Origin: Bacteroides stercoris ATCC 43183
GTDB lineage: Bacteria; Bacteroidota; Bacteroidia; Bacteroidales; Bacteroidaceae
Assembly: GCF_025147325.1 (NCBI RefSeq)
Contig: NZ_CP102262.1
Location: 3,224,001-3,288,000, forward strand
DNA length: 64,000 bases
Direction: 5' to 3'
Below are positions 1-64,000 of this stretch, in pieces. The position numbers and the translations under genes are program-made. The notes below the pieces were generated by a model, which did not search any database, had not been told where the DNA came from, and saw only the letters and a program-made list of their open reading frames with translations. Positions within the stretch are counted from its first letter, which is position 1; each line of letters begins with the position of its first letter.

Positions 1-171
1 GCGTTAATCGGAGATACCCAAAAGAAGAACAATATCTGAATCAATAAATGATATACAAGTAACCAACATTTCAACATAACAAGACCTAAGGTTTGTAACA
101 CACCCCAATTGCGACACAAAAATAGTACTTTTTATAATATCTACAAAAAAGAAAAAAGAGGCCATCTCAAA

Positions 172-965
172 ATGAAGTGCACCCCAAAAGTTAGACACCA
201 AACTTTTGAGATGTTTTTTATGAAGTACGGTTATGAACAACGGCTCATCATTGTTAGCCGGGTAAAACAAGAAGAAGCAATAGCTCACTTATTGAGAGAG
301 TGTCATATCAATAAAACTCAGATATTGACATGGGTGAGAATGTGGGACAAATATGGCCGTTCCGAACTGGAACAACAACCACATTGCCGCCCTACGGTTC
401 AATTAAAGGAAGAAGTCGTACATTTAATATTAGAAAAAGGTGTATCTTTGGCCCATATAAGAGTAGAATACAGAATTGACAAGACGGTACTACAACGCCG
501 GGGCAGCACAGTACGCAAGTATGGTTATGAGGCTCTTAAACCGTCCAAACGCCGAGGAGACCACTGAAAAACCCTATGAGACGCCCAAAGAAAAAAGAAC
601 CGCAAACTGAACTTGAGAAGCTTCAGGCTGAAAATCTCCGTCTGAAAGCGAAGAACGTACTATTTAAAAAAGCGAAGGCCTTAGTCGAGGCAAAGAAAGG
701 CCAAGCACTTCTAAATGGGCGCGGACCATCGACAAACTAAGATCGGATTATCCTCTTGACTTGCTATTGGAGTAAAGAAAGATGGCTCGTTCAGTGTTCT
801 ATTACCATCTAAAGCGCCTTAAAACCGCTGACAGGTATGCTAATCGATTAAACTGATTTTTCATGAGCATAAGGAACGCTATGGCTATCCTCGTGTGACA
901 ACGGAGATGCATAACCGTAGTTTTATGTTAAACAGACTTACGAGTGACTTGTGGCTTAAAAGCCA
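172..965 (+). mobile_element. Decayed IS3-family (IS150-like) insertion sequence
   Basis: Remains of both transposase genes are visible. The first frame (172-567) is an OrfA-like protein with helix-turn-helix segments (ILTWVRMWDKYG). After a frame break near 565 it continues from 577 as the coiled-coil tail typical of OrfA (RRPKKKEPQTELEKLQAENL). OrfB pieces follow in broken frames: LDLLLE-stop, then MARSVFYYHLKRLKTAD near 782-830, then FHEHKERYGYPRVTTEMHNR near 862-915. The DDE catalytic region beyond this is absent, and several stops and frameshifts interrupt the rest, so the element cannot move on its own. Family assignment rests on recognised motifs, not on a search; the terminal repeats were not located. 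Confidence 0.75.
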
Positions 966-1065
966 AATACGGGGTCAGTCCGAAAACCCTTTGGGTATGT
1001 TATGTTAATAGACTAAAGTAATCTATCTTTGCTGTCATATTTTCAAAACAACAATCTAATGAATT

Positions 1066-2038
1066 CCAATCACAACCTACAATAAGTTACTCCGAGTCAT
1101 CTTTCCCGAAGTTTTAATGGAGTATTTCGATATCTCCGGTTGGCATGACGACTCTGTCAAAATCGAGGTCTGGCTTGATGAAAAACACTACTTGGAACGT
1201 TCCGATTACAAGAGTGGAACTGTGATTTCGCATGGCTCTACTGGTGAGAAAGTTATTCAGGACTTTCCTCTTTGCGGCAAGCCTGTTTATCTCCACGTAA
1301 GACATTATCGCTGGTATGACAAAACTACCGGGGAAACATTTTCCTATACCTACGATGATCTTACAGCCGAAGGAACGAAACTTACTCCCGAGTTCGTTGC
1401 TTTTCTAAAAGAAGATTAAAACTACGGCGTCCTACATAAGCTCCATAGCAGAGGCTTATGGTGTAAACGGTAAACAGTTGACTTCACAGTACAAGGGGTT
1501 TATCAGCGCATACAGAGAGTGGGACCTGTTGGATCATGCCACAGAATATGTCCTGTTCAAACAGAACATAGGTCCCTGCCTTTGTATTGACGAGACTTCT
1601 TTGAGCTGCGGAGAATTATATACTGTTGTCACCAACCGTGCAGACCGTAGTGGTAGAGGCAACCTTGTGGCCATGATACGTGGCACAAAGTCTGAAGAGG
1701 TCATAAAAGTACTTGAAATGATTCATGTCTCCAAGCGCAAGACGGTCAAAGAAGTCACTTTAAATTTTTCACCGACCATGATACGGACTGTCCGAACGAC
1801 TTTTCCCAACACCACTATGACCAATGACCGATTTCATGTACAGAAGCTCTTTTATGAGGCAATTGGTGAACTCAGGATTACTTATCGTTGGATGGCACGG
1901 GATTTGGAGAACGATGAAATTCAGCGGTGCAGAGAGCTGGGGATAGAGTATGTTCCGTTCTGATATACTAATGGCGATACCCGTAAACAGCTGCTGGCAA
2001 GGGCCAAGCATCTATTTGTCAGGCATTTTAGTAAATAG
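1066..2038 (+). mobile_element. Decayed ISAon1-family (ISL3-like) transposase remnant
   Basis: A 100-residue N-terminal piece (1117-1419, extendable upstream through NKLLRVIFPEVL) resembles the separately encoded N-terminal region of ISAon1-type transposases. A second frame picks up at about 1416 (TASYISSIAEAYGVNGKQL) and carries the catalytic-domain start CIDETSLSCGELYTVVTNRAD and TNDRFHVQKLFYEA. That frame is cut by an in-frame TGA at 1961-1963, where the next residues YTNGDTRKQLLARAKHL still fit the family, and by a TAG at 2036-2038. A shift between the two frames may be natural programmed frameshifting, but the nonsense codons show decay. A TATCTTTG -7-like promoter element lies at 1024-1031. 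The frame stays open to about 2278, but I do not recognise that tail as transposase. Confidence 0.7.
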
Positions 2039-2334
2039 ACCAAATCCCAAAGTTTCACCAGGGACTGGAAATATTTCAACAAGGTGATGCCAGCAGATAC
2101 GAAAACCGGACTCCGTCCCAATCCCCTGAAACTGGACGGTGTGGATTCAGACAACGTGGAGATACTCGGCAACTGGCTTGCCGCAATCAACCGGAATGCC
2201 CGGACAGGGGATGACTATATGAAAATCGGGACCCCTGTCCGATTTCCGCATCCTTGTCTGTACCAAGAGAATTTGTGATAGGGAACTGAAAAAAATATCC
2301 TAAGTTTGCCTGTAATGGAAAGAAAGACACTCCG

Positions 2335-2664
2335 TCATTCCTTTTCCTCAAAGGAAAGGTTTTCCACCTGTCTGTTAATAACCTTCCAGTCAATGGAATC
2401 CTTAAGATTGATTATATCCACAATCGAATAATGCCTGGTCCCGTTCTCCTCTTCCGCAAAACGCAGCCGTCCGCTCAAACGCTGCTTCTCAATCTCTGCC
2501 GGATCGAGGTTTATCAGCTCACAAACCTCATCGGGCAGCATGGAGAGTTCTACACAGTTATCCTCACAGATATGTTGCAGCACGGCCAACATGTTGAGGG
2601 ACTTCTTGTAACTTCTCACGAGTGCGGCGAACGAGCCGCTTTCAACCTTAATCATCTTTCTCAT
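2335..2664 (-). CDS. Small helix-turn-helix-type protein of an integration module
   Basis: 109 residues. The middle (LPDEVCELINLDPAEIEKQRLSGRL, about residues 42-66, followed by HYSIVDIINLKD) looks like a winged helix-turn-helix of the excisionase/HTH_17 type, with a poorly matched recognition helix. Its ATG overlaps the TGA of the upstream gene (ATGA, 2661-2664), so the two are translationally coupled. Pairs of small HTH genes beside tyrosine recombinases are common in Bacteroides mobile elements, where some act as recombination directionality factors or regulators of excision. That role is inferred here only from fold and neighbourhood; no specific homologue is claimed. Confidence 0.6.
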   Translation of the reverse strand: MRKMIKVESGSFAALVRSYKKSLNMLAVLQHICEDNCVELSMLPDEVCELINLDPAEIEKQRLSGRLRFAEEENGTRHYSIVDIINLKDSIDWKVINRQVENLSFEEKE

Positions 2665-2966
2665 AACCTTTTATTTTTAGAGTGTTCTTCTTTTTCAAGC
2701 AGCATGGCACGCAGCACGTCCGAACGGCGGTAGTAAATCTTCCCCTTGTCACGGTGGAAAGGCAACGAACCGTCATTGCGGCGTCTTAGAAGTGTCCTGT
2801 CGGACATTTTGGTAAGCAGGCGCACGCCTTTTGAATCCAGTATCTCGCTGTCGGGCAAGTTATGTATGGCAGGAGCCAGTAACTTTTCAATGTTGGTTAC
2901 TTTGGCGAGTATGGTACTGAGCATGTGGGTCATCTGCCCACCAGGTGCAGTTCTTCTGTTATTCAT
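2661..2966 (-). CDS. HTH_17-type DNA-binding protein (excisionase-like)
   Basis: 101 residues. After a short N-terminal helix (HMLSTILAKVTNIEKLLAPA) there is a clear winged HTH at about residues 45-88: LDSKGVRLLTKMSDRTLLRRR, NDGSLPFHRDKGKIYYRRSDV. This is the layout of the Bacteroides excisionase-like family, in which the segment IYYRRSDV forms the wing. It is the first gene of a two-gene unit with the 109-residue protein that follows on the minus strand (4-nt overlap). The likely role is control of excision or integration by a nearby tyrosine recombinase, perhaps the one whose tail survives at 3170-3356. Function is inferred, not shown. Confidence 0.75.
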   Translation of the reverse strand: MNNRRTAPGGQMTHMLSTILAKVTNIEKLLAPAIHNLPDSEILDSKGVRLLTKMSDRTLLRRRNDGSLPFHRDKGKIYYRRSDVLRAMLLEKEEHSKNKRL

Positions 2967-3079
2967 AATGACCTTGTTTTTATTGTTTACGGTGCAATAT
3001 TACGGAGATATTACAAGGTCATTGGTTACTCAACCGTTGAGCAACCGCCAAAAAAAGACAGAAAACGCCAGAATGAAAT

Positions 3080-3106
3080 AAAAAAGGCCGGAAGCAATCT
3101 CCGGCC
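3080..3106 (-). terminator. Intrinsic terminator after the truncated integrase
   Basis: Stem GGCCGGA (3086-3092) pairs with TCCGGCC (3100-3106) around a 7-nt loop. On the minus strand a run of six T follows (3085-3080). It sits about 65 nt beyond the stop codon of the integrase tail at 3170, and so probably ended that gene's transcript. Confidence 0.75.
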
Positions 3107-3169
3107 ATTCCTGAAAGAGCAAGCATCCGAACCTCATGTCTGCCTTTGCTCATTCCAAACACCCTCTCC

Positions 3170-3356
3170 TTACATGGAAAAATGAAAATCCATCTTTATC
3201 TGTGACATCTCACGTATCACTGTACGGTCCAGCACACGCGCATAATGACGGGTCATCTGAACATTGGTATGCCCCAGCATTTTAGCAACGCTCTCTATCG
3301 AAACACCATTAGCCAGGGCAAAAGTGGCAAAAGTATGACGCGCCATGTAAGTAATA
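3170..3356 (-). pseudogene. C-terminal fragment of a tyrosine recombinase
   Basis: The minus strand from about 3356 to the TAA at 3170 reads ITYMARHTFATFALANGVSI, then ESVAKMLGHTNVQMTRHYAR and VLDRTVIREMSQIK. This contains the H-x-x-R box (ARH), the GH of box II and the nucleophile tyrosine (HYARV) of phage-integrase-family enzymes. Everything upstream of the catalytic tail is missing: the frame ends at AT-rich sequence near 3356. This is the break point of an old deletion or integration event. The fragment is too short to be active. It differs in sequence from the two intact recombinases just to the right, so it belonged to a different element. Confidence 0.9.
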
Positions 3357-3636
3357 TTTAGAAATGCAATAAAAAACAGAATGACGATAATTAAACGTAA
3401 AACGTTTATAATTAAGCATTTTGCGAGAATTGCAGAACAGACAGACCTGCAAAAGAAAACAAAATATTGCGACGTTTCAGTTACCAGACTGTTAGCCGCC
3501 TGTTTCGGAAACGACGGCAGGTAACCGAATTTTTACCGATAAGAACAAAGCGGATTTGTATTCACTGTTTCTCAATGTTTTGCATGCCAAAGGACGCTTT
3601 TCAAAGGAGTATTTTTACAACCTAAAAAAGAGCGTT

Positions 3637-4866
3637 ATGAAAGTGGAAAAATTCAAGGTGCTGCTCTACCTGAAAAAGAGCGAGCCGGACAAGACCGGCA
3701 AAGCCCCGATCATGGGACGGATCACCCTCAACCGCACGATGGCGCAGTTCAGCTGCAAGCTCTCCTGCACCCCCGGGCTGTGGAACGCGCGTGAGAGCCG
3801 GCTGAACGGCAAGAGCCGGGAAGCGGTGGAGACCAATGAAAAAATAGAAAGACTGCTGCTTGCCGTACACTCGGCCTTCAATTCCCTCATGGAAAGAAAA
3901 AGGGATTTCGATGCCGCCGCGGTCAGGGACATGTTCCAGGGCAATGCGGGCATGCAGATGACCCTGCTCAAACTTCTCGACCGGCATAACGGGGAAATGA
4001 AGGCCCGTGTCGGTGTGGACCGTGCGCCCACCACACTCTCGACCTACCTCTTCACCTACCGCACGCTTTCCGAATTCATCAAGGCGAAATTCAAGGTTCC
4101 GGACCTTGTCTTCGGGCAGCTCAACGAGCAGTTCATCCGCGACTATCAGGATTTCATCCTTCTGGAAAAGGGATATGCCGTGGACACGCTTCGCGGCTAC
4201 CTGGCCATCTTGAAAAAGATCTGCCGCATCGCCTACAAGGAGGGCCACTCGGAGAAATACCATTTCTGCCACTTCAAGCTGCCCAAGCAGAAGGAGACAA
4301 CACCGAAAGCACTCAGCCGTGAGAATTTCGAGAAGCTGCGTGATCTGGAGATACCGGAAAAACGCAGGTCACATGTCATCACCCGGGACCTCTTCCTCTT
4401 CGCCTGTTACACCGGCACCGCCTATGCCGATGCGGTAAGCATCACCCGGAAGAACCTCTTCCGGGATGACGAGGGCAGCCTCTGGCTGAAATACCAGCGA
4501 AAGAAAACCGACTACCTCGGACGTGTCAAGCTGCTTCCGGAAGCCGTCGCGTTGATTGAGAAATACCGGGACGATACCCGCGAGACTCTTTTCCCGCCGC
4601 AGGACTACCACACGCTCAGGGCCAATATGAAATCCCTGCGCCTGATGGCAGGGCTGAGCCAGGACCTTGTCTACCACATGGGACGGCATTCTTTCGCCTC
4701 GCTGGTCACGCTCGAGGAGGGAGTGCCGATAGAGACCATCTGCAAAATGCTGGGACACTCCAACATAAAGACCACCCAGATATACGCGCGCGTAACCCCG
4801 AAGAAGCTGTTCGAGGACATGGACAGGTTCGTCGAGGCAACCCGCGATTTGAAACTTATCCTTTAA
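3637..4866 (+). CDS. Tyrosine-type site-specific recombinase (first of a tandem pair)
   Basis: About 409 residues when started at the ATG at 3637 (MKVEKFKVLLYLKKSEPDK), which matches the usual start of this Bacteroides family. An in-frame ATG at 3556 would add 27 atypical residues. N-terminal arm-binding domain (about 1-90), SAM-like core-binding domain (about 110-215), catalytic domain (about 225-409). Visible catalytic features: CYTGTAYADAV, HMGRHSFASLV, LGHSNIKTTQIYARV with the nucleophile tyrosine. It cuts and rejoins DNA at attachment sites to integrate or excise a mobile element. It ends 19 bp before a second recombinase, so the two were probably acquired and are expressed together. The GC-rich coding sequence contrasts with the AT-rich flanks. 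Frames and motifs look intact. Confidence 0.9.
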   Translation: MKVEKFKVLLYLKKSEPDKTGKAPIMGRITLNRTMAQFSCKLSCTPGLWNARESRLNGKSREAVETNEKIERLLLAVHSAFNSLMERKRDFDAAAVRDMFQGNAGMQMTLLKLLDRHNGEMKARVGVDRAPTTLSTYLFTYRTLSEFIKAKFKVPDLVFGQLNEQFIRDYQDFILLEKGYAVDTLRGYLAILKKICRIAYKEGHSEKYHFCHFKLPKQKETTPKALSRENFEKLRDLEIPEKRRSHVITRDLFLFACYTGTAYADAVSITRKNLFRDDEGSLWLKYQRKKTDYLGRVKLLPEAVALIEKYRDDTRETLFPPQDYHTLRANMKSLRLMAGLSQDLVYHMGRHSFASLVTLEEGVPIETICKMLGHSNIKTTQIYARVTPKKLFEDMDRFVEATRDLKLIL

Positions 4867-4885
4867 TCCCTAAACAATCATTATC

Positions 4886-6097
4886 ATGCGCAGTACATTC
4901 AAGCTCTTATTCTACATCAACCGTAACAAGGTGAAATCGGACGGCACGACCGCCGTCCTCTGCCGGATCAGCATCGACGGAAAGAAATCGGCAGTCACGA
5001 CAGGCGTCTATTGCAAACCCGGGGACTGGGACAGCAAGAAGTGTGAAATCAAAACAGCCAGGGAGAACAACCGCCTTGCCGCCTTCCGCAGCCGGTTGGA
5101 AGAGGCGTACGGGAACCTGCTGAGGAACCAGGGAGTGGTCACGGCCGAACTGCTCAAGACCACCGTGTCAGGCGCCAATTCCGTACCGGAATACCTCCTG
5201 CAGGCCGGAGAGGTGGAACGCGAACGGCTCAGGGTCCGCTCCAAGGAGATCAACTCCACTTCCACCTACCGCCAGTCGAAGACCACCCAGCTCAACCTCA
5301 GGCAGTTCATCGAATCCCGCGGGATGAAGGACATCGCCTTTTCGGACATCACCGAGGAGTTCGCCGAATCGTTCAAGGTCTTTCTCAAGAAGGAGCTGGG
5401 ACACAGGAACGGACACGTGAACCACTGCCTGTGCTGGCTCAACCGGCTCATCTACATCGCCGTGGACCGGGAAATACTAAGAGCCAATCCGATAGAGGAC
5501 GTGGCATACGAGAGGAAAGAAACACCTAAACTAAGGCATATCAGCCGCAGTGAACTGAAGCGGATGATGGAAACCCCGCTGCCCGACCCGATGATGGAGC
5601 TGGCACGCAGGACGTTCATCTTCTCCTCGCTGACCGGTCTGGCCTACGCGGATACGAGGGCTCTCCATCCCCGTCACATCGGAACGACTTCGGAAGGAAG
5701 AAGGTATATCCGCATCCGCCGCGCCAAAACGGACGTGGAGGCGTTCATCCCGCTGCATCCCATAGCCGGACAGATACTGGAGCTTTACAACACCACGGAT
5801 GACGACAGGCCGGTATTCCCGCTGCCGGTCCGCGACGTCCTCTGGTATGAGGTACATGGAATGGGCGTGGCATTAGGCATGAAAGAGAACCTGTCCTACC
5901 ACATGGCCCGGCATTCGTTCGGGACCCTGACACTGACCGCAGGTATTCCGATAGAGAGCATCGCCAGGATGATGGGCCACACGAACATCGACAGCACGCA
6001 GGTCTACGCCCAGGTCACCGACCGGAAGATATCCTCGGACATGAACCGGCTGATGGAAAGAAGAAAGCCCGCGGCCGGCAAGGAAGCCGCAGGCTAA
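4886..6097 (+). CDS. Tyrosine-type site-specific recombinase (second of a tandem pair)
   Basis: 403 residues starting MRSTFKLLFYINRNKVKSDG. Arm-binding domain about 1-100, core-binding domain about 125-215, catalytic domain about 225-395. Catalytic signatures seen: SSLTGLAYADTRAL, YHMARHSFGTL, MMGHTNIDSTQVYAQV with the nucleophile tyrosine. The C-terminus is a basic/alanine tail (RRKPAAGKEAAG). Two tandem recombinases next to small HTH genes is a recurring arrangement in Bacteroides integrative elements. Whether the two enzymes act together or serve different sites cannot be told from sequence. The reading frame is intact, so this may be the active integration module of the region. The attachment sites were not identified. 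Confidence 0.9.
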   Translation: MRSTFKLLFYINRNKVKSDGTTAVLCRISIDGKKSAVTTGVYCKPGDWDSKKCEIKTARENNRLAAFRSRLEEAYGNLLRNQGVVTAELLKTTVSGANSVPEYLLQAGEVERERLRVRSKEINSTSTYRQSKTTQLNLRQFIESRGMKDIAFSDITEEFAESFKVFLKKELGHRNGHVNHCLCWLNRLIYIAVDREILRANPIEDVAYERKETPKLRHISRSELKRMMETPLPDPMMELARRTFIFSSLTGLAYADTRALHPRHIGTTSEGRRYIRIRRAKTDVEAFIPLHPIAGQILELYNTTDDDRPVFPLPVRDVLWYEVHGMGVALGMKENLSYHMARHSFGTLTLTAGIPIESIARMMGHTNIDSTQVYAQVTDRKISSDMNRLMERRKPAAGKEAAG

Positions 6098-6134
6098 ATA
6101 AAAACTGCCGCCGGAATCGTAAATGCAATTCCGG
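6098..6134 (-). terminator. Intrinsic terminator for the 6.2-6.8 kb HTH genes
   Basis: GCCGGAAT (6109-6116) pairs with ATTCCGGC (6127-6134), loop 10 nt. Read on the minus strand the hairpin is followed by a T-rich run (GTTTTTATTTAG, 6105-6094). It lies between the converging recombinase gene and the HTH genes and may also slow transcription coming from the plus strand, although no T run follows it there. Confidence 0.65.
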
Positions 6135-6161
6135 CGACAATCCTTAAACTTAAATACGATA

Positions 6162-6455
6162 TTATACCAATGCAGGGTGATAGTTCTCCTCCAGCAGCCT
6201 CTCGATGTCCGACTGCCTGTACAGGATCTTCCCGCCAAGCTGGATATAGGGAATCCGTCCTTGGTCCCTGTAATCCTGCAGGCACCTGCGGCTGATCTTC
6301 AACATCCCGGAAAGCTCCCTGTCGGTCAGGAACCGTTCCCCGTTGAAGGGAGGACGGTTGTCACGGGCAAGACGTTCCACTTTTTTCTCCATGTCGTCCA
6401 GCAGGGCAAAGAACCTGCGGACACGTTCGTTCTCCTTGTCGATAATGCCTTCCAT
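6162..6455 (-). CDS. HTH_17-type DNA-binding protein (excisionase-like)
   Basis: 97 residues. An N-terminal helix (RVRRFFALLDDMEKKVERLA) is followed by the typical winged HTH: FLTDRELSGMLKISRRCLQ, YRDQGRIPYIQLGGKILYR, QSDIERLLEE (about residues 42-92). This fold binds DNA and is used by excisionases and element regulators in Bacteroides. It lies just downstream, on the same strand, of a related gene at 6468-6791, separated by 12 bp, and converges on the tandem recombinases. The likely role is control of excision or of recombinase direction; this is inferred from family and position. Confidence 0.8.
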   Translation of the reverse strand: MEGIIDKENERVRRFFALLDDMEKKVERLARDNRPPFNGERFLTDRELSGMLKISRRCLQDYRDQGRIPYIQLGGKILYRQSDIERLLEENYHPALV

Positions 6456-6467
6456 CTCTTCCGCTCT

Positions 6468-6791
6468 TTAAAGGTTTCCGTTCTTCCTTCTTTCTCTCAC
6501 CTCCTTCTCCTTGCGTCTGATGCCGACGTAGACCATCAACTTCTCCACATCCCCGGGCTTGTAATAGAACTTGCGCTGGAGGCGGGTGAACGCCAGCCGT
6601 CCGGTATCGCGGAGAGTCTGCAGGGTACGCGGCGAGATGTCAAGGCGCAGGCAGACATCCTGGCCGTCCAGTCACTCTCCGGGTTCCTTACAGCGGTTTC
6701 TCTCATACAATCTGTCCACACGTGCGGACAGGTTCTCGGCGCGCGCCAGCATCCTCTCAAGGACACCGGCCTCGATGTAGCATATTTCCAT
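6468..6791 (-). pseudogene. HTH_17-type DNA-binding protein interrupted by in-frame TGA
   Basis: The start MEICYIEAGVLERMLARAEN leads through a coiled segment to KEPGE, then TGA at 6672-6674. The same frame then continues without shift as LDGQDVCLRLDISPRTLQTL, RDTGRLAFTRLQRKFYYKPG, DVEKLMVYVGIRRKEKEV to a TAA at 6468-6470. Relatives of this family usually have tryptophan at the TGA position (E-W-L-D-x-Q), so a single TGG-to-TGA change explains it. If translation stops there, only a 39-residue peptide without the DNA-binding domain is made. Readthrough or a downstream start cannot be excluded. The rest of the frame shows no other damage, so the mutation is recent or tolerated. Confidence 0.8.
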
Positions 6792-7296
6792 ATTTTCAAC
6801 TCGTTTAAATATCAGTGCGAATATAAGGGAAGAAACCATGAGAGGCAAGCACGACCGGCACACTGGCAGGAATAGTCATGGATAGTCGGTTTTTGTCATA
6901 TGGGAAGGAAAAAGAAAGCCGAAGCAGGTCTGGATCCACTACCCCCTTTGGGTATGTGAAAGGAACGTTGTGGTGAAAGAAAAAACTCCTTTTCACACAT
7001 GGATGAGGCAATGCCGGAAGTCCGGCAATAAAAAATGTGGCTTCTCTATCCGGGTAAATGCCATGATTACAGACTTCTTCCTGTTCCTATACCATCAGGT
7101 CGGTTACCTTCAGGTTAACAACTTATCCAACCTGTGATAGATCCGGATGTGAAAAGATTACTTTGGCTGGCTATTACAATATAATAAGTAGAATCATGTC
7201 AAATCTACTGCTGCTATTGTTTGTTGATAATGGCTGGCAGTAGAACAAACTTTCGTTAAACCAATACGTTCATTCTTTATTATCAAGTTTTTAGAC
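6792..7296. other. Intergenic region between HTH genes and R-M gene
   Basis: About 500 bp without a convincing gene. It contains an imperfect inverted repeat around 6953-7001 (ATGTGAAAGGA versus TCCTTTTCACACAT), a small hairpin TGCCGG/CCGGCA at 7012-7027 without a T run, and AT-rich sequence leading to the promoter of the next gene. Composition changes sharply near 7,050, from the GC-rich recombination module to AT-rich sequence, which may mark an element boundary. Confidence 0.5.
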
Positions 7297-7304
7297 TACC
7301 TTTG
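7276..7304 (+). promoter_or_regulatory. Bacteroides-type promoter for the R-M gene
   Basis: TACCTTTG at 7297-7304 matches the Bacteroides -7 element TAnnTTTG. A weak -33 candidate (TTTA, 7276-7279) lies 17 nt upstream. The start codon is at 7333, leaving a leader of about 20 nt. Confidence 0.55.
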
Positions 7305-7332
7305 TATTTTATTAACTCATTTACCAAACATT

Positions 7333-10300
7333 ATGGGACTACTCAAACCGAATCAAGTTTTGAACAAAGCATATAGACAGGTTGCGATTGAAACAACAGA
7401 TTTTGACTTATTCAAAAATGCCCTTCGCACATTGAGAGACAATATTGTGGATGGGCAAAGAGAACACACGCAAAAAGAACATTTACGTAATTTTCTGAGT
7501 GAAACGTTCTACAAGCCATACTACATGGCTCCCGAAGAAGATATTGATTTGGCTATCCGATTGGATAAAACTATCAAGTCCAATATAGGGTTATTGATTG
7601 AAGTAAAGAGTACCACCAACAAAGGTGAGATGATTTCTAATGACAATCTTAATCGTAAGGCTTTGCAGGAATTATTGCTATACTATCTTAAAGAACGTGT
7701 CAATAAGAAGAACAATGATATTAAATATCTCATCGCTACTAATATTCATGAATTCTTTATTTTTGATGCCCATGAGTTTGAACGCAAATTCTATCAGAAC
7801 AAACAATTACGTCGTGAGTTTCAAGACTTTGTGGATGGACGCAAAACCAGTAACAAAACCGATTTCTTCTATACTGAAATTGCAACAACCTATATTGAGG
7901 AGGTGAAAGATAGCCTTGAATACACTTACTTCAACTTACAAGACTATCAACACCTGCTTGATAGAACAGACAGTAGCGCTTCACGCAAACTTATCGAACT
8001 TTATAAGATATTCAGCGATACACATCTTTTGAAGCTATCGTTCCAAAATGACAGCAATTCGCTCAACCGTGGATTCTACACTGAGCTGCTACACATTATT
8101 GGTATTGAGGAACGCAAAGAGAATAATAAAACCGTGATTGTACGCAAAGCTGTGGAACGGCGTGACGAGGCTTCATTACTAGAGAATACTATTAACCAAC
8201 TGGATGCAGAAGATTGTTTGCGTCACATAAATGGTCGTTTGTATGGGAATGATTATGAGGAACGGTTATTCAATGTTGCAATGGAATTGTGTATTACTTG
8301 GATGAATCGTATCCTTTTCTTGAAACTGTTGGAGGCTCAGATGTTGAAATACCACAATGGAGATGCAATCTATAAATTTCTTTCAATAACTAAGATTCAT
8401 GACTATGATGATCTCAACACACTCTTTTTCCAAGTGCTTGCACGTGACATGGGCAGCCGCACACACTCCATTATGCGTGATTTTGCTTACGTTCCCTATC
8501 TTAACAGTTCTCTTTTCGAGGTGACAGATTTGGAAAGTAAAACAATTAAGATAAACAGCCTTTCACAACGTACGGTACTTCCTGTCTTGGCGAGTAGCGT
8601 ATTACGAAATAAAAAACGCAATCTACAAGTCAACGCATTACCCACCCTGCAATATTTGTTTGCTTTTCTCGACGCTTATAACTTTGCGAGCGAAAGCAGT
8701 GAAGAAGTGCAAGAAGAGGCTAAAACACTCATCAATGCTTCTGTTTTAGGGCTTATATTCGAGAAAATAAATGGTCACAAGGATGGTTCAGTATTCACTC
8801 CAGGCTTTATCACTATGTTCATGTGCCGTGAAGCAATCACCAAGACCGTGTTGCAAAAGTTTAATGGTTATTATGGCTGGAATTGTACCACCCGTATAGA
8901 ACTATACAACCATATTGACAATATAGTCGAAGCTAATGAACTAATTAACAGTTTGCGACTGTGTGATCCAGCTGTTGGTTCGGGTCACTTTCTTGTGTCT
9001 GCTCTCAATGAACTGATACTCTTGAAATACGAATTAGGTATTTTGGTAGATGCTACCGGTAAGCGTATCCGCAAAGCGGACTATCAACTTGCCATTGAAA
9101 ATGACGAGCTGATTGTTACCGATACCGAAGGTAATTTATTTGCTTACAACCCACTCAATGCGGAAAGTCGCCGCATGCAGGAAACTCTTTTCAAGGAGAA
9201 GCGTCAAATCATTGAGAACTGTTTATTTGGCGTTGATATTAACCCCAACTCTGTGAAGATTTGCCGCCTACGACTGTGGATTGAATTGTTGAAGAATGCT
9301 TACTATACGGCTGAAAGTAATTACACTTATTTAGAAACCTTACCAAATATCGACATTAACATCAAATGTGGAAATTCTTTGCTTCACCGATTCGCTTTGA
9401 CAGACAGTATTCAGACCGTACTGCGAGAGTCTAGTATCAGCATCAGCCAATATAAGGAGGCTGTAGCTAAATATAAAAATGCCCAAAGTAAAAGCGAAAA
9501 GCAGGATTTGGAAACGTTTATAACAGAAATCAAGTCGAAACTGAAAACAGAGATCAACCGCCGGGATGCACGATTGGTTAGATTGAACAAACGCCGCTCT
9601 GAGTTGGCAAACTTACAAGCGCCTCAACTGTTTGAACCGACAAAAAAGGAAAAGAAAGCGTCGGACAAGCGCATTGCCGATTTAAAGAAAGAAATTGCGA
9701 CTTTAGAAAATATATTTGAGGAAATACGCTCCAACAAAATTTATCTTGGTGCATTCGAATGGCGTATAGAGTTTCCAGAAGTACTTGATGCCGAAGGCAA
9801 CTTCTTGGGATTTGACTGTATCATTGGCAATCCACCTTACATTCAGTTACAATCTATGGGTAAGAGTGCCGATGTATTAGAATGCATGGGGTACATAACT
9901 TATGCACGCACTGGTGATATTTACTGCCTCTTCTATGAGTTGGGTATGAACCTGCTTACTCCCAATGGTTTTCTTTGCTATATCACGTCTAATAAATGGA
10001 TGCGTGCAGGGTATGGTGAAGCCTTGCGAGGTTATTTCGCAAGCAAGACCAATCCTATTATGTTGGTAGATTTTGCAGGTATAAAAATATTCGATGCAAT
10101 AACGGTAGAAGCAAATATTCTTTTATCTCAAAAAGCAGCAAATATTTTTAACACACAAGCTTGTTTGGTACAAGATTCGAATGGCTTGAATAATTTGAGC
10201 GATTTCGTGCAGCAACAAGGCGTGAAGTGTAACTTTGCAGATTCTATCCCATGGGTGATATTGTCTCCCATTGAACAGAGCATCAAGCAGAAGATTGAGT

Positions 10301-10881
10301 CTGTGGGAATACCCTTGAAGGATTGGAACATCCAAATCAACTATGGGATAAAAACTGGTTTCAATGATGCTTTTATCATTTCTACCGAAAAGCGTGATGA
10401 GATACTAGCGAATTGTCAAACAGAAGATGAACGTGTTCGGACGGCTGAACTTATACGACCGATTCTTCGTGGCAGGGATATCAAGAGATATGAATATGAA
10501 TGGGCGGACTTGTGGATTATAGCCACATTTCCTTCGCGGCATTATGATATAGAAAGTTATCCTGCGGTGAAAAATTATCTTCTGTCAATTGGCATAGAGC
10601 GTTTAGAACAAACAGGAGAAACTCATATTGTTAATGGCAAAAAAATAAAAGCCCGAAAGAAAACTAGTAACGAGTGGTTTGAAACACAAGATAGCATCAG
10701 TTATTGGGAGGATTTTTCTAAGCCAAAAATTGTATGGAAAATAATCGGAAACCAAATGGCTTTTGCATATGATGCCAACAATTATGTAATGAACAATGCC
10801 TGTTATATTATGACAGGCGATCATTTGGATTATCTGTTGGCAGTATTGAATTTTCCAATAACTGAAGTAACCTTCGTGTAA
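7333..10881 (+). pseudogene. Eco57I/type IIG-like restriction-modification protein, 3'-truncated
   Basis: 1182 codons are open. Residues about 60-95 (EEDIDLAI...GLLIEVKST) look like a PD-(D/E)xK nuclease core. The methyltransferase has motif I DPAVGSGHF at about 545-553 and motif IV IIGNPPY at about 829-835, followed by YITSNKWMRAGYGEALRGYF; residues about 710-800 are a charged helical insert. Such proteins methylate adenine in a recognition site and cleave unmodified DNA. The C-terminal target-recognition region starts (IKTGFNDAFII, RPILRGRDIKRYE) but breaks off after LDYLLAVLN, and the last residues read into a truncated transposase on the other strand (junction about 10,855). About 100 or more residues usual in this family are missing, so specificity is probably lost. 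No second R-M subunit is nearby. Confidence 0.8.
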
Positions 10882-11539
10882 TCATACGAGTCTGTGATTT
10901 CCTGCGTTTACGCAGTTTGCTATAAGCAAGATAGGCACGGCGTACATCAAGATACTTGTTACGGGGACGTTGTATGTGCAAGGTCTGGCAATGTTTGCAC
11001 AGATGACGATGAAGCCATACAATACCTTCCCATAAGAGTTTGGTATCAGTAGGAAAACGCAGATGACTTTCATAACAGGTGGCATCGGTCATACAGACAT
11101 GAAGGTTCTCAAGATAAGGTTTCCAATGCTCGGCAAGAATGAGCTGGAGGGGCTCAACGTCAAGGCGATGCGCTAGTTCCTGACGAATTGCACTAACGAT
11201 TTTAGGATTGGTTAGTGGATGAAGCGGATCAATCTGAACACCACAAAACAACTGGTAATGAATATTACCGTTTAAATGCTCAATCAGTTGTGCATCGGAA
11301 AAGTTGGTATAGGACTTCAAGACCATCAAGGCTATTTTACCTTCGGGAGAAAAATAACTTTTACGACCCAAAGCAGAGGACTTCAAATGCATTTGTCGGG
11401 CCAGTTCCGAGAAAGGAAACAGAGCATGGAGGCGACCTAATTCACTCGTTGCAAAACTTTGACGATATTTTTTTAGCATATCGAACTCGGTAAAACCTAA
11501 ACGAGGTTCGATTTCTGAGATTTTTTGTATCTTTACCAT
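10856..11539 (-). mobile_element. Truncated DDE transposase (DUF772-type N-terminus)
   Basis: The start MVKIQKISEIEPRLGFTEFD and the segments LHALFPFSELARQMHL and SYFSPEGKIALMVLKSYTNF match transposases of the IS5/IS1182 kind with a DUF772 N-terminal domain. The first catalytic aspartate is probably in CMTDATCYESHLRFPTDTKL. The gene loses its 3' half at about 10,856, where it meets the truncated R-M gene; the last ~16 residues of the open frame are antisense of that gene. Because both genes are truncated at the junction, this is not a simple insertion but an insertion followed by deletion, or a recombination. It is inactive. Confidence 0.8.
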
Positions 11540-11606
11540 GTGTTTTTATTTTAGATTACCCCCGTTTTGGCCGTCAAACCGTTTTTTTGGGGGAATGCTT
11601 AAAGAT

Positions 11607-11645
11607 ACAAAAAAGGCAACTAACTCGCAATGAATTAGTTGCCTT
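11607..11645 (-). terminator. Hairpin terminator upstream of the truncated transposase
   Basis: An 11-bp perfect stem: AAGGCAACTAA (11613-11623) pairs with TTAGTTGCCTT (11635-11645), loop 11 nt. On the minus strand a T run follows (TTTTTTG, 11614-11608, overlapping the stem base). It lies upstream of the transposase start (11539) and would block transcription entering the element from outside, a common protective feature of insertion sequences. Confidence 0.65.
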
Positions 11646-11729
11646 AAATTTTATTATTTTAGGAATATCCCTGTTTTAATGATTGGTGTCTGGAACTGGT
11701 TGAGGAGTTATACTATAGACATTTACTGA

Positions 11730-11945
11730 ATGTCCCTGTATAGTGTCGATAATATTAAAGAAAAACTTGTTATCTCCCTATATGCCAAAGGAATGAGCGT
11801 GTCAGACATAGAAGAGGAGATGCGTGAAATCTATGAGATAGAACTGTCCACATCAGCTATTTCCATCATCACGAACAAAGTCAACCAGGCTGCTCAGGAA
11901 TGGCAGAACCGCCCTTTGGATCCGGTCTATCTCATCGTTTGGATG
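11730..11945 (+). mobile_element. IS256-family transposase fragment
   Basis: The frame reads SVDNIKEKLVISLYAKGMSV, SDIEEEMREIYEIELSTSAI, SIITNKVNQAAQEWQNRPLD, PVYLIVWM. This is the mid-N-terminal part of IS256-type (mutator) transposases, just before the first catalytic aspartate expected after the Y-x-I-V segment. Both ends are missing. The fragment stops within a few bases of the TAG stop codon of the converging C25-like gene at 11949, so it marks the edge of an old rearrangement at the end of that operon. Confidence 0.8.
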
Positions 11946-11948
11946 ATT

Positions 11949-14141
11949 CTACCTATTTTGACTTTTCAGCCTATTAATTGTTTTGGTAACTTCGTTCATT
12001 AGCTTTTGATTGGAAGTTCTAAATGTGTTAAGTTCTTTGATTATATCTGCTTTATTATAGTATAAATTATACCAGCCTAATGTTTCAGCAGCCAATATGC
12101 GAAGTTCTTCTTCTTGGCTTTCATTTTTTATAATGTTCAGTAATGGCTCAATAGCTTTAGCAATAGGTTTATTTCGGAACCTACTTATTTCGCTTTGTAT
12201 CTGTTTGGTAGTACTTTCCGGACTGTCAATAAGTGCAAAATCTCTTTCAAGTCCTTTCTTTTGGCGAGGAAGGTATTCTAACAATTCATTCACATAGGAA
12301 GAATCGTAGAAAGACCAATCGGCAGCCTGTTTCTTCAATTCATTCAAAGCCATATCATGGTCGAACGTGTTGATAGCACTAAAAATTCTGAAACGATGGC
12401 GGTTTTCATGTCCGCGTAATAAATAGCTTTCTATCCATGCCGGCAACAATTCCGGATTGCAATTCTTTTCAACGTATTCCACCGCATAACGACGGATCAG
12501 TTCATAACTGTCGTTCATGGCTGTCTGCAATACATCGGCAACCTCTGTCGGATAGTTCAAAGCTAATAGGCGTAATGCTTCCAACCGCACAACGAAATAG
12601 TTCGATTCGTGGTAACTTTTCTTCAGCAACTCAACGAGACCACTATAATTTGCCATTGACAATTGACGGAGCGCCATTGCCTGCATGTCAGCCATAGGGG
12701 AATTCAGCTGTTTTTTCCAGAATGTAACATTTCCTTCCTGCGCAACTAAAGCTTGGTTGATGTCCATATCCAGCCCGGCATTATTGGTGAAGTGAAAAGT
12801 CGGGTCACCGATCAGATGATTTTCCAAGAAGCAGGTAAAACGAGTGAACTGCCCGATGCGCATACCGGCAGCTAACAAGCCGAGAAATTCATCCGGCCAT
12901 TTATCTTGAATGGTGTTAACCGTACATCCCATAGTAGCAATGGTCTTACCCTTATTGAATATATAAGAGCCTACAATGTTGTCATCCAAATGGAAAGAAC
13001 CGTTGAAACAAGCATCGAACAATATAAAACGCGCATTAGGAGTCAAAAGACGAATATCTTCAGTATAGATATCCATATTACGGTTTACAATGGAATCCGA
13101 TTTTATTTTCTCCTCATCGAAAGCTTCCGCACACCAACTTTCAGGCACCCCATACTGCTTGGCATATTCTTTGATAGCAGCTTCACGCCCATGTTTCTTG
13201 GCGTATGAAGGCACTTTGCTTCGCAAGAATATTTTGGCATTCTCAATACTCAAATTAATACCGGAACCATTTTCATAGCCATTGATATACTGCATGGTGG
13301 GGCCACCGTGGTGATGGAATAGCATGACATCTAATCCTTCGCGCTGAATCTCGTTCAAGTATAATGGTTTCATCGGATAGCGCATGTTAAAATCATAGAA
13401 CTTCACTGTATTACCCGATTTGAATATTTGCGGCAATTGCTCACGTAAGGCTATTTGCTCACCGCTCCATGCCAAAGGATCTTCAGAATTGTAACCATGG
13501 CCACGGGCCATAGTCAGTTGGTCAAATGCATTTTGCTTTGCTTTTTCGGCAACTGCCTTTTTTAAGTAATCGCGTAGCATCTGATAACGGTTCTCACCTT
13601 CTAAATGTAATGGACGGATACGGGCCGAATAAATATCCGGTGAAATATACTGTTTAGAATCAGCACGCAATGTCATATAATGATAGTCAGGTATCAAACT
13701 GTCTTGTTTAATATAATCAAATTTTAATCCGAAGTCATCATAATAACGGTCGGAAGGAACGCTTGATTTCTGCCAATTGGCTTTGGGAGACCTTTTGAAA
13801 GCCGAAGATAGATGATGTGCATCACGAATCATTGGAATAGGGATGTCACCTATAAATACGCAACCCTCCAAAGGCGTTTTCTCATTCTCATGCAATTTGA
13901 CAAGTTGCTCACGAATAGGTTCGGGCCTTTTCCAATCATCAATTAGCAAGTAAGTACCTAAACCTTCTTTTTCTATACTGGTACGATAAGCATCAATTTC
14001 ACTTTTCGCTTCATCATAACTTTTCTGATCGACTACAATTGCAAAAGTAGTCTTTGTTTTTATACTAGGATGTACAACTGTTTGCGCCTGCATATCCTGT
14101 AAGCACAAAGCGGTAATTGCCAAAAGGATGTATTTATTCAT
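11949..14141 (-). CDS. Secreted C25-like (gingipain-like) cysteine peptidase with HEAT-like repeats, copy 1
   Basis: 730 residues. Sec signal peptide about 1-20 (LLAITALCLQDMQAQ). The N-terminal ~430 residues look like a clan CD/C25 peptidase: VPSDRYYDDF, a His motif LFHHHGG (H278 the likely catalytic residue), a Cys motif ILFDACFNG (C378) and the C25-like tail LIGDPTFHF. The spacing between His and Cys (about 100) is larger than in gingipains, indicating an insertion. From about 460 to the end, repeated helical pairs (MALRQLSMANYSGLVELLKK, YFVVRLEALRLLALNYPTEV, DSYELIRRYAVEYVEKN) look like HEAT repeats, a protein-binding scaffold. No type IX secretion C-terminal domain is seen. Last gene of the operon, 2 bp after copy 2. 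Protease activity is inferred from motifs only; the C-terminus looks complete by comparison with the paralogues. Confidence 0.75.
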   Translation of the reverse strand: MNKYILLAITALCLQDMQAQTVVHPSIKTKTTFAIVVDQKSYDEAKSEIDAYRTSIEKEGLGTYLLIDDWKRPEPIREQLVKLHENEKTPLEGCVFIGDIPIPMIRDAHHLSSAFKRSPKANWQKSSVPSDRYYDDFGLKFDYIKQDSLIPDYHYMTLRADSKQYISPDIYSARIRPLHLEGENRYQMLRDYLKKAVAEKAKQNAFDQLTMARGHGYNSEDPLAWSGEQIALREQLPQIFKSGNTVKFYDFNMRYPMKPLYLNEIQREGLDVMLFHHHGGPTMQYINGYENGSGINLSIENAKIFLRSKVPSYAKKHGREAAIKEYAKQYGVPESWCAEAFDEEKIKSDSIVNRNMDIYTEDIRLLTPNARFILFDACFNGSFHLDDNIVGSYIFNKGKTIATMGCTVNTIQDKWPDEFLGLLAAGMRIGQFTRFTCFLENHLIGDPTFHFTNNAGLDMDINQALVAQEGNVTFWKKQLNSPMADMQAMALRQLSMANYSGLVELLKKSYHESNYFVVRLEALRLLALNYPTEVADVLQTAMNDSYELIRRYAVEYVEKNCNPELLPAWIESYLLRGHENRHRFRIFSAINTFDHDMALNELKKQAADWSFYDSSYVNELLEYLPRQKKGLERDFALIDSPESTTKQIQSEISRFRNKPIAKAIEPLLNIIKNESQEEELRILAAETLGWYNLYYNKADIIKELNTFRTSNQKLMNEVTKTINRLKSQNR

Positions 14142-14143
14142 AT

Positions 14144-16345
14144 TTATAAACTTAATCTTTTGATTGTCTGTTCAAGCTCTGCTTTTAAATCTTCCGGAAG
14201 ATTGGCTGTTTGTTGCATCTTCTTTATTTCTTCAAGAATGTGTGGCCGTTGTACAGAATTAGTAAACCAACCTAATGCTTCGGCCATTACTACACGTACT
14301 TCCTGTGGATTACCGGCATCACGAATTACATTCAAATAATCATCCACGTGGAAATGGAATGTATAGTTACGCACATTGCGGATTGCACTGATACGTTTTG
14401 CTTCCGGTGCAGCTACATCCATCAAGGTCTGATGGACTTTTGCCTCTTGTACAAACATTCTTTCCAGGCTTCTTAGTAATCGTTTTTTCTCTTCGTTTTC
14501 ATTCAAACGGTCAACTTTTGCATAAAAGTCTTCTATTGTCTTTTCTACTTTCTCTTTCGGATAAAGGCTTAAAGCCTTGTTGGCACTCATTTGTACGCGT
14601 AAGCGTTCATTATGTTCGACCAATGCTTCCACAATAGCGGGCAATAAGGAATCGTCACCTACAAATCCAGCATAAATGGCACTTTGGCGAGCTACCATTT
14701 CATAAGTATCGTTCAAACCTTCGCGTAATGCTTCGATGAAGTTGTCGTCCTGATAACGGCTCAACAACTTGATAGCTTCCATACGAACCGTATTGAAGCC
14801 ACTTTCCCGGTACTTCTTCAGGAGCAACGGAGATAATTCCTTTTGGGTATCGGCGTCAGCCAGCATACGCATGGCCAAACTTTGTACATCAGCGTATGGG
14901 CTGTTTAACAAATTCTTCCAATAGGCTTTGTCATCTTTGTGTATTGTTATATCGGTACTTAAAGTATTGGCTTCGATAGGAGCAAAACGGAAAGTGGGAT
15001 CACCAAACAAATGACCTTCAAGTGATACGATTAGCTTATTGTATTGCCCGGCTCGTACACCATGGGACAACAAACCAATCATTTCAATAGTCCAGCGGTC
15101 TTGCAATACGTTACGGGTATTTCCTTGTGCTACTAATGTCTGACCGTCATTAAAGATATATTGTCCTGCTATATAGTCGTTTTCGTGAAAAGAACCGTTG
15201 TAGCACGCATCAAACATTATCATCTTCGGATTAGTGGAAAGATTTCTCTTCATTAAATCTTCCGTTACGATACGTTCATCAGCGTAGTGAAGAGAGTCTG
15301 CTTCCCAGAACTTAGGATTGTCCAGGTCTTTAAAAAACACCTCATTCACTTGTCGTTTTTCCTGCATCTGAATACGTAAGGTGTCTTTGTCACGTTTTCC
15401 AACATGGGACATGACTGCATTATAAAGTGTACTCTTCAACATTTTATAACGATTATTGAAATCAGTGCATGCCAATTCATCATTAATAAGCTGCCCTGTT
15501 GGCATTCCATGTTCATGAAACATAAATAAGTCAAGGTCCTTTCGTTGCAATTCGCTGAATAACTTATATTTCATAGGGTGTTTCATTCGGAAGTTCCAAT
15601 GTTTGAATCCCATTTGACGACCAAAAGCTAATGGAAAGTTCTCCATATAAGCTTTTTCGTCATCCATCCATACAATCAGGCAATCGGAATTGTAAGAAGC
15701 ACCATTGAATGAGAATACCCGATCTAATTGATTATGCTTATCTGCCTTGGCAGCAGCAGCTTTCTTCAGATATGAGGCAATGGCCGCATATTTATCCCCT
15801 TCCTTTTTTTCCGGATACTTGATACGAGCTGAATAGAAAGTAGGATTTAGCCGCTGGGGACTGTCTTCTGTCAATTTGTAGTAGAAATGCTGATGATTTA
15901 CTGAGTCTTGCCTGATGAACTCAAACTTTAAGTTCAGATCATCATAAAAGCGGTCGGTAGGTACGGAAGACTGATCCCAAGGAAAGGCTTTCTCATTCAT
16001 TTTGAATGCAGTAGTCATGTGTTGCGCATTACGTACCAATGCGACAGGCACATCGCCGATTAAAACCAGACCTTCCAATGAAGGGCATTCTTGATATGTT
16101 TTGATGATTATCTGTTTGACTTGATCTGGATTTTGCCAGTCACCGCTGATCAGATAAGTTGCCAAACCATCATCTTCAACCGCAGTTTTGTACTGATGCA
16201 TGGCATCTTTGGTATTTGCATAAGTTTGGTTATCTGTTATGATAGCAAAAGCGGTAGGTTGTTTGACCAATGGCTTTATGACTGTTGTTTGTGCATTTCC
16301 TGCCAATGGCAAAAGAAATGCCAGATATATTATTTTTTTAATCAT
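14144..16345 (-). CDS. Secreted C25-like (gingipain-like) cysteine peptidase with HEAT-like repeats, copy 2
   Basis: About 733 residues from the ATG at 16345 (MIKKIIYLAFLLPLAGNAQT), which gives a clean signal peptide. Same layout as copy 1: VPTDRFYDDL, His motif MFHEHGMP (H279), Cys motif IMFDACYNGSF (C381), then GHLFGDPTFRF. The C-terminal ~270 residues are helical repeats (YADVQSLAMRMLADADTQKE, FNTVRMEAIKLLSRYQD, DTYEMVARQSAIYAG). It begins 6 bp after the stop codon of copy 3, so the three are co-translated as one unit. Divergence among the copies is substantial although motifs are kept, so they probably have separate substrates or form a hetero-complex rather than being a recent duplication. 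Export to the periplasm or surface is expected. Confidence 0.75.
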   Translation of the reverse strand: MIKKIIYLAFLLPLAGNAQTTVIKPLVKQPTAFAIITDNQTYANTKDAMHQYKTAVEDDGLATYLISGDWQNPDQVKQIIIKTYQECPSLEGLVLIGDVPVALVRNAQHMTTAFKMNEKAFPWDQSSVPTDRFYDDLNLKFEFIRQDSVNHQHFYYKLTEDSPQRLNPTFYSARIKYPEKKEGDKYAAIASYLKKAAAAKADKHNQLDRVFSFNGASYNSDCLIVWMDDEKAYMENFPLAFGRQMGFKHWNFRMKHPMKYKLFSELQRKDLDLFMFHEHGMPTGQLINDELACTDFNNRYKMLKSTLYNAVMSHVGKRDKDTLRIQMQEKRQVNEVFFKDLDNPKFWEADSLHYADERIVTEDLMKRNLSTNPKMIMFDACYNGSFHENDYIAGQYIFNDGQTLVAQGNTRNVLQDRWTIEMIGLLSHGVRAGQYNKLIVSLEGHLFGDPTFRFAPIEANTLSTDITIHKDDKAYWKNLLNSPYADVQSLAMRMLADADTQKELSPLLLKKYRESGFNTVRMEAIKLLSRYQDDNFIEALREGLNDTYEMVARQSAIYAGFVGDDSLLPAIVEALVEHNERLRVQMSANKALSLYPKEKVEKTIEDFYAKVDRLNENEEKKRLLRSLERMFVQEAKVHQTLMDVAAPEAKRISAIRNVRNYTFHFHVDDYLNVIRDAGNPQEVRVVMAEALGWFTNSVQRPHILEEIKKMQQTANLPEDLKAELEQTIKRLSL

Positions 16346-16351
16346 GGCCAA

Positions 16352-18526
16352 TTAATTTTTAAGTCTGTAATATGTACGGTCGGCTTCTTCACGAAGGTTC
16401 TCGGATAAGCTCTTATCTTTTCTCAGTTGATCGCATACCCGAAGGATGTCAGGCTTCCGATAAGAATGAGTGAACCAAGCAAAAGCCTCCAATAAACAGG
16501 TTTTTAGCTTTTCACTTTCACTGGAGTCGGTAAGTAAAGCCAAGAGGCCGTCTACACAGGCATGTGCCATATGATTTTTCAGAGAATTGCAATAAAGGAT
16601 GCGCCAACGTTCGGAAGTTTCTTTGCTTAATAACTCTTTTTGCATGCTACGACTATTATTGGCATTCTCCAAAACCTTACGCATCTCCTCCTTGTCTTGC
16701 AACACATAGGTCTCAGCCATTACTTTATCAATTGCCGCCTGTACGGCTGCCTGATCAAAGACTTGAAGCCCCAAACTCACATTAAATGCCACACGCTCGG
16801 ATAGGTTGTCTTCTACATAGGCTTTGATTTGCGGATAAACATACTCGTTCAGTCCCACATGTTGCATCATACGAACAGAGGTGCGACGAATAAATTCATA
16901 GGAATCCGTAATGGCCAAGTGTAAGACTTCCCGGAAGTTTTTGTCACTAATCTTCTCAAGCAATGCCAAGCAGGTGAAACGTACCATCATGAACGAGGAA
17001 GTTTCAAAAGTTTTTCTTAATAAATCAGAAATACCCGGATAGTCATTGCGATAAAGGTTGTGCAAAGCAAAATTCTGTATGTCGGCATAGGGCGACTGTA
17101 ATAACTCCAACATGCGGGACTCGCTATATGGTTCTTTGAACAAAGCATTGGCATCTACCTCATTGATAGATTGAAAACGTAGAGTAGGGTCACCGGTAAT
17201 GTGCGATTCGAGAATATTCGTCAATTTAGCCCATTGCCCCACTCGTGCTCCCATACCTAACAGGCCGAGCATCTCGTTTGCCATTTTATCTTGCAGTACA
17301 TTGACTGAATTGGCAAAAGTAGTTACGCATTTTCCTTCCGACATGATATAACGTCCGGCAATGTAATCTTTTTCCCGGAAATCACCATTATAGCATGCAT
17401 CGAAAATTACCATACGGCTATTAGGCTTAAACTCTGTAACTTCCGACAGGATAATACCGGTGCGCAGGTCTAGTAAAGAATCTTCTGCAATTACTTTGGG
17501 ATCATCATAGCCTGCAATCCAAGTAGTGTCCAAACCGTATGTGTTTTTCATCATATCCAGCATTTCGTCGAAAGACTTTTTGTTGTTTTGCTTTCTACGC
17601 GCTAAACCACGATAATAGTACTTCATTGCATCTACATGAGCATTCCACCTATTAGTAGCGGGACTACCGGAAAGATATTGACGTTCGGGCATACCATGCT
17701 CATGAAAAATAGACAAGTCCAGATCTGTGCGTTTCAGCATATTAATGACATCGTCCTTGGGATAATCGCTGAAATTATAACGGATGAAACGGGCCCGTCC
17801 CTCTTTATCGAATACGCCCGGCATTTGTTCGCGAATAGTAAAGGTTTCCGGTGTCCATGCAGTCAATGAGTTAGAGTAAGAGCCATCACCTGTATAGGAG
17901 AAGAATTGGTCTAATTTATTGTTTATCTGGTGCTCAGCCACCACTTTTTTAAAATAGCGGCTGATTTGCGCATGCGGTTCTTCGCCGTTATCAACAGCTT
18001 TGACACGTGCAGAATATATGTCACACCGAATTTGCTGTGGAGATTTTATAGCCAAATTATAATAGAAGAAATTATTTTCGACACTGTCCTGTTTCAAAAA
18101 ATCGAATTGTAGGTCGAAATCATCGTAGAAACGGTCGCTGGGCACTGAAGAATCTCTCCAGTCATTGTTTTTCTCATCCATTTTAAAAGCGGAAGTCATA
18201 TGCTGGGCTTTGCGGAGCATTGGAATAGGGATATCACCGACAAATACCACTCCTTCCAATTTATCCTTTTTGTAGAGCTTAACAATAACTTTCTTTACAT
18301 CTTCCGGTTTATTCCATTCATTGTATACGATGAACGTAGGCAACCCTTCCATTCCTAGAATCTCCTGATAGGCTTTAAGCTCGGCTTCACAAGCCTGAAA
18401 TGTCCCTTTATCTGTAATTACAGCAAAAGAGGTGTCCTTTACTTTCACAGCCGGTTTAACAAATGTCTGTGCCCGCAGAGATAATATGCTGCAGAGCATC
18501 AAACTTCCAGTTATTAATTTACGCAT
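16352..18526 (-). CDS. Secreted C25-like (gingipain-like) cysteine peptidase with HEAT-like repeats, copy 3
   Basis: 724 residues, signal peptide about 1-19 (LITGSLMLCSILSLRAQ). Peptidase-like part: VPSDRFYDDFDLQFDFLKQD, His motif IFHEHGMPERQ (H277), Cys motif VIFDACYNGDF (C378), ESHITGDPTLRF. HEAT-like C-terminus from about 455 (YADIQNFALHNLYRNDYPGI, SFMMVRFTCLALLEKISDKN, DSYEFIRRTSVRMMQHVGLN). First of the three paralogues in transcription order, 30 bp after the DUF6850 barrel gene. All three keep both putative catalytic residues, which argues for enzymatic activity rather than a purely structural role. Possible tasks are cleavage of host or dietary protein for uptake through the linked TonB receptor, or processing of surface proteins; the sequence does not decide between them. 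Confidence 0.75.
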   Translation of the reverse strand: MRKLITGSLMLCSILSLRAQTFVKPAVKVKDTSFAVITDKGTFQACEAELKAYQEILGMEGLPTFIVYNEWNKPEDVKKVIVKLYKKDKLEGVVFVGDIPIPMLRKAQHMTSAFKMDEKNNDWRDSSVPSDRFYDDFDLQFDFLKQDSVENNFFYYNLAIKSPQQIRCDIYSARVKAVDNGEEPHAQISRYFKKVVAEHQINNKLDQFFSYTGDGSYSNSLTAWTPETFTIREQMPGVFDKEGRARFIRYNFSDYPKDDVINMLKRTDLDLSIFHEHGMPERQYLSGSPATNRWNAHVDAMKYYYRGLARRKQNNKKSFDEMLDMMKNTYGLDTTWIAGYDDPKVIAEDSLLDLRTGIILSEVTEFKPNSRMVIFDACYNGDFREKDYIAGRYIMSEGKCVTTFANSVNVLQDKMANEMLGLLGMGARVGQWAKLTNILESHITGDPTLRFQSINEVDANALFKEPYSESRMLELLQSPYADIQNFALHNLYRNDYPGISDLLRKTFETSSFMMVRFTCLALLEKISDKNFREVLHLAITDSYEFIRRTSVRMMQHVGLNEYVYPQIKAYVEDNLSERVAFNVSLGLQVFDQAAVQAAIDKVMAETYVLQDKEEMRKVLENANNSRSMQKELLSKETSERWRILYCNSLKNHMAHACVDGLLALLTDSSESEKLKTCLLEAFAWFTHSYRKPDILRVCDQLRKDKSLSENLREEADRTYYRLKN

Positions 18527-18556
18527 GTTTTGTAATATAGATTTCGTTATGTAGCA

Positions 18557-20119
18557 TTAAAAATTACATCCTAAACTTATCGATAAATGAGTACGCCCAT
18601 CATAATCATAGTCAGAGGTATTTATACGATCGAATACAACTTTTGCAAATAAGTTCATACGTCTGTTTTCTCTGACTTGTTGCGAATACGTTATCGACCC
18701 GCCAATACGATAGTAATCACAGGTATAATAATTAGTCAGCCCTTGTTGTAATTCGGTTACAGTTGGATAGTCTGCATGGCTGCCACCATATACATATTCA
18801 CCTCCCAGATTATTGTTATACGCAACATGAACATCTATTAAAAGCCTGCGATTCAAACTATTGCCTAAAACAAAATTTTTTTTGCCACCTAAGCCTAAAG
18901 ATAAATTTTCTGCATTCTGTACAGAATTAGGCATTAAATATTCATCGTCTTGCTTGGTATAATTCACATTCAATTCTGCTTTCCAACTATATTCATTCCC
19001 GCGGTTTCTGCTTAATGCATAATTAAGAGAAGCGGTTTGTGCCTTGTACGTAGAACGGATGTTATTATATAATTCCACCCAGCCACTTTGTGATTCAGAG
19101 TTATCGCGTTGAGAAATATACTGAATACCATCGATGTTACGATTTGTATATGTGGTTCTCATATAATTGGTATAGTCCTTTCCTTCCTGAATCATCGTTA
19201 AAGAAACATGAGCAGTTTTATCTTTTACACCGGCTATTTTTTTAGGAGTCGTATAGCTCTGCTGAACAGTTTCCGCTTTTACATCGTAACTGCCCTCAAG
19301 CAGTAAATTGAAAGAGGGCATACTGAAGTTGTACTGGAGAGCTCCACCGAAACGGTCTCCAATATAATTGCTGGTTACACCGCTGCCTATTCCTTTTATG
19401 GCTGTTCCCAAACCGTATAATATATAATAGTCCTGATCCACATAAGAGTTGACATTACTCATTCTTGAGTCTTCCTTGATAGAACTATACTTGAAACTTG
19501 CACCAAACTTGTGTGAATTATTCAACTTGTAAGTAATCCCCGGCGTCAGTCCCAGCGTATAAAAACGGGTATTCACACGCGGGTCGCGCTGTTTGGCAGC
19601 TAATGTAGCTACATAATTACCTTCCAACCCCAATGCCCAATGATTACCAAGTAAAGGAGTAGCTGCACGAAACTTCAGATCGTAATATTGATTTCTCCAT
19701 TTGCTTAAGTGCTGGTCTGCGACATAGTAAGGCATTCCCCTGAATGGATCGGCAATGGAGGCGTTATATCCGGCATCTGTCAGATTTTTTTGTGCAAAAT
19801 TAAATGCTCCCCACACATATGCATTTTTCAGATTGATAAAGCCTTCACTGGATACACCTACGATAGCCTCTTTCTGCCCCTCTTGCGGACGGCAATAGTT
19901 TCCGTCCTGTAAGTCATATCCCAATATAACATTCGAATAATTCTGAATATCATCGAATGGCATACCGGCAGCATTCTGTGAATGAGACCATAGTCGTCTT
20001 GTTTTCAATTGTTCCATAGCGGCGGGAGAGAAGCCCTGTGCCGCTCCCACCATACTTACAAGGCAGGCTATCATTACCAGCAGGCAGCTTTTCATATAGT
20101 TCATATATTGTTTTTTCAT
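18557..20119 (-). CDS. DUF6850-type outer-membrane beta-barrel protein
   Basis: 520 residues. Signal peptide about 1-27 (MKSCLLVMIACLVSMVGAAQ; a start at 20095 would give the shorter form). The mature part alternates short amphipathic strands throughout (FGASFKYSSIKEDSRM, FGGALQYNFSMPSFNLLLEG, LFAKVVFDRINTSDYDYDG) and ends with a terminal aromatic strand LSISLGCNF, as expected for an outer-membrane barrel. Overall pattern resembles DUF6850, a Bacteroidales family of unknown function; the assignment is from memory of family layout. It lies between the DUF4876 lipoprotein (23 bp) and the three peptidase-like genes (30 bp), so it probably forms an outer-membrane part of the same system. Confidence 0.65.
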   Translation of the reverse strand: MKKQYMNYMKSCLLVMIACLVSMVGAAQGFSPAAMEQLKTRRLWSHSQNAAGMPFDDIQNYSNVILGYDLQDGNYCRPQEGQKEAIVGVSSEGFINLKNAYVWGAFNFAQKNLTDAGYNASIADPFRGMPYYVADQHLSKWRNQYYDLKFRAATPLLGNHWALGLEGNYVATLAAKQRDPRVNTRFYTLGLTPGITYKLNNSHKFGASFKYSSIKEDSRMSNVNSYVDQDYYILYGLGTAIKGIGSGVTSNYIGDRFGGALQYNFSMPSFNLLLEGSYDVKAETVQQSYTTPKKIAGVKDKTAHVSLTMIQEGKDYTNYMRTTYTNRNIDGIQYISQRDNSESQSGWVELYNNIRSTYKAQTASLNYALSRNRGNEYSWKAELNVNYTKQDDEYLMPNSVQNAENLSLGLGGKKNFVLGNSLNRRLLIDVHVAYNNNLGGEYVYGGSHADYPTVTELQQGLTNYYTCDYYRIGGSITYSQQVRENRRMNLFAKVVFDRINTSDYDYDGRTHLSISLGCNF

Positions 20120-20142
20120 TGTTCTGTCTTTTTAGTTAATTA

Positions 20143-21414
20143 TTACAATGTGTGATTCCATGAAGGCATTTTTGCTCCATTACGACGCATTACAGGAACA
20201 ACGCCACGTTCAAAGTCATCCGTACTGTTGTTTGTATCCTGATATATATATGTACCTGTTTCTTCGCGAATAATAGGATTACCTTCTTCGTCTGTGGACA
20301 ATTTGCGAGCAATACCTAAACCGCAATAAGTAGCTCCTACCCAAGTAATACCTGCATCAAGTACACCGGGGACACGTTTTGCATTCATCTTTGACTCATT
20401 GTTTACTGCTTCAACAGCATCCAATACATATTTAATAGGTATTTTTGCATAATAAACATTGCTGTTCGGTTTGCTAAGATCTGTTGTCTTCATATTTTCA
20501 TCGTTGACCGGATCCCAAGCTTCTCCTTCAGGAACACGAAAAATCACATAAGCACCTCCGAATACGGATGTCAAATATTGTGGTATACTTCCCATCTCTG
20601 CTTTTCCTTGGTAGAAAACATGTTGCATATCATAAGCTGCCTGGTCAGGGAAGTTTGGATTATTCATATTAAACTCAAACTCAGAACTACTGCCGTCTAT
20701 AGGACTTTGAGGGTTATAGATGTCCAACTGATGGTTAGCGGCAAATTGAGAAATGATGCAAGATTCACCTGGCGCTAACGGATATTCGGTTCCATTTCCT
20801 GGAAATTTCCACACACGTTCTCCATATGCATAATTATTACCGTCCGCTTCCGGCCAAATAGGTAATTTAGTGGTAGCTGTACCCGGAGTTAAATTTGCGA
20901 AATAAATACCGTCCAAATACAAAATGTCAGCAGAGTTATTGTATATCTCATAGAACTGGTCTCGGAAATAGACTCCTCCTTTTTCCGGACGGCTACCGCA
21001 ATAATAAATCTCCTTGAATATTAATGGGCTCACTTTAAGCCCTTGTACTTCAATATTCAATGCGCTACCATGCTTAAATAATGCCGCATTTACAGAATTG
21101 CCATTGATGTAGTATTCATTGTTTTCTGTATCGATCGCTGTACCGGATACTGTTACCGAATAAATTCCGGGGATAATTCCGTCAACTTTCACACTATTAT
21201 CAGTTACTTCTTTTACATAATGTAAATCTTCATCGTAATTGTCGAACTTTACAGTCAGATCTTTCAGTGTGGATATATTTTCAACGGTAATATCCAAATA
21301 TACATCCACTGTGATAGGATTCACTTCTGCTGTGCCAGACATGTCCCTGAACGAATCGCATCCTATCAAAAGGGTACTTGCCAATGTAAACAAATATATT
21401 AAATATTTTTTCAT
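20143..21414 (-). CDS. DUF4876-type surface lipoprotein
   Basis: 423 residues. Lipoprotein signal with lipobox LLIGC at about residues 15-19. Residues about 30-150 form an Ig/transthyretin-like beta domain (NPITVDVYLDITVENISTLK, VTVSGTAIDTENNEYYINGN), then a larger domain with FKEIYYCGSRPEKGGVYFRD, QFYEIYNNSADILYLDGIYF, typical of DUF4876. The order TonB receptor, DUF4876, DUF6850 recalls SusC/SusD pairs, where a surface lipoprotein delivers substrate to its barrel; a substrate-binding role is therefore plausible but inferred. It starts 13 bp after the receptor stop codon, which implies one transcript. Confidence 0.7.
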   Translation of the reverse strand: MKKYLIYLFTLASTLLIGCDSFRDMSGTAEVNPITVDVYLDITVENISTLKDLTVKFDNYDEDLHYVKEVTDNSVKVDGIIPGIYSVTVSGTAIDTENNEYYINGNSVNAALFKHGSALNIEVQGLKVSPLIFKEIYYCGSRPEKGGVYFRDQFYEIYNNSADILYLDGIYFANLTPGTATTKLPIWPEADGNNYAYGERVWKFPGNGTEYPLAPGESCIISQFAANHQLDIYNPQSPIDGSSSEFEFNMNNPNFPDQAAYDMQHVFYQGKAEMGSIPQYLTSVFGGAYVIFRVPEGEAWDPVNDENMKTTDLSKPNSNVYYAKIPIKYVLDAVEAVNNESKMNAKRVPGVLDAGITWVGATYCGLGIARKLSTDEEGNPIIREETGTYIYQDTNNSTDDFERGVVPVMRRNGAKMPSWNHTL

Positions 21415-21427
21415 AACTTCCTAAACA

Positions 21428-24289
21428 TTATAAAGTGAGTGATAATTCCAGCCCAAAGAAAAATCGGTTATTCAATTGAATATATGAACCCGGATTACGT
21501 TTGGATTCTCTGCGCGGATAACTTCTGAACATATTGTTGGCAAAGAAAGAAACACGTAGCATATTGCTAATTTCTTTAGTTACATTCAAGTTAAAACAAA
21601 AATAAGGACTGTATGATTCTTTTATAGCATTATTATGACTTACATTATTCAACATATATCCATATCCTGCATCCTTTACTTGCTGGGTAGTGGTATATTT
21701 CCCCTTGGGAAACATATTTACAGACGCATCTTCCAATGCTAAATAGCCCACAGGTATAGAATCGTTTCCAAATGTATTCCAATTAGACTGCTGCCAAATA
21801 GCTTGTGCTGTCATCGTAACAACAAAACCGATACGCGGGATATTGTGAGTGGCACGTAAAGTCGTTACAAATTGTTGTTTGTAACTTGCATTGCCTTCTT
21901 GAGAATAAATGGCCACCGGTTTACGGGCTGAAGCAGCATCTTCGCTATTGTCATAGAAGCTATAACCCTGACGCCAACTCTTAGTACGCATCCATGAGCC
22001 ATTTATTTGGAAGGCCGTACGGATAGCATCAATACGTCCGATATTCAAATCAAATTCTAAACCTTTAGTTTCTATATTTAAATTATTAGTTGGTTTTGCA
22101 TAAGTAGACAATACCGGTAGGCTACTACTAAGCTCTATCCCGTTTTCTGTGCGCTGGTATTCATTGTAGATAAATGTATTGAAGGTGTTGAAGGTTTGGC
22201 TCATTACATAACCATCCTTCAGACGCTCCTTATAAGCTATTACATTCAGATTGGTTTTACCCACTCGTAAATTAAAACCGACTTCTGCTTTATGATTTTG
22301 GGCAATCTTCAAATCTGAGTTATCTACTTGCCGAACTTCTGTGGTAGTCATAAACAAGCGCTGGCTTTCCGGAATATTTTCATTGGTAAGCTCATTTATA
22401 TTGATATATTCAAAATATGCATTTTCTGGATATAAATAGAGAAGAGAAGGCATCTTTGCAGCAATACCGTAACCTCCCTGAAGACTTAATAGATTCGGAA
22501 TCAAATCAATGGATGCATTTACACGTGGCGAGAAAATGCCTCCTACTACTGAGGTATGATCATAACGCACACCAGCCTGAATGTTCAAATCATGCGTACC
22601 GCTTATGGACCATTTGAAATTATCTTCCACATATGCACCAAATTGGTTAATGAAAGGAATATCCTTATAGTTACGTGGACGGAAAGATGAATTATGACCG
22701 TATTGACTACGATAAGGAGGAGTACTTGGGGCATAAGTTTTTCCTTTACCAACGTTACCGTCACTCCGGAAATCCGCACCAATCAAGATGCGGTTGTTTA
22801 CATGACCGCTCGCCTTGAATAGAGAACTCGTCACTTTAGCAAACAAATTAACTTCACGACTATCGATCTCATAGTGTCCCAAATAGCTGCTTGGTAGATA
22901 AACAGCATAATGATTTATGTCTTCCGGTCCAAAATTAGTAATTTGATTACCATTGGCATCATAGATATGCTGACCTGCAAAGTTACTAAGTACCGCACCG
23001 TTTGTAGTGGTCATGGAATAAGGAGATGTAGCAGAACTGTATACGGTTTCATAATAACTGTCTTTATCCATATACGTACCTGACAATACATAGCGTAGTG
23101 TTTTTAACCAGCCCTTATTTATATTCCATGTACCATTGGTATTCAAAGTAAAACCTATATCGCGGCCTTCCGAAGCTGTTTTAGTTTGTTCATCATCAGG
23201 ATTACGTTCACGTTGATCCTTACCATAAATAAAATCAAAGCTGGAATTGGTACGTAACTTATTATTAAAGAAAGTATTTGAATAGAGCAACTTTGTTGTG
23301 GCACGCTGATAGTGCTGGTAACTGGATATTGGATTATTCGTATTATAAGCATAATCTGCACTTACATTTAAAGCGCCTTTCTTTTTTCCAAGTTCAAAAC
23401 CGGTTCCCATAGACACCTGATAGATATTGGGATTGGCTTTTGCTTTGACACGTAGCGGCTCACGACCAGCTTTTGTATTAATAATTACTGCTCCTGAGGT
23501 CAGATCACCATATTCAACAGAAGGGATACCACGAACGATTTGTATAGACTCTATATTTTCAGTAGAAATACTACGAACATCGGTTCCACCAGCCGGCGAG
23601 GCACCTCCGGCCAATGAAGCGGGTGTTTCCGTACCACTTAATACCGTAGGGCTCATCGCAGATAGATTAGCATTATTTGAGATGGGGGCACCATCACGAA
23701 TTATTGCGGTGCCCATAGCATTCATCGGAGCTTCCGGACCACTGGAACTGGAAACTTGACGGATGTTAATCTGTTGTGCCGAACTCATATCTTGATTCTG
23801 TGAAATTCCACCTGGCATCAATGACATTACATCATATAAACTGGTCGCTTGCATATGGTCCATAGCAGAGCGGGAAATGTGAGAAGATGTGGATTTGCCT
23901 GAACGGCTGTTGGTTGCAGTTACTGTAACTTCTTTCAACTTAAAATCCTCATTCCTCATTGTAAAATTAAGAACCAAATCCTTATTTACATTTATTAAGG
24001 TGTCAATGGAGACTTTGCCCAAATATTGAATTTGCATACGAATTTTACCAGTAGGTACGTTTTCCAGTATGTATCTACCATTTTCATCAGAGGTTGTCCC
24101 TAGTGCAATTTCAGGAATAGACACAGCTGCAAATTGTAAAGGCAAACGCTTGTTGTTGTGGTCGTACTCATAAACAGTGCCTGTAAGTTTTACTTTGTAA
24201 TTGTTTTGCGATTTGATAGGGAGGGCAATTCCTATGCAAATAAGTATAAACAAGTATATAATATTACACCCCAAAATACCTTTTTTCAT
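21428..24289 (-). CDS. TonB-dependent outer-membrane receptor of the C25-like operon
   Basis: About 953 residues from the ATG at 24289 (MKKGILGCNIIYLFILICIG...). Upstream in-frame ATGs exist, but a good promoter lies inside that extension (24316-24348), so the short start is preferred. Signal peptide about 1-28; carboxypeptidase-regulatory-like domain about 33-115 (LGTTSDENGRYILENVPTGK); plug about 125-290 (LKEVTVTATNSRSGKSTSS, IESIQIVRGIPSVEYGDLTSGAVIINTKAG with the conserved G-x-x-x-VEYGDLTSG stretch); 22-strand barrel to the end, finishing LNNRFFFGLELSLTL. It takes up a ligand across the outer membrane using TonB/ExbBD energy. First gene of a six-gene operon with lipoprotein, barrel and three peptidase-like proteins; the ligand may be a peptide, but nothing in the sequence proves this. 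Confidence 0.85.
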   Translation of the reverse strand: MKKGILGCNIIYLFILICIGIALPIKSQNNYKVKLTGTVYEYDHNNKRLPLQFAAVSIPEIALGTTSDENGRYILENVPTGKIRMQIQYLGKVSIDTLINVNKDLVLNFTMRNEDFKLKEVTVTATNSRSGKSTSSHISRSAMDHMQATSLYDVMSLMPGGISQNQDMSSAQQINIRQVSSSSGPEAPMNAMGTAIIRDGAPISNNANLSAMSPTVLSGTETPASLAGGASPAGGTDVRSISTENIESIQIVRGIPSVEYGDLTSGAVIINTKAGREPLRVKAKANPNIYQVSMGTGFELGKKKGALNVSADYAYNTNNPISSYQHYQRATTKLLYSNTFFNNKLRTNSSFDFIYGKDQRERNPDDEQTKTASEGRDIGFTLNTNGTWNINKGWLKTLRYVLSGTYMDKDSYYETVYSSATSPYSMTTTNGAVLSNFAGQHIYDANGNQITNFGPEDINHYAVYLPSSYLGHYEIDSREVNLFAKVTSSLFKASGHVNNRILIGADFRSDGNVGKGKTYAPSTPPYRSQYGHNSSFRPRNYKDIPFINQFGAYVEDNFKWSISGTHDLNIQAGVRYDHTSVVGGIFSPRVNASIDLIPNLLSLQGGYGIAAKMPSLLYLYPENAYFEYININELTNENIPESQRLFMTTTEVRQVDNSDLKIAQNHKAEVGFNLRVGKTNLNVIAYKERLKDGYVMSQTFNTFNTFIYNEYQRTENGIELSSSLPVLSTYAKPTNNLNIETKGLEFDLNIGRIDAIRTAFQINGSWMRTKSWRQGYSFYDNSEDAASARKPVAIYSQEGNASYKQQFVTTLRATHNIPRIGFVVTMTAQAIWQQSNWNTFGNDSIPVGYLALEDASVNMFPKGKYTTTQQVKDAGYGYMLNNVSHNNAIKESYSPYFCFNLNVTKEISNMLRVSFFANNMFRSYPRRESKRNPGSYIQLNNRFFFGLELSLTL

Positions 24290-24315
24290 AAGTAACATCA
24301 TATTTATTAATAATG

Positions 24316-24348
24316 CAAAATTATATGTAAATTTTAAATTAAAACAAA
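24316..24348 (-). promoter_or_regulatory. Promoter of the TonB/DUF4876/DUF6850/C25-like operon
   Basis: On the minus strand TAATTTTG (24323-24316) fits the Bacteroides -7 consensus exactly and TTTG (24348-24345) fits the -33 element, spacer 21 nt. The transcript would start near 24309, about 20 nt before the chosen ATG at 24289. Confidence 0.75.
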
Positions 24349-24412
24349 CCATTGTGTGTAACAAAACTAAAATTATTAAAAATACATGTTGTTTTTGTTG
24401 GTGCCGTTGCAT

Positions 24413-25021
24413 AATCTCACAGACCTCAACCGTCTGTTGTCTAACAATATAGCAACTGCATTATATTTAGGAAAATCCAATATATATTAGTACTTTATTT
24501 AAGTTCCATACATAGTAATACGGATCTTGAGTGATTAAAAGCAAACTGCAAATCTAAATAAAAAACGGGATGGTTGTAGTTCTGATATGCTATATCTTAA
24601 TACAACGCAGATAAATACTTATATTTTCATTGATAGATCTAACTAAGTTAAAAAACGGATTTTCTCCAAAATTCTTCTGATAGCTCCGTTCCAGCCTCAT
24701 ATTTATCGCACTTTACAGAAGCCCCAGTTCAAATATAAGGAAACTGTATCTCTCTTCGATAAAAGATCTATTTTAGGACGCAAAATTAGATATTACAAAA
24801 GATTATAAAAATACCATTTTTTGGGTATAAAAACGCATCTAATACCTATATATAGGTATTAAATATCATTGGCAATGTATGTTCCATTTCATTAAGCAAA
24901 CAATTTTTTGTATAAAATACAAATAGTACTTTTTTACCCACTTAAAAAGTGCAAGAATGTATAAAAGTCCATGTGTCAGCTATAATAGGGGCATGAATAG
25001 GCATCCGTTCCATACCTGTCC
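24413..25021. other. AT-rich intergenic region
   Basis: About 600 bp of AT-rich sequence between the TonB operon promoter and the chimeric gene. I see no gene. Just beyond it at 25032-25051 is a perfect 7-bp hairpin (CGGTCAC/GTGACCG). A short minus-strand frame at 25022-25219 overlaps the end of the chimeric gene and is not supported by any recognisable feature. Confidence 0.5.
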
Positions 25022-25208
25022 CTATTTGAATCGGTCACCCCACAGTGACCGGACATTACTCACCCAATTCGGATTCTCATTACAGTAGGCAACGAAAATC
25101 TGTATCAAGTTCCAAAGCCCGAGAATCATTCCATTAAACCTGGCAGGAATTGTGACAACATGTCTGCTTGAAACAGCTACTATTATGGTATCATGCTGTA
25201 TTGTTATG

Positions 25209-27089
25209 CTATATACCATGTTCTAAGTCAAAACTCTTTTTTTTTAGAATTGAAGGTTTAAGGCTCCATCCGAAAGTCAATATCACTTTCTCAAAATTCT
25301 TTTCTACAGCACCCTTTGTATAAGTTAGGATGTCTTTCTCTAGAAAATTTTTGAAATCAGATGAACTCATGTCTCTAAAAATGTTTATATATTCTTTTTT
25401 AAGAAATTCATTTATGGCATGTGCCGATATCTTTTTTTGCGTGCACTTTTCTATAACATATAAGTTGCTTGGTACCGGTACCATCGTGTCCAGCCCCATG
25501 AAGATATTACAGTCTACCATAAGAGTATAAGCGCCGCTCTCGGCAAGAGGTGCGGAAATGCAGTAATTGGCTTGCTCAAGCAGAGAATCCACCAGTTCTT
25601 TTGTGGAAGAACTGATACTATTGGCCAATTGTTCATATCCTCTTAGATTCAGTTGGGATATGGTCTTTTCGATAGCCGGGATGAATTTCATTCCTGGACC
25701 CAGGTTCAAATCAAATCTTTTGTAATAGACAAGAAGCTCATTCCAATCTTTGTACCGTGAAGGTTTGATGATATTTACATTGTCTATACCATGTTGTTTA
25801 AGATACTCGCCGGAGGAAAATGCATCTTCTTTGAAGGTCTGTGTGTTTCCATCCGGGAAACTTAAATAGATGGTCTTATATGTGTCTCCAGTGTTGGTCC
25901 TTGCAAAAGCTTTACATTCCTCACCTTTGAGATAATATGCTGTGGTGATGTCAAAACCATTACCGCTGGCATCATTGTCATAGCAACAATTCCACTTTAC
26001 CTTATCAGATGGGAATATACGGCTTATATTCTCTATTTGGGATTTGGTGACATATCCCCCCGTGCTTATGAATGCGCATGTGGTTTCTTTAGTATAATGG
26101 TTTATTTCGTAGAAACTCATTGCGTCAATAGCGGATTCAAAGAGATATATGTCTGTAACCTTGTCAAAAGGAACAAAATTGGCCATCCAACAGCTTTGTG
26201 CCTTGTCACCACCCGTGGCAAAGGCTTTATAATTGGTATTGGTCTCTGCAAAATAGTTCCTCATTTCAAAGTTAAGGATTTCCATCTGGGAGGGTTTGCG
26301 GAATGGAAAGCCGATATGATTGTTTTTTCCTACCTGGTAGATGAACAGTCTATTGGCGAAATCCTCCACAGTCTGTGGAGAGAGCTTCCTTTGGACGGTC
26401 AAATATGGATTATCCTTTTTGATAGGACGAGGATTCCAATAATTCAAATTGGATTCAATATCATTTGGATTCAGTCCCAGCAGAGGATTGTTTACCGTTT
26501 CGGTATCTTCATTGGTGATCTGTTGAGTAGGCATTGGTACACCATCAATGACGAAGAGAGGCTGGGTTCCTCCTGTGACGGAGTTGACACCTCTGATTCT
26601 GAAAGTCATTCCGCTTGACAATGAACCGTCTGTGGGGATAATCTGTACTCCGCTGATTTTGCCTTGTAGTGCTTGCAACGTCTGCGTAGAACTACTGTTT
26701 ACAATATCTTTTATATTCACAGAAGCAACGGCGGTTGCAATATCACTTTTTCGCTGGCTACCATAGCCTACAACAACCACCTCATCCATCTCTGTGACTG
26801 AAGGGTCTAGAATGATATCAAATCTTCGGTTCTTTCCGATAGTGATAGTTTTGGGCTTATATCCCAGATAACTGATGACCAGTTTTTCAGAAGGAAGTAC
26901 TTTTATCGTGAACTTTCCTTCTAAATCGGTGATTACTGCATTGGTGGTACCTTCGATATTTATCGTGGCACCGATAAGAGGTTCACTCTTCTCATCCAAC
27001 ACTTGCCCTGAAATAGTTACTTGCTGTGCTAATGCTACAGTGAAATGTAGTATTAGAAACAATGTGCTTAATAGTACTTTTCTCTTCAT
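25209..27089 (-). CDS. Chimeric protein: SusC-type receptor N-terminus fused in frame to a toprim domain
   Basis: From the ATG at 27089 (MKRKVLLSTLFLILHFTVAL) residues 1-213 are a SusC/RagA-type start: signal peptide to AQ (about 22), CarboxypepD_reg-like domain (ISGQVLDEKSEPLIGATINI), the DEVVVVGYGSQRKSDIATAV linker, and plug (LQGKISGVQIIPTDGSLSSG, FRIRGVNSVTGGTQPLFVID) ending at GLNPNDIES. A receptor would continue with IEVLKDAS. Instead the frame switches near 26,450 to a toprim-containing protein of mobile-element type: IGFPFRKPSQMEILNFEMRN, then LFESAID (catalytic Glu about 318) and CYDNDASG (Asp about 371 and 373). No stop intervenes. The result is probably a recombination product without function: a toprim nuclease/primase-like domain would be exported, and the receptor lacks its barrel. 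A full-length product is possible in principle because all 627 codons are open. Confidence 0.75.
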   Translation of the reverse strand: MKRKVLLSTLFLILHFTVALAQQVTISGQVLDEKSEPLIGATINIEGTTNAVITDLEGKFTIKVLPSEKLVISYLGYKPKTITIGKNRRFDIILDPSVTEMDEVVVVGYGSQRKSDIATAVASVNIKDIVNSSSTQTLQALQGKISGVQIIPTDGSLSSGMTFRIRGVNSVTGGTQPLFVIDGVPMPTQQITNEDTETVNNPLLGLNPNDIESNLNYWNPRPIKKDNPYLTVQRKLSPQTVEDFANRLFIYQVGKNNHIGFPFRKPSQMEILNFEMRNYFAETNTNYKAFATGGDKAQSCWMANFVPFDKVTDIYLFESAIDAMSFYEINHYTKETTCAFISTGGYVTKSQIENISRIFPSDKVKWNCCYDNDASGNGFDITTAYYLKGEECKAFARTNTGDTYKTIYLSFPDGNTQTFKEDAFSSGEYLKQHGIDNVNIIKPSRYKDWNELLVYYKRFDLNLGPGMKFIPAIEKTISQLNLRGYEQLANSISSSTKELVDSLLEQANYCISAPLAESGAYTLMVDCNIFMGLDTMVPVPSNLYVIEKCTQKKISAHAINEFLKKEYINIFRDMSSSDFKNFLEKDILTYTKGAVEKNFEKVILTFGWSLKPSILKKKSFDLEHGI

Positions 27090-27173
27090 AGTGCAGATAT
27101 TAAAGTTTATAATAAGGATTAATACAATTAGATTTAAAATGGTAGTGCAAATAAAGCGAATTATAATATCCAT

Positions 27174-27545
27174 GTTTTGACCTATTGTACTTTTCTCTTG
27201 ACCAAATTACAGACTTTTTCTTCAAAGGTAATCGCTTTCTATTAATTTCATTTATCACCGCGTAAAATTATTCGATTGGACTTTTTATAGTGAGTATTAT
27301 CATGGGGAGTATTAAAAAAGATTGGATATGAAAAATAGTATGTTAAATCATTCTGTTTTCTCAAATATGCAGTGGGGTGTGAGCGCAAGGAAAAATATCT
27401 GTAGAAATTGATAATAATGTATTTTATTCAAACTTTCCATTTATCCAAACTCTATCAGTTATCTGCACTTAAATCAGGCTTTGATATTTCAAGAGTTTGG
27501 ATAAATGATTAAGGATTCAGTCTGCATTAATACCGAACATAGCAG
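27174..27545. other. Intergenic region with a long inverted repeat
   Basis: No gene seen in about 370 bp upstream of the chimeric gene. The main feature is the 16-bp inverted repeat at 27438-27507, described separately. The right border is the truncated end of a group II intron. Confidence 0.5.
27438..27507. repeat. Perfect 16-bp inverted repeat with 38-bp centre
   Basis: CATTTATCCAAACTCT (27438-27453) is repeated in inverted form as AGAGTTTGGATAAATG (27492-27507). The 38-bp centre shows no complete TAnnTTTG promoter on either strand. It could be ends of a small mobile element, a protein-binding site or an inversion site upstream of a SusC-type gene; the short centre makes an invertible promoter less likely. 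Confidence 0.7.
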
Positions 27546-28220
27546 TCAGTGAACGATTGATACCTTACGTTCGCATCGTGCGAAGTCTATTCCTTTCCAC
27601 ACGGTTTTGCGTCCGGCTGAAGATGCACACTCGGCTTGCGCCTTGTTCCTTTGCTGTTTCTTTATACTTGAAGTTCTACAATTCGTTTCACAAAGAATTA
27701 CCCTGTGGAAGTCTGCCCGCTTTCGCGTAGGGTGACGTTGAAACCTTTATCCAGGGCATTACACCATGGCATTCGCTTTCTCCACAATCCTTTACCCGCA
27801 CCTCATTCGGCCGCTCTTACAATTGGCCACCCATCGGTTATTGGCTGACGGGAGAGATACGGGCTTACCAAGTTTCGCACAAATAACTGACGACCGACTT
27901 AGACTCCGCCTATCCACCAGCAGTGCGACATCCGTGTAGCACGATGTAACAGCGTACTATCCTGACTGCTTGCCTTTTGGAATGGCCCATAAATATCCGT
28001 GAGCTAATTCATAGTCACGATGGTACGGCGATTCACTTAGGTTACTCATATCAGTCAGCTTTGACATTCTTCGCCTATGATGCTTAGGTTGGAACGTCGT
28101 TGTCAAGAGGGCTTCGCACCCGACCGTTGCCAGTCACGTACGCCTCTTCAGGCTACTATTGATGGAACAATAGGTTCAGACACGATGCTGAACAATTACT
28201 TGTGTGACCTCTTGGCGCAC
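27546..28220 (-). mobile_element. Group II intron, 5' part only (truncated)
   Basis: On the minus strand the segment starts at 28220 with GTGCGCCAAGAGGTCACAC, the GUGYG-type 5' end of group II introns. It continues with about 580 nt of stop-rich, structured, GC-richer sequence (for example GGTCGGGTGCGAAGCCC), as expected for ribozyme domain I and following. Near its 3' end a frame encodes AGRKTVWKGIDFARCERKV, which fits the conserved N-terminal segment of intron-encoded reverse transcriptases. The frame meets a TGA at 27546-27548 and homology stops. The reverse transcriptase body and domains V-VI (the catalytic core) are missing, so it can neither splice nor move. The 5' exon (28221 upward) is not recognisable as a gene. 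Confidence 0.75.
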
Positions 28221-28346
28221 ATTACACTACTAAGGTAATGCTTTTATAGGAGAAGTCACATCTGTAAAAAACTTATTATCATGCAATTATCTTACTTTAT
28301 CTTAGGCTAAAAGCCCTTATTCAAGGTGTCTGTATCCTATCATCCG

Positions 28347-29135
28347 CTACCGCTCGGTATCGGATTCCTCCAGACCGATGGCATGGCATATCTCCTCCAC
28401 CAGTTCAGGAAGGCCGGAGTCTTTCTCCTGACGGGGATCGGGTGGAAACAGCGTGGAACGAAAGACACCCTTACAGACAGGGTCCGCCTCCTTGTTGTAG
28501 CGGAGGGTGTTCGGAATGTGTGAGGACAGCAGCCGCAGCCCCATCCTGTGGATGACCCGGTTCCAGGCATCATACAAATTCTTCCGTCCCCTTCTATCCA
28601 CCATGTTCCAGAACAGCCGGATTCCTTTCAAGTTGCAGTTCCCCTTGGCGATCAGCTCCTCTTCCAGCACCTTGGTAAACTGCAGGGAACTCTGCATGAC
28701 GATATTGTCCGCCTTGAGCGGGACAAAGATATAGTCCATCGCGGCAACGGTATGAACCACCCCCTCGCTGCGGAGCGTTCCGGGAAGGTCGAAGAGCACG
28801 ATATCGAAAGTCTCCCCTTTTTCGTCCATATAACGCCGCAGGTCTTCCACCCCCTTTTCCGGGTCGCTTTTGATGACCGGATAGGCAGGCTTACGGATTC
28901 TTTCGTACTGCCGGTACAGGTTCACCTTCAGGTCGTCATTTTTCATGACATTCTCCATGTCCCTCTCACGCATCAGGGCGATGCTGTGCTGCGGGGAGTC
29001 ACAGTCCACAACCGCCACACGCACGTCTTTGCGGTAATGCAGGACACTGGCCAGCAGTACCGTAAAGACGGATTTTCCCACGCCACCCTTCTGGCTGGCG
29101 ATGGCAACCAACAACTCTTTTTCTTTTTTCATCAT
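28347..29135 (-). CDS. ParA/MinD-type ATPase of a conjugative element (TraA-like)
   Basis: 262 residues. Deviant Walker A KGGVGKS at 16-22, Walker A' segment VAVVDCDSPQHS, Walker B-like IVLFDLPGT, and the C-terminal NMVDRRGR/HIPNTLRY segments of ParA-family ATPases. In Bacteroides conjugative transposons a ParA-like gene next to two DUF3408 genes is a standard block at the edge of the mobilisation/transfer region, where it is thought to aid transfer or maintenance. Here the two DUF3408 genes lie directly upstream on the same strand (75 bp to the nearer one), so the block is kept. The transfer genes that should follow are absent; a group II intron remnant is found instead. Confidence 0.85.
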   Translation of the reverse strand: MMKKEKELLVAIASQKGGVGKSVFTVLLASVLHYRKDVRVAVVDCDSPQHSIALMRERDMENVMKNDDLKVNLYRQYERIRKPAYPVIKSDPEKGVEDLRRYMDEKGETFDIVLFDLPGTLRSEGVVHTVAAMDYIFVPLKADNIVMQSSLQFTKVLEEELIAKGNCNLKGIRLFWNMVDRRGRKNLYDAWNRVIHRMGLRLLSSHIPNTLRYNKEADPVCKGVFRSTLFPPDPRQEKDSGLPELVEEICHAIGLEESDTER

Positions 29136-29210
29136 ACTTCTTTTTCATTAAAAGTTAAACACTATTGTTTCAGAAACAAAAATAATGCTCCCATCGGGGG
29201 AGATCCCCTG

Positions 29211-29615
29211 TCATGGGGGACGAGCCTTTATGACCGGGCCGGGCAGGGACTCCTCCAGAATCATGTCCGTCGTTTCCCTGTATTCTTCCAGATGCCGCGA
29301 GACAAGGTGGTTGATGAACCCCTCCAGAGTGACCTTTCCGTTTCTCGAGGCTCCCGCCAGGATGGACAGTTTCCGGTGCAGGGCGGCGGGAATATGCAGC
29401 GACCGACGCTGCACGCCCGCAATGCCATGCAGGTATTCCTCCCCGTAGACGGACGGTTGCATGGGGCCATTTTTCCTTGCGGGACGTATAATGTCGTTAC
29501 CGGACGTTCCACGTCTCTTCCGGGGACAGGCAGGCGCTTCCCCCATGATCTCACGGATGCGGTCCGCGTCCATCCCGCCAAGACCAATCCGCTCTTTTAC
29601 GTTCTTTCCTGTCAT
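29211..29615 (-). CDS. DUF3408 family protein of a conjugative element
   Basis: 134 residues. A basic, disordered N-terminal half (CPRKRRGTSGNDIIRPARKN) is followed by RRSLHIPAALHRKLSILAGA and GKVTLEGFINHLVSRHLEEY (about residues 70-115), a strand-helix-helix pattern like ribbon-helix-helix DNA-binding proteins. This is the layout of DUF3408 proteins of Bacteroides conjugative transposons, which are thought to take part in mobilisation. It lies between a second DUF3408 gene (29 bp) and the ParA gene. DNA binding is inferred from the fold pattern. Confidence 0.75.
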   Translation of the reverse strand: MTGKNVKERIGLGGMDADRIREIMGEAPACPRKRRGTSGNDIIRPARKNGPMQPSVYGEEYLHGIAGVQRRSLHIPAALHRKLSILAGASRNGKVTLEGFINHLVSRHLEEYRETTDMILEESLPGPVIKARPP

Positions 29616-29644
29616 GATATGCCTTCTTGGACAATGACAACGTT

Positions 29645-30061
29645 TTATCGGCGAGGTGTTCCTCCCGGCTGTCCGTCCTCATCCCAGGGACGGTAGACCT
29701 CACCGAGCAGGGAGGCGATGTCCTCCCTGTGTTCCTCCATATGGAGTTCCAACAACCGGATGATAAAACCGGAGATGCTGCCGCAGCCGGCGGCCCTGAC
29801 CAGCATGGCGATCCGGCGGTGCAGTCTCCCATCAATGTAGGCGGTCTTCCACTCAGCGGCTCTGGGAGCGGGAACCAGAAACCTCCTCTTGTATTCCTCC
29901 GGACCTGTCACTTTCCCTGCCCGGACCTGACTTCCATGACTTGGTATCTCCACCACTGGTTCCAGGGATGGGGAAACGGGAGCTGACAGAAGGTTCCCCG
30001 TGAGTCCGACCCTCTCGAGAACGATATCGGAAAGCCGGTTCTTTTCCTTTTCTGAATCCAT
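29645..30061 (-). CDS. DUF3408 family protein of a conjugative element
   Basis: 138 residues; first gene of the DUF3408-DUF3408-ParA block. The C-terminal half reads EWKTAYIDGRLHRRIAMLVR and GSISGFIIRLLELHMEEHRE (about residues 70-115), again a ribbon-helix-helix-like strand-helix-helix. It differs in sequence from its neighbour, so the two may form a heteromer or bind separate sites. Upstream lies about 900 bp without genes that contains three palindromic direct repeats (30386-30578) and a cluster of hairpins (30779-30858), the kind of DNA such a protein could bind. Confidence 0.75.
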   Translation of the reverse strand: MDSEKEKNRLSDIVLERVGLTGNLLSAPVSPSLEPVVEIPSHGSQVRAGKVTGPEEYKRRFLVPAPRAAEWKTAYIDGRLHRRIAMLVRAAGCGSISGFIIRLLELHMEEHREDIASLLGEVYRPWDEDGQPGGTPRR

Positions 30062-30385
30062 ATTTTAAAATCTTAAATTATTAAATTACACAACTGGTAT
30101 TGTCTCGGAATACAAAATAAAGGAAGAAGAGAACAGGATGAAACCACCTGTCACTTATAGTCATCCAAAGTCAGTTATTGTCATGATACACATGACGGGG
30201 GGACGGAGATGCCGTTCCGTTCGGACGGTTCTTCCTATGCGGAGGCGACATCAGAGGCCCGTAGTGGTGTGGAAAAGCGAGCGGGATTCCGTTTCCTTGT
30301 CCACCGTTCCTTTTTAATCCTTATGGGCAGGCGTGAGAGCGCGCATCCGTCCGGATACGGATTCTTAAATTATCGGTCTATGGGA

Positions 30386-30578
30386 GTGTAAAAGTATTAA
30401 TCCGTTAATGGAGAATTATGAAGGAAGACCATAAGGTGTACACGGCTACATTCTCCATTTGCAGAAGTGTAGAAGTAGTAATCCATTAATGAAGATAATG
30501 CAGAAAAACCATAAACCATATACGGCTCACTGCCGCTCTCCATTTGTAGATGTGTAGAAGTAACAATCCATTAATGGA
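30386..30578. repeat. Three direct repeats with palindromic cores, period 81-85 bp
   Basis: Copies at 30386-30412, 30467-30493 and 30552-30578 share the pattern GTGTAgAAGTAnnAATCCaTTAATGga. The third copy contains the perfect palindrome TCCATTAATGGA; the other two have one change each. Between copies, ACCATAA...TACACGGCT-like and TCTCCATTTG segments also recur. The regular spacing near eight helical turns and the palindromic core suggest binding sites for a dimeric protein, for instance one of the adjacent DUF3408 proteins. Confidence 0.75.
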
Positions 30579-30778
30579 CAATAGGGCATGTAAAGGGCAG
30601 ATTTCCCGTATATTCGCCTCCTTATTCCCGAATTATGGACGTAAGTCATATGATTATGGAGAGATATCCACCCTTTTATGGGGAGAGCAGCCGGCAAACA
30701 CCTGATGGAAATGCCTCGTAAATCACAGGAGAATAGCCATACAATGGGCTAATACACAATAATTATTGGATAAATGTG

Positions 30779-30858
30779 GTCCGCTCCTGCGGACAGCAAG
30801 TTGTGTTTTCGTTTAACGAAAACAGGACGGTTTAACGGAGAATACACCGATAAACCGT
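30779..30858. repeat. Cluster of three perfect hairpins (oriT-like candidate)
   Basis: Hairpin 1: GTCCGC/GCGGAC at 30779-30794, loop 4 nt. Hairpin 2: GTTTTCG/CGAAAAC at 30805-30823, loop 5 nt. Hairpin 3: ACGGTTTA/TAAACCGT at 30827-30858, loop 16 nt. Three perfect stems in 80 bp next to conjugation genes resemble the structure of transfer origins, but no nic sequence is recognised and the relaxase gene is not in the window. Confidence 0.5.
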
Positions 30859-30974
30859 TACTTATTTCAAGCTCCAGCGTCGCTTTTTACATATCTAACT
30901 ATAATTCATTTGAAATCACAAAACAGATTGAACCGAATGTGGTTAGTTTGTCTGTTTATTTCATGTCCGAATCA

Positions 30975-31541
30975 TTAGTATGCTATGTTGCAAAGTTCGT
31001 ATTCATTATGAAAAAATCCGCTTACGAGAACAAGATATTCAGGTAATTTGCCATCCTTTCCCCAAAGAAGTTCGATGTTAAAAAGTTCAGAAAGCGTTTT
31101 GGCTATGTCAAATCCGAAGGCTTCGAGTGACGGACGCACTTTTTCCGGGTGTCGGCATGGTGTGCCGCAGTTACGCGTACACTCGTTATCTGAGCAGTGA
31201 AGACATTTACCTATATAGGCAAATGAACGCCCTCCATATTTCCGTTCCATATCCAATAATTCGCTCTCGATTCGTATCCGTTCCGGTAAAATGAGTTTTT
31301 GTGTATATTCAATCGGAATATCTTTGTCTTCAGGGATTATCTTCGTTGCCATAAGATGTGCATACTTGTATTGTCGGAGAAACGATTCCGTATCAAAATC
31401 AAATGGAGGACACCCCCAACTTTTACCGTAATTGGTACATTGTTTGCAAAGTTCAAGAAAATGTGGTTCGTCACGGAATTCGGCGATGTATCCTTCAACA
31501 GTGATGTCTGAAGTAAAATTTTCTACAGTGTATATACTCAT
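30975..31541 (-). CDS. DUF2284 cysteine-rich, predicted metal-binding protein
   Basis: 188 residues from the ATG at 31541, which overlaps the stop codon of the ATPase gene (ATGA), so it is translationally coupled to the transporter. Two cysteine clusters: CKQCTNYGKSWGCPPF near the N-terminus, and CLHCSDNECTRNCGTPCRHP, followed by EAFGFDIAKTL. This matches the DUF2284 family, predicted to bind a metal or Fe-S cluster; no reaction is known to me. As last gene of the cobalamin uptake operon it may handle corrinoids after import, for example cobalt reduction or ligand handling, but that is inference from context only. No signal peptide, so it is cytoplasmic. Confidence 0.75.
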   Translation of the reverse strand: MSIYTVENFTSDITVEGYIAEFRDEPHFLELCKQCTNYGKSWGCPPFDFDTESFLRQYKYAHLMATKIIPEDKDIPIEYTQKLILPERIRIESELLDMERKYGGRSFAYIGKCLHCSDNECTRNCGTPCRHPEKVRPSLEAFGFDIAKTLSELFNIELLWGKDGKLPEYLVLVSGFFHNEYELCNIAY

Positions 31542-32296
31542 TGTTTCAAAATCATTGTACCGCATAAGGAGTCGAAACGGATGTTTTCATTTTGGAAAAG
31601 TCTGTCAATGTATCCGCTTTTCTGCATTTCAGACGCGGTCAAGCAACTTAAATTCGGGGTATCTAACAATGCTATCGAATCGCACATGGACAACGCGATG
31701 TCAAGTTCATGTGTCGAGAACATGATACATTTTTTCTCGTCGTGGACAAGCCTACGAAGCAACGCCACAAGTTCGTAGCGATTAGGCATGTCAAGAAAGG
31801 AAGTCGGTTCATCAAGGAGAATGATAGGAGTATCCTGTGCCAATGCACGAGCAATCATCACACGCTGGCATTCGCCATCCGACATTTTATCCATCGTGCG
31901 GTTTGCATAAGCCTCCATTCCCACCGAAATGAGCGATTGCATGACTATCTCCTTATCTGTTTCTTGCATCCTACCTATCCAGTTGGTATAAGGAGCACGG
32001 CCTATGGCTACGACATCCTTGCACCGCAGGTTGGCGATGCGCGTGCGCTCGGTCGTGACGACAGCCAGCGTTTTTGCCATATCTTCGGTTTTCATGCAGG
32101 CGATGTCGTGCCCGTCGAGAATGATTTTTCCGGAATAACACCGGTTCAGACCGGCTATGGCGCGGAGCAACGTCGATTTTCCTGTCCCGTTTCTTCCGAT
32201 AAGGGCTGTCAGTTGACCTTTTTTTATCGTGGCATTTACCTCGTGGAGCAACGAGTTTTCTTTGTAACCTATGGAAAAATGCTGTAATTCTATCAT
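31538..32296 (-). CDS. btuD: ABC transporter ATPase for cobalamin (BtuD/FecE type)
   Basis: 252 residues from the ATG at 32296, which overlaps the permease stop (ATGA); an upstream ATG at 32329 lies inside the permease gene and is less likely. Walker A GRNGTGKS at 34-41, Q-loop replaced by VVTTERTRI, signature MSDGECQR (a degenerate LSGGQ), Walker B IILLDEPTSFLD, switch histidine in FSTHELD. It powers import by the adjacent BtuC-like permease. The unusual signature and absent canonical Q-loop glutamine are seen in other FecE-like proteins of Bacteroides as far as I recall, so activity is still expected. Riboswitch-controlled operon gives the cobalamin assignment. Confidence 0.85.
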   Translation of the reverse strand: MIELQHFSIGYKENSLLHEVNATIKKGQLTALIGRNGTGKSTLLRAIAGLNRCYSGKIILDGHDIACMKTEDMAKTLAVVTTERTRIANLRCKDVVAIGRAPYTNWIGRMQETDKEIVMQSLISVGMEAYANRTMDKMSDGECQRVMIARALAQDTPIILLDEPTSFLDMPNRYELVALLRRLVHDEKKCIMFSTHELDIALSMCDSIALLDTPNLSCLTASEMQKSGYIDRLFQNENIRFDSLCGTMILKQ

Positions 32297-33273
32297 GCGG
32301 TGATGGATTTGTTGCGTAAAACCACCCATACGACGATTGGGATTCCCAATAGAGCTGTAATGGCGTTGATCGGCAAGGTGAATATTTTAGAAATGATGTC
32401 GCAAAGAAGCAATATCGATGCTCCCGAAAGAATTGTTCCGGGCAGAAGGACATGATGATCGCTATTTTGGAAAAGCATTCTTGTGACATGAGGCATAGCG
32501 AGACCTATGAAACCTATCGGACCGCAAAAAGCGGTTATCGTTCCGGCGAGCAGCGTTGTCGAGAGAAACAACAGGCTGCGTGAACGCCGAATATTCAGTC
32601 CCATTGTTACGGCATATTCCTCTCCGAACAGCAGGAGGTTAAGCGGTTTGATGGTCAGTACAGCCAACAGCAGTCCGGCAAACACCGATGGAACAAGAAT
32701 CAGAAGTTGTCCGGAGGTGACGTCACCCAAAGCCCCCATCGTCCAAATGACAAAGGCTTTCAGCGATTCCTCTTTGCTGAGGTACTGCAATATCTGCACG
32801 ACAGCACCTACGCCCGATGAGAACATCATGCCCAGAATCAGGATTACCATGATGTCTTTTATTCGCTGTCCGACGGCAGTTATCACGAGCAACACGACAG
32901 CCGCACCCACCCACGCTGCTCCGGCAATGCCTATTGATGAACCGATCCCGGCAAGTACCACAAGTGCCACACCGAGACTTGCACCGGAACTGATGCCAAG
33001 GACATAGGGACCGGCAAGAGGATTACGGAAGAGGGTCTGCATCTGAAGACCGCTGACCGATAAGGCAGCCCCGGCCAACAGTGCCACTATAGCTTTTATG
33101 AGGCGTATGTTGAGTACGATTTTTTCCGTGGCACGGGAACAATTTCCCCCGGTCAGTGCTGCCCATACATCGCGGATCGGAATGTTGACAGCTCCCACGG
33201 CCAAGTCCAGTAAAAAAAGACCGACCGTGAGCGTAATCAATATGGAGAATAATATAGTCGAACGGGAACGCAT
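32293..33273 (-). CDS. btuC: ABC transporter permease for cobalamin (BtuC/FecCD type)
   Basis: 326 residues, about ten membrane helices. Starts RSTILFSILITLTVGLFLLD; family motifs include RLIKAIVALLAGAALSVSGL, LQMQTLFRNPLAGPYVLGIS and GASLGV near residues 55-105, then GFIGLAMPHVTRMLF with the coupling-helix region near 265-280. These identify a FecCD/BtuC-type permease for corrinoids, haem or siderophores. The ATG directly follows the stop codon of the substrate-binding protein, and the stop overlaps the ATPase start. Substrate assignment to cobalamin rests on the riboswitch, BtuB and BtuG in the same operon. Confidence 0.88.
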   Translation of the reverse strand: MRSRSTILFSILITLTVGLFLLDLAVGAVNIPIRDVWAALTGGNCSRATEKIVLNIRLIKAIVALLAGAALSVSGLQMQTLFRNPLAGPYVLGISSGASLGVALVVLAGIGSSIGIAGAAWVGAAVVLLVITAVGQRIKDIMVILILGMMFSSGVGAVVQILQYLSKEESLKAFVIWTMGALGDVTSGQLLILVPSVFAGLLLAVLTIKPLNLLLFGEEYAVTMGLNIRRSRSLLFLSTTLLAGTITAFCGPIGFIGLAMPHVTRMLFQNSDHHVLLPGTILSGASILLLCDIISKIFTLPINAITALLGIPIVVWVVLRNKSITA

Positions 33274-34413
33274 CTATTTCAGTTGCTTGTAATACACACA
33301 CTCTTCCTGCACCAGTTCAGGATGGAATATCTTCACGAGGTCGCGGAGCACGATGTCAGGATTCACGACGGCAGACTCGTAATAGTCGTTACCCCCGGCT
33401 GTGTTGGTACGGGCGTTGTTGTTATACACCTCTCCATTTTTGAAACATCGGGTATCGGTGAATTTCGGACATGATGCCTTCAAGTCGTCAAGGGAGTTCG
33501 CCATTCCCACGTTCAACCACATGTCCGCATCCGACGCGAGCAGATATGCTTCTTCTAAGTCAATGGGGATAGAAGCGTTTCCCGTGTTCTTCTGGTAGAT
33601 ATAGCGGCCTCCCGCATCAGTAATCAAGCGGGCTACATAACTTTGGGTTGAAGGCATGAACCACGAGTCGCCATAGGGAACATTAAGCATAACCGAAGGA
33701 GTGCCGAGGGTACTGTCGGCCACTTTCTTTTTCAAGGCGTTGTATCTGACCGGGATTGCGGCAAAGGCTTTTTCACCCTTCTCACGTTTTCCTGTGACTT
33801 CTGAAAGCACTACCATCCATTCGGCCTTGCCGAGAGGCGACTCTTCAAGATAATCGCCGACATACATGAACGGTATGTCGAGTTCTTCGAGTTTGCTTTC
33901 CATTGCGCTTGCGCCGTTCACCCCATAGAGCAGAACGAGGTCGGGATCGAGCGAGAGCAGCAACTCGTAGTTGATGTTCCCTTCATAGCCGACATCGCCA
34001 ATACTGTCGCGGCGGGCTTGGATGTCTGGGTTGGAAATGTAGTCGATTCCCGAAACGCCGGTTATACACCGGACTTCACCGATTGCGTCAAGCATGGCGA
34101 TATGAGTGGAAGACATCGCCACGATACGTTTGGCGTCTCCTTTGAGTACCTGTCCTGCAAACCCTTCGGGAACCTCTTCACCGTTGCGGACGATAAACAG
34201 CCATGTGGTTACACTGTCCGCTCCCTGCCAGGGATTCCTGACGGTTATCAGTACGCTTTCCTTCCCGCCCGCCCCTTTGATGTCGAAGCCGGAGGCATAT
34301 TCGGGAGCATAAAGCAGCAGGTTGAAATCATTGATTTTTGAGCTTTTGTTGTGGCAGCCTGTAAATGCCAGAGAAAGCAACAAAATCAGGCTTAAATTCT
34401 TTAATGCGTTCAT
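33274..34413 (-). CDS. btuF: Substrate-binding lipoprotein of the cobalamin ABC transporter
   Basis: 379 residues. Lipoprotein signal MNALKNLSLILLLSLAFTGC with Cys at 20. The rest is a class III periplasmic-binding-protein fold (PF01497-like): KRIVAMSSTHIAMLDAIGEV (about 90-110), LLLSLDPDLVLLYGVNG, and C-terminal DADMWLNVGMANSL. It is larger than E. coli BtuF and has an extra N-terminal ~85 residues, as is common in Bacteroidetes FecB-like proteins. It would capture cobalamin released by BtuB and hand it to the permease encoded next. 11 bp separate it from btuB. Confidence 0.82.
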   Translation of the reverse strand: MNALKNLSLILLLSLAFTGCHNKSSKINDFNLLLYAPEYASGFDIKGAGGKESVLITVRNPWQGADSVTTWLFIVRNGEEVPEGFAGQVLKGDAKRIVAMSSTHIAMLDAIGEVRCITGVSGIDYISNPDIQARRDSIGDVGYEGNINYELLLSLDPDLVLLYGVNGASAMESKLEELDIPFMYVGDYLEESPLGKAEWMVVLSEVTGKREKGEKAFAAIPVRYNALKKKVADSTLGTPSVMLNVPYGDSWFMPSTQSYVARLITDAGGRYIYQKNTGNASIPIDLEEAYLLASDADMWLNVGMANSLDDLKASCPKFTDTRCFKNGEVYNNNARTNTAGGNDYYESAVVNPDIVLRDLVKIFHPELVQEECVYYKQLK

Positions 34414-34424
34414 ATTGATGCAGA

Positions 34425-36503
34425 TTATCGTTTACTATTTTTGTTTTTTCCGAACTTGGGTGTTATGCCGATGAATATCTCGAAATTGATGCCCGGCATG
34501 GGACGGGACAATACGGAAAGGTATTCTTCATCGAACAGGTTGTTGATGCTGCCCTTTAGCGACAGATCGGCCCATCGGAAAGAGAGCTGTTTTTCCAGTG
34601 TCACGTTATTCATGAAGTAAGGGGGCAGATAGCCCGTCAGGGTATAGTCATTACTCGACATGGTATAACGCTGGCTGTAATAACACCATTTGTAAAGCAG
34701 GCTCCATGTCCGCCATGACAGACGTCCGGTCACCGTTGCGGAAAACTCCGGCACGTATGGCAACTGTTTGCCGACGGATTGGTCTGCCGGACTCATCGGT
34801 TCGCTCTCGTTGATCGAGGGAGTCCACGAGAAAGTTCCGTTCATATCCAGTTTCCAGTCCTTTCCGAGCATTATATCAAGGTGGGCGTTGGTCTCTGCCC
34901 CGTAAGCATGTACCTTTTTGAGGTTTCTGGGGGAGAAGAATCCCTTGGTTGTGGGTAGCCAGATGATCCAGTCGTCGATGTGCGAATCGAACCAGTTGAT
35001 ACCACCGCTCAAAGCATATACATTTTCTTTCCCCACCGAGAACGACAACCCCACGTCGTATGTGAAGCCGTGCTCGCTTTTCAGGTCGGGATTACCGCCC
35101 GGCAGAAAATAGAGGTCGTTCAGCGTGGGAAAACGGTAGTTCCGGGAGATGGATGCTTTCGCCACGATATTGCCTTTTTTCGACAGTACCCCGTCGATGA
35201 AGAAAGCCGGGATAACCGGGGCCCATTCCGTACCGAACATATCCTCGCGAAGGACAAGCGAGGCGGCAAAACGATCGACAGGCCGCCATTTCGCAGAAAC
35301 GGAACCGGAAAACTCGACACGTCCCTTGTCATACCCGACAACAGCCTTGTTACCTTCCTGCGAGATGATATTTTTGTCCGCGCTTTCCACCAAATGCTGG
35401 TGTACGGAAACACCGGCCGTGAACAGCCATTTCTCTGAAGGAGCATAATCCCCGTCCGCACTTCCGTAGAACGTGTTAATCTTACTGCGTGAGCGGGTCA
35501 TCGAAGCCATTTCGCCGTTTCCCTTGTCCCGCTTGTAATCATAGGCCATCCATGTGTGTATATAGCCGCCTTTTACACCGACCTTCCATTTCTCCCGCAC
35601 GCGATCCCACGAGAGGACGCCGCGAAACGTCTGCTCCCTTTGGCGGTTCTCGAAGTCCATGTCGTTCCCGTAATCCGTGCTGAGCATCGCCAGTTCCCGG
35701 TTGGAATTGATATACCAGGCGTTTAGCCCGAACTTGTCGCCTTCGCCCGTGTTATAATAAATTTCCTGCAAGACGTGCAGATCCTTATAAGCCCCGCTGC
35801 GGTTGCGTTCCGTCGGGTAATAGGAACCGATGATGTTCTTGTCCTCGTCATAGATGTTTTCCTTCTTGTCCCGGTTTCGGTATTTGTAGTCGTTGGGGGA
35901 AGAGGAATACACCACACGGGTGGAGGACTGCCAGTGTTTGTCACCGTAGGTCAGGCGGAGAAACTCGTCGAACGTGCTGAACGACCCCACTCCCTGCACG
36001 TACTGCAACCCGAACCCTTCATGGTTGGCCGGAGAAGTGGAGAGCCTGACCAGACCACCCAAGCCGCCGCCCGTTTCGTTTACCGATGACGTTCCGTGCA
36101 GCAGCGAGGCATCATCGATAAAGTAAGAAGGGATGGTGGAAAAATCCGTCATGCCCAGCATCGGGTTGTTAATGCGCATACCATTCCACGTCACTTGGGT
36201 ATGCGAGGGAGAGGTACCCCGGAAAGCCACGGTGGATAACGTGGCGCGTCCGTAGTTCTTGACAAAAACGGATGAGTTGAATGTCAGCACATCGGCCATA
36301 GACAAGGCGATGTTCTCTTTCATGGCGATGGAATCGAAACGGGTTCGTTGCACGCCTATATCCTTCATAGGTCGTTTGCCCACCACCGTAACCTCCGGAA
36401 TACGTAGTACCCTTTTGGTAATGCTGACGGAATTTTTCTGCTGGGCGGCAAGCAGAAAGGGCAGGCTTACCCCCACGAACAATAGAATAAGATGTCTTTT
36501 CAT
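34425..36503 (-). CDS. btuB: TonB-dependent cobalamin receptor BtuB
   Basis: 692 residues. Signal peptide about 1-20 (LLFVGVSLPFLLAAQ); TonB-box region and plug about 25-150 (RIPEVTVVGKRPMKDIGVQR, LSTVAFRGTSPSHTQVTWNG, NETGGGLGGLVRLST); barrel to the C-terminus (GINFEIFIGITPKFG). Lacks the N-terminal carboxypeptidase-like domain of SusC proteins, consistent with the BtuB class. It imports cobamides across the outer membrane. It lies 18 bp after btuG; in Bacteroides BtuG binds B12 at the surface with very high affinity and passes it to BtuB, so the gene order supports the assignment. Controlled by the cobalamin riboswitch at 42.7 kb. Confidence 0.88.
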   Translation of the reverse strand: MKRHLILLFVGVSLPFLLAAQQKNSVSITKRVLRIPEVTVVGKRPMKDIGVQRTRFDSIAMKENIALSMADVLTFNSSVFVKNYGRATLSTVAFRGTSPSHTQVTWNGMRINNPMLGMTDFSTIPSYFIDDASLLHGTSSVNETGGGLGGLVRLSTSPANHEGFGLQYVQGVGSFSTFDEFLRLTYGDKHWQSSTRVVYSSSPNDYKYRNRDKKENIYDEDKNIIGSYYPTERNRSGAYKDLHVLQEIYYNTGEGDKFGLNAWYINSNRELAMLSTDYGNDMDFENRQREQTFRGVLSWDRVREKWKVGVKGGYIHTWMAYDYKRDKGNGEMASMTRSRSKINTFYGSADGDYAPSEKWLFTAGVSVHQHLVESADKNIISQEGNKAVVGYDKGRVEFSGSVSAKWRPVDRFAASLVLREDMFGTEWAPVIPAFFIDGVLSKKGNIVAKASISRNYRFPTLNDLYFLPGGNPDLKSEHGFTYDVGLSFSVGKENVYALSGGINWFDSHIDDWIIWLPTTKGFFSPRNLKKVHAYGAETNAHLDIMLGKDWKLDMNGTFSWTPSINESEPMSPADQSVGKQLPYVPEFSATVTGRLSWRTWSLLYKWCYYSQRYTMSSNDYTLTGYLPPYFMNNVTLEKQLSFRWADLSLKGSINNLFDEEYLSVLSRPMPGINFEIFIGITPKFGKNKNSKR

Positions 36504-36521
36504 TTTTGTCCTCCTTCCTCG

Positions 36522-37595
36522 TTATTTCCAGCAGAAAGCTCCCGGAATGATTCCCACGTAAAATTCATCGATCAGCTTGCCTTGCGGCGAATAGCGATAC
36601 ACGATACCTTGTTGCTGGTAATCAATAGCGTCGGCCACATATACCTCCCCGTTGTTGGGATTGACCGTAAGGCCGTAGTATTTGGTGTCCCGAAACTCCA
36701 GAAAAGGCCGGACGGGAACACGGTCGGCTTCCACCGGCATTCGCCAAATATCGTTGTTGATCCAGTAAAGTGTATCCCGTGTACCGTTGAGCTGGACTTC
36801 CGAAGGCCAGTCGCCCAGCTTAAACTTGAACTGTTTCTCTACGGTGAAAGTCTCGGCGTCTATACGATAGAGAGACGGTGCCTCGTAACCGTATGGGCTG
36901 CCCTCGTAACCGCCATCCGTGATGGTCCACATCTTGTTGTATTTGTCCATGACCAGCGAAGTAGGTTGTATGCCGATGGTCAGTTCGTCCACGACCTTGT
37001 CCGTCTCCGTGTCGATTTTCAGGATGCGGTTCTGGTACGACCAGCAGTTCACATAGACGTACTTGCCGTATTGTACCATTTGTTCGGTGGAACCCGATTC
37101 CATGTCCATGTCTGGACATTCGATATAGCCGGTAATCTCGTATGTCTTGGGGTTGATGATGAAGATACGGTAGTCCCATATCTGCGTCACATAGGCTTTC
37201 TCATCCGACAGAAAATGGATATACCGGGGTGAGGTGAAACCTGTGATACGGCCCACTTCCTTGAAAGTATTGATGTCGATGGCGAAAATCACATGCGAGT
37301 TGTTCACCACGATCCAGCCTATACCGTCCCGGATAACCATAGACTGGGCCACATCGCCCAACTTGAACCCGTTGGCACGGTAAAACACTTCATTCTCCAC
37401 TTCGCACGTGGCGGGATCGTAGTAGGAAAGCGTGGCATTGCTGTACTGGAAATTCCCCTCGTTGGTAATGAAAAGACCAGAGGCCGATACAGAGAAATCT
37501 TCCATCTCTCCGTAATCCCATTTCATGCAACTGCCGAAAACTGGCAGGCAGAAAAGAAAAAGGCAAATCCGTTGTATTGTTCTGCTCATTGTCAT
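36522..37595 (-). CDS. btuG: BtuG-like surface cobalamin-binding lipoprotein (YncE/DUF5074-type propeller)
   Basis: About 357 residues from ATG 37595 (MTMSRTIQRICLFLF; an ATG at 37589 is equally possible). Lipobox LPVFGSC. The mature protein is a repeated beta-propeller: ASGLFITNEGNFQYSNATLS, VFAIDINTFKEVGRITGFTS, NRILKIDTETDKVVDELTIG, GEVYVADAIDYQQQGIVYRY. This is the BtuG layout, a seven-bladed propeller that caps BtuB and captures B12 from the environment with very high affinity. Ends with GIIPGAFCWK. Starts only about 10 nt after a terminator-like hairpin (37601-37634), so its expression relative to the three upstream lipoproteins may be set by partial termination. Confidence 0.85.
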   Translation of the reverse strand: MTMSRTIQRICLFLFCLPVFGSCMKWDYGEMEDFSVSASGLFITNEGNFQYSNATLSYYDPATCEVENEVFYRANGFKLGDVAQSMVIRDGIGWIVVNNSHVIFAIDINTFKEVGRITGFTSPRYIHFLSDEKAYVTQIWDYRIFIINPKTYEITGYIECPDMDMESGSTEQMVQYGKYVYVNCWSYQNRILKIDTETDKVVDELTIGIQPTSLVMDKYNKMWTITDGGYEGSPYGYEAPSLYRIDAETFTVEKQFKFKLGDWPSEVQLNGTRDTLYWINNDIWRMPVEADRVPVRPFLEFRDTKYYGLTVNPNNGEVYVADAIDYQQQGIVYRYSPQGKLIDEFYVGIIPGAFCWK

Positions 37596-37600
37596 TCGGA

Positions 37601-37634
37601 TAAAAAAGAGTACCCGAATCATTACGGGTACTCT
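37601..37634 (-). terminator. Intrinsic terminator-like hairpin inside the B12 operon (before btuG)
   Basis: A perfect 10-bp stem AGAGTACCCG/CGGGTACTCT (37607-37616 with 37625-37634) and 8-nt loop. On the minus strand a run of six T follows (37606-37601). It sits between the 696-residue lipoprotein gene and btuG, so it should reduce, but not abolish, transcription of btuG-btuB-btuFCD. Confidence 0.75.
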
Positions 37635-37650
37635 GGTTAAGGTATAAGGT

Positions 37651-39741
37651 TTAATCCTGCTGCGTATATTGTTTGTCCTTCATATTTTGGAAGGTTGGGT
37701 TATACCCACATTTCGTCACGCTCCAACTTTCCCCCGTAATCATTCCGTTTTCTATAAACTTGCCGAAGAAAGTGTAGTCGGTAAATTTCGTCAAACCGTC
37801 AAAAACAACCCCATGCAAGGTCTCCAACTTCTCCATGGAAAGTGTTTCCTGAGAAAGAGAAGTCGCACTTTTTATCTGTAGCGTACCATCTATAGTCTGT
37901 AATTTATCACAAGTAATGCCTGTTGCTTTATTAACGAACAACCCTTCACCTCCTACGTGAAGCAATTCCGGAATATCCAGCGATTTACTTTGTAAAGATA
38001 TTGCTAACGAACCCTCTCCCTCTTTATAATATACAGGAGAAGCTGAACAACAAACTTTGGATAGTAAGGGCAAGTTACAACTGGTAAAATTTCCAGATAA
38101 ATAGAACTGTCCTCCCACTTCTTTCAAGACTGGCATTGTGATTGAAGCAAACATGGGGATTTGGATATATCCATATCCATCTATGATTTCCAAGTCGGGA
38201 AATTTGGCATTGCTTCGCATTTGGCCTGTCACATTTAGATTTCCATATACATGTTGAATTGTCGATATGGTATAATCGGTATTGTTGGTGGTTGGCTTAC
38301 AAGTGAAGTCTTTGATATTCTTGAACGTGATTTCAGGGAACTTATTATTCGTGAGACTGGTGATGACAAAATTTACATTTGACAAATCTTCGGCTGTTTC
38401 AATTTTGGAGAGCTGCACCTTGTTTATAATTTCAATCTGGGGCGCTGTTTCTCCGAAGGTTTCAAATCGGGCGTTCGGCAACAGCAGTGTTCCGCTCACA
38501 TCTTCAAGATAATCCAGCGTGATGCTTCCAAGTGTGGTGATCTTGCTCCAGTCGGGAAGTTGTTTGAGTGCCGTGAAATTCTTTATCTTTATCTGTCCCT
38601 TTATCGTTGTCAGTTTGTCCATTCCACCGAAAGCCTGAAGCACGTCATTTCGTTGGGGAACAAAACTACCGGTAGGAGGAGCTTCCATATTGGCTTCCAT
38701 AATAATACTTCCGTTTACTGTTTCGATTTCCGGAAGGTTGATGGTTTCCAACATCACGGGGACGGTATGGAAATCAAGGCCACCGGTCTCTTTCAGCTTA
38801 AGGAAGCTCATGGAAGTCAGCTTGGCAAGATTGTTTACGGACAAGACCCCTCCGACACTTGTCAGTTCCGGTATTTCCAAAGACGCAATCGAACCGGCTG
38901 CTGTGTTCTCTTCATTGAGTCCTTGAAGATTCAGATCCTGACCTACAGTAGTCAGAACCGGAAACTCAAAACTCTGTAACGACGACGCATTGAACATCAC
39001 GCTTCCTTCAATAGTTGCCAGTTTCTCGAATAGGACATACGTCACTTGGTCGTTATATACCGATATGTCTCCGGAGAGCGTTTCCAATGCTTTCATGGAA
39101 ATCATGTGAAGTTCCGTAGCTTTCGAGGCGACATCGGTCGAACCTACCTGTAAACCTCCGGCAGAAACGATATTATCCAACCCTGTCAAGTCTGCACCGT
39201 TGTAACTGTTACGAATGACAATGTTGCCAGTAACCTCTTTCAAAGATGCCAATGCAGATATGTCAGTGATTTTTTCTGCCTCTTCCGCATCAGAGCCGAT
39301 AATCAGGTTCCCTTTGACAACGGTTGTTTTGGTTGCGGCAAAAGAAGCTACCTCCTCGGTGGTCTTCAACTCCACATCTCCGTCAGATTCTATCTCGCTT
39401 TTCACGACCTTATAGGTATATTCGCGGGCATCTCCGTTATAGGATGTCACCCGGAAGGTTCGTTCGTTATCCCAGTCCGTTACCGTTTCAGGATCAGGTA
39501 TGATTGTTGCAGAAGTTGTGTACTTGAATTCCACTTCGGCGTTGTTCAGCGATACCGTATAGGGAACGGTTATTGTTACTGTATTGTCCGTAATGTCGGC
39601 CGTGTACGATTTCCCGTCCACGGTCATCACGACCGATGTGATGAAATTTTCATCTGCATCTTCAGGTATAATTTCATCGTTTTTGTCACACGCTCCCAAA
39701 AAGAACAAGGATAGGAGCATGGGAAGAAAATAAATTTTCAT
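37651..39741 (-). CDS. Surface lipoprotein with Ig-like N-terminus and leucine-rich/L-domain-like repeats
   Basis: 696 residues. Lipobox LFFLGAC (Cys 18). Residues about 35-115 form a DUF5018-like Ig domain (VMTVDGKSYTADITDNTVTI, RTFRVTSYNGDAREYTYKVV). From about 125 on, repeated short strand-turn units occur (LASLKEVTGNIVIRNSYNG, FEKLATIEGSVMFNASSLQS, FPVLTTVGQDLNLQGLN, IPELTSVGGVLSVNNLAKLT) resembling receptor L-domain/leucine-rich solenoids. Heterogeneous accessory lipoproteins of this sort are typical of Bacteroides B12 loci; one class (BtuH) is known to bind B12. I cannot say whether this protein is that class. It follows the PKD-type lipoprotein gene by 14 bp and precedes btuG. Confidence 0.7.
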   Translation of the reverse strand: MKIYFLPMLLSLFFLGACDKNDEIIPEDADENFITSVVMTVDGKSYTADITDNTVTITVPYTVSLNNAEVEFKYTTSATIIPDPETVTDWDNERTFRVTSYNGDAREYTYKVVKSEIESDGDVELKTTEEVASFAATKTTVVKGNLIIGSDAEEAEKITDISALASLKEVTGNIVIRNSYNGADLTGLDNIVSAGGLQVGSTDVASKATELHMISMKALETLSGDISVYNDQVTYVLFEKLATIEGSVMFNASSLQSFEFPVLTTVGQDLNLQGLNEENTAAGSIASLEIPELTSVGGVLSVNNLAKLTSMSFLKLKETGGLDFHTVPVMLETINLPEIETVNGSIIMEANMEAPPTGSFVPQRNDVLQAFGGMDKLTTIKGQIKIKNFTALKQLPDWSKITTLGSITLDYLEDVSGTLLLPNARFETFGETAPQIEIINKVQLSKIETAEDLSNVNFVITSLTNNKFPEITFKNIKDFTCKPTTNNTDYTISTIQHVYGNLNVTGQMRSNAKFPDLEIIDGYGYIQIPMFASITMPVLKEVGGQFYLSGNFTSCNLPLLSKVCCSASPVYYKEGEGSLAISLQSKSLDIPELLHVGGEGLFVNKATGITCDKLQTIDGTLQIKSATSLSQETLSMEKLETLHGVVFDGLTKFTDYTFFGKFIENGMITGESWSVTKCGYNPTFQNMKDKQYTQQD

Positions 39742-39755
39742 ACTTGTAATTTTTA

Positions 39756-41537
39756 TTATTTGGTTAGATCCTCAAAAGAAAATACCTCCGTAGAAACTTC
39801 GCCCAGCCAGCCGCTTTTGGCCAGAACACCGCATTGTATTTTGATAAAGTCAATATATTGCAGATTGGCTTCCGTTCCATCGGCATGGATGGCATTGGAA
39901 ATTTTGAAACCGTTCCTTTGTCCGCTTCCATCCACCGTACTGCCGCCTTCTATCTGGTCGTTTCCGAAATTATCCACGTACCCCCAGTCATAACTCTGAT
40001 TATCCCAATAACCGGTTTGAGAATCTTGGGTGTTGCGGGCGGCCAGACAAGTGCCTGTCAGGGTATAACTGTTTTCCGAAATCCAAGCCGGATAATAATA
40101 GTCTTGTGTATGATAAGCGGACAGATAGTCTACCCAGCCGTTTCTACCGTCGGAACTGATCCATTGGACATCCATTTTTTTGCCTTCCGGACGGTAATAG
40201 GTCACTTCAAAATTCTGTATTGTTTCTTCCTTGCCTGCTTCAGATCCTTTCAGTTCGTACCACTCGTCATCCGGCAATCCGTTTCCGTTTATATCTTGCA
40301 TGACCCATACGATACCCGGTTCGGAACTGCCGTCAAAGGCGTTCCCCTGAACACAGAAATCATATTGGTTACCCGAATTGGGAATACTGTGGTCGAAGCC
40401 GACGATGATATAACCCCCGAAAGAACCTAAAGAGACGTGCAGTTTGTCTTTCAAACGCTGTGTTGCCCATGCGACAGCCGCTTCAGGGGATGTTTCGTTG
40501 CCGGTCATACCGCCTATCGTGCTCGTCTCGTTGATAAATTGGCCGGGAGCTGGGGTATATTCATAGACTTTATTCCAGAGCTTGGAACTTCCCGAAGCCC
40601 GGAAGCCGTCTTGTTCCTTTTTGTCCACACAAACGACTTTTACGGTGGCAGTGACAGCCGTTTTCCCTTTGTCGATATTCCTGCTTATTTTTTCCGTCGG
40701 TGTGTCTTCCGACACAGTACAGGAGACGGTGTATTCTCCGGGTGCGGACGGCGTGAACTTGAACATGCGTTCCACTTCTCCTTCCATGACCTGACCGTCC
40801 ACACTCCACTCAAAACGGGGATTGTCGAAATACTCCAACAACGGACGCAGGAAAACAGGACGGTCGGCAAAAGTGTACCTGTCCGTGGATGTTTGCAGGT
40901 AAGACGGGGTCGGGAATTTGACAACGTAGGGCATCGTTTCCACGACCTCTACGCTTACGTCTTTCGTTGTTGTCCCATCTATATTGGAAGCGTTGATTGT
41001 CACCGTATAAACACCGAGTTCTTTTTCATTGAAAGTATAAGTATTCTCGGTGGAAACGATTTTTCCTTCCCGTACCCATTCGATTTTGAACCCTTCGACA
41101 TCCGAATGCTGAATATCGGGAGTAAATGTGTAATCGGTATTCCGGACGACTTTTAGCCCCTGCGAAGGTAGTGCCAGTGAGATGACCGGAGGGGTGAGTT
41201 CTTTCACTTCTACTTTCAGTTCCTCTTCGGCATAGCCTTCCGCATTGTCTACTCTTAGTTTGACATAAAAATCCCCGCATTCATTCCATGTACGTTGAAG
41301 AGACGGACCCGAAGAAACCAGCGTACCGTCTATCGTCCAAGCAAAAAGAGCATCTTCAACATTCTGGTATGTCGGGGCGATAGTCAATTCGTGATCGACC
41401 TTGACAGTGTAAATACCGGTCTCGCTGTCAAGTTCTATTATAGGTTGTCCTCCTACTTCTTCGGTAATGACTTCATCCTTGTTGCAGGAGGTGAACAGCA
41501 TACAGGCAGAAATAATAAAATAGTGAAAACGATGCAT
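39756..41537 (-). CDS. Surface lipoprotein with PKD-like domains (B12 locus accessory protein)
   Basis: 593 residues. Signal with lipobox ACMLFTSC (Cys 18). Three or four Ig/PKD-like beta domains (about 30-110, 115-200, 205-305: LFAWTIDGTLVSSGPSLQRT, FKIEWVREGKIVSTENTYTF, FEWSVDGQVMEGEVERMFKF) lead to a C-terminal globular domain of about 280 residues (GGYIIVGFDHSIPNSGNQYD, PGIVWVMQDINGNGLPDDEW, NGFKISNAIHADGTEANLQY). The stalk-plus-head layout suits a surface protein presenting a binding domain. Position between two other lipoproteins in the riboswitch operon points to corrinoid capture or delivery to BtuG/BtuB. Calcium-binding-like D-I-N-G-N-G-L-P-D-D is visible in the head domain. Confidence 0.72.
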   Translation of the reverse strand: MHRFHYFIISACMLFTSCNKDEVITEEVGGQPIIELDSETGIYTVKVDHELTIAPTYQNVEDALFAWTIDGTLVSSGPSLQRTWNECGDFYVKLRVDNAEGYAEEELKVEVKELTPPVISLALPSQGLKVVRNTDYTFTPDIQHSDVEGFKIEWVREGKIVSTENTYTFNEKELGVYTVTINASNIDGTTTKDVSVEVVETMPYVVKFPTPSYLQTSTDRYTFADRPVFLRPLLEYFDNPRFEWSVDGQVMEGEVERMFKFTPSAPGEYTVSCTVSEDTPTEKISRNIDKGKTAVTATVKVVCVDKKEQDGFRASGSSKLWNKVYEYTPAPGQFINETSTIGGMTGNETSPEAAVAWATQRLKDKLHVSLGSFGGYIIVGFDHSIPNSGNQYDFCVQGNAFDGSSEPGIVWVMQDINGNGLPDDEWYELKGSEAGKEETIQNFEVTYYRPEGKKMDVQWISSDGRNGWVDYLSAYHTQDYYYPAWISENSYTLTGTCLAARNTQDSQTGYWDNQSYDWGYVDNFGNDQIEGGSTVDGSGQRNGFKISNAIHADGTEANLQYIDFIKIQCGVLAKSGWLGEVSTEVFSFEDLTK

Positions 41538-41551
41538 GATGTGTGGATTTT

Positions 41552-41593
41552 AGAAAAATAACAGGGATACCCCCGACAGAAGGGATATCCTTG
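41552..41593 (-). terminator. Terminator-like hairpin after the first gene of the B12 operon
   Basis: On the minus strand AAGGATATCCC pairs with GGGGGTATCCCT (about 41592-41562) with a 7-nt loop and two weak pairs, followed by TTATTTTTC (41560-41552). It lies just after the DUF4465 gene stop (41602) and before the PKD-type gene and could lower downstream expression. Less perfect than the other terminators of this operon. Confidence 0.5.
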
Positions 41594-41601
41594 TATTCTT
41601 T

Positions 41602-42519
41602 TTATTGTATGGTGATATCATCAATACAGATATAAGCCGGAGTATTCAAACCGTATGCTCCCGAATCCGAACCCTCGAAGTTGAATTTCACACTTTGCAC
41701 CCCTTCGGCATTGATTTCCCAATAATCCCATGTCGTGATAGGATCAACCTGTTGTTGGCCGTTACGATAATCGGCTAAAAGACGTTTGTAAGTGCGGATC
41801 AGACCGCCATTCGCATCATAACATTCCAGATTCACTTGGAAATACCCTTTCATCTCTTTCAGAGGAGTCGCTACCCCCGTAGAACCGAACTGATTACCAT
41901 AAGTAATGACACCATAAGTGTATGAGGTGTTGCAGATCCACAGGCCGACCAATTTCCGGGGAACATTGAAATAAAATTCTGGTTTAGCCATCCATGCCTG
42001 ATTGTAAGCATCCACATATCCGTAAACGACACCGAAATTGGAACCGCTGTGCCCGGCTTCCTTATTCTGTCCTTCCGCTTCCACCGCAGTGTTATAGACA
42101 GAACATTGGTTTAGATAAGAATACCACCAGTCTCCGGTATTTCCCGACTGATTGGAGCGGATGTTCCAGTTGGAAAGTGCGATGCCGCCGCTGGAATACT
42201 CTGTGCTTCCACCTACAGTATTAAACATTGAAAGGAAGAGATATTCTTCCGGAGTATTGTCGTAAATGGTGGTTACTTGAGGATACCCTTGGTACGAATA
42301 AAGATTTTCTCCGGCCGAGGTAGGTCCTGCTAACATGCCGGGATCGAAATCATCGAAAGTGATAGTTAAAGTACCGTCCGAATTTGTCACAGCACGGGTT
42401 TGCGAAGTTCCGGAATCAACCGGGTCCATCAAAAAGTCATCGTCCGAGCTACAGCCAGAGAACAAGGCGGTTGCGGTAAATAGACAGGCACCTGCCAGAA
42501 AGCGTAATTTTCTTTTCAT
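41602..42519 (-). CDS. DUF4465-type surface lipoprotein, first gene of the B12 operon
   Basis: 305 residues. Lipobox TALFSGC (Cys 23), followed by an acidic stretch SSDDDFLMD that may favour surface display. The mature domain begins LTITFDDFDPGMLAGPTSAG and ends NFEGSDSGAYGLNTPAYICI, DDITIQ, a layout I associate with DUF4465 (jelly-roll-like beta proteins of Bacteroidetes). It is the gene nearest to the cobalamin riboswitch and terminator, so it should respond most directly to B12. Probable role: binding of cobamides or of B12-carrier complexes at the surface. Among the three accessory lipoproteins I cannot tell which, if any, corresponds to BtuH. Confidence 0.72.
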   Translation of the reverse strand: MKRKLRFLAGACLFTATALFSGCSSDDDFLMDPVDSGTSQTRAVTNSDGTLTITFDDFDPGMLAGPTSAGENLYSYQGYPQVTTIYDNTPEEYLFLSMFNTVGGSTEYSSGGIALSNWNIRSNQSGNTGDWWYSYLNQCSVYNTAVEAEGQNKEAGHSGSNFGVVYGYVDAYNQAWMAKPEFYFNVPRKLVGLWICNTSYTYGVITYGNQFGSTGVATPLKEMKGYFQVNLECYDANGGLIRTYKRLLADYRNGQQQVDPITTWDYWEINAEGVQSVKFNFEGSDSGAYGLNTPAYICIDDITIQ

Positions 42520-42560
42520 AGGTCACTCATTTTAATGTAAAACATATTATTAACAAACAC

Positions 42561-42598
42561 AAAAAATTCCCGTTCGTGCGGACTTACACGAACGGGAA
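42561..42598 (-). terminator. Riboswitch expression platform: intrinsic terminator
   Basis: A 12-bp perfect stem TTCCCGTTCGTG (42567-42578) / CACGAACGGGAA (42587-42598), 8-nt loop, followed on the minus strand by six T (42566-42561). It lies between the cobalamin aptamer and the first gene (start 42519), so B12 binding probably favours this terminator and shuts the operon off. Confidence 0.85.
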
Positions 42599-42680
42599 TA
42601 TGTCTGTCTTCAAATATTGAATGGCCGATGAGCTATTCCTTATTTGATTACGACCCGTATATCCCGCAGGTGTAAATCTC

Positions 42681-42840
42681 ATTCCGGTCATGGCAGGTCT
42701 TCTGACTCGTCCCGGTCATCGTGCCTTCCCGGTATTACACCAGTGGCAAAAGTTCGATGTCCGTTTTTGTGGACTCACAGCAGCGGGTACTGTCCCGGAT
42801 TTTCACCGGGTTCCCTTTTCATTCGGAAGGCGTAAACCTC
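42681..42840 (-). promoter_or_regulatory. Cobalamin riboswitch (B12 box) controlling the uptake operon
   Basis: On the minus strand from about 42838 the sequence runs GGTTTACGCC, then GGGAACCCGGTGAAAATCC, GGGACAGTACCCGCTGCTGT, GAGTCCAC, GCCACTG (42747-42741), CCGGGAAGGCACGATGACC and AGACCTGCCATGACCGG. These are the conserved segments of the cobalamin aptamer (P3-P6 core, the GCCACTG motif and the L5/ACCTGCC end). It binds adenosyl- or other cobalamins and represses the downstream transport genes when B12 is plentiful. The promoter is 20-50 nt upstream and a strong terminator 80 nt downstream. Confidence 0.95.
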
Positions 42841-42860
42841 CCGAAACCATTTCCCGACTG

Positions 42861-42892
42861 CAAAATTATCTATATTACATATCAATTCCAAA
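42861..42892 (-). promoter_or_regulatory. Promoter of the B12 uptake operon
   Basis: Minus strand TAATTTTG (42868-42861) matches the -7 consensus and TTTG (42892-42889) the -33 element, spacer 20 nt. Transcription would start near 42854, directly ahead of the riboswitch aptamer. Confidence 0.8.
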
Positions 42893-43324
42893 TAATTCAT
42901 AATATTTATAATAAAACACACAAAGCATGACAACCGTACTGTTTTAATTAGAGCATTCAAGTTTACGACAAACGAAGACGGTAATTATCATACACAATAT
43001 CCATAAACCAACAAAACAGCTTGCCATTTTCCATAACAATGCGTTCTGGAATAGATAACTGTTAGCTGCAATTATGCAAGCAAAAAAAGCAGACAGAATA
43101 ATGACTATTAATATCATGCACCAGAAATTAATCCTATAAATTTATGGAAAACAAGTAAGGGAATGGAAGTTCCGTTGCCGCATGGATGCAGGTGAAGGAC
43201 CTTCTCTTTTAACGTTGGATACGCCAATGCACGCCAACGGAAGACTCTGATATTATCTGTTTGGAAAGGATATAGGATGTGCGTTACTTTGTCGCATATT
43301 CAGAATCTTAAAAAGAATTTTAGT
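42893..43324. other. Intergenic region upstream of the B12 operon
   Basis: About 430 bp of AT-rich sequence with no gene that I can support. It separates the riboswitch promoter from the broken excisionase/integrase remains, so the element border should lie here. Confidence 0.5.
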
Positions 43325-43465
43325 ATGGAACTGACAATTATTGAAACAAGCGCGTATTAGGAGTTGAGAAAGCTGGTCAGCACGCTGGTCGTACAGATGG
43401 GCGACTTCCAGAAAAAGATTGCCCCGCCTGCGCCGGACAAGTGAATGGATGCGCAGGACGTATGT
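43325..43465 (+). pseudogene. N-terminal fragment of an HTH_17 excisionase-like gene
   Basis: The frame from the ATG at 43325 reads MELTIIETSAY, TAG (43358-43360), ELRKLVSTLVVQMGDFQKKI, APPAPDK, TGA (43439-43442 region), MDAQDVCDGL. This is the start of the same family as the gene at 6468-6791 (MEICYIEAGV...KEPGE-stop-LDGQDVC). The HTH itself is lost: after about 43465 the sequence becomes the antisense of an integrase tail. Two in-frame stops plus the truncation make it a clear pseudogene. Confidence 0.75.
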
Positions 43466-44590
43466 GATGGACTTATGCCCAAACACTTTCTGAAGAGTTT
43501 CCAGCAGCATCCCCTTGAGTATGGCCAGAACGGCAAATGCGTGGCGTCCGATGTGCGGGGTGACCTCGCCCCGGAGTTGCATTTCCTGCCTATGATTCCA
43601 AGACTGAGCCGCATGGCATTGTATTCACCTACCGGAAAGACACATTCGGGGAGTCTTTCTTTTCATCCGTACCCCTATATTTTTCAATCAGTTCGATAGC
43701 AATGGGCAATAATTTTACGACATACGCCACTCCCGTTTTTATACGGTTGCCCATCAGCCATGTACCGCCGTCGGAGTCGGTATGGATATTATCGTATGTT
43801 ATGGCTTTCAAGTCCACATAGGAAAGACCGGTGAAGCACATGAACAGGAACATGTCGCGCATGGCACGCTGGCGTTTGTATCTCGGTTCTATATGGATTA
43901 TCCTTTGCAGTTCCTCTTCGGAAAGGAAAGAACGCCTCTTGTATTCGGGCATACACTCGAATGATGCGAACGGATGAACCCGTATCCAGCCTTTTTCCTG
44001 CGCGATATACATCAGCCACTTCAAGGTATTGACACGCCCGAAGACAGTGGAGTTTGCCAAAGCGCATGTACCGAGCATCCAGTTGTAGTAATCCTCGATG
44101 AATGATTTCTCAAGTTCTTCGATGACAATATCCTCTGCATTCTTCTTGCTTTTCATGAAAAGCAGGAGACTCTTGTAATCGGCAACCAGACCGCAGTAGG
44201 TGCTTTCGGCTTTCTCTATGCCGATTTTCTTTTTATACGGTTCCAGCTGTTCCCTGAAAAGGTTCATAAGGGTGTGGCATTCCTCTGAGAAGCCGACATA
44301 GCGGTTATAGACTTTCTTGGCTGTAACAAAACTGTCGTGGTCGCAGATGTACTGGTAGTGCCTGGTGATTTGCGCCTTGATATTGTCAAGCTCCTGATTG
44401 AGTGTACGGGCCTCCTCGGACTTGCCTTTGGCCCGGTTGGTTTTGACGTCCCACAAAGCGAGGGACACTTCTTTCTTACAACTGAAACCGGCTTGGGTTC
44501 CATTGATGGTGATACGGCCCATAATCGGTGTCTTTCCGTTTTTTACAGACTGTTTATTCTCAAAACACTTAGCTATACATGGTCTGCGAT
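43466..44590 (-). pseudogene. Broken tyrosine recombinase
   Basis: The main open part (44522-43629) has arm-binding (KNGKTPIMGRITINGTQAGF, upstream residues included), core-binding (about EKAESTYCGLVADYKSLLLF) and early catalytic parts (MCFTGLSYVDLKAITYDN, LLPIAIELIEKYRG). After a frameshift near 43,630 the catalytic tail continues in another frame as VTPHIGRHAFAVLAILKGML, LETLQKVFGHKSIT, then stops matching at about 43,466, before the nucleophile tyrosine. The N-terminal ~25 residues are also lost. Inactive remnant of an integrated element next to tRNA-Ser. Confidence 0.85.
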
Positions 44591-44951
44591 AAGCTAAGAG
44601 AGATTCCCCTTACACAAAAGCATGGCATCTCCTTGTCGTATCTCGCCTTTATACTTTTATGTATAGTAGTCTACCGGATCGAATGAACAAGACCTATCCC
44701 ATACATAAACCAATTTAGACTGCTATGTTATTTTTGAGGAAGAAGATGGAATGAGACCAGATACCCTCTTTAAGGCTGACTGTAAGTCGATTAAATGTAG
44801 AAAAAGATTGCTTTTGTCACAAGTAAAGTGTATATTTGCATTGAAAGAATCGTTCTTTGACAGAGGCAAAAGAAAACAGAATATTGTAATTCGCTCGTTT
44901 CTAAATCGTTACCTGACATTAATTAAACAGAAATAACTGTTTAATTTTCAA
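44591..44951. other. Intergenic region between two broken integrases
   Basis: About 360 bp, no gene. On the plus strand TATATTTG at 44831-44838 fits the -7 promoter consensus, with CTTTTGTC at 44811-44818 upstream at a short spacing, but no gene follows it; it may be an orphan promoter from a lost element. Confidence 0.45.
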
Positions 44952-46028
44952 TTAGATAGAGATTGTATGATGTTTCGCGGTATGGGTGGTCAATGTTTTT
45001 TTTATGCCACAAATATCAGCCAGCTCCTTAAGATAGGCGTTCATTTTTTGATTACAAAGCACCGGAAAAAGCACACCATGTTTCCTGCAATATTCATTGG
45101 TGGAATACTTCTCCAATATTTTTAACGGAACTTCCATCAATGGGATGTTACACATGATTTTGGTCTTCTGCCTTCCCTTGCGTATCCATCTGACACCGTT
45201 CGAGTCCTCCACGATATGCTCCTTTCCCAATCCGTGAATATCCGAGAAGGCCAGACCGGTGAAGCAACAGAACACAAAAATATCCCGTACCTGACCCAGC
45301 CTCGGAATATCAATCTCCTTTGAAATCAGTTTTCGGATTTCCGAATCTTCCAAGAAGTCCGGCTCCACCTTATCCAACGAGAACCTGATTTCCAAAAACG
45401 GATCATTCTTCATCCATCCCTTGGCCAAAGCGATACGGATAATCTTCTTGAAGTTCTTCAGATACTTGGTGGCTGTATTATGACAACACTTTTTCGAGGT
45501 CTTAAGCCAGAACTCGTAATCCTCAACAAACTGGCGGGAAACTTCATCCAAAAGAATATCTTTCTTATGATATGTCTCCCAGACAAAATCCTGAGTATGC
45601 TTCAAGGATGTCTCATAACGCTGCACGGTTGCAGGCGCCATGTCCGTACCGGACAATCGGGCGCATTTATCATTATGTTCACGGAAAACCTCAAACAGGG
45701 TACGCTGTACGGGAGCATCCTTTCCCAAAAAACGGTCCAGGACACTGCCGGCAGAAACCGCTACACCTTCTATTTCCAGTTCACGCTGAATTTTCATTAT
45801 CCTCAAACGGATAGAATCAAGATACAGATTCAGTTCCTTGTACTCACGCTTCTTTTCCAAAGCCTTTCCTTTTGCCGCACTCCAGAACTCCGGAAGAATT
45901 GTTTTCTTCACTGAAGCATCAACCCGGACTCCATTCACTGTAATTCTCATCATTATCGGAGCCTCACCGTTCCGATTCAATTTCGTCCTACGAATGTAGA
46001 ACAATAGACAAAATGTTGTTCTTTCCAT
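44952..46028 (-). pseudogene. Tyrosine recombinase lacking its catalytic tail
   Basis: 358 codons, start MERTTFCLLFYIRRTKLNRN. Arm-binding about 1-90, core-binding about 110-215, catalytic domain from about 225 (CCFTGLAFSDIHGLGKEHIV, IPLMEVPLKILEKYS). It ends at LTTHTAKHHTISI, where an intact enzyme would read H-T-A-R-H-T-F-A-T and continue about 60 residues to the tyrosine nucleophile. The arginine of H-x-x-R is already replaced by lysine. Truncation at about 44,970 removes the active site. Because it lies about 240 bp from the 3' end of tRNA-Ser and reads away from it, it probably once served integration at that tRNA. Confidence 0.85.
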
Positions 46029-46207
46029 CTTACTTGTTTTTTAATCACAAAACTAAAATTCCAAGAGCAACAAGTCAAGATGCAAAACACTGATAAACAA
46101 TGAATTATTTACTTAATAGGTGTACCTGACATTGAAGGAGATCAGGTACACCGAATAGTACACCGAAAGAATGCTTTGATATGCTTATTTTTGCCATGCA
46201 CCAAAAA

Positions 46208-46245
46208 CAAAAAATCCCTGTAAAGTATTAATTTACAGGGATTTT
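46208..46245 (-). terminator. Intrinsic terminator of tRNA-Ser
   Basis: A 14-bp perfect stem AAAATCCCTGTAAA (46211-46224) / TTTACAGGGATTTT (46232-46245), loop 7 nt, with further T on the minus strand (TTTTTTGTTTTTGG). It lies 25 bp after the 3' end of the tRNA. Confidence 0.85.
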
Positions 46246-46269
46246 CTTTGTTTTGCAATTCTTTCCAGC

Positions 46270-46353
46270 GGAGAGACAGGGATTCGAACCCCGGGTGCCT
46301 CGCAGCACAACGGTTTTCAAGACCGCCGCAATCGACCACTCTGCCACCTCTCC
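46270..46353 (-). tRNA. tRNA-Ser (anticodon UGA)
   Basis: On the minus strand the 84-nt segment starts GGAGAGGTGGCAGAGTGGTC and ends GGGGTTCGAATCCCTGTCTC-TCC. Acceptor arms GGAGAGG/TCTCTCC pair, the T arm carries GGTTCGAATCC, a long variable arm is present as in class II tRNAs, and the anticodon loop CTTGAAA gives anticodon TGA (reads UCA). CCA is not encoded. Such tRNA 3' ends are frequent integration sites; broken integrases lie directly downstream. Confidence 0.95.
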
Positions 46354-46509
46354 AAAACTTCTTTTTCAAGAAGTGCTTTTCTCTTAAAGCGGTGCAAAGA
46401 TAGCGCTTCTTTTTTTAATTCGCAAACAAATCCGGAATAAAATAATTCACATATCCGTAAAAACTAAAAATACGGCATAAAAGGAACTAATAAAATGTTA
46501 CTAAAATCT

Positions 46510-46579
46510 TTTCGTCCGACAGCTGTTTTATTTTCGTCCAACAGTTGTCGGACGAAAATAAAACAGCTGTCGGACGAAA
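46510..46579. repeat. Perfect 30-bp inverted repeat with nested repeats
   Basis: The left arm (46510-46539) and right arm (46550-46579) are perfectly complementary over 30 nt, centre 10 nt. Each arm itself contains the unit TTTCGTCC twice, around GACAGCTGTTTTA, and the centre AACAGTTGTC resembles the CAGCTGT part, so the structure is a nested set of CGTCCgACAGcTGT units. No T run follows, so it is not a standard terminator. It could extrude as a cruciform or be a repeat-element or binding site. Confidence 0.85.
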
Positions 46580-46733
46580 GGGAAATTATTGTGGGACGAA
46601 TAGATTTCAGCATAAATAATAATAGTTGATAAGAGTACAGATATTAATCGGACGGACACGAATCAATCCCCGGTGGTACTTCCTACCTAATAATAGCTAT
46701 TTTATGCTCTTCAACATAAAAATCCTCCATATT

Positions 46734-46767
46734 ATTGTGTAATTACGGAAATTTTTCCGTAATTTTG
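46734..46767 (+). promoter_or_regulatory. pflB promoter with overlapping palindromic operator
   Basis: TAATTTTG (46760-46767) fits the -7 element; ATTG at 46734-46737 is a weak -33 candidate. A perfect palindrome with 10-bp arms, ATTACGGAAA-TT-TTTCCGTAAT (46742-46763), fills the spacer and covers the first bases of the -7 element. A protein bound there would block RNA polymerase. Expected transcript start about 46774, about 40 nt before the ATG. Confidence 0.65.
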
Positions 46768-46815
46768 CGCGCTCTAAAGGATAACATATCTAATCACTTT
46801 TATTAAAAGAACATT

Positions 46816-49044
46816 ATGGAATTAAACAAAACCTTTATTGACGGGCTTTGGAGCAAAGAAATCAATGTAAGTGATTTCGTTAGTAAAAACATCACGTCCT
46901 ACACCGGAGACGCATCTTTCCTGCAAGGACCAACGGAGCGCACCAAGCATATCTGGAACCTCTGTCTGAAAGCACTGGAAGAAGAAAGAGCCAATAACGG
47001 TGTCCGTTCATTAGATCATACAACAGTATCTACCATCACTTCCCACAAAGCAGGCTATATAGATAAGGAGAACGAACTTATCGTAGGCTTGCAGACAGAT
47101 GAACTGCTGAGACGCGCCATCAAACCTTTCGGCGGCATCAATGTAGTGGCAAAAGCATGCCGCGAAAACGGCGTGGAGGTAGACGATAAAGTAAAAGACA
47201 TCTTTACACACTACCGCAAAACACACAACGACGGCGTATTCGATGTATATACCGAAGAAATCCGTTCGTTCCGTTCATTGGGCTTCCTCACCGGACTTCC
47301 CGACAACTATGCACGCGGACGTATCATCGGTGACTACCGCCGTCTGGCATTGTACGGTATCGACCGCCTCATCGAAGCCAAACAGGAAGACTTGCGCCAC
47401 CTGACCGGTCCTATGACCGAAGCACGCATCCGCCTGCGCGAAGAAGTGGCAGAGCAAATCAAGGCCTTGAAGGACATCAAGACCATGGGCGAATACTACG
47501 GCCTCGACCTCAGCCACCCTGCCACATCTGCTCAGGAAGCCGTACAGTGGGTATACATGGCATACCTTGCCGCTGTAAAAGAACAAGACGGTGCCGCCAT
47601 GTCATTGGGTAATGTATCTTCATTCCTTGACATTTTCATTGAATATGATTTGGCTCACGGTAAGATTGACGAAACTTTTGCACAGGAGCTGATTGACCAG
47701 TTCATCATCAAACTGCGCATGGTACGCCACCTGCGTATGCAATCCTACAATGACATCTTCGCCGGAGACCCCACCTGGGTTACTGAAGCTATCGGCGGAC
47801 GCTTCAACGACGGTCGCGTAAAGGTGACAAAAACCTCTTTCCGCTTCCTGCAAACGTTGTACAACCTCGGCCCGTCTCCCGAGCCTAACATGACTGTGCT
47901 GTGGAGTCCCGAACTGCCGGAAGGTTTCAAGGAATTCTGTGCCAAAGTATCCGTAGATACCAGCTCTATCCAGTACGAGAACGACAACCTGATGCGCGAG
48001 GTACGCAACTGCGACGACTACGGTATCGCCTGCTGCGTATCCTACCAGGCCATCGGTAAGCAAATCCAGTTCTTCGGCGCACGCGCCAACCTTGCCAAAG
48101 CATTGCTGCTTGCCATCAACGGCGGACGTTGCGAAAACACCGGAACTGTAATGGTGAAAGGTATCCCCGTGCTGACTCACGATACGCTGAACTTTGAAGA
48201 GGTAATGAACAACTACAAGAAAGTGCTGACGGAGATTGCCCGCGTTTACAACGAAGCAATGAACATCATCCACTACATGCACGACAAGTATTATTACGAA
48301 AAAGCCCAAATGGCATTCGTAGATACAGACCCGCGCATCAACCTTGCATACGGCGTAGCCGGACTTTCCATTGCCATCGACTCATTGTCTGCCATCAAAT
48401 ACGCCAAAGTAACGGCACGCCGTAACGACATCGGCCTGACGGAAGGTTTCGACATCGAAGGTTCTTTCCCGTGCTTCGGCAACAACGACGATCGTGTAGA
48501 CCACCTTGGTGTAGACCTGGTGTACTACTTCAGCGAAGAGTTGAAGAAGCTGCCCGTTTACAAGAACGCCCGTCCTACCCTGTCACTGCTGACTATCACA
48601 TCCAACGTGATGTACGGTAAGAAGACCGGAGCCACTCCCGACGGACGCGCCAAAGGCGTTGCTTTCGCTCCGGGAGCCAACCCGATGCACGGACGCGACA
48701 AGAACGGTGCCATCGCCTCTTTGAGTTCCGTAGCCAAATTGCGCTACCGCGACTCACAGGACGGTATCAGCAACACATTCTCCATCGTTCCGAAATCATT
48801 GGGTCCCACTGCCGAGGAACGCGTAGAGAATCTGGTTACCATGATGGACGGTTACTTCACCAAAGGTGCACACCACCTCAACGTGAACGTACTGAACCGT
48901 GAAATGCTAGAAGACGCCATGGAACATCCGGAGAAATATCCGCAACTCACCATCCGCGTTTCCGGATATGCCGTAAACTTCGTGAAACTGAGCCGCGAAC
49001 ACCAACTGGAAGTTATCAGCCGCAGTTTCCACGAAAGAATGTAA
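46816..49044 (+). CDS. pflB: Formate C-acetyltransferase (pyruvate formate-lyase)
   Basis: 742 residues, close to the family's usual ~760. Converts pyruvate and CoA to acetyl-CoA and formate in the cytoplasm during anaerobic growth, using a glycyl radical. Visible features: the adjacent catalytic cysteines in [10 protein letters not shown] (Cys406/407) and the C-terminal radical-glycine segment [15 protein letters not shown] (Gly717). Further family segments are [20 protein letters not shown] region near 230 and [14 protein letters not shown] near 555. Followed after 132 bp, including a terminator-like hairpin, by the activating enzyme. GC-richer, codon-optimised sequence compared with the island suggests a highly expressed core gene. 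Confidence 0.97.
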
Positions 49045-49070
49045 TCGGTAAACCGGATACATAACCTTTT

Positions 49071-49147
49071 AAAGCACGGATTACACGGATTTCACGGATT
49101 AAGCAAAAATCCGGAGTAACACCCTGTAGTCCGTGCTTTCTTTTTTA
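49071..49147 (+). terminator. Terminator-like hairpin between pflB and pflA
   Basis: AAAGCACGGATTAC (49071-49084) pairs with GTAGTCCGTGCTTT (49126-49139), one G-T-type mismatch, followed by CTTTTTTA. It probably ends most pflB transcripts and keeps pflA expression low relative to pflB. Confidence 0.7.
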
Positions 49148-49176
49148 CTACATTCTTTGCTTATAATACACTATTT

Positions 49177-49902
49177 ATGATTAATGTTCATTCATACGAA
49201 TCAATGGGCACTTTCGATGGTCCGGGGCTGCGGCTTGTCGTATTCCTTCAGGGCTGTCCTTTCCGTTGCCTGTATTGTGCCAACCCCGATACAATAGATG
49301 TAAAGGGCGGTACTCCTACTCCCGCCGGTGAAATCCTGCAAATGGCTGTCAGCCAAAAAGCTTTCTTCGGGAAAAAAGGGGGAATTACTTTCTCCGGCGG
49401 TGAACCTACCTTGCAGGCAGAGGCATTGATACCACTGTTCAAAGACTTGAAAGCAAACGGCATCCACATCTGTCTTGACACCAACGGCGGAATCTGGAAC
49501 GACAAAGTTGAGGAATTGTTAAGTCTGACGGACTTGGTATTGCTCGATATCAAAGAATTCAATCCCGAACGCCACTGTACCCTGACCGGACGCAGCAACG
49601 AACAAACCCTGCGCACCGCTGCCTGGCTGGAACAACAGGGACATCCGTTTTGGCTGCGCTATGTCCTGGTACCGGGATATAGTGATTTTGAAGAAGACAT
49701 ACGCAACATGGGCGAACAGCTCGGCAAATACCAAAGCATACAACGGGTGGAAATACTTCCCTACCACCGCTTAGGGGTGCATAAATACGAAGCTATGGGC
49801 TGGGATTATCAGTTAAAAGAAGTAGTAGAGAATACCCCCGCACAACTGGAACGAGCCGAAAAACTCTTTAAAGAGTACTTTCCCACAGTAGTGGTAAATT
49901 GA
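49177..49902 (+). CDS. pflA: Pyruvate formate-lyase activating enzyme (radical SAM)
   Basis: 241 residues. Radical SAM motif CPFRCLYC (Cys27, 31, 34) binds the [4Fe-4S] cluster; GG-E motif in TFSGGEPTLQ; further DTNGG and VLLDIKEFNP segments are typical of PflA. It uses S-adenosylmethionine to generate the glycyl radical on PflB, encoded just upstream. Start MINVHSYESMGTFDGPGLRL is the usual family start. Partial termination before the gene fits the catalytic amounts needed. Confidence 0.95.
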   Translation: MINVHSYESMGTFDGPGLRLVVFLQGCPFRCLYCANPDTIDVKGGTPTPAGEILQMAVSQKAFFGKKGGITFSGGEPTLQAEALIPLFKDLKANGIHICLDTNGGIWNDKVEELLSLTDLVLLDIKEFNPERHCTLTGRSNEQTLRTAAWLEQQGHPFWLRYVLVPGYSDFEEDIRNMGEQLGKYQSIQRVEILPYHRLGVHKYEAMGWDYQLKEVVENTPAQLERAEKLFKEYFPTVVVN

Positions 49903-50002
49903 GAATTAAAAATAGAGAAACGGGCTGCGCCATAATAATGAAACCGGTTTTTATACCGATAAAGACTTTATAGTGCAGCCCGTTTCTAAATTTTTAATTC
50001 TC
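49901..50002. terminator. Long inverted repeat, bidirectional terminator between pflA and barrel gene
   Basis: GAGAATTAAAAAT...AGAAACGGGCTGC (49901-49928) is matched by GCAGCCCGTTTCT...ATTTTTAATTCTC (49974-50002). The stem is A/T-rich at its base and GC-rich in its middle, so it can act for both converging transcripts. Confidence 0.75.
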
Positions 50003-50016
50003 AACTATCAATTTAA

Positions 50017-51348
50017 TCAGTAAGTCAACCGTATTCCACCTTGTAAGGTAAAGTTACAGGGATTTTCTTTTCGTATAGTCTCAATGTCCGAACCGTCGTC
50101 AAAGAAATAAGACACTCCCGGTTCTACATAAATGCCGACTCTGCTACTTATATTATACTGTGCACCCACAGCTCCCATTACAGAGAATTGCAACGGTTTC
50201 ACGGTTTCGTTTTTGCTCCCTATTTTTCCGTAAACGCATTTTTCCATGGCACCGCCGGCAGAAACATACATGATAAAGGACTTCTTATCTACAAAGTTCC
50301 AGTTGGCACGCAAAGGGATACCCAAATAATGCAATTTCTGGCTGACCGTTTCCGAACTTCCGGCAAATTTCACATCCGAAGCGAGGTACGTATACGTTAA
50401 GCCCGTTTCCACGGAGAAACCCCGTGTAAGCCCTTTACGTACCGAGAAGCCGAAAGACAATGGCTGTTTATGGTCTATGTCCACCACCTGTCCAGAACTC
50501 CTCTGCAGATAAGGTATGCCATCTTTAAAAACAAGCTCCTGCCCTTCCGGCACTTCCATTATCCCGTCAGACATTGTGGTGAGGTCTACCCTTCCGCCGG
50601 AAACACCGAAGTTCTGTCCGTTTTGAAGCAGCCCGCTTTCACTCATACTGCTTCCCGAAATCAATCCGCCCGTATTTCCTACTGCCAATCCGACCGACCA
50701 GCCACGCGACTGCTCCCGCTTCGCTCCGCCAACCGGCAAATGCAATTTGTCTCTGCCTGACGGGCGGCGGCGCTCAATCTTTTCCGTACGCTCCTCTTCC
50801 CTTCTCTCTTCTTCTGCTGCTTCCTGATTTACCCGTGCCGACTCCGCAGTCGGTTCCTGTGCGTTCCCAGTCTGAACTTCCGGCTCTGTACCCAAGGATT
50901 GGATGACCGTTTCCCGCTCCGTTTCATCTACGGTATTCAGTTGTTGTGCCAGCAAGGAACGCCGGTTCGTATCCGCCGGAGATTCCTGTTTCTGTGCGCG
51001 ATAGTCGGGTTCTGTTATCTCTGTCCGTACTGAAGGCGTCTGTTGCTCCGGCAGCTTGTCCGGCACGGCAGCCAATGCCGGTGCAGTCATATTCCGCATT
51101 TCCTCTCCCACAGGGCTTTGGAGCAGCCATACACTCACCGACGACACCGCAACGAGCAGTGCCGCAGCCGCAGCTACAGCCCAGCGGCGGAAAGGTATAA
51201 TCTGCCGTTTTCCGGCTACCGGAGGCTTCGAAACGGACAAATCCTTCTCAAGCCGTTCCCAGCCGGAAACGGGCAGCGGTTCGGAATAATCGTCCAACCG
51301 CTCCTTTATCTTTCGCATCCACAATTCATCTTCCATACGTTTCTCCAT
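50017..51348 (-). CDS. Anti-sigma-like membrane protein with C-terminal outer-membrane beta-barrel domain
   Basis: 443 residues, no signal peptide. Residues about 1-50 are cytoplasmic, with a PVSGWERLEKDL segment of the kind found at the N-terminus of Bacteroidetes anti-sigma factors. A membrane helix follows at about 53-74 (AVAAAAALLVAVSSVSVWLL). Residues about 75-215 are a charged, low-complexity linker (EEERREEERTEKIERRR). From about 218 to the end, amphipathic strands (SFGFSVRKGLTRGFSVETGL, LHYLGIPLRANWNFVDKKSF, VGAQYNISSRVGIYVEPGVS) form a PorT-like barrel domain ending in LTY. It directly follows the ECF sigma gene with no gap, so it probably holds and regulates that sigma factor in response to an envelope signal. 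Confidence 0.72.
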   Translation of the reverse strand: MEKRMEDELWMRKIKERLDDYSEPLPVSGWERLEKDLSVSKPPVAGKRQIIPFRRWAVAAAAALLVAVSSVSVWLLQSPVGEEMRNMTAPALAAVPDKLPEQQTPSVRTEITEPDYRAQKQESPADTNRRSLLAQQLNTVDETERETVIQSLGTEPEVQTGNAQEPTAESARVNQEAAEEERREEERTEKIERRRPSGRDKLHLPVGGAKREQSRGWSVGLAVGNTGGLISGSSMSESGLLQNGQNFGVSGGRVDLTTMSDGIMEVPEGQELVFKDGIPYLQRSSGQVVDIDHKQPLSFGFSVRKGLTRGFSVETGLTYTYLASDVKFAGSSETVSQKLHYLGIPLRANWNFVDKKSFIMYVSAGGAMEKCVYGKIGSKNETVKPLQFSVMGAVGAQYNISSRVGIYVEPGVSYFFDDGSDIETIRKENPCNFTLQGGIRLTY

Positions 51349-51912
51349 TTATGCGTTTCTTTTCATCCACTCCTTCACCTTGGCAGCCAAAGCAGCTTTG
51401 GCACGTACCAGTTGTGAAGCCGATGACTTTTCGTTGATACCCAGCAACCGGGCAATCTCCTTATGAGATTTATCTTCAAAAACAAACAGGTTGAATACGG
51501 TACGATAACCGGCGGGAAGCTCGCTTATAAACTGCATCAATACCTTTTGAGGAATAGTATCCACCGCCGAAGCATCCGGCTCCTCATACGTCTCCGGCAC
51601 ATCGTCCAGGGCAGCGGACTGGCTCATCACATCATTCTTCCGCAAATACTGCAATACCGTATTCACCATTACACGTTCCATCCAAGCCCGCAAAGAACCC
51701 TCTCCCCGCCAAGTGAACTTATCGAAAGAGTCGAAGAGCTTCAGGAAACCGTCATGCATCAAATCCTGTGCAGTTTCCCGGTCACCGGCGTAACGCAAAC
51801 ATACGCCGAGCATCCGCCCCGCATACTGTTCGTACAGTTCTTTGCGGGCAAGGTTGTCGCCTTGCCTGCAACGTTCTGCCAATACCTGTTCTTCCATCCT
51901 CTCTTTTAACAC
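51349..51912 (-). CDS. ECF-type RNA polymerase sigma factor
   Basis: 187 residues. Sigma-70 region 2 at about 25-95 (YEQYAGRMLGVCLRYAGDRE, DLMHDGFLKLFDSFDKF, LRAWMERVMVNTVLQYLRK) and region 4 at about 128-180 (LPAGYRTVFNLFVFEDKSHK, EIARLLGINEKSSASQLVRA). This is the ECF layout; it directs RNA polymerase to a small regulon when released by its partner. Coupled without gap to the membrane/barrel protein downstream. A -7-like element (TATTTTTG) precedes it. The gene is divergent from the NigD-like gene, whose upstream region may contain a target promoter. Confidence 0.93.
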   Translation of the reverse strand: MLKERMEEQVLAERCRQGDNLARKELYEQYAGRMLGVCLRYAGDRETAQDLMHDGFLKLFDSFDKFTWRGEGSLRAWMERVMVNTVLQYLRKNDVMSQSAALDDVPETYEEPDASAVDTIPQKVLMQFISELPAGYRTVFNLFVFEDKSHKEIARLLGINEKSSASQLVRAKAALAAKVKEWMKRNA

Positions 51913-51939
51913 GTGTTTACCTTATAAATGCAACGGGCA

Positions 51940-51947
51940 CAAAAATA
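51940..51947 (-). promoter_or_regulatory. -7 promoter element of the ECF sigma gene
   Basis: TATTTTTG on the minus strand, 28 nt before the ATG at 51912, matches TAnnTTTG. No good -33 element was seen at the right distance, which may point to control by an alternative sigma factor. Confidence 0.45.
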
Positions 51948-52072
51948 CTGCATCCGGCAGATAGGAAATTTATTCTTTATTTTCTTTAACATTCTTATAA
52001 GCAGTATTTGTGCAATCCCGGCATTTTCTGAATACAAAACCTAAAACAGAACCAATAACAAAACCTCTACTT

Positions 52073-52777
52073 ATGAAAAAGTTCAGAACGATATTAGCCG
52101 CATTTCTGCTGTTGTTCATCACCACTCCCGTACTGCAATCCTGCCTGGACGATTGGGATGATGACGAACACCCGTTGCTCGCCATCGGCACAGTGCGAAT
52201 AATTGACGGAAAAGACTACTACTTCGCACTCGATGAAGGAACCAAAATGTTTCCCGGTGACACTGCCCAAGTGGATAACTATACCTTGGTGGAAGGACAG
52301 CGCGCCTTTGTATATTTCAACCTGCTGGATGAAGAAGTAACCGGCTACGATTACAATGCCAAAATCAACCATGTAGAGAATATCCTTACCAAAGACATTT
52401 ATTTCATGCCTGCCGAAAAGGCCGACAGCATCGGCGACGACCGCATCAACATCAACAATATGTGGATTACGGACAACTACCTGAACATCCAATACCAGCT
52501 ATACCACAGCAACAGCAATGATAAAAAACATATGCTGAACCTCATAGTCAACGAAGCATCCGACGGCAAGAATGACAAAGAGGGATATATTACGCTGGAA
52601 TTCCACCAGAATGCTTACGGTGACGAGCCGCTCATGCCGGGACAAGGGCTTGTCTCGTTCAAACTGGATAAGATAGCAGACCGGATACCCGGAAAAACCG
52701 GACTCAATATCCGCGTAAAAAGTCTGCACGACGGCGAATATTACAAAACCATTGACTTTAAAACGGACGAGAACTAA
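52073..52777 (+). CDS. NigD-like lipoprotein
   Basis: About 234 residues from ATG 52073 (MKKFRTILAAFLLLFITTPV), giving a lipoprotein signal with lipobox VLQSC (Cys 24). The N-terminal OB-like domain (LLAIGTVRIIDGKDYYFALD, YTLVEGQRAFVYFNLLDEEV) and C-terminal beta domain (EGYITLEFHQNAYGDEPLMP, GLNIRVKSL) match NigD-like proteins of Bacteroides, first named from bacteriocin-linked gene clusters and otherwise of unknown function. A free-standing gene, divergent from the sigma factor gene, followed by a strong terminator. An earlier in-frame start (52010) would spoil the signal peptide. Confidence 0.78.
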   Translation: MKKFRTILAAFLLLFITTPVLQSCLDDWDDDEHPLLAIGTVRIIDGKDYYFALDEGTKMFPGDTAQVDNYTLVEGQRAFVYFNLLDEEVTGYDYNAKINHVENILTKDIYFMPAEKADSIGDDRININNMWITDNYLNIQYQLYHSNSNDKKHMLNLIVNEASDGKNDKEGYITLEFHQNAYGDEPLMPGQGLVSFKLDKIADRIPGKTGLNIRVKSLHDGEYYKTIDFKTDEN

Positions 52778-52816
52778 ACTATTCTTTGCAATACCCTTTT
52801 CAATGTCTTTTTATTT

Positions 52817-52851
52817 AAAGCGGAGCAGGCTGTTTGCCTTCACTCCGCTTT
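52817..52851 (+). terminator. Terminator of the NigD-like gene
   Basis: AAAGCGGAG (52817-52825) pairs with CTCCGCTTT (52843-52851), followed by GTTCTTTTCT. A smaller inner stem is possible (CAGGC/GCCTT). Located 40 nt after the stop codon. Confidence 0.7.
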
Positions 52852-53040
52852 GTTCTTTTCTACCTTCTGCCACCGGGTTTTTGCTCTATCTTTTTCCCGT
52901 GTAATCCCGTGCCTGAAAAGAAACAAATCAGCCTCTTCCCGTTTCTGGTCCATTCCCCTTTTATCCCTTATTTCCCCTTTTCCAGCGTTAAGTTTCCCGG
53001 CTTCGGAAATTATTTCCCGGCAAAACAGTGTGTCCTTCCG

Positions 53041-53048
53041 TACTTTTG
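53041..53048 (+). promoter_or_regulatory. Promoter of the RND efflux operon
   Basis: TACTTTTG fits TAnnTTTG; the ATG of the adaptor gene is 25 nt downstream (53073). A -33 candidate TTTC at 53013-53016 is rather far (24 nt). Confidence 0.5.
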
Positions 53049-53072
53049 GAAAAAAATCAGAATGATATATAT

Positions 53073-54122
53073 ATGAGAACAAAAGTACCCGTTATCCTAT
53101 TGTCTGTTCTTGCCCTGCTGTTCCATGCTTGCGGCGGCAAGGATACCCAAGACAAGCAAGAGCTGTCAGTCAGCACTTCCCAAGTTACTGCATTGCCCCA
53201 AAACGGCAATAAAGAGTTTCCTTTCATAGCCCGGCCGTTCCGCACCAGCGAACTGTCATTCCGGGTAGGCGGACCTATCGACCGCTTCGACGTGTATGCC
53301 GGTAACCGATACGAACGAGGAAACATCATTGCAGAGATAGACCCGCGCGATTTCCGCATCCGCAAAGAACGCGCCGAAGCCGTTTACCGCCAAAGCAAGG
53401 CCGAATTCGAACGCATAGAGGCGTTATACCGGAAAGAGAACATCTCTGCCAGCACCTACGAAAAGGCAAAAGCCGATTATATCTCCGCCAAAACAGCCTT
53501 TGATACCGCCGTATGCGAACTGGAAGATACCCGCCTTACAGCCCCTTTCACCGGATATGTAGGTGAAGTGTACATCGAAAAATTCCAGGATGTCAAGGCA
53601 ACCCAGCCGGTCGTATCCCTTATCGACATACATCAGCTAAGGATAGAAATATATGTACCGCAGGAAATAGCCTATGCGGCACAGTCGTCGGACAGCATAC
53701 GGATATGCTTCGACGCCATCCCCGGACAGACCTACCGGGCCAAGGTCATAGAGGTGTCCAAAGGCACTACCCGCAACAATCTGTCCTATCTGCTTACAGC
53801 CATATTGCCCAATGAAGGTGGTAAACTGCTTGCTGGCATGTCCGGCAAAGCGATTCTGGACACACCGCAGGCAGAGAGTGCCGCCGGTTTCTGCATCTCC
53901 CAGGCGGCACTCTGTCACCGGCCTTCCACGGGCGATTATGTATGGGTGGTTAATCCTGCCACATCGCAAGTCAGCCGCCGTAAAGTAACAGTAGCCAAAT
54001 TGCTGCCCGACGGACTGGTACAGATTGCAGACGGACTGCAAATAGGAGAAACCCTCGCAACAAGCGGTCTGCGTTTCCTCTCGGACGGCATGAAAGTAGA
54101 CATTACCTCTAAAGACAAGTAA
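53073..54122 (+). CDS. RND efflux periplasmic adaptor lipoprotein (HlyD/AcrA type)
   Basis: About 349 residues from ATG 53073 (MRTKVPVILLSVLALLFHAC, lipobox Cys 20). The order is lipoyl half (about 45-75, FIARPFRTSELSFRVGGPID), helical hairpin (about 90-150, AEAVYRQSKAEFERIEALYR), second lipoyl half (LTAPFTGYVGEVYIEKFQDV), and beta-barrel and membrane-proximal parts to 349. It links the RND pump encoded 2 bp downstream with the TolC-type channel. First gene of a three-gene operon, followed closely by a sensor/regulator pair that may control it. Confidence 0.92.
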   Translation: MRTKVPVILLSVLALLFHACGGKDTQDKQELSVSTSQVTALPQNGNKEFPFIARPFRTSELSFRVGGPIDRFDVYAGNRYERGNIIAEIDPRDFRIRKERAEAVYRQSKAEFERIEALYRKENISASTYEKAKADYISAKTAFDTAVCELEDTRLTAPFTGYVGEVYIEKFQDVKATQPVVSLIDIHQLRIEIYVPQEIAYAAQSSDSIRICFDAIPGQTYRAKVIEVSKGTTRNNLSYLLTAILPNEGGKLLAGMSGKAILDTPQAESAAGFCISQAALCHRPSTGDYVWVVNPATSQVSRRKVTVAKLLPDGLVQIADGLQIGETLATSGLRFLSDGMKVDITSKDK

Positions 54123-54124
54123 TT

Positions 54125-57100
54125 ATGAAACTGGTAAAATACTTTTTATCGAAAAAGCCCGTCACAATCCTGCTGTTGGTATTAGTATTGGCAGGCGGAT
54201 TGCTGGCGTACGTCAAAATGGGCAAGCTGGAAGATGCTCCGTTCACCATTAAACAGGCGCTGGTATTGACTCCCTATCCGGGAGCTTCTCCCTCGGAAGT
54301 ACAGTCACAGGTTACGGATGTACTGGAAGAGTCCATCCAGGCATTGGGCGAACTCTATTACCTGAAAACGGAGAACCGTGCAGGACTGTCCAAAATCACC
54401 GTTTATGTAAAGAAAGAAACCCGTGCCGACGAGATGCAGCAACTTTGGGACAAACTGCGCCGCAAAGTAAGCGACGTACAGAGCAAGCTGCCCGAAGGCG
54501 CCGGTCCCTCTGTTGTGAATGATGACTTCGGCGATGTACTGGGCGTTTTTTACGGGCTTACCGGAAGCGGACACAGCTACCGCGAACTTGAAGATGAAGC
54601 CAAACTGATAAAGAATGAAATTCTGAAAGTAAAGGATGTTGCCAAAGTAGAGATTTACGGAACACAGACACCTACGATAGACATTTCCGTAAGTCCCTCC
54701 GTCATGGCCCGTAGCGGCATCACGATGGCCGACATCGCCCGCGCGTTCGAGGCTCAGAACAAAGTTGTGGATGCCGGCGGCATAGACGTCGGTTCCAACC
54801 GCCTGCGTATCGAGTCCACCGGAAATTTCTATTCGCTGGACGACATACGCAACCTTACAATCGTATCACGCACCGGAGAGCATTTCCGGCTTGCGGACAT
54901 TACCCGGATTGAAGAAAGCTACCAGACCCCGGCAAGCAACCTGATGCGCATCAACGGACAACCCGCTGTCGGCATCGCCATTTCCACCGTTCCCACCGGA
55001 AATGTGGTCGATATGGCAGCCGCCGTCAAGGAATCGCTCCAACAGATGTCGGGCAGCATGCCCGAAGGCTTCGAACTTGTAACCCTGTACGACCAGGGCT
55101 ACGAATCGGCAGTCGCCAACCAGGGTTTTATCCTCAACCTCATCATATCCGTACTTACCGTAGTGGCAATCCTGCTCTTTTTTATCGGTTTCAAAAACGG
55201 ATTGCTGATAGGCAGCGGACTGGTATTCTCCATTTTTGCCACCCTGATAGTGATGTTATGCACCGACATTGCACTTCAACGCATGTCATTGGCTGCTATC
55301 ATCATCGCCATGGGCATGCTGGTGGATAATGCCATTGTGGTGTCCGACTCCGCACTGGTAAACATGCAACGGGGCATGAGAAAGCGGGTTGCCATCATGC
55401 GCGCCTGTTCCTCCACTGCCCTGCCGTTGCTGGCGGCAACCGTCATTGCCATATTGACGTTCCTGCCCATTTATTTTTCACCCCACATTACCGGTGAGCT
55501 GCTTTCCTCGCTGGTAATCGTTATCGGGGTTTCGCTGATGTTCAGCTGGGTGTTCGCACTGACGCAAACCCCGTTCTTCATTCAGGAATTTGTACGCCGT
55601 CCCCGGCCGGAAGAGTTGAAAAGCGCCCTGTTCGACGGAAAGTATTACAATATGTTCCGCCGTTCCCTGCACTGGGTCATCAAACATCGCTATGCCACAA
55701 TAGCCTGCATGGTCTTACTGCTGGTACTCTCTGCATGGAGCTTCAAGTTCATCTCCAAAGTATTCGTACCTGCACTGGACAAGCAATATTTTACCGTAGA
55801 CGTATGGCTGCCCGAAGGTTCCAACATCGACGAAACCGGGAAGCTGGCGGAAGAAATGGCAGAATATATCCGTACACACGGGGAAGCGGAAATGGTATCT
55901 ACCTTCATCGGCAGAACCCCACCCCGCTATTATCTGTCGAACGTAGCATTCGGACCTCAGTCCAACTATACACAACTGCTTGTGAAGTGCCATACTTCGG
56001 AAGAGTCGCGCCGGCTCAACGCCGCATTGCAGGACTCTATCCGCCTGAAATTTCCCGGACCGCTCATCAAAGTAAACAAATTCGAACTGAGCCCGCTGAC
56101 GGAAGCCGTTATCGAAGCCCGCTTCCTGGGCCCCGACCCGGCAGTGCTCGATTCGCTCGTAGGGCAGGCCATCGAAATCATGCGCCGTAATCCTAAAGTA
56201 GCGGATGCTCGTAACGAATGGGGAAATATGGCATTGATGCTACGCCCCGTCTACGATCCGGTAAAAGCCGGCGAACTGGGCATCACCAAAGCGCAGATGA
56301 TGCAATCCGTCAAATCCATCAGCGACGGTGTACCGGTAGGCATCTATCGGGATAACGAGAAGAAAGTCCCTGTTCTGCTGAAGTCCGAAGGATACGACAT
56401 TACGGATGCGGCTTCCCTGGGCAACTTCTCCGTATGGAACGGCGAACGCTCGGCTCCCTTATCGCAAGTGACGGAACGCATTGAAACAACGTGGGAATTT
56501 CCGCAGATGCGTACCTATAACCGCCAACTCAGCATGGCTGCCATGTGCGGCGTAAAACCTGGGCATACCATGGCAGAGGTACACGGGGAAATACGCAGTG
56601 AGATAGAGGCAATGCCGCTACCGCCGGGTTATACATTCTTTTGGGATTCGCAGTACAAAGACCAGGGTGAAGCCATGGAAGCGATTGCCAAATACTTCCC
56701 GCTGGCATTCCTCATGCTGATTGTAATTCTGGTGGCGCTGTTCGGCAACTTCCGCCAGCCCATCATCATCCTGTGCATACTTCCCCTGTCACTGATAGGT
56801 GTCGCCGTAGGAATGCTGCTCACCGGATTCGATTTCGGCTTCTTCCCCATTGCCGGCTGGCTGGGATTGCTGGGTACGATTATCAAAAACGTTATCGTGC
56901 TGATAGACGAAATCAACATTCAGCGCCGCGAAGGAGTTCCTGCTTACACAGCCGTGATAGAATCCACCGTTTCGCGTACCCGTCCCGTACTAATGGCGGC
57001 CACGACCACCATTCTCGGTATGGTTCCGTTGCTGTTCGATATTGCTTTTGGCGGCATGGCAGCCACAATTATCTTCGGACTGACATTCGCCACTTTGCTG

Positions 57101-57160
57101 ACGCTGTTTGTCACTCCGGCATTATATATCCTGTTTTATCGTATCAAAATCAATAAGTAA
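54125..57160 (+). CDS. RND efflux pump (AcrB/MexB-like superfamily permease)
   Basis: 1011 residues, usual for the family (about 1020-1050). First helix at about 12-28; two large periplasmic loops; TM4 with the proton-relay aspartates in MGMLVDNAIVVSDSALVNMQ (about 400); second half begins near 525 (HWVIKHRYATIACMVLLLVL); end FVTPALYILFYRI. It exports compounds from the periplasm or inner leaflet, driven by protons. Substrate cannot be inferred. Its sequence is nearer to AcrB/HAE-type pumps with a non-drug-specific character (short C-terminus). Operon: adaptor, pump, TolC-type channel. Confidence 0.93.
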   Translation: MKLVKYFLSKKPVTILLLVLVLAGGLLAYVKMGKLEDAPFTIKQALVLTPYPGASPSEVQSQVTDVLEESIQALGELYYLKTENRAGLSKITVYVKKETRADEMQQLWDKLRRKVSDVQSKLPEGAGPSVVNDDFGDVLGVFYGLTGSGHSYRELEDEAKLIKNEILKVKDVAKVEIYGTQTPTIDISVSPSVMARSGITMADIARAFEAQNKVVDAGGIDVGSNRLRIESTGNFYSLDDIRNLTIVSRTGEHFRLADITRIEESYQTPASNLMRINGQPAVGIAISTVPTGNVVDMAAAVKESLQQMSGSMPEGFELVTLYDQGYESAVANQGFILNLIISVLTVVAILLFFIGFKNGLLIGSGLVFSIFATLIVMLCTDIALQRMSLAAIIIAMGMLVDNAIVVSDSALVNMQRGMRKRVAIMRACSSTALPLLAATVIAILTFLPIYFSPHITGELLSSLVIVIGVSLMFSWVFALTQTPFFIQEFVRRPRPEELKSALFDGKYYNMFRRSLHWVIKHRYATIACMVLLLVLSAWSFKFISKVFVPALDKQYFTVDVWLPEGSNIDETGKLAEEMAEYIRTHGEAEMVSTFIGRTPPRYYLSNVAFGPQSNYTQLLVKCHTSEESRRLNAALQDSIRLKFPGPLIKVNKFELSPLTEAVIEARFLGPDPAVLDSLVGQAIEIMRRNPKVADARNEWGNMALMLRPVYDPVKAGELGITKAQMMQSVKSISDGVPVGIYRDNEKKVPVLLKSEGYDITDAASLGNFSVWNGERSAPLSQVTERIETTWEFPQMRTYNRQLSMAAMCGVKPGHTMAEVHGEIRSEIEAMPLPPGYTFFWDSQYKDQGEAMEAIAKYFPLAFLMLIVILVALFGNFRQPIIILCILPLSLIGVAVGMLLTGFDFGFFPIAGWLGLLGTIIKNVIVLIDEINIQRREGVPAYTAVIESTVSRTRPVLMAATTTILGMVPLLFDIAFGGMAATIIFGLTFATLLTLFVTPALYILFYRIKINK

Positions 57161-57162
57161 GC

Positions 57163-58446
57163 ATGAAGACATTCTATACTTTATTACTTTTTTATTTGTG
57201 TGTTCAACCCGTATTTTCCCAGCAGGATTCCCTGCTGGAGAAATATAGGATAATGGCTCTGGACTATAACCACGACTTGCGTGCGGCAGACAAGAACATA
57301 GCTTCCAGCATGGAACTGATAAAAGCCGCCAAAGCCGATTTAAAGCCCAAGCTGTCGGGAGACGCAAACTTCCAGTACACCGGAAATCCCATCGAACTTA
57401 CCGTGAACCTGCCCCAAAGCAATCCTCTCACTTTCGAAGGGCATGACATGAAATACGGCGCATCCCTCTCGTTGATGCAGCCTCTCTACACCGGCGGACG
57501 CATCCGCGAATCCATCCGGCTGGCAAAGCACCAACAATCCATGAATGTTCATCAGGCGGAACTGCTCCACTCCTCCGTATGCTACCAGACGGATATGCAA
57601 TACTGGAATGCCGTAGCCCGCCGGGAACTGATGAACATAGCCACAGACTACCGCAACTCGGTCGCTTCACTGGCGCGCACTATCCGCGAACGCGTTGAAG
57701 CGGGACTTGTCGACCCTCAAGACCTGCTCATGGCAGAAGTCAAACTCAATGAAGCCGAATACCAGGTATTGCAGGCACGTAACAGTTTTGAAACCGGACG
57801 CATGGCACTCAACTCCCTGATAGGCATGCCGCTCGAATCCGAGACCGAAGTGCAAGAGTCCATTCCCGTAGTGCTTCCGTCCGACAGCCTGTCGGCATCC
57901 GACGGAAGCAACCGTCCCGAACTGCTTATGGCACACGACCAAATAAAAATAGCCGAAAGCCAGGGTAAGCTGACGGACTCCAAATACAAGCCGCAACTGT
58001 ATGTCGGAATAGACGGCAGCTATTCCTCACCCGGCTATGACTTCAAAACCGACCTCGACCCTAACTATGCCATATACGCCACGCTGTCCGTTCCTATTTT
58101 CGAATGGGGCAAACGGCGCAATGAAAAACGCTCTTCCGCCTGGAAAGTAGGCATGGCAAACGACTATCTCAATAAAGTGACGGATAACGTAAACCTCGAA
58201 ATACAAACCGCCCGCACTTCTCTTGCACAAGCCATAAAACAGGTGGACCTCACCGGAAGTTCCCTTGAGAAAGCACGTGAAAACGAACAGAAAGCACTGG
58301 AACGTTATGAAGAGGGGAAAATCTCCATCATGGAAGTCATTGAAGCCCAGAACTACCGGCAAGCCTCGCAAATAAACTACGTACAAGCCAAAGTTTCAGC
58401 ACAAAGTTCCTACTCCGGCCTGATAAAAGCATTGCACAGCTATTGA
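57163..58446 (+). CDS. TolC-family outer-membrane efflux channel
   Basis: 427 residues. Signal peptide about 1-19 (LLLFYLCVQPVFSQ). Two repeats of the TolC fold: first half about 25-215 (NHDLRAADKNIASSMELIKA, GASLSLMQPLYTGGRIRESI, ALNSLIGMPL) and second half about 235-420 (PELLMAHDQIKIAESQGKLT, YATLSVPIFEWGKRRNEKRS, ALERYEEGKISIMEVIEAQN). It provides the outer-membrane exit duct for the pump encoded directly upstream; the ATG lies 2 bp after the pump stop codon. Complete with no visible damage. Confidence 0.93.
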   Translation: MKTFYTLLLFYLCVQPVFSQQDSLLEKYRIMALDYNHDLRAADKNIASSMELIKAAKADLKPKLSGDANFQYTGNPIELTVNLPQSNPLTFEGHDMKYGASLSLMQPLYTGGRIRESIRLAKHQQSMNVHQAELLHSSVCYQTDMQYWNAVARRELMNIATDYRNSVASLARTIRERVEAGLVDPQDLLMAEVKLNEAEYQVLQARNSFETGRMALNSLIGMPLESETEVQESIPVVLPSDSLSASDGSNRPELLMAHDQIKIAESQGKLTDSKYKPQLYVGIDGSYSSPGYDFKTDLDPNYAIYATLSVPIFEWGKRRNEKRSSAWKVGMANDYLNKVTDNVNLEIQTARTSLAQAIKQVDLTGSSLEKARENEQKALERYEEGKISIMEVIEAQNYRQASQINYVQAKVSAQSSYSGLIKALHSY

Positions 58447-58463
58447 GTTTTCCCAAAACATTA

Positions 58464-58471
58464 TAACTTTG
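58464..58471 (+). promoter_or_regulatory. -7 element right before the LytS-type gene
   Basis: TAACTTTG fits TAnnTTTG and lies only 6 nt before the ATG at 58478, so a transcript from it would begin at or next to the start codon (leaderless). TATTG at 58441-58445 is a possible -33 remnant inside the end of the channel gene. Confidence 0.45.
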
Positions 58472-58477
58472 TCCCCC

Positions 58478-59503
58478 ATGAAATGGAATAATCTGATATA
58501 CGGCATTCTGTTCTCCGGATTAGGAGCGTTCTCCTACTTCCTGCTGGTAGACTACACCAATCTGTCTCCTCATATTGCCGATGCACTCTATTCCCGCGGA
58601 GCGTTCATCTATTTTATCCTGGCATTCAATGTGCTGGGATATGCTACCCTCCGCCTCAGTTCATGGATTAATACACAGTATGCCGTAAATATGCGTTCAC
58701 GGTGGAAAATTCCCGTCATCTATCTGGCAGGCATGTCGCTCTTCCTGTTGCTGAACTACGGGCTGCTTGTTAGCGCCAAAATACTGGCGGGAGCAGCCAA
58801 TCCGTTCTCCATTCAGCCAAGAGGATGGTGGATGCTGATTACCATCTGGCTTGTGGAACTTGTTGTCTTGGGATTATTACTGGCAAACCGTTCTACCCAA
58901 AAGGCGTTGAGGCTGCAACAACGGGCGGCTGTATTGCAGGCCGAAAACGACACGGCACGCTACACCGCCCTGCAAAACCAGCTCAATCCTCATTTTCTGT
59001 TCAACAGCCTCAACACGCTTATAGCTGAAATTGAGTATAACCCCCAAAATGCGGTACACTTCACCAAGCACCTGTCCAGTGTTTACCGTTACGTGCTGCA
59101 AAGCCAGGACAAGACACTGGTGACGCTCGGCGAAGAGCTGGAATTTATCCGTTCGTACCTTTTCCTGCACGAGGTCCGTCTGGGCAACTGCCTTACGTGC
59201 CAAAACAACGTTCCTGCGGAATATGCGGAAAAGATGCTGCCGCCCCTCACGCTGCAATTATTGGTAGAGAATGTAATCAAACACAATTCCATCACTCCCG
59301 GCAAACCTATGGTTATCACTATCCGCATCGAAGATGAGTATCTGTCCGTCAGCAATCCGATACACCCCAAAAAGAGCGTCGCATCATCCGGAATAGGACT
59401 GGAGAACCTTGCCAAACGTTGCGAACTGATGTCGGGCAAGAAAATCATTATCAAGAACGAAACCGAAAAATTTACTGTAAAAGTCCCTTTGCTATATGAA
59501 TAA
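58478..59503 (+). CDS. LytS/YehU-type sensor histidine kinase
   Basis: About 341 residues from ATG 58478 (MKWNNLIYGILFSGLGAFSY; a TTG at 58469 would be an alternative). Four membrane helices in the first ~140 residues without a large periplasmic sensor domain. Then the His_kinase domain LNPHFLFNSLNTLIAEIEYN (phosphorylated His about 172), N box LPPLTLQLLVENVIKHNSIT and GIGLENLAKRCELM. Such kinases pass phosphate to LytTR response regulators; the partner gene follows with an 8-bp overlap. Neighbouring efflux operon suggests membrane or antimicrobial stress as signal, as an inference. Confidence 0.92.
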   Translation: MKWNNLIYGILFSGLGAFSYFLLVDYTNLSPHIADALYSRGAFIYFILAFNVLGYATLRLSSWINTQYAVNMRSRWKIPVIYLAGMSLFLLLNYGLLVSAKILAGAANPFSIQPRGWWMLITIWLVELVVLGLLLANRSTQKALRLQQRAAVLQAENDTARYTALQNQLNPHFLFNSLNTLIAEIEYNPQNAVHFTKHLSSVYRYVLQSQDKTLVTLGEELEFIRSYLFLHEVRLGNCLTCQNNVPAEYAEKMLPPLTLQLLVENVIKHNSITPGKPMVITIRIEDEYLSVSNPIHPKKSVASSGIGLENLAKRCELMSGKKIIIKNETEKFTVKVPLLYE

Positions 59504-60269
59504 GCCTGCTATTGCCATCATTGAAGACGAGATTCCTGCTGCCCGCCTGCTGCATTCCATGATTGCCCGCCTGCGCCCGGAATGGGACATCACCGTAATT
59601 CCCGGCAGTGTGGAAGAAGCTACCGAGTGGTTTGCCACGCATCCCCACCCCGACCTTCTCTTCCTCGACATACAACTTGCCGACGGCAACTCGTTCGACT
59701 TTCTTTCGGCAGCTCATCCCTCATCCACCATCATCTTCACCACCGCTTACGACCAGTATGCAGTCCGTGCGTTCACCGTCAACAGCATCGACTATATCCT
59801 GAAGCCGATAGATGAGCAGCGTTTGCAGGAAGCCATTGATAAATACGAACACTTGCAGCAGTGCAGCAATCCCCGTCCCGACGACTATCTGGCAACTCTG
59901 CTGGATGCCCTGCAATCCAAAGAAAAGCAATACCGCACCCGTTTCCTCATATACCGCGCCGACCGTTTCTGGTCTTTGCAGGTCAGCGATATAGCTTATT
60001 TTTATTCGGAGAACAAAATGACCTTTGCCGTTACCCGCAACAATCAGGAACATGTACTCGACCTCTCGTTGAATAAGCTTTCCGAACAACTGGATCCCGA
60101 CCGCTTCTTCCGTGCCAACAGGCAAATTATCCTGTGCATCGATGCCATAGACCATGCCGAACCCTACTTCAACGGAAAAATATCGGTAACGGTACGTCCG
60201 CCGTATAAGAGTAAAATCACAATCAGCGAGGAGAAACTCGCCGCTTTCAAACGCTGGCTTAATTTTTAA
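59496..60269 (+). CDS. LytTR-family response regulator
   Basis: 257 residues. Receiver domain about 5-125 with the phosphoacceptor in PDLLFLDIQLADGNS (Asp58) and IIFTTAYDQYAVRAF; LytTR DNA-binding domain about 150-255 (IAYFYSENKMTFAVTRNNQE, LDPDRFFRANRQIILCIDAI). Receives phosphate from the LytS-type kinase whose 3' end overlaps the start of this gene. Targets are unknown; the adaptor/pump/channel operon upstream is the obvious first candidate. Confidence 0.94.
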   Translation: MNKPAIAIIEDEIPAARLLHSMIARLRPEWDITVIPGSVEEATEWFATHPHPDLLFLDIQLADGNSFDFLSAAHPSSTIIFTTAYDQYAVRAFTVNSIDYILKPIDEQRLQEAIDKYEHLQQCSNPRPDDYLATLLDALQSKEKQYRTRFLIYRADRFWSLQVSDIAYFYSENKMTFAVTRNNQEHVLDLSLNKLSEQLDPDRFFRANRQIILCIDAIDHAEPYFNGKISVTVRPPYKSKITISEEKLAAFKRWLNF

Positions 60270-60284
60270 TTCAAAAGAAAGGCG

Positions 60285-60292
60285 TATCTTTG
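60285..60292 (+). promoter_or_regulatory. Promoter of the EamA transporter gene
   Basis: TATCTTTG fits the -7 consensus, 33 nt before the ATG at 60325. TTTTTA near 60262 may serve as the -33 element. Confidence 0.55.
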
Positions 60293-60324
60293 CACCCGAT
60301 TTTACCAAACTACTTTCTATAAGC

Positions 60325-61236
60325 ATGAAAAAAGGACTGCTATACGCTATATTGGCATCTGTGCTATGGGCCATCGTAAACCCGTTCATCAAGCAAGGGC
60401 TCAGTTATGATTTTACTCCGATGAATTTTGCCGGGCTGCGTTTCACCAGTGTAGGCGTTCTGCTTTTTGCCTATACCTGGCACAAGGGAATGTGGCAGGA
60501 AATAAAGCAGCACCGCAAACTGTTCCTCAATCTGATATTCATTAATATGTTCATGGGTTATACGGCCTTTTATTTCGGAGTGGACTTCGTAAGCGGGGCT
60601 ATATCATCCATCATCATGGGCATGACGCCGCTTATCAATGTACTGCTTGCCCATCTGCTGGCAAGTAACGACAAACTGAACGGCTACAAAATCGTCAGCC
60701 TCATCATCAGCCTTGCAGGCCTCTTGCTGATTGTAGGGATGGGCAGCGACGGTGAGCCGCTGGACTGGAAAGGCATCACAGGCATCATACTACTGTTGCT
60801 CAGCATTATCTTTCAGGGCTATTCCGCCATCTCCGTATCCGAAGAGAAAGGCAAGGTCAACCCTATCTTCCTGAATGCCGTACAGATGTTTTTCGGTGGC
60901 GCCCTTATCTACGTCATAGGACTGGGCACGGAAGGTTATCACTCTTTCATCGGCAAGCCTGCCGGATTTTATATCAGCCTGGGCATCCTCGTATTTATTT
61001 CCGTCTTTGCATTCAGCTTCTGGTTTATGGCGTTGCAAAGCAAAGGAGCAAAAGTCAGCGACATCAATATGTGCCGCCTTATCAACCCGATTCTCGGAGC
61101 TGTATTAAGTTGGATAATGCTTGCGGGAGAATCCCCCACATTCAGTACGGTAGCGGGAATGCTGATTATTGTCAGTTCGCTGGTTATTTATTTTAAAGGA
61201 GCGGAGATTGTAAAATACATCAGTACAAGGAAATAA
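60325..61236 (+). CDS. EamA/DMT-family membrane transporter
   Basis: 303 residues with about ten membrane helices in two EamA repeats (residues about 5-135 and 150-292). Recognisable segments: LLYAILASVLWAIVNPFIKQ, VDFVSGAISSIIMGMTPLIN, and in the second half VSDINMCRLINPILGAVLSW. Family members export metabolites such as amino acids or act as drug/metabolite exporters; the substrate is unknown here. Independent promoter and a terminator downstream (61365-61416) make it a single-gene unit. Confidence 0.9.
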   Translation: MKKGLLYAILASVLWAIVNPFIKQGLSYDFTPMNFAGLRFTSVGVLLFAYTWHKGMWQEIKQHRKLFLNLIFINMFMGYTAFYFGVDFVSGAISSIIMGMTPLINVLLAHLLASNDKLNGYKIVSLIISLAGLLLIVGMGSDGEPLDWKGITGIILLLLSIIFQGYSAISVSEEKGKVNPIFLNAVQMFFGGALIYVIGLGTEGYHSFIGKPAGFYISLGILVFISVFAFSFWFMALQSKGAKVSDINMCRLINPILGAVLSWIMLAGESPTFSTVAGMLIIVSSLVIYFKGAEIVKYISTRK

Positions 61237-61577
61237 ACAGAACGGATAAAGCAGCATGATATGATTTTACTCACACAATCAGAAGAAAGCATCAGGCTCT
61301 TTCCAGAACTTCATATCCTTGCGGATAGAATTATGTGAGAAAGCACAGAAAAATGACTATAAAAATGGCATATGAAGTGGTTATGCTCTATCATCTTCAC
61401 ATGCCATCTTATTTTTTAGGGACATTTACTGGATATCCCTAATTATAGTATATTTCATGATGAACTTGATTTATTGAGTCAATTTACTATAGCTGATAAA
61501 GTAATACTAAATAAACCAATGACGATCATCGGTGAATCTGGTGATATTGGGCAGTTACAATGGTATGGTATGGTATT
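61237..61577. other. Intergenic region with terminator and a gene scrap
   Basis: Contains the terminator at 61365-61416, then a short inverted repeat TAGGGA/TCCCTA (61417-61422 and 61436-61441) within sequence resembling 11718-11746 near the IS256 scrap (both have ACATTTACTGnATnTCCCT). From about 61440 a plus-strand frame (LDLLSQFTIADKVILNKPMT) looks protein-like but has no start, runs into the flavodoxin gene on the other strand, and is not recognised. Confidence 0.45.
61365..61417 (+). terminator. Terminator of the EamA gene
   Basis: ATGGCATATGAAG (61365-61377) pairs with CTTCACATGCCAT (61395-61407), one mismatch, followed by CTTATTTTTT. Confidence 0.65.
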
Positions 61578-62150
61578 CTATTCTACACTGATTACCCGCT
61601 TTGCCCAATCCCCTGCTTGCTTTGCACTTCCATTGCATAGCCGTCCTGCCTGCCATCCGATTTGAGGATATAGCGCCTTGAGCTGTTTCACGCTACCTGT
61701 AATAGAACTGCCGCCGGAAGTGGCAAATGGAATGACTGCCTTACCGGAGAAGTCATATTTCTCAAGAAATGTATTGACCGGACGAGGACACAAATCCCAC
61801 CATATCGGATAACCGAGGAATACTACGTCGTAATCTTTCAGATTGAGTGTCTCCCCACCCAATGCAGGACGTGAATTTTCATCCGCCATTTCTACCGAAC
61901 TACGGCTTGCTTTGTTATTCCAATTAAGGTCTGCCGAAGTGTAGGCTACAGCCGGAGTAATCCGATACAGCTTACCGTTAACAGCTTGAGCAATGGCACC
62001 GGCAATTTTTTCCGTAGTTCCGGTGCAGGAGAAATAGGCCACGAGAATTTTCTTATCGGATTGCATACCGGTATCCGTTGTCTGTTTTTGTGCTTTCGAT
62101 GAGCAACTGAAAGTTAGTAAACTCATAATTACCAATATAAATTGTTTCAT
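61578..62150 (-). CDS. Exported flavodoxin-like protein
   Basis: 190 residues. Lipoprotein-type signal (LLTFSCSSKAQ, Cys 16). The flavodoxin domain starts VAYFSCTGTTEKIAGAIAQA (FMN phosphate-binding loop SCTGTTE), then DYDVVFLGYPIWWDLCPRPV and FATSGGSSITGSVKQL. This is the flavodoxin_4 type often found in Bacteroides, with a predicted export signal, unlike soluble electron-carrier flavodoxins. It may reduce or transfer electrons in the periplasm; partners unknown. Downstream of the CMD/cupin gene on the same strand (127 bp), so possibly a redox pair. Confidence 0.85.
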   Translation of the reverse strand: MKQFILVIMSLLTFSCSSKAQKQTTDTGMQSDKKILVAYFSCTGTTEKIAGAIAQAVNGKLYRITPAVAYTSADLNWNNKASRSSVEMADENSRPALGGETLNLKDYDVVFLGYPIWWDLCPRPVNTFLEKYDFSGKAVIPFATSGGSSITGSVKQLKALYPQIGWQAGRLCNGSAKQAGDWAKRVISVE

Positions 62151-62277
62151 TTTGTTATGATTTGATTTTTTTATTTGTCACGATGGGGTGACCTGAGCAT
62201 CTCCTTATGCCTATCATACGTTTACGTATATTTGTTGAGACACTCGTTTCCTCAAGAAGAAATAGACTCGGTCGCAA

Positions 62278-63111
62278 TTACCGTTTATTTGTTTCGAGGT
62301 TATCATACTCTTCGTCCGTCACCGGTTCGAGCCATTCATTGAAAGCACTTTCACCGGGAACCTCGAAAGCCAGATGAGCAAACCAACAGTCTGCAGCAGC
62401 TCCATGCCAGTGCTTGACGTTTGCCGGAATATGGATAACCGTGCCCGGGAGAATTTCCACGGCAGGTTTCCCCTCTTCCTGATACCAGCCGCGTCCGGCT
62501 ACGCCAATCAGCATTTGTCCGCCACCACTTTTGGCACGATGGATGTGCCAGTTATTGCGGCAACGAGGTTCAAACGTAACATTGGATATATTCACCTGCT
62601 CGCGCGAAATGGGAGCAAGGTAACTGTTGCCGGTGAAATACTTCGCGTATGCAGTGTTCGGTTCGCCGACAGGAAAAATCATTCCGCGCTGGAAAGCGGC
62701 TTTAGCATCTTCACCAACGGCATCTTCCGCCCATACGTCTTTTGCCAGATTGAACGCCGCCCATGCTTTCGGCCAACCGGCATAAAAACCGATGTGGGTA
62801 ATGATTTCGGCAATCTCAGTACGGGTAATGCCGTTCTTCTTTGCCGACTGCAGATGAAATACGAGCGAATTGTCTGTAATACCCTGACTGATAAGTGAGG
62901 TAACGGTTACTAAACTACGGTCGCGCAGACCAAGCTTGTCGGTGCGGCTCCACACTTCTCCGAAAAGAACATCGTCGTTGAGCTCCGCGAATTTAGGGGC
63001 GAACTCTCCTAATCGGGTACGCCCAGCTGTCTGTACTATTTTCTCCTGTGCCATAATATTGAAAGTTAAGATACTGAATACTGAAATTAAAAGAATCCTG
63101 TTCATAGTCAT
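62278..63111 (-). CDS. Carboxymuconolactone decarboxylase-like protein fused to a cupin, exported
   Basis: 277 residues. Signal peptide about 1-21 (LLISVFSILTFNIMAQ). Residues about 35-125 match carboxymuconolactone decarboxylase (CMD) domains: WSRTDKLGLRDRSLVTVTSL, GITRTEIAEIITHIGFYAGW. In place of a CxxC peroxidase motif there is none visible, so alkyl-hydroperoxide activity is unlikely. Residues about 170-262 are a cupin: CRNNWHIHRAKSGGGQMLIG (metal-binding H-x-H) and GTVIHIPANVKHWHGAAADC. Such CMD-cupin fusions are annotated as oxidoreductase-like proteins of unknown substrate. A -7-like TAATTTTG lies at 63160-63167 on the minus strand. Confidence 0.85.
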   Translation of the reverse strand: MTMNRILLISVFSILTFNIMAQEKIVQTAGRTRLGEFAPKFAELNDDVLFGEVWSRTDKLGLRDRSLVTVTSLISQGITDNSLVFHLQSAKKNGITRTEIAEIITHIGFYAGWPKAWAAFNLAKDVWAEDAVGEDAKAAFQRGMIFPVGEPNTAYAKYFTGNSYLAPISREQVNISNVTFEPRCRNNWHIHRAKSGGGQMLIGVAGRGWYQEEGKPAVEILPGTVIHIPANVKHWHGAAADCWFAHLAFEVPGESAFNEWLEPVTDEEYDNLETNKR

Positions 63112-63159
63112 TCCATTTACCGTATGAAGTTATTGATATTTCCGGTTGTTTTCCAATTG

Positions 63160-63167
63160 CAAAATTA
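63160..63167 (-). promoter_or_regulatory. -7 element upstream of the CMD/cupin gene
   Basis: Minus-strand TAATTTTG matches TAnnTTTG, about 50 nt before the ATG at 63111. No well-spaced TTTG was found. Confidence 0.45.
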
Positions 63168-63347
63168 CCACGATTACGCAAACCGAATTGTATATGATTT
63201 ACGGATATTTATACCCGAATCATTGATTCTGAAATTAGAGAGGTATGCAATTCAACATATCCGAACCGGGAATGACGAGAACAAATAAGGGAAGCAACCA
63301 TCCTCAACAAAGCGAAAAGAGACGGAATGCCATAACAAGAACGTACC

Positions 63348-64000
63348 TTATTCAGACAGGCTTTTACTTTTTATTCTCCTCAGTATTTTAGGGAACTGCC
63401 AGAAAAACAGCAGCGTACAGCAAATGGCAGCCGTAGCATCGGATATGGCTTCTGCCGCATATACACCTGCTACTCCCATAAAATGCGGCAGTATCAACGC
63501 CAACGGTATCAGCAGGATTACCTTACGCAGCAATGCTATGAAAATGGATATTCTGGCCTGCCCCAACGCCACGAACATATTCTGACAGGCACGCTGTAAA
63601 CCGAAAATCGTCATACCGCCCAAGAATACAGGCATCGTCCAGCGAACAGTTTCTATCAGCCTTGCATCGCTCGTAAAGGCGGATGCCACAATCGCGGGGA
63701 AGCAAATCATAAACAGCATCAGGACGAGATTGAAAGAAAACATTGTAATCAGCGCAATTCGGAAGCACTCCTTCACACGCTGCTTGTCGCCATGCCCGTA
63801 GTTATAGCTTGCCACCGGAACAAACCCCTGCGCAAACCCCGTCAGCGGCACGCTGGCAAACTGCATAGACGTTTGCAGGACGGTAAGCGCACTGACATAG
63901 ATATCTCCGAATTCTTTCAGACTGCTGTTGAGCACAAACCCCACCAGGCTTTCCGTACTCGCCATGATAAAAGGCGATACGCCGAGCGCCAGCATGGAGA
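63348..64000 (-). CDS. MATE-family efflux transporter, C-terminal part (runs off window)
   Basis: The last ~217 residues of a MATE exporter; the start lies beyond 64000. Visible: MLALGVSPFIMASTESLVGF, VLQTSMQFASVPLTGFAQGF, VPVASYNYGHGDKQRVKECF, GLQRACQNMFVALGQARISI, then helices to KSLSE at the end. The GFAQGFVPVASYNYGHGD segment is the typical second-half MATE motif. It exports organic cations or drugs by Na+ or H+ exchange. Substrate unknown. Confidence 0.9.
   Translation of the reverse strand, partial: SMLALGVSPFIMASTESLVGFVLNSSLKEFGDIYVSALTVLQTSMQFASVPLTGFAQGFVPVASYNYGHGDKQRVKECFRIALITMFSFNLVLMLFMICFPAIVASAFTSDARLIETVRWTMPVFLGGMTIFGLQRACQNMFVALGQARISIFIALLRKVILLIPLALILPHFMGVAGVYAAEAISDATAAICCTLLFFWQFPKILRRIKSKSLSE

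Follow-up and report, generated by a model that had tools for sequence, protein, structure and literature searches.

In Proteobacteria, the pairing of TonB-dependent receptors with M16 proteases has been described as protease-associated import (PMC6793856); in the accessible part of that article, the sole mention of Bacteroides concerns the clustering of SusC. Nearer to the locus considered here is the BT1933-39 gene set of Bacteroides thetaiotaomicron, which, by its published names, fits one transposase gene plus the six genes analysed below, and which is listed in the accessible passages of another study as iron-responsive, with 3.5- to 7.4-fold increases under iron depletion (PMC10434189). 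The same passages give 20.8- to 214.5-fold (PG1019-22) and 38.1- to 128.1-fold (BT3625-33) increases for relatives of its outer-membrane core, i.e. a TonB-dependent receptor, a DUF4876 lipoprotein and a DUF6850 barrel; the induction of the operon type that carries HEAT-repeat proteins, here called Hep, is modest beside that of BT3625-33 and BT2063-65 (PMC10434189). The DUF4876 gene of Porphyromonas gingivalis appears in an expression table (PMC10101095) and is tabulated as lower with more haemin (PMC10470040), both in the accessible portions of these papers.

The window, by which we mean the whole stretch of 64,000 nucleotides from Bacteroides stercoris ATCC 43183 that was analysed, contains an operon of this type. 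Its DUF4876 protein is identical over 399 aligned residues to BT_1938, of which a crystal structure exists (PDB 4Q1Z; a literature search on this entry found no paper, and one on the individual B. thetaiotaomicron gene names a single paper), while for the five other genes the match to BT1933-39 is one of published names and gene order. The original prediction had called the system undescribed. This has to be corrected, since BT1933-39 is listed as iron-induced and BT_1938 has been crystallised; what holds is that the accessible text of PMC10434189, where the genes are annotated as hypothetical or as encoding HEAT, DUF4876 and receptor proteins, mentions neither a peptidase nature nor an exchange of downstream modules. 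Our own literature search, outside which lay most subscription journals and the whole of bioRxiv, found nothing linking DUF4876 or Hep-type HEAT proteins to peptidases.

Organization of the operon

Six tightly packed genes run on the minus strand from 24298 to 11949, with gaps, in transcript order, of 13, 23, 30, 6 and 2 bp, just the range of 2-30 bp that had been claimed. The receptor (21428-24298, 956 amino acids) has CarbopepD_reg_2 and Plug domains (PF13715, 2.9e-13; PF07715, 9.1e-12), and is followed by the DUF4876 lipoprotein (20143-21414, 423 amino acids; PF16215, 4.9e-56), whose lipobox Cys19 is invariant in an alignment of 49 sequences, and by the DUF6850 protein (18557-20119, 520 amino acids; PF21012, 5e-115), both DUF identities being thus as announced. 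The latter is a predicted outer-membrane barrel, and is annotated in NZ_OY725920 as ‘DUF6850 family outer membrane beta-barrel protein’. A search of PDB sequences with the receptor gave nothing at E ≤ 0.1, and one with DUF6850 a chance hit only. Next come the three paralogues HepA (16352-18526), HepB (14144-16345, start ATG at 16345) and HepC (11949-14141). The SusD model has no match in the operon, and the lipoprotein next to the receptor is DUF4876 instead; nor did the list of open reading frames (ORFs) or Pfam reveal a FusB-like TonB paralogue there.

The receptor most likely starts at 24298, because a near-identical annotated record has a 956-amino-acid receptor there and this ATG is preceded, at a distance of 25 nt, by a TAnnTTTG element. 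Both the mechanical ORF start (24412) and the 5′ limit given earlier (24348) are probably too far upstream; the six-gene span itself stands. Immediately 5′ of the ATG there is a promoter-like pair, TTTG - 21 bp - TAATTTTG (24316-24348, minus strand), called by motif match against the Bacteroides promoter consensus, and a single promoter for the six genes would fit the sequence.

The Hep proteins are C25-like

The three Hep proteins share 33-36% identity (HepB has 36% with HepC and 34% with HepA), and no fourth copy was found by sequence search of the host genome. Each has, at equivalent positions, an H-G histidine and a cysteine separated by 100-102 residues (H277/C378, H279/C381 and H278/C378 in HepA, HepB and HepC, respectively). 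This predicted catalytic pair is invariant: the His, the Gly and the Cys are the same without exception in the 240 full-length sequences compared (of which 237 come from fetched loci, near-copies included, and three from the window; 205 are distinct after trimming), which rules out a chance motif and bears out the claim that the paralogues have it in common. The HEAT-like C-termini had also been correctly recognized: HEAT_2 is matched by Pfam in the C-terminal part of all three, below the cut-off in HepA, and apart from HEAT repeats Pfam gave only sub-cut-off chance matches.

A model of HepA carries a gingipain-type catalytic fold; neither this check nor that of the gene neighbourhood, the two that the original prediction had named as able to refute it, went against it. 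The similarity was seen by structure comparison with a second aligner, no gingipain being present in the top 50 Foldseek matches. The domain spans residues ∼29-456 and is followed by a HEAT solenoid (∼460-724); it begins directly after the signal peptide, at residue 29, with no prodomain. Strands 271-275 and 372-375 are adjacent, and the conserved His-Gly and Cys, respectively, follow them. A HEAT-only scaffold lacking an enzyme-type domain is ruled out by this fold, which HepB and HepC would share, judging from their 33-36% identity. We infer from the model that the Hep proteins are cysteine peptidases.

None of the three proteins matches Peptidase_C25 (PF01364); alignment of Hep with a PorU-like C25 alignment (hhalign) was not significant (E 0.079, probability 0.7 of 100, in the wrong region); and PDB sequence searches with HepB and with a Hep profile returned HEAT-type matches and weak chance ones but no gingipain. 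Among the relatives, three of five HEAT-fused proteins tested (P0183, P0134 and P0135) passed the PF01364 cut-off, and 7 of 60 scanned members of the Hep family matched it at E ≤ 0.01. Since the Hep proteins of the window give no such match, we call them C25-like and not members of C25.

Cellular location

A simple hydropathy rule finds a hydrophobic N-terminus in 229 of 237 Hep sequences; the signal peptides are type I-like, and a lipobox occurs in one sequence out of the 237. As had been stated, there is no type IX secretion (T9SS) signal: the T9SS tail model matched none of the 60 scanned family members and nothing in the host genome (its control was positive in 2 of 14 genomes). C25/PorU gave no match in the host, in a search whose control was positive: C25 was present in 53 members of a 60-genome sample of the order. 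A PF01364 search of the host alone was negative, as were its 14 controls, and the control of a SprA search did not work. A T9SS-secreted gingipain system is thereby rejected, no tail having been found in the 60 scanned members or in the host, and no C25/PorU match in the host. With type I-like signals, a single lipobox and no detectable PorU/C25 or T9SS tail in the host, the periplasm is a better guess for the location of Hep than the cell surface.

Distribution and conserved neighbourhood

Within the genus, Hep was found in 20 of 158 genomes, of which 12 carry three copies and 8 a single copy. All eight single copies score best as HepC, but L064 and L066 are placed by the tree next to the main HepC branch; another of the eight, L060, is at a contig end. 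In a FastTree phylogeny with midpoint root, HepA, the first gene after DUF6850, forms a large supported branch across Bacteroidales; another such branch groups the third-position gene, HepC, with copies of other lineages lying upstream of the receptor, and second-position genes make two branches, one of which includes HepB. The neighbourhood is conserved in other genomes, as the original prediction had it: at least one core gene accompanies Hep in 75 of 79 named loci, and of the four others three (L073, L101 and L114) start at or fill a contig end, the last (L121) having no core in view.

In the phylum, 7 of 395 genomes had a Hep match at E ≤ 1e-20, a figure that is an undercount, since two candidates were scored per genome and the host itself showed two of its three copies. 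Outside the class (n = 5), receptor and DUF4876 genes are near Hep in four cases, with DUF6850 too in three; the fifth is clipped. In the three extra-class loci that were read (L285, L287 and L289), the H-G of Hep is conserved, as is its Cys, which stands in FDECFNG or FDQCFNG. These loci also contain, between DUF6850 and Hep, one or two genes for secreted proteins with a NYPNPFNP-type T9SS-like tail, so that the systems there may have surface parts. In L289 an ORF read by eye as a putative M16 peptidase adjoins the Hep gene.

Exchangeable downstream modules

DUF4876 is present in 71 of 393 genomes of the order. We surveyed 92 core loci, 80 in fetched stretches (from 108 match rows) and 12 among the 13 stretches of an earlier set (L028 was omitted). 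In 22, same-strand peptidases lie 3′ of the core: Hep (12), M16 (7), S46 (5), Met-zincin (3) and papain-like (1, unconfirmed), some loci having several; in four others a peptidase is near the core but upstream only. In 36 loci the core is followed by an ABC/permease/DUF4857 module, which in many cases is accompanied by PepSY and a small lipoprotein; 30 loci, several of them clipped, have neither peptidase nor module. Peptidase and ABC module were never found together (0 of 92, with 8.6 expected if independent), where a locus had to show two or more markers of the ABC module besides a peptidase to count; L203 (Hep and one ABC gene) and L023 (Met-zincin, S46 and one PepSY gene) have one marker each.

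The M16, S46 and Met-zincin assignments are confirmed by Pfam for L023, L024 and L027, and elsewhere mean phmmer similarity to these at E ≤ 1e-8. Excluding those three loci, such peptidases occupy 11 of 285 gene places in the run that follows the core versus 3 of 431 further downstream (Fisher p 0.004, for gene places that are not independent). On a tree of 67 DUF4876 proteins, the ABC and peptidase states require at least six changes, of which good branch support forces five; for the five M16-only loci, five changes are required, four of them forced. This tree was made by a quick method, with SH-aLRT support only, several long branches and states assigned by the analyst; L242 is labelled Hep although counted as upstream only in the survey, and the 21 Hep rows include 8 that were added from elsewhere, namely the window and seven Hep loci of other searches. 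Given these changes, the outer-membrane core has, on sequence evidence, repeatedly swapped its downstream module.

Other peptidase genes were noticed around these loci. Those of the S9 and S37 families near some of them, which were not counted as evidence, are for the most part encoded on the other strand or stand apart. A gene adjoining Hep in L135, L145, L064 and L220 was read from its sequence as papain-like; it has no Pfam peptidase match in three of these loci, and that of L220 was found by similarity to the others. In six Hep loci (L205, L218, L226, L227, L242 and L245) an M16-like gene lies on the opposite strand directly 5′ of the receptor, in L218 with one gene in between.

The operon is part of a mobile element

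By blastn, the region 3333-44980 recurs in other genomes at ∼99.9% identity and with near-coincident ends, and the operon thus sits, as judged from these matches, on a mobile element. The left ends fall at 3348, 3331, 3333 and 3333 (L273-L276); the right ends, for three of these four genomes, at 44978, 44978 and 44984 (L268-L270), and at 44978 in B. finegoldii (L147). In the fourth left-end genome the match stops at 30838, and a piece near 8873-10203 is inverted. One copy of the element is without 10949-11671 and 23827-23874. Near-identical operon DNA is found in Bacteroides bouchesdurhonensis, B. xylanisolvens XB1A, Butyricimonas sp. Marseille-P3923 and B. finegoldii, the record of which is labelled plasmid yet carries housekeeping genes; Phocaeicola faecicola matches 11645-24944 only. 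In the XB1A copy (L049, L068) the receptor is split in two ORFs, whereas no damage is apparent in the remaining five genes.

Integrases and a tRNA-Ser gene adjoin the right end, which falls within a 358-amino-acid tyrosine integrase ORF, ∼27 bp from the 3′ end of that ORF and near tRNA-Ser(TGA) (44952-46353). The attachment site may be in the end of this integrase gene, since the matches of other genomes stop at the same place. The element holds a second uptake locus (31538-41537, minus strand), comprising an ABC transporter, Peripla_BP_2, a TonB receptor, YncE/DUF5074 and a PKD-like protein, which presumably resembles cobamide (BtuG-type) loci. A 654-amino-acid ORF (25209-27173, minus strand) fuses in frame a SusC/RagA N-terminal part to DUF3991 and Toprim_2; a local misassembly is unlikely, because NZ_OY725920 has a gene of similar size at the same place (13664-15544). 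At 7333-11671, a Type IIG/Eco57I-like methylase-restriction ORF (1182 amino acids) adjoins a DUF772 transposase-domain ORF, and 10949-11671 is unmatched in the B. xylanisolvens copy, as if the insertion differed.

DISCUSSION

The linkage of a receptor to three gingipain-fold proteins, and the use of other proteases by related clusters, suggest import and envelope digestion of iron-bearing proteins or peptides. We favour, with confidence just short of even, a reading in which an iron-regulated system imports its cargo across the outer membrane and has periplasmic peptidases of its own. A polypeptide or a polypeptide-borne ligand (an iron- or haem-bearing protein or peptide) would be captured by the receptor together with the DUF4876 lipoprotein and driven by TonB across the outer membrane, the DUF6850 barrel acting as third core component; the three Hep proteins, each binding substrate by its own HEAT solenoid, would then cut the cargo in the periplasm and so free the iron or cofactor. 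Nothing speaks more strongly for import with subsequent digestion than the exchange of the core's partners with M16, the family of the Fus protease. Caution about a polypeptide cargo is called for chiefly because the core pairs equally readily with ABC/PepSY back ends; as these suggest small ligands, the core by itself does not imply a polypeptide.

A gingipain fold, together with core relatives reported as iron-induced and the benefit of releasing haem under iron limitation, would also fit digestion at the surface: Hep would arrive at the surface or in vesicles through a different export pathway and cleave host proteins outside the cell, the receptor and lipoprotein taking up the freed haem or iron, as with the gingipains of P. 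gingivalis. We consider this unlikely, because the T9SS tail is absent from all 60 members scanned, lipoboxes are restricted to 1 of 237, no prodomain precedes the catalytic domain, and the host is devoid of Pfam C25/PorU although 53 of the 60 sampled genomes of the order have it. That 36 of the 92 loci join the core to an ABC-type module makes small ligands plausible, and three divergent paralogues could mean three specificities, so that Hep might instead trim or linearise a peptidic siderophore or small peptide in the periplasm; but the swap with M16, S46 and Met-zincin fits breakdown of proteins or oligopeptides at least as well, the large HEAT solenoids hint at a large substrate, and this explanation seems to us as improbable as surface digestion. 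Lower still do we rate envelope housekeeping, i.e. maturation or regulation by Hep of the receptor, DUF4876 or DUF6850 rather than action on imported cargo. It would account for the strong linkage of Hep with the core and for the periplasmic-type signals; however, there are related cores that lack Hep and are followed by ABC-type back ends, and M16, S46 and Met-zincin, which occupy the same place, are families of general degraders.

Import with periplasmic digestion retains from the original prediction, in which peptidases act on a protein and the core handles the product in an uptake or surface-processing system, the logic of peptidases plus receptor; the site moves from the surface to the periplasm, and the swapping of back ends and the mobile element are added. 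More tentatively, one may think of a Bacteroidota class of whole-protein importers, in which the core would take in iron or haem proteins and plug-in peptidases (Hep, M16, Met-zincin plus S46) would digest them, sister loci with ABC/PepSY would serve small ligands, and the system of the window would move between species on its element. Two DUF families and a large ‘HEAT repeat’ protein family of gut bacteria would thus receive a function class, the gingipain fold would extend from surface virulence to probable processing of cargo in the periplasm, and import of proteins for iron by Bacteroidota becomes open to direct test. Since several species have the element in common, the operon may be an iron-competition trait moving through gut communities.

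How does the locus compare with known systems? The Hep proteins differ from the gingipains RgpB and Kgp (C25, clan CD) in having a HEAT solenoid where these have an Ig-like domain, in lacking a prodomain and a T9SS tail and, for those of the window, in escaping PF01364; the claim of an enlarged His-Cys spacing is borne out, at 100-102 residues against 33 in RgpB. A SusCD-type uptake locus has a SusD-family lipoprotein beside the receptor, where this operon has DUF4876. Loci of the BT3625-33 type (TBDR-DUF4876-DUF6850-ABC/PepSY) are alike in their outer-membrane core, and show a strong published iron response (PMC10434189), but have an ABC/PepSY back end, with no peptidase in 36 such loci, where the window has Hep. 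The Fus (FusA/FusC) and Ydd/PqqL systems of Proteobacteria share with this operon of a Bacteroidota the combination, in one operon, of a TonB receptor and a signal-peptide-bearing peptidase (here a peptidase by fold), as well as a link to iron, and Fus-like M16 peptidases are present in some loci that have the same core. The operon of the window has gingipain-fold proteins in place of M16, an extra lipoprotein, a second barrel and no FusB-like TonB gene. Because its own peptidases are C25-like and M16 occurs only in other core loci, we would say, by analogy, that it works like a Fus system, not that it is one.
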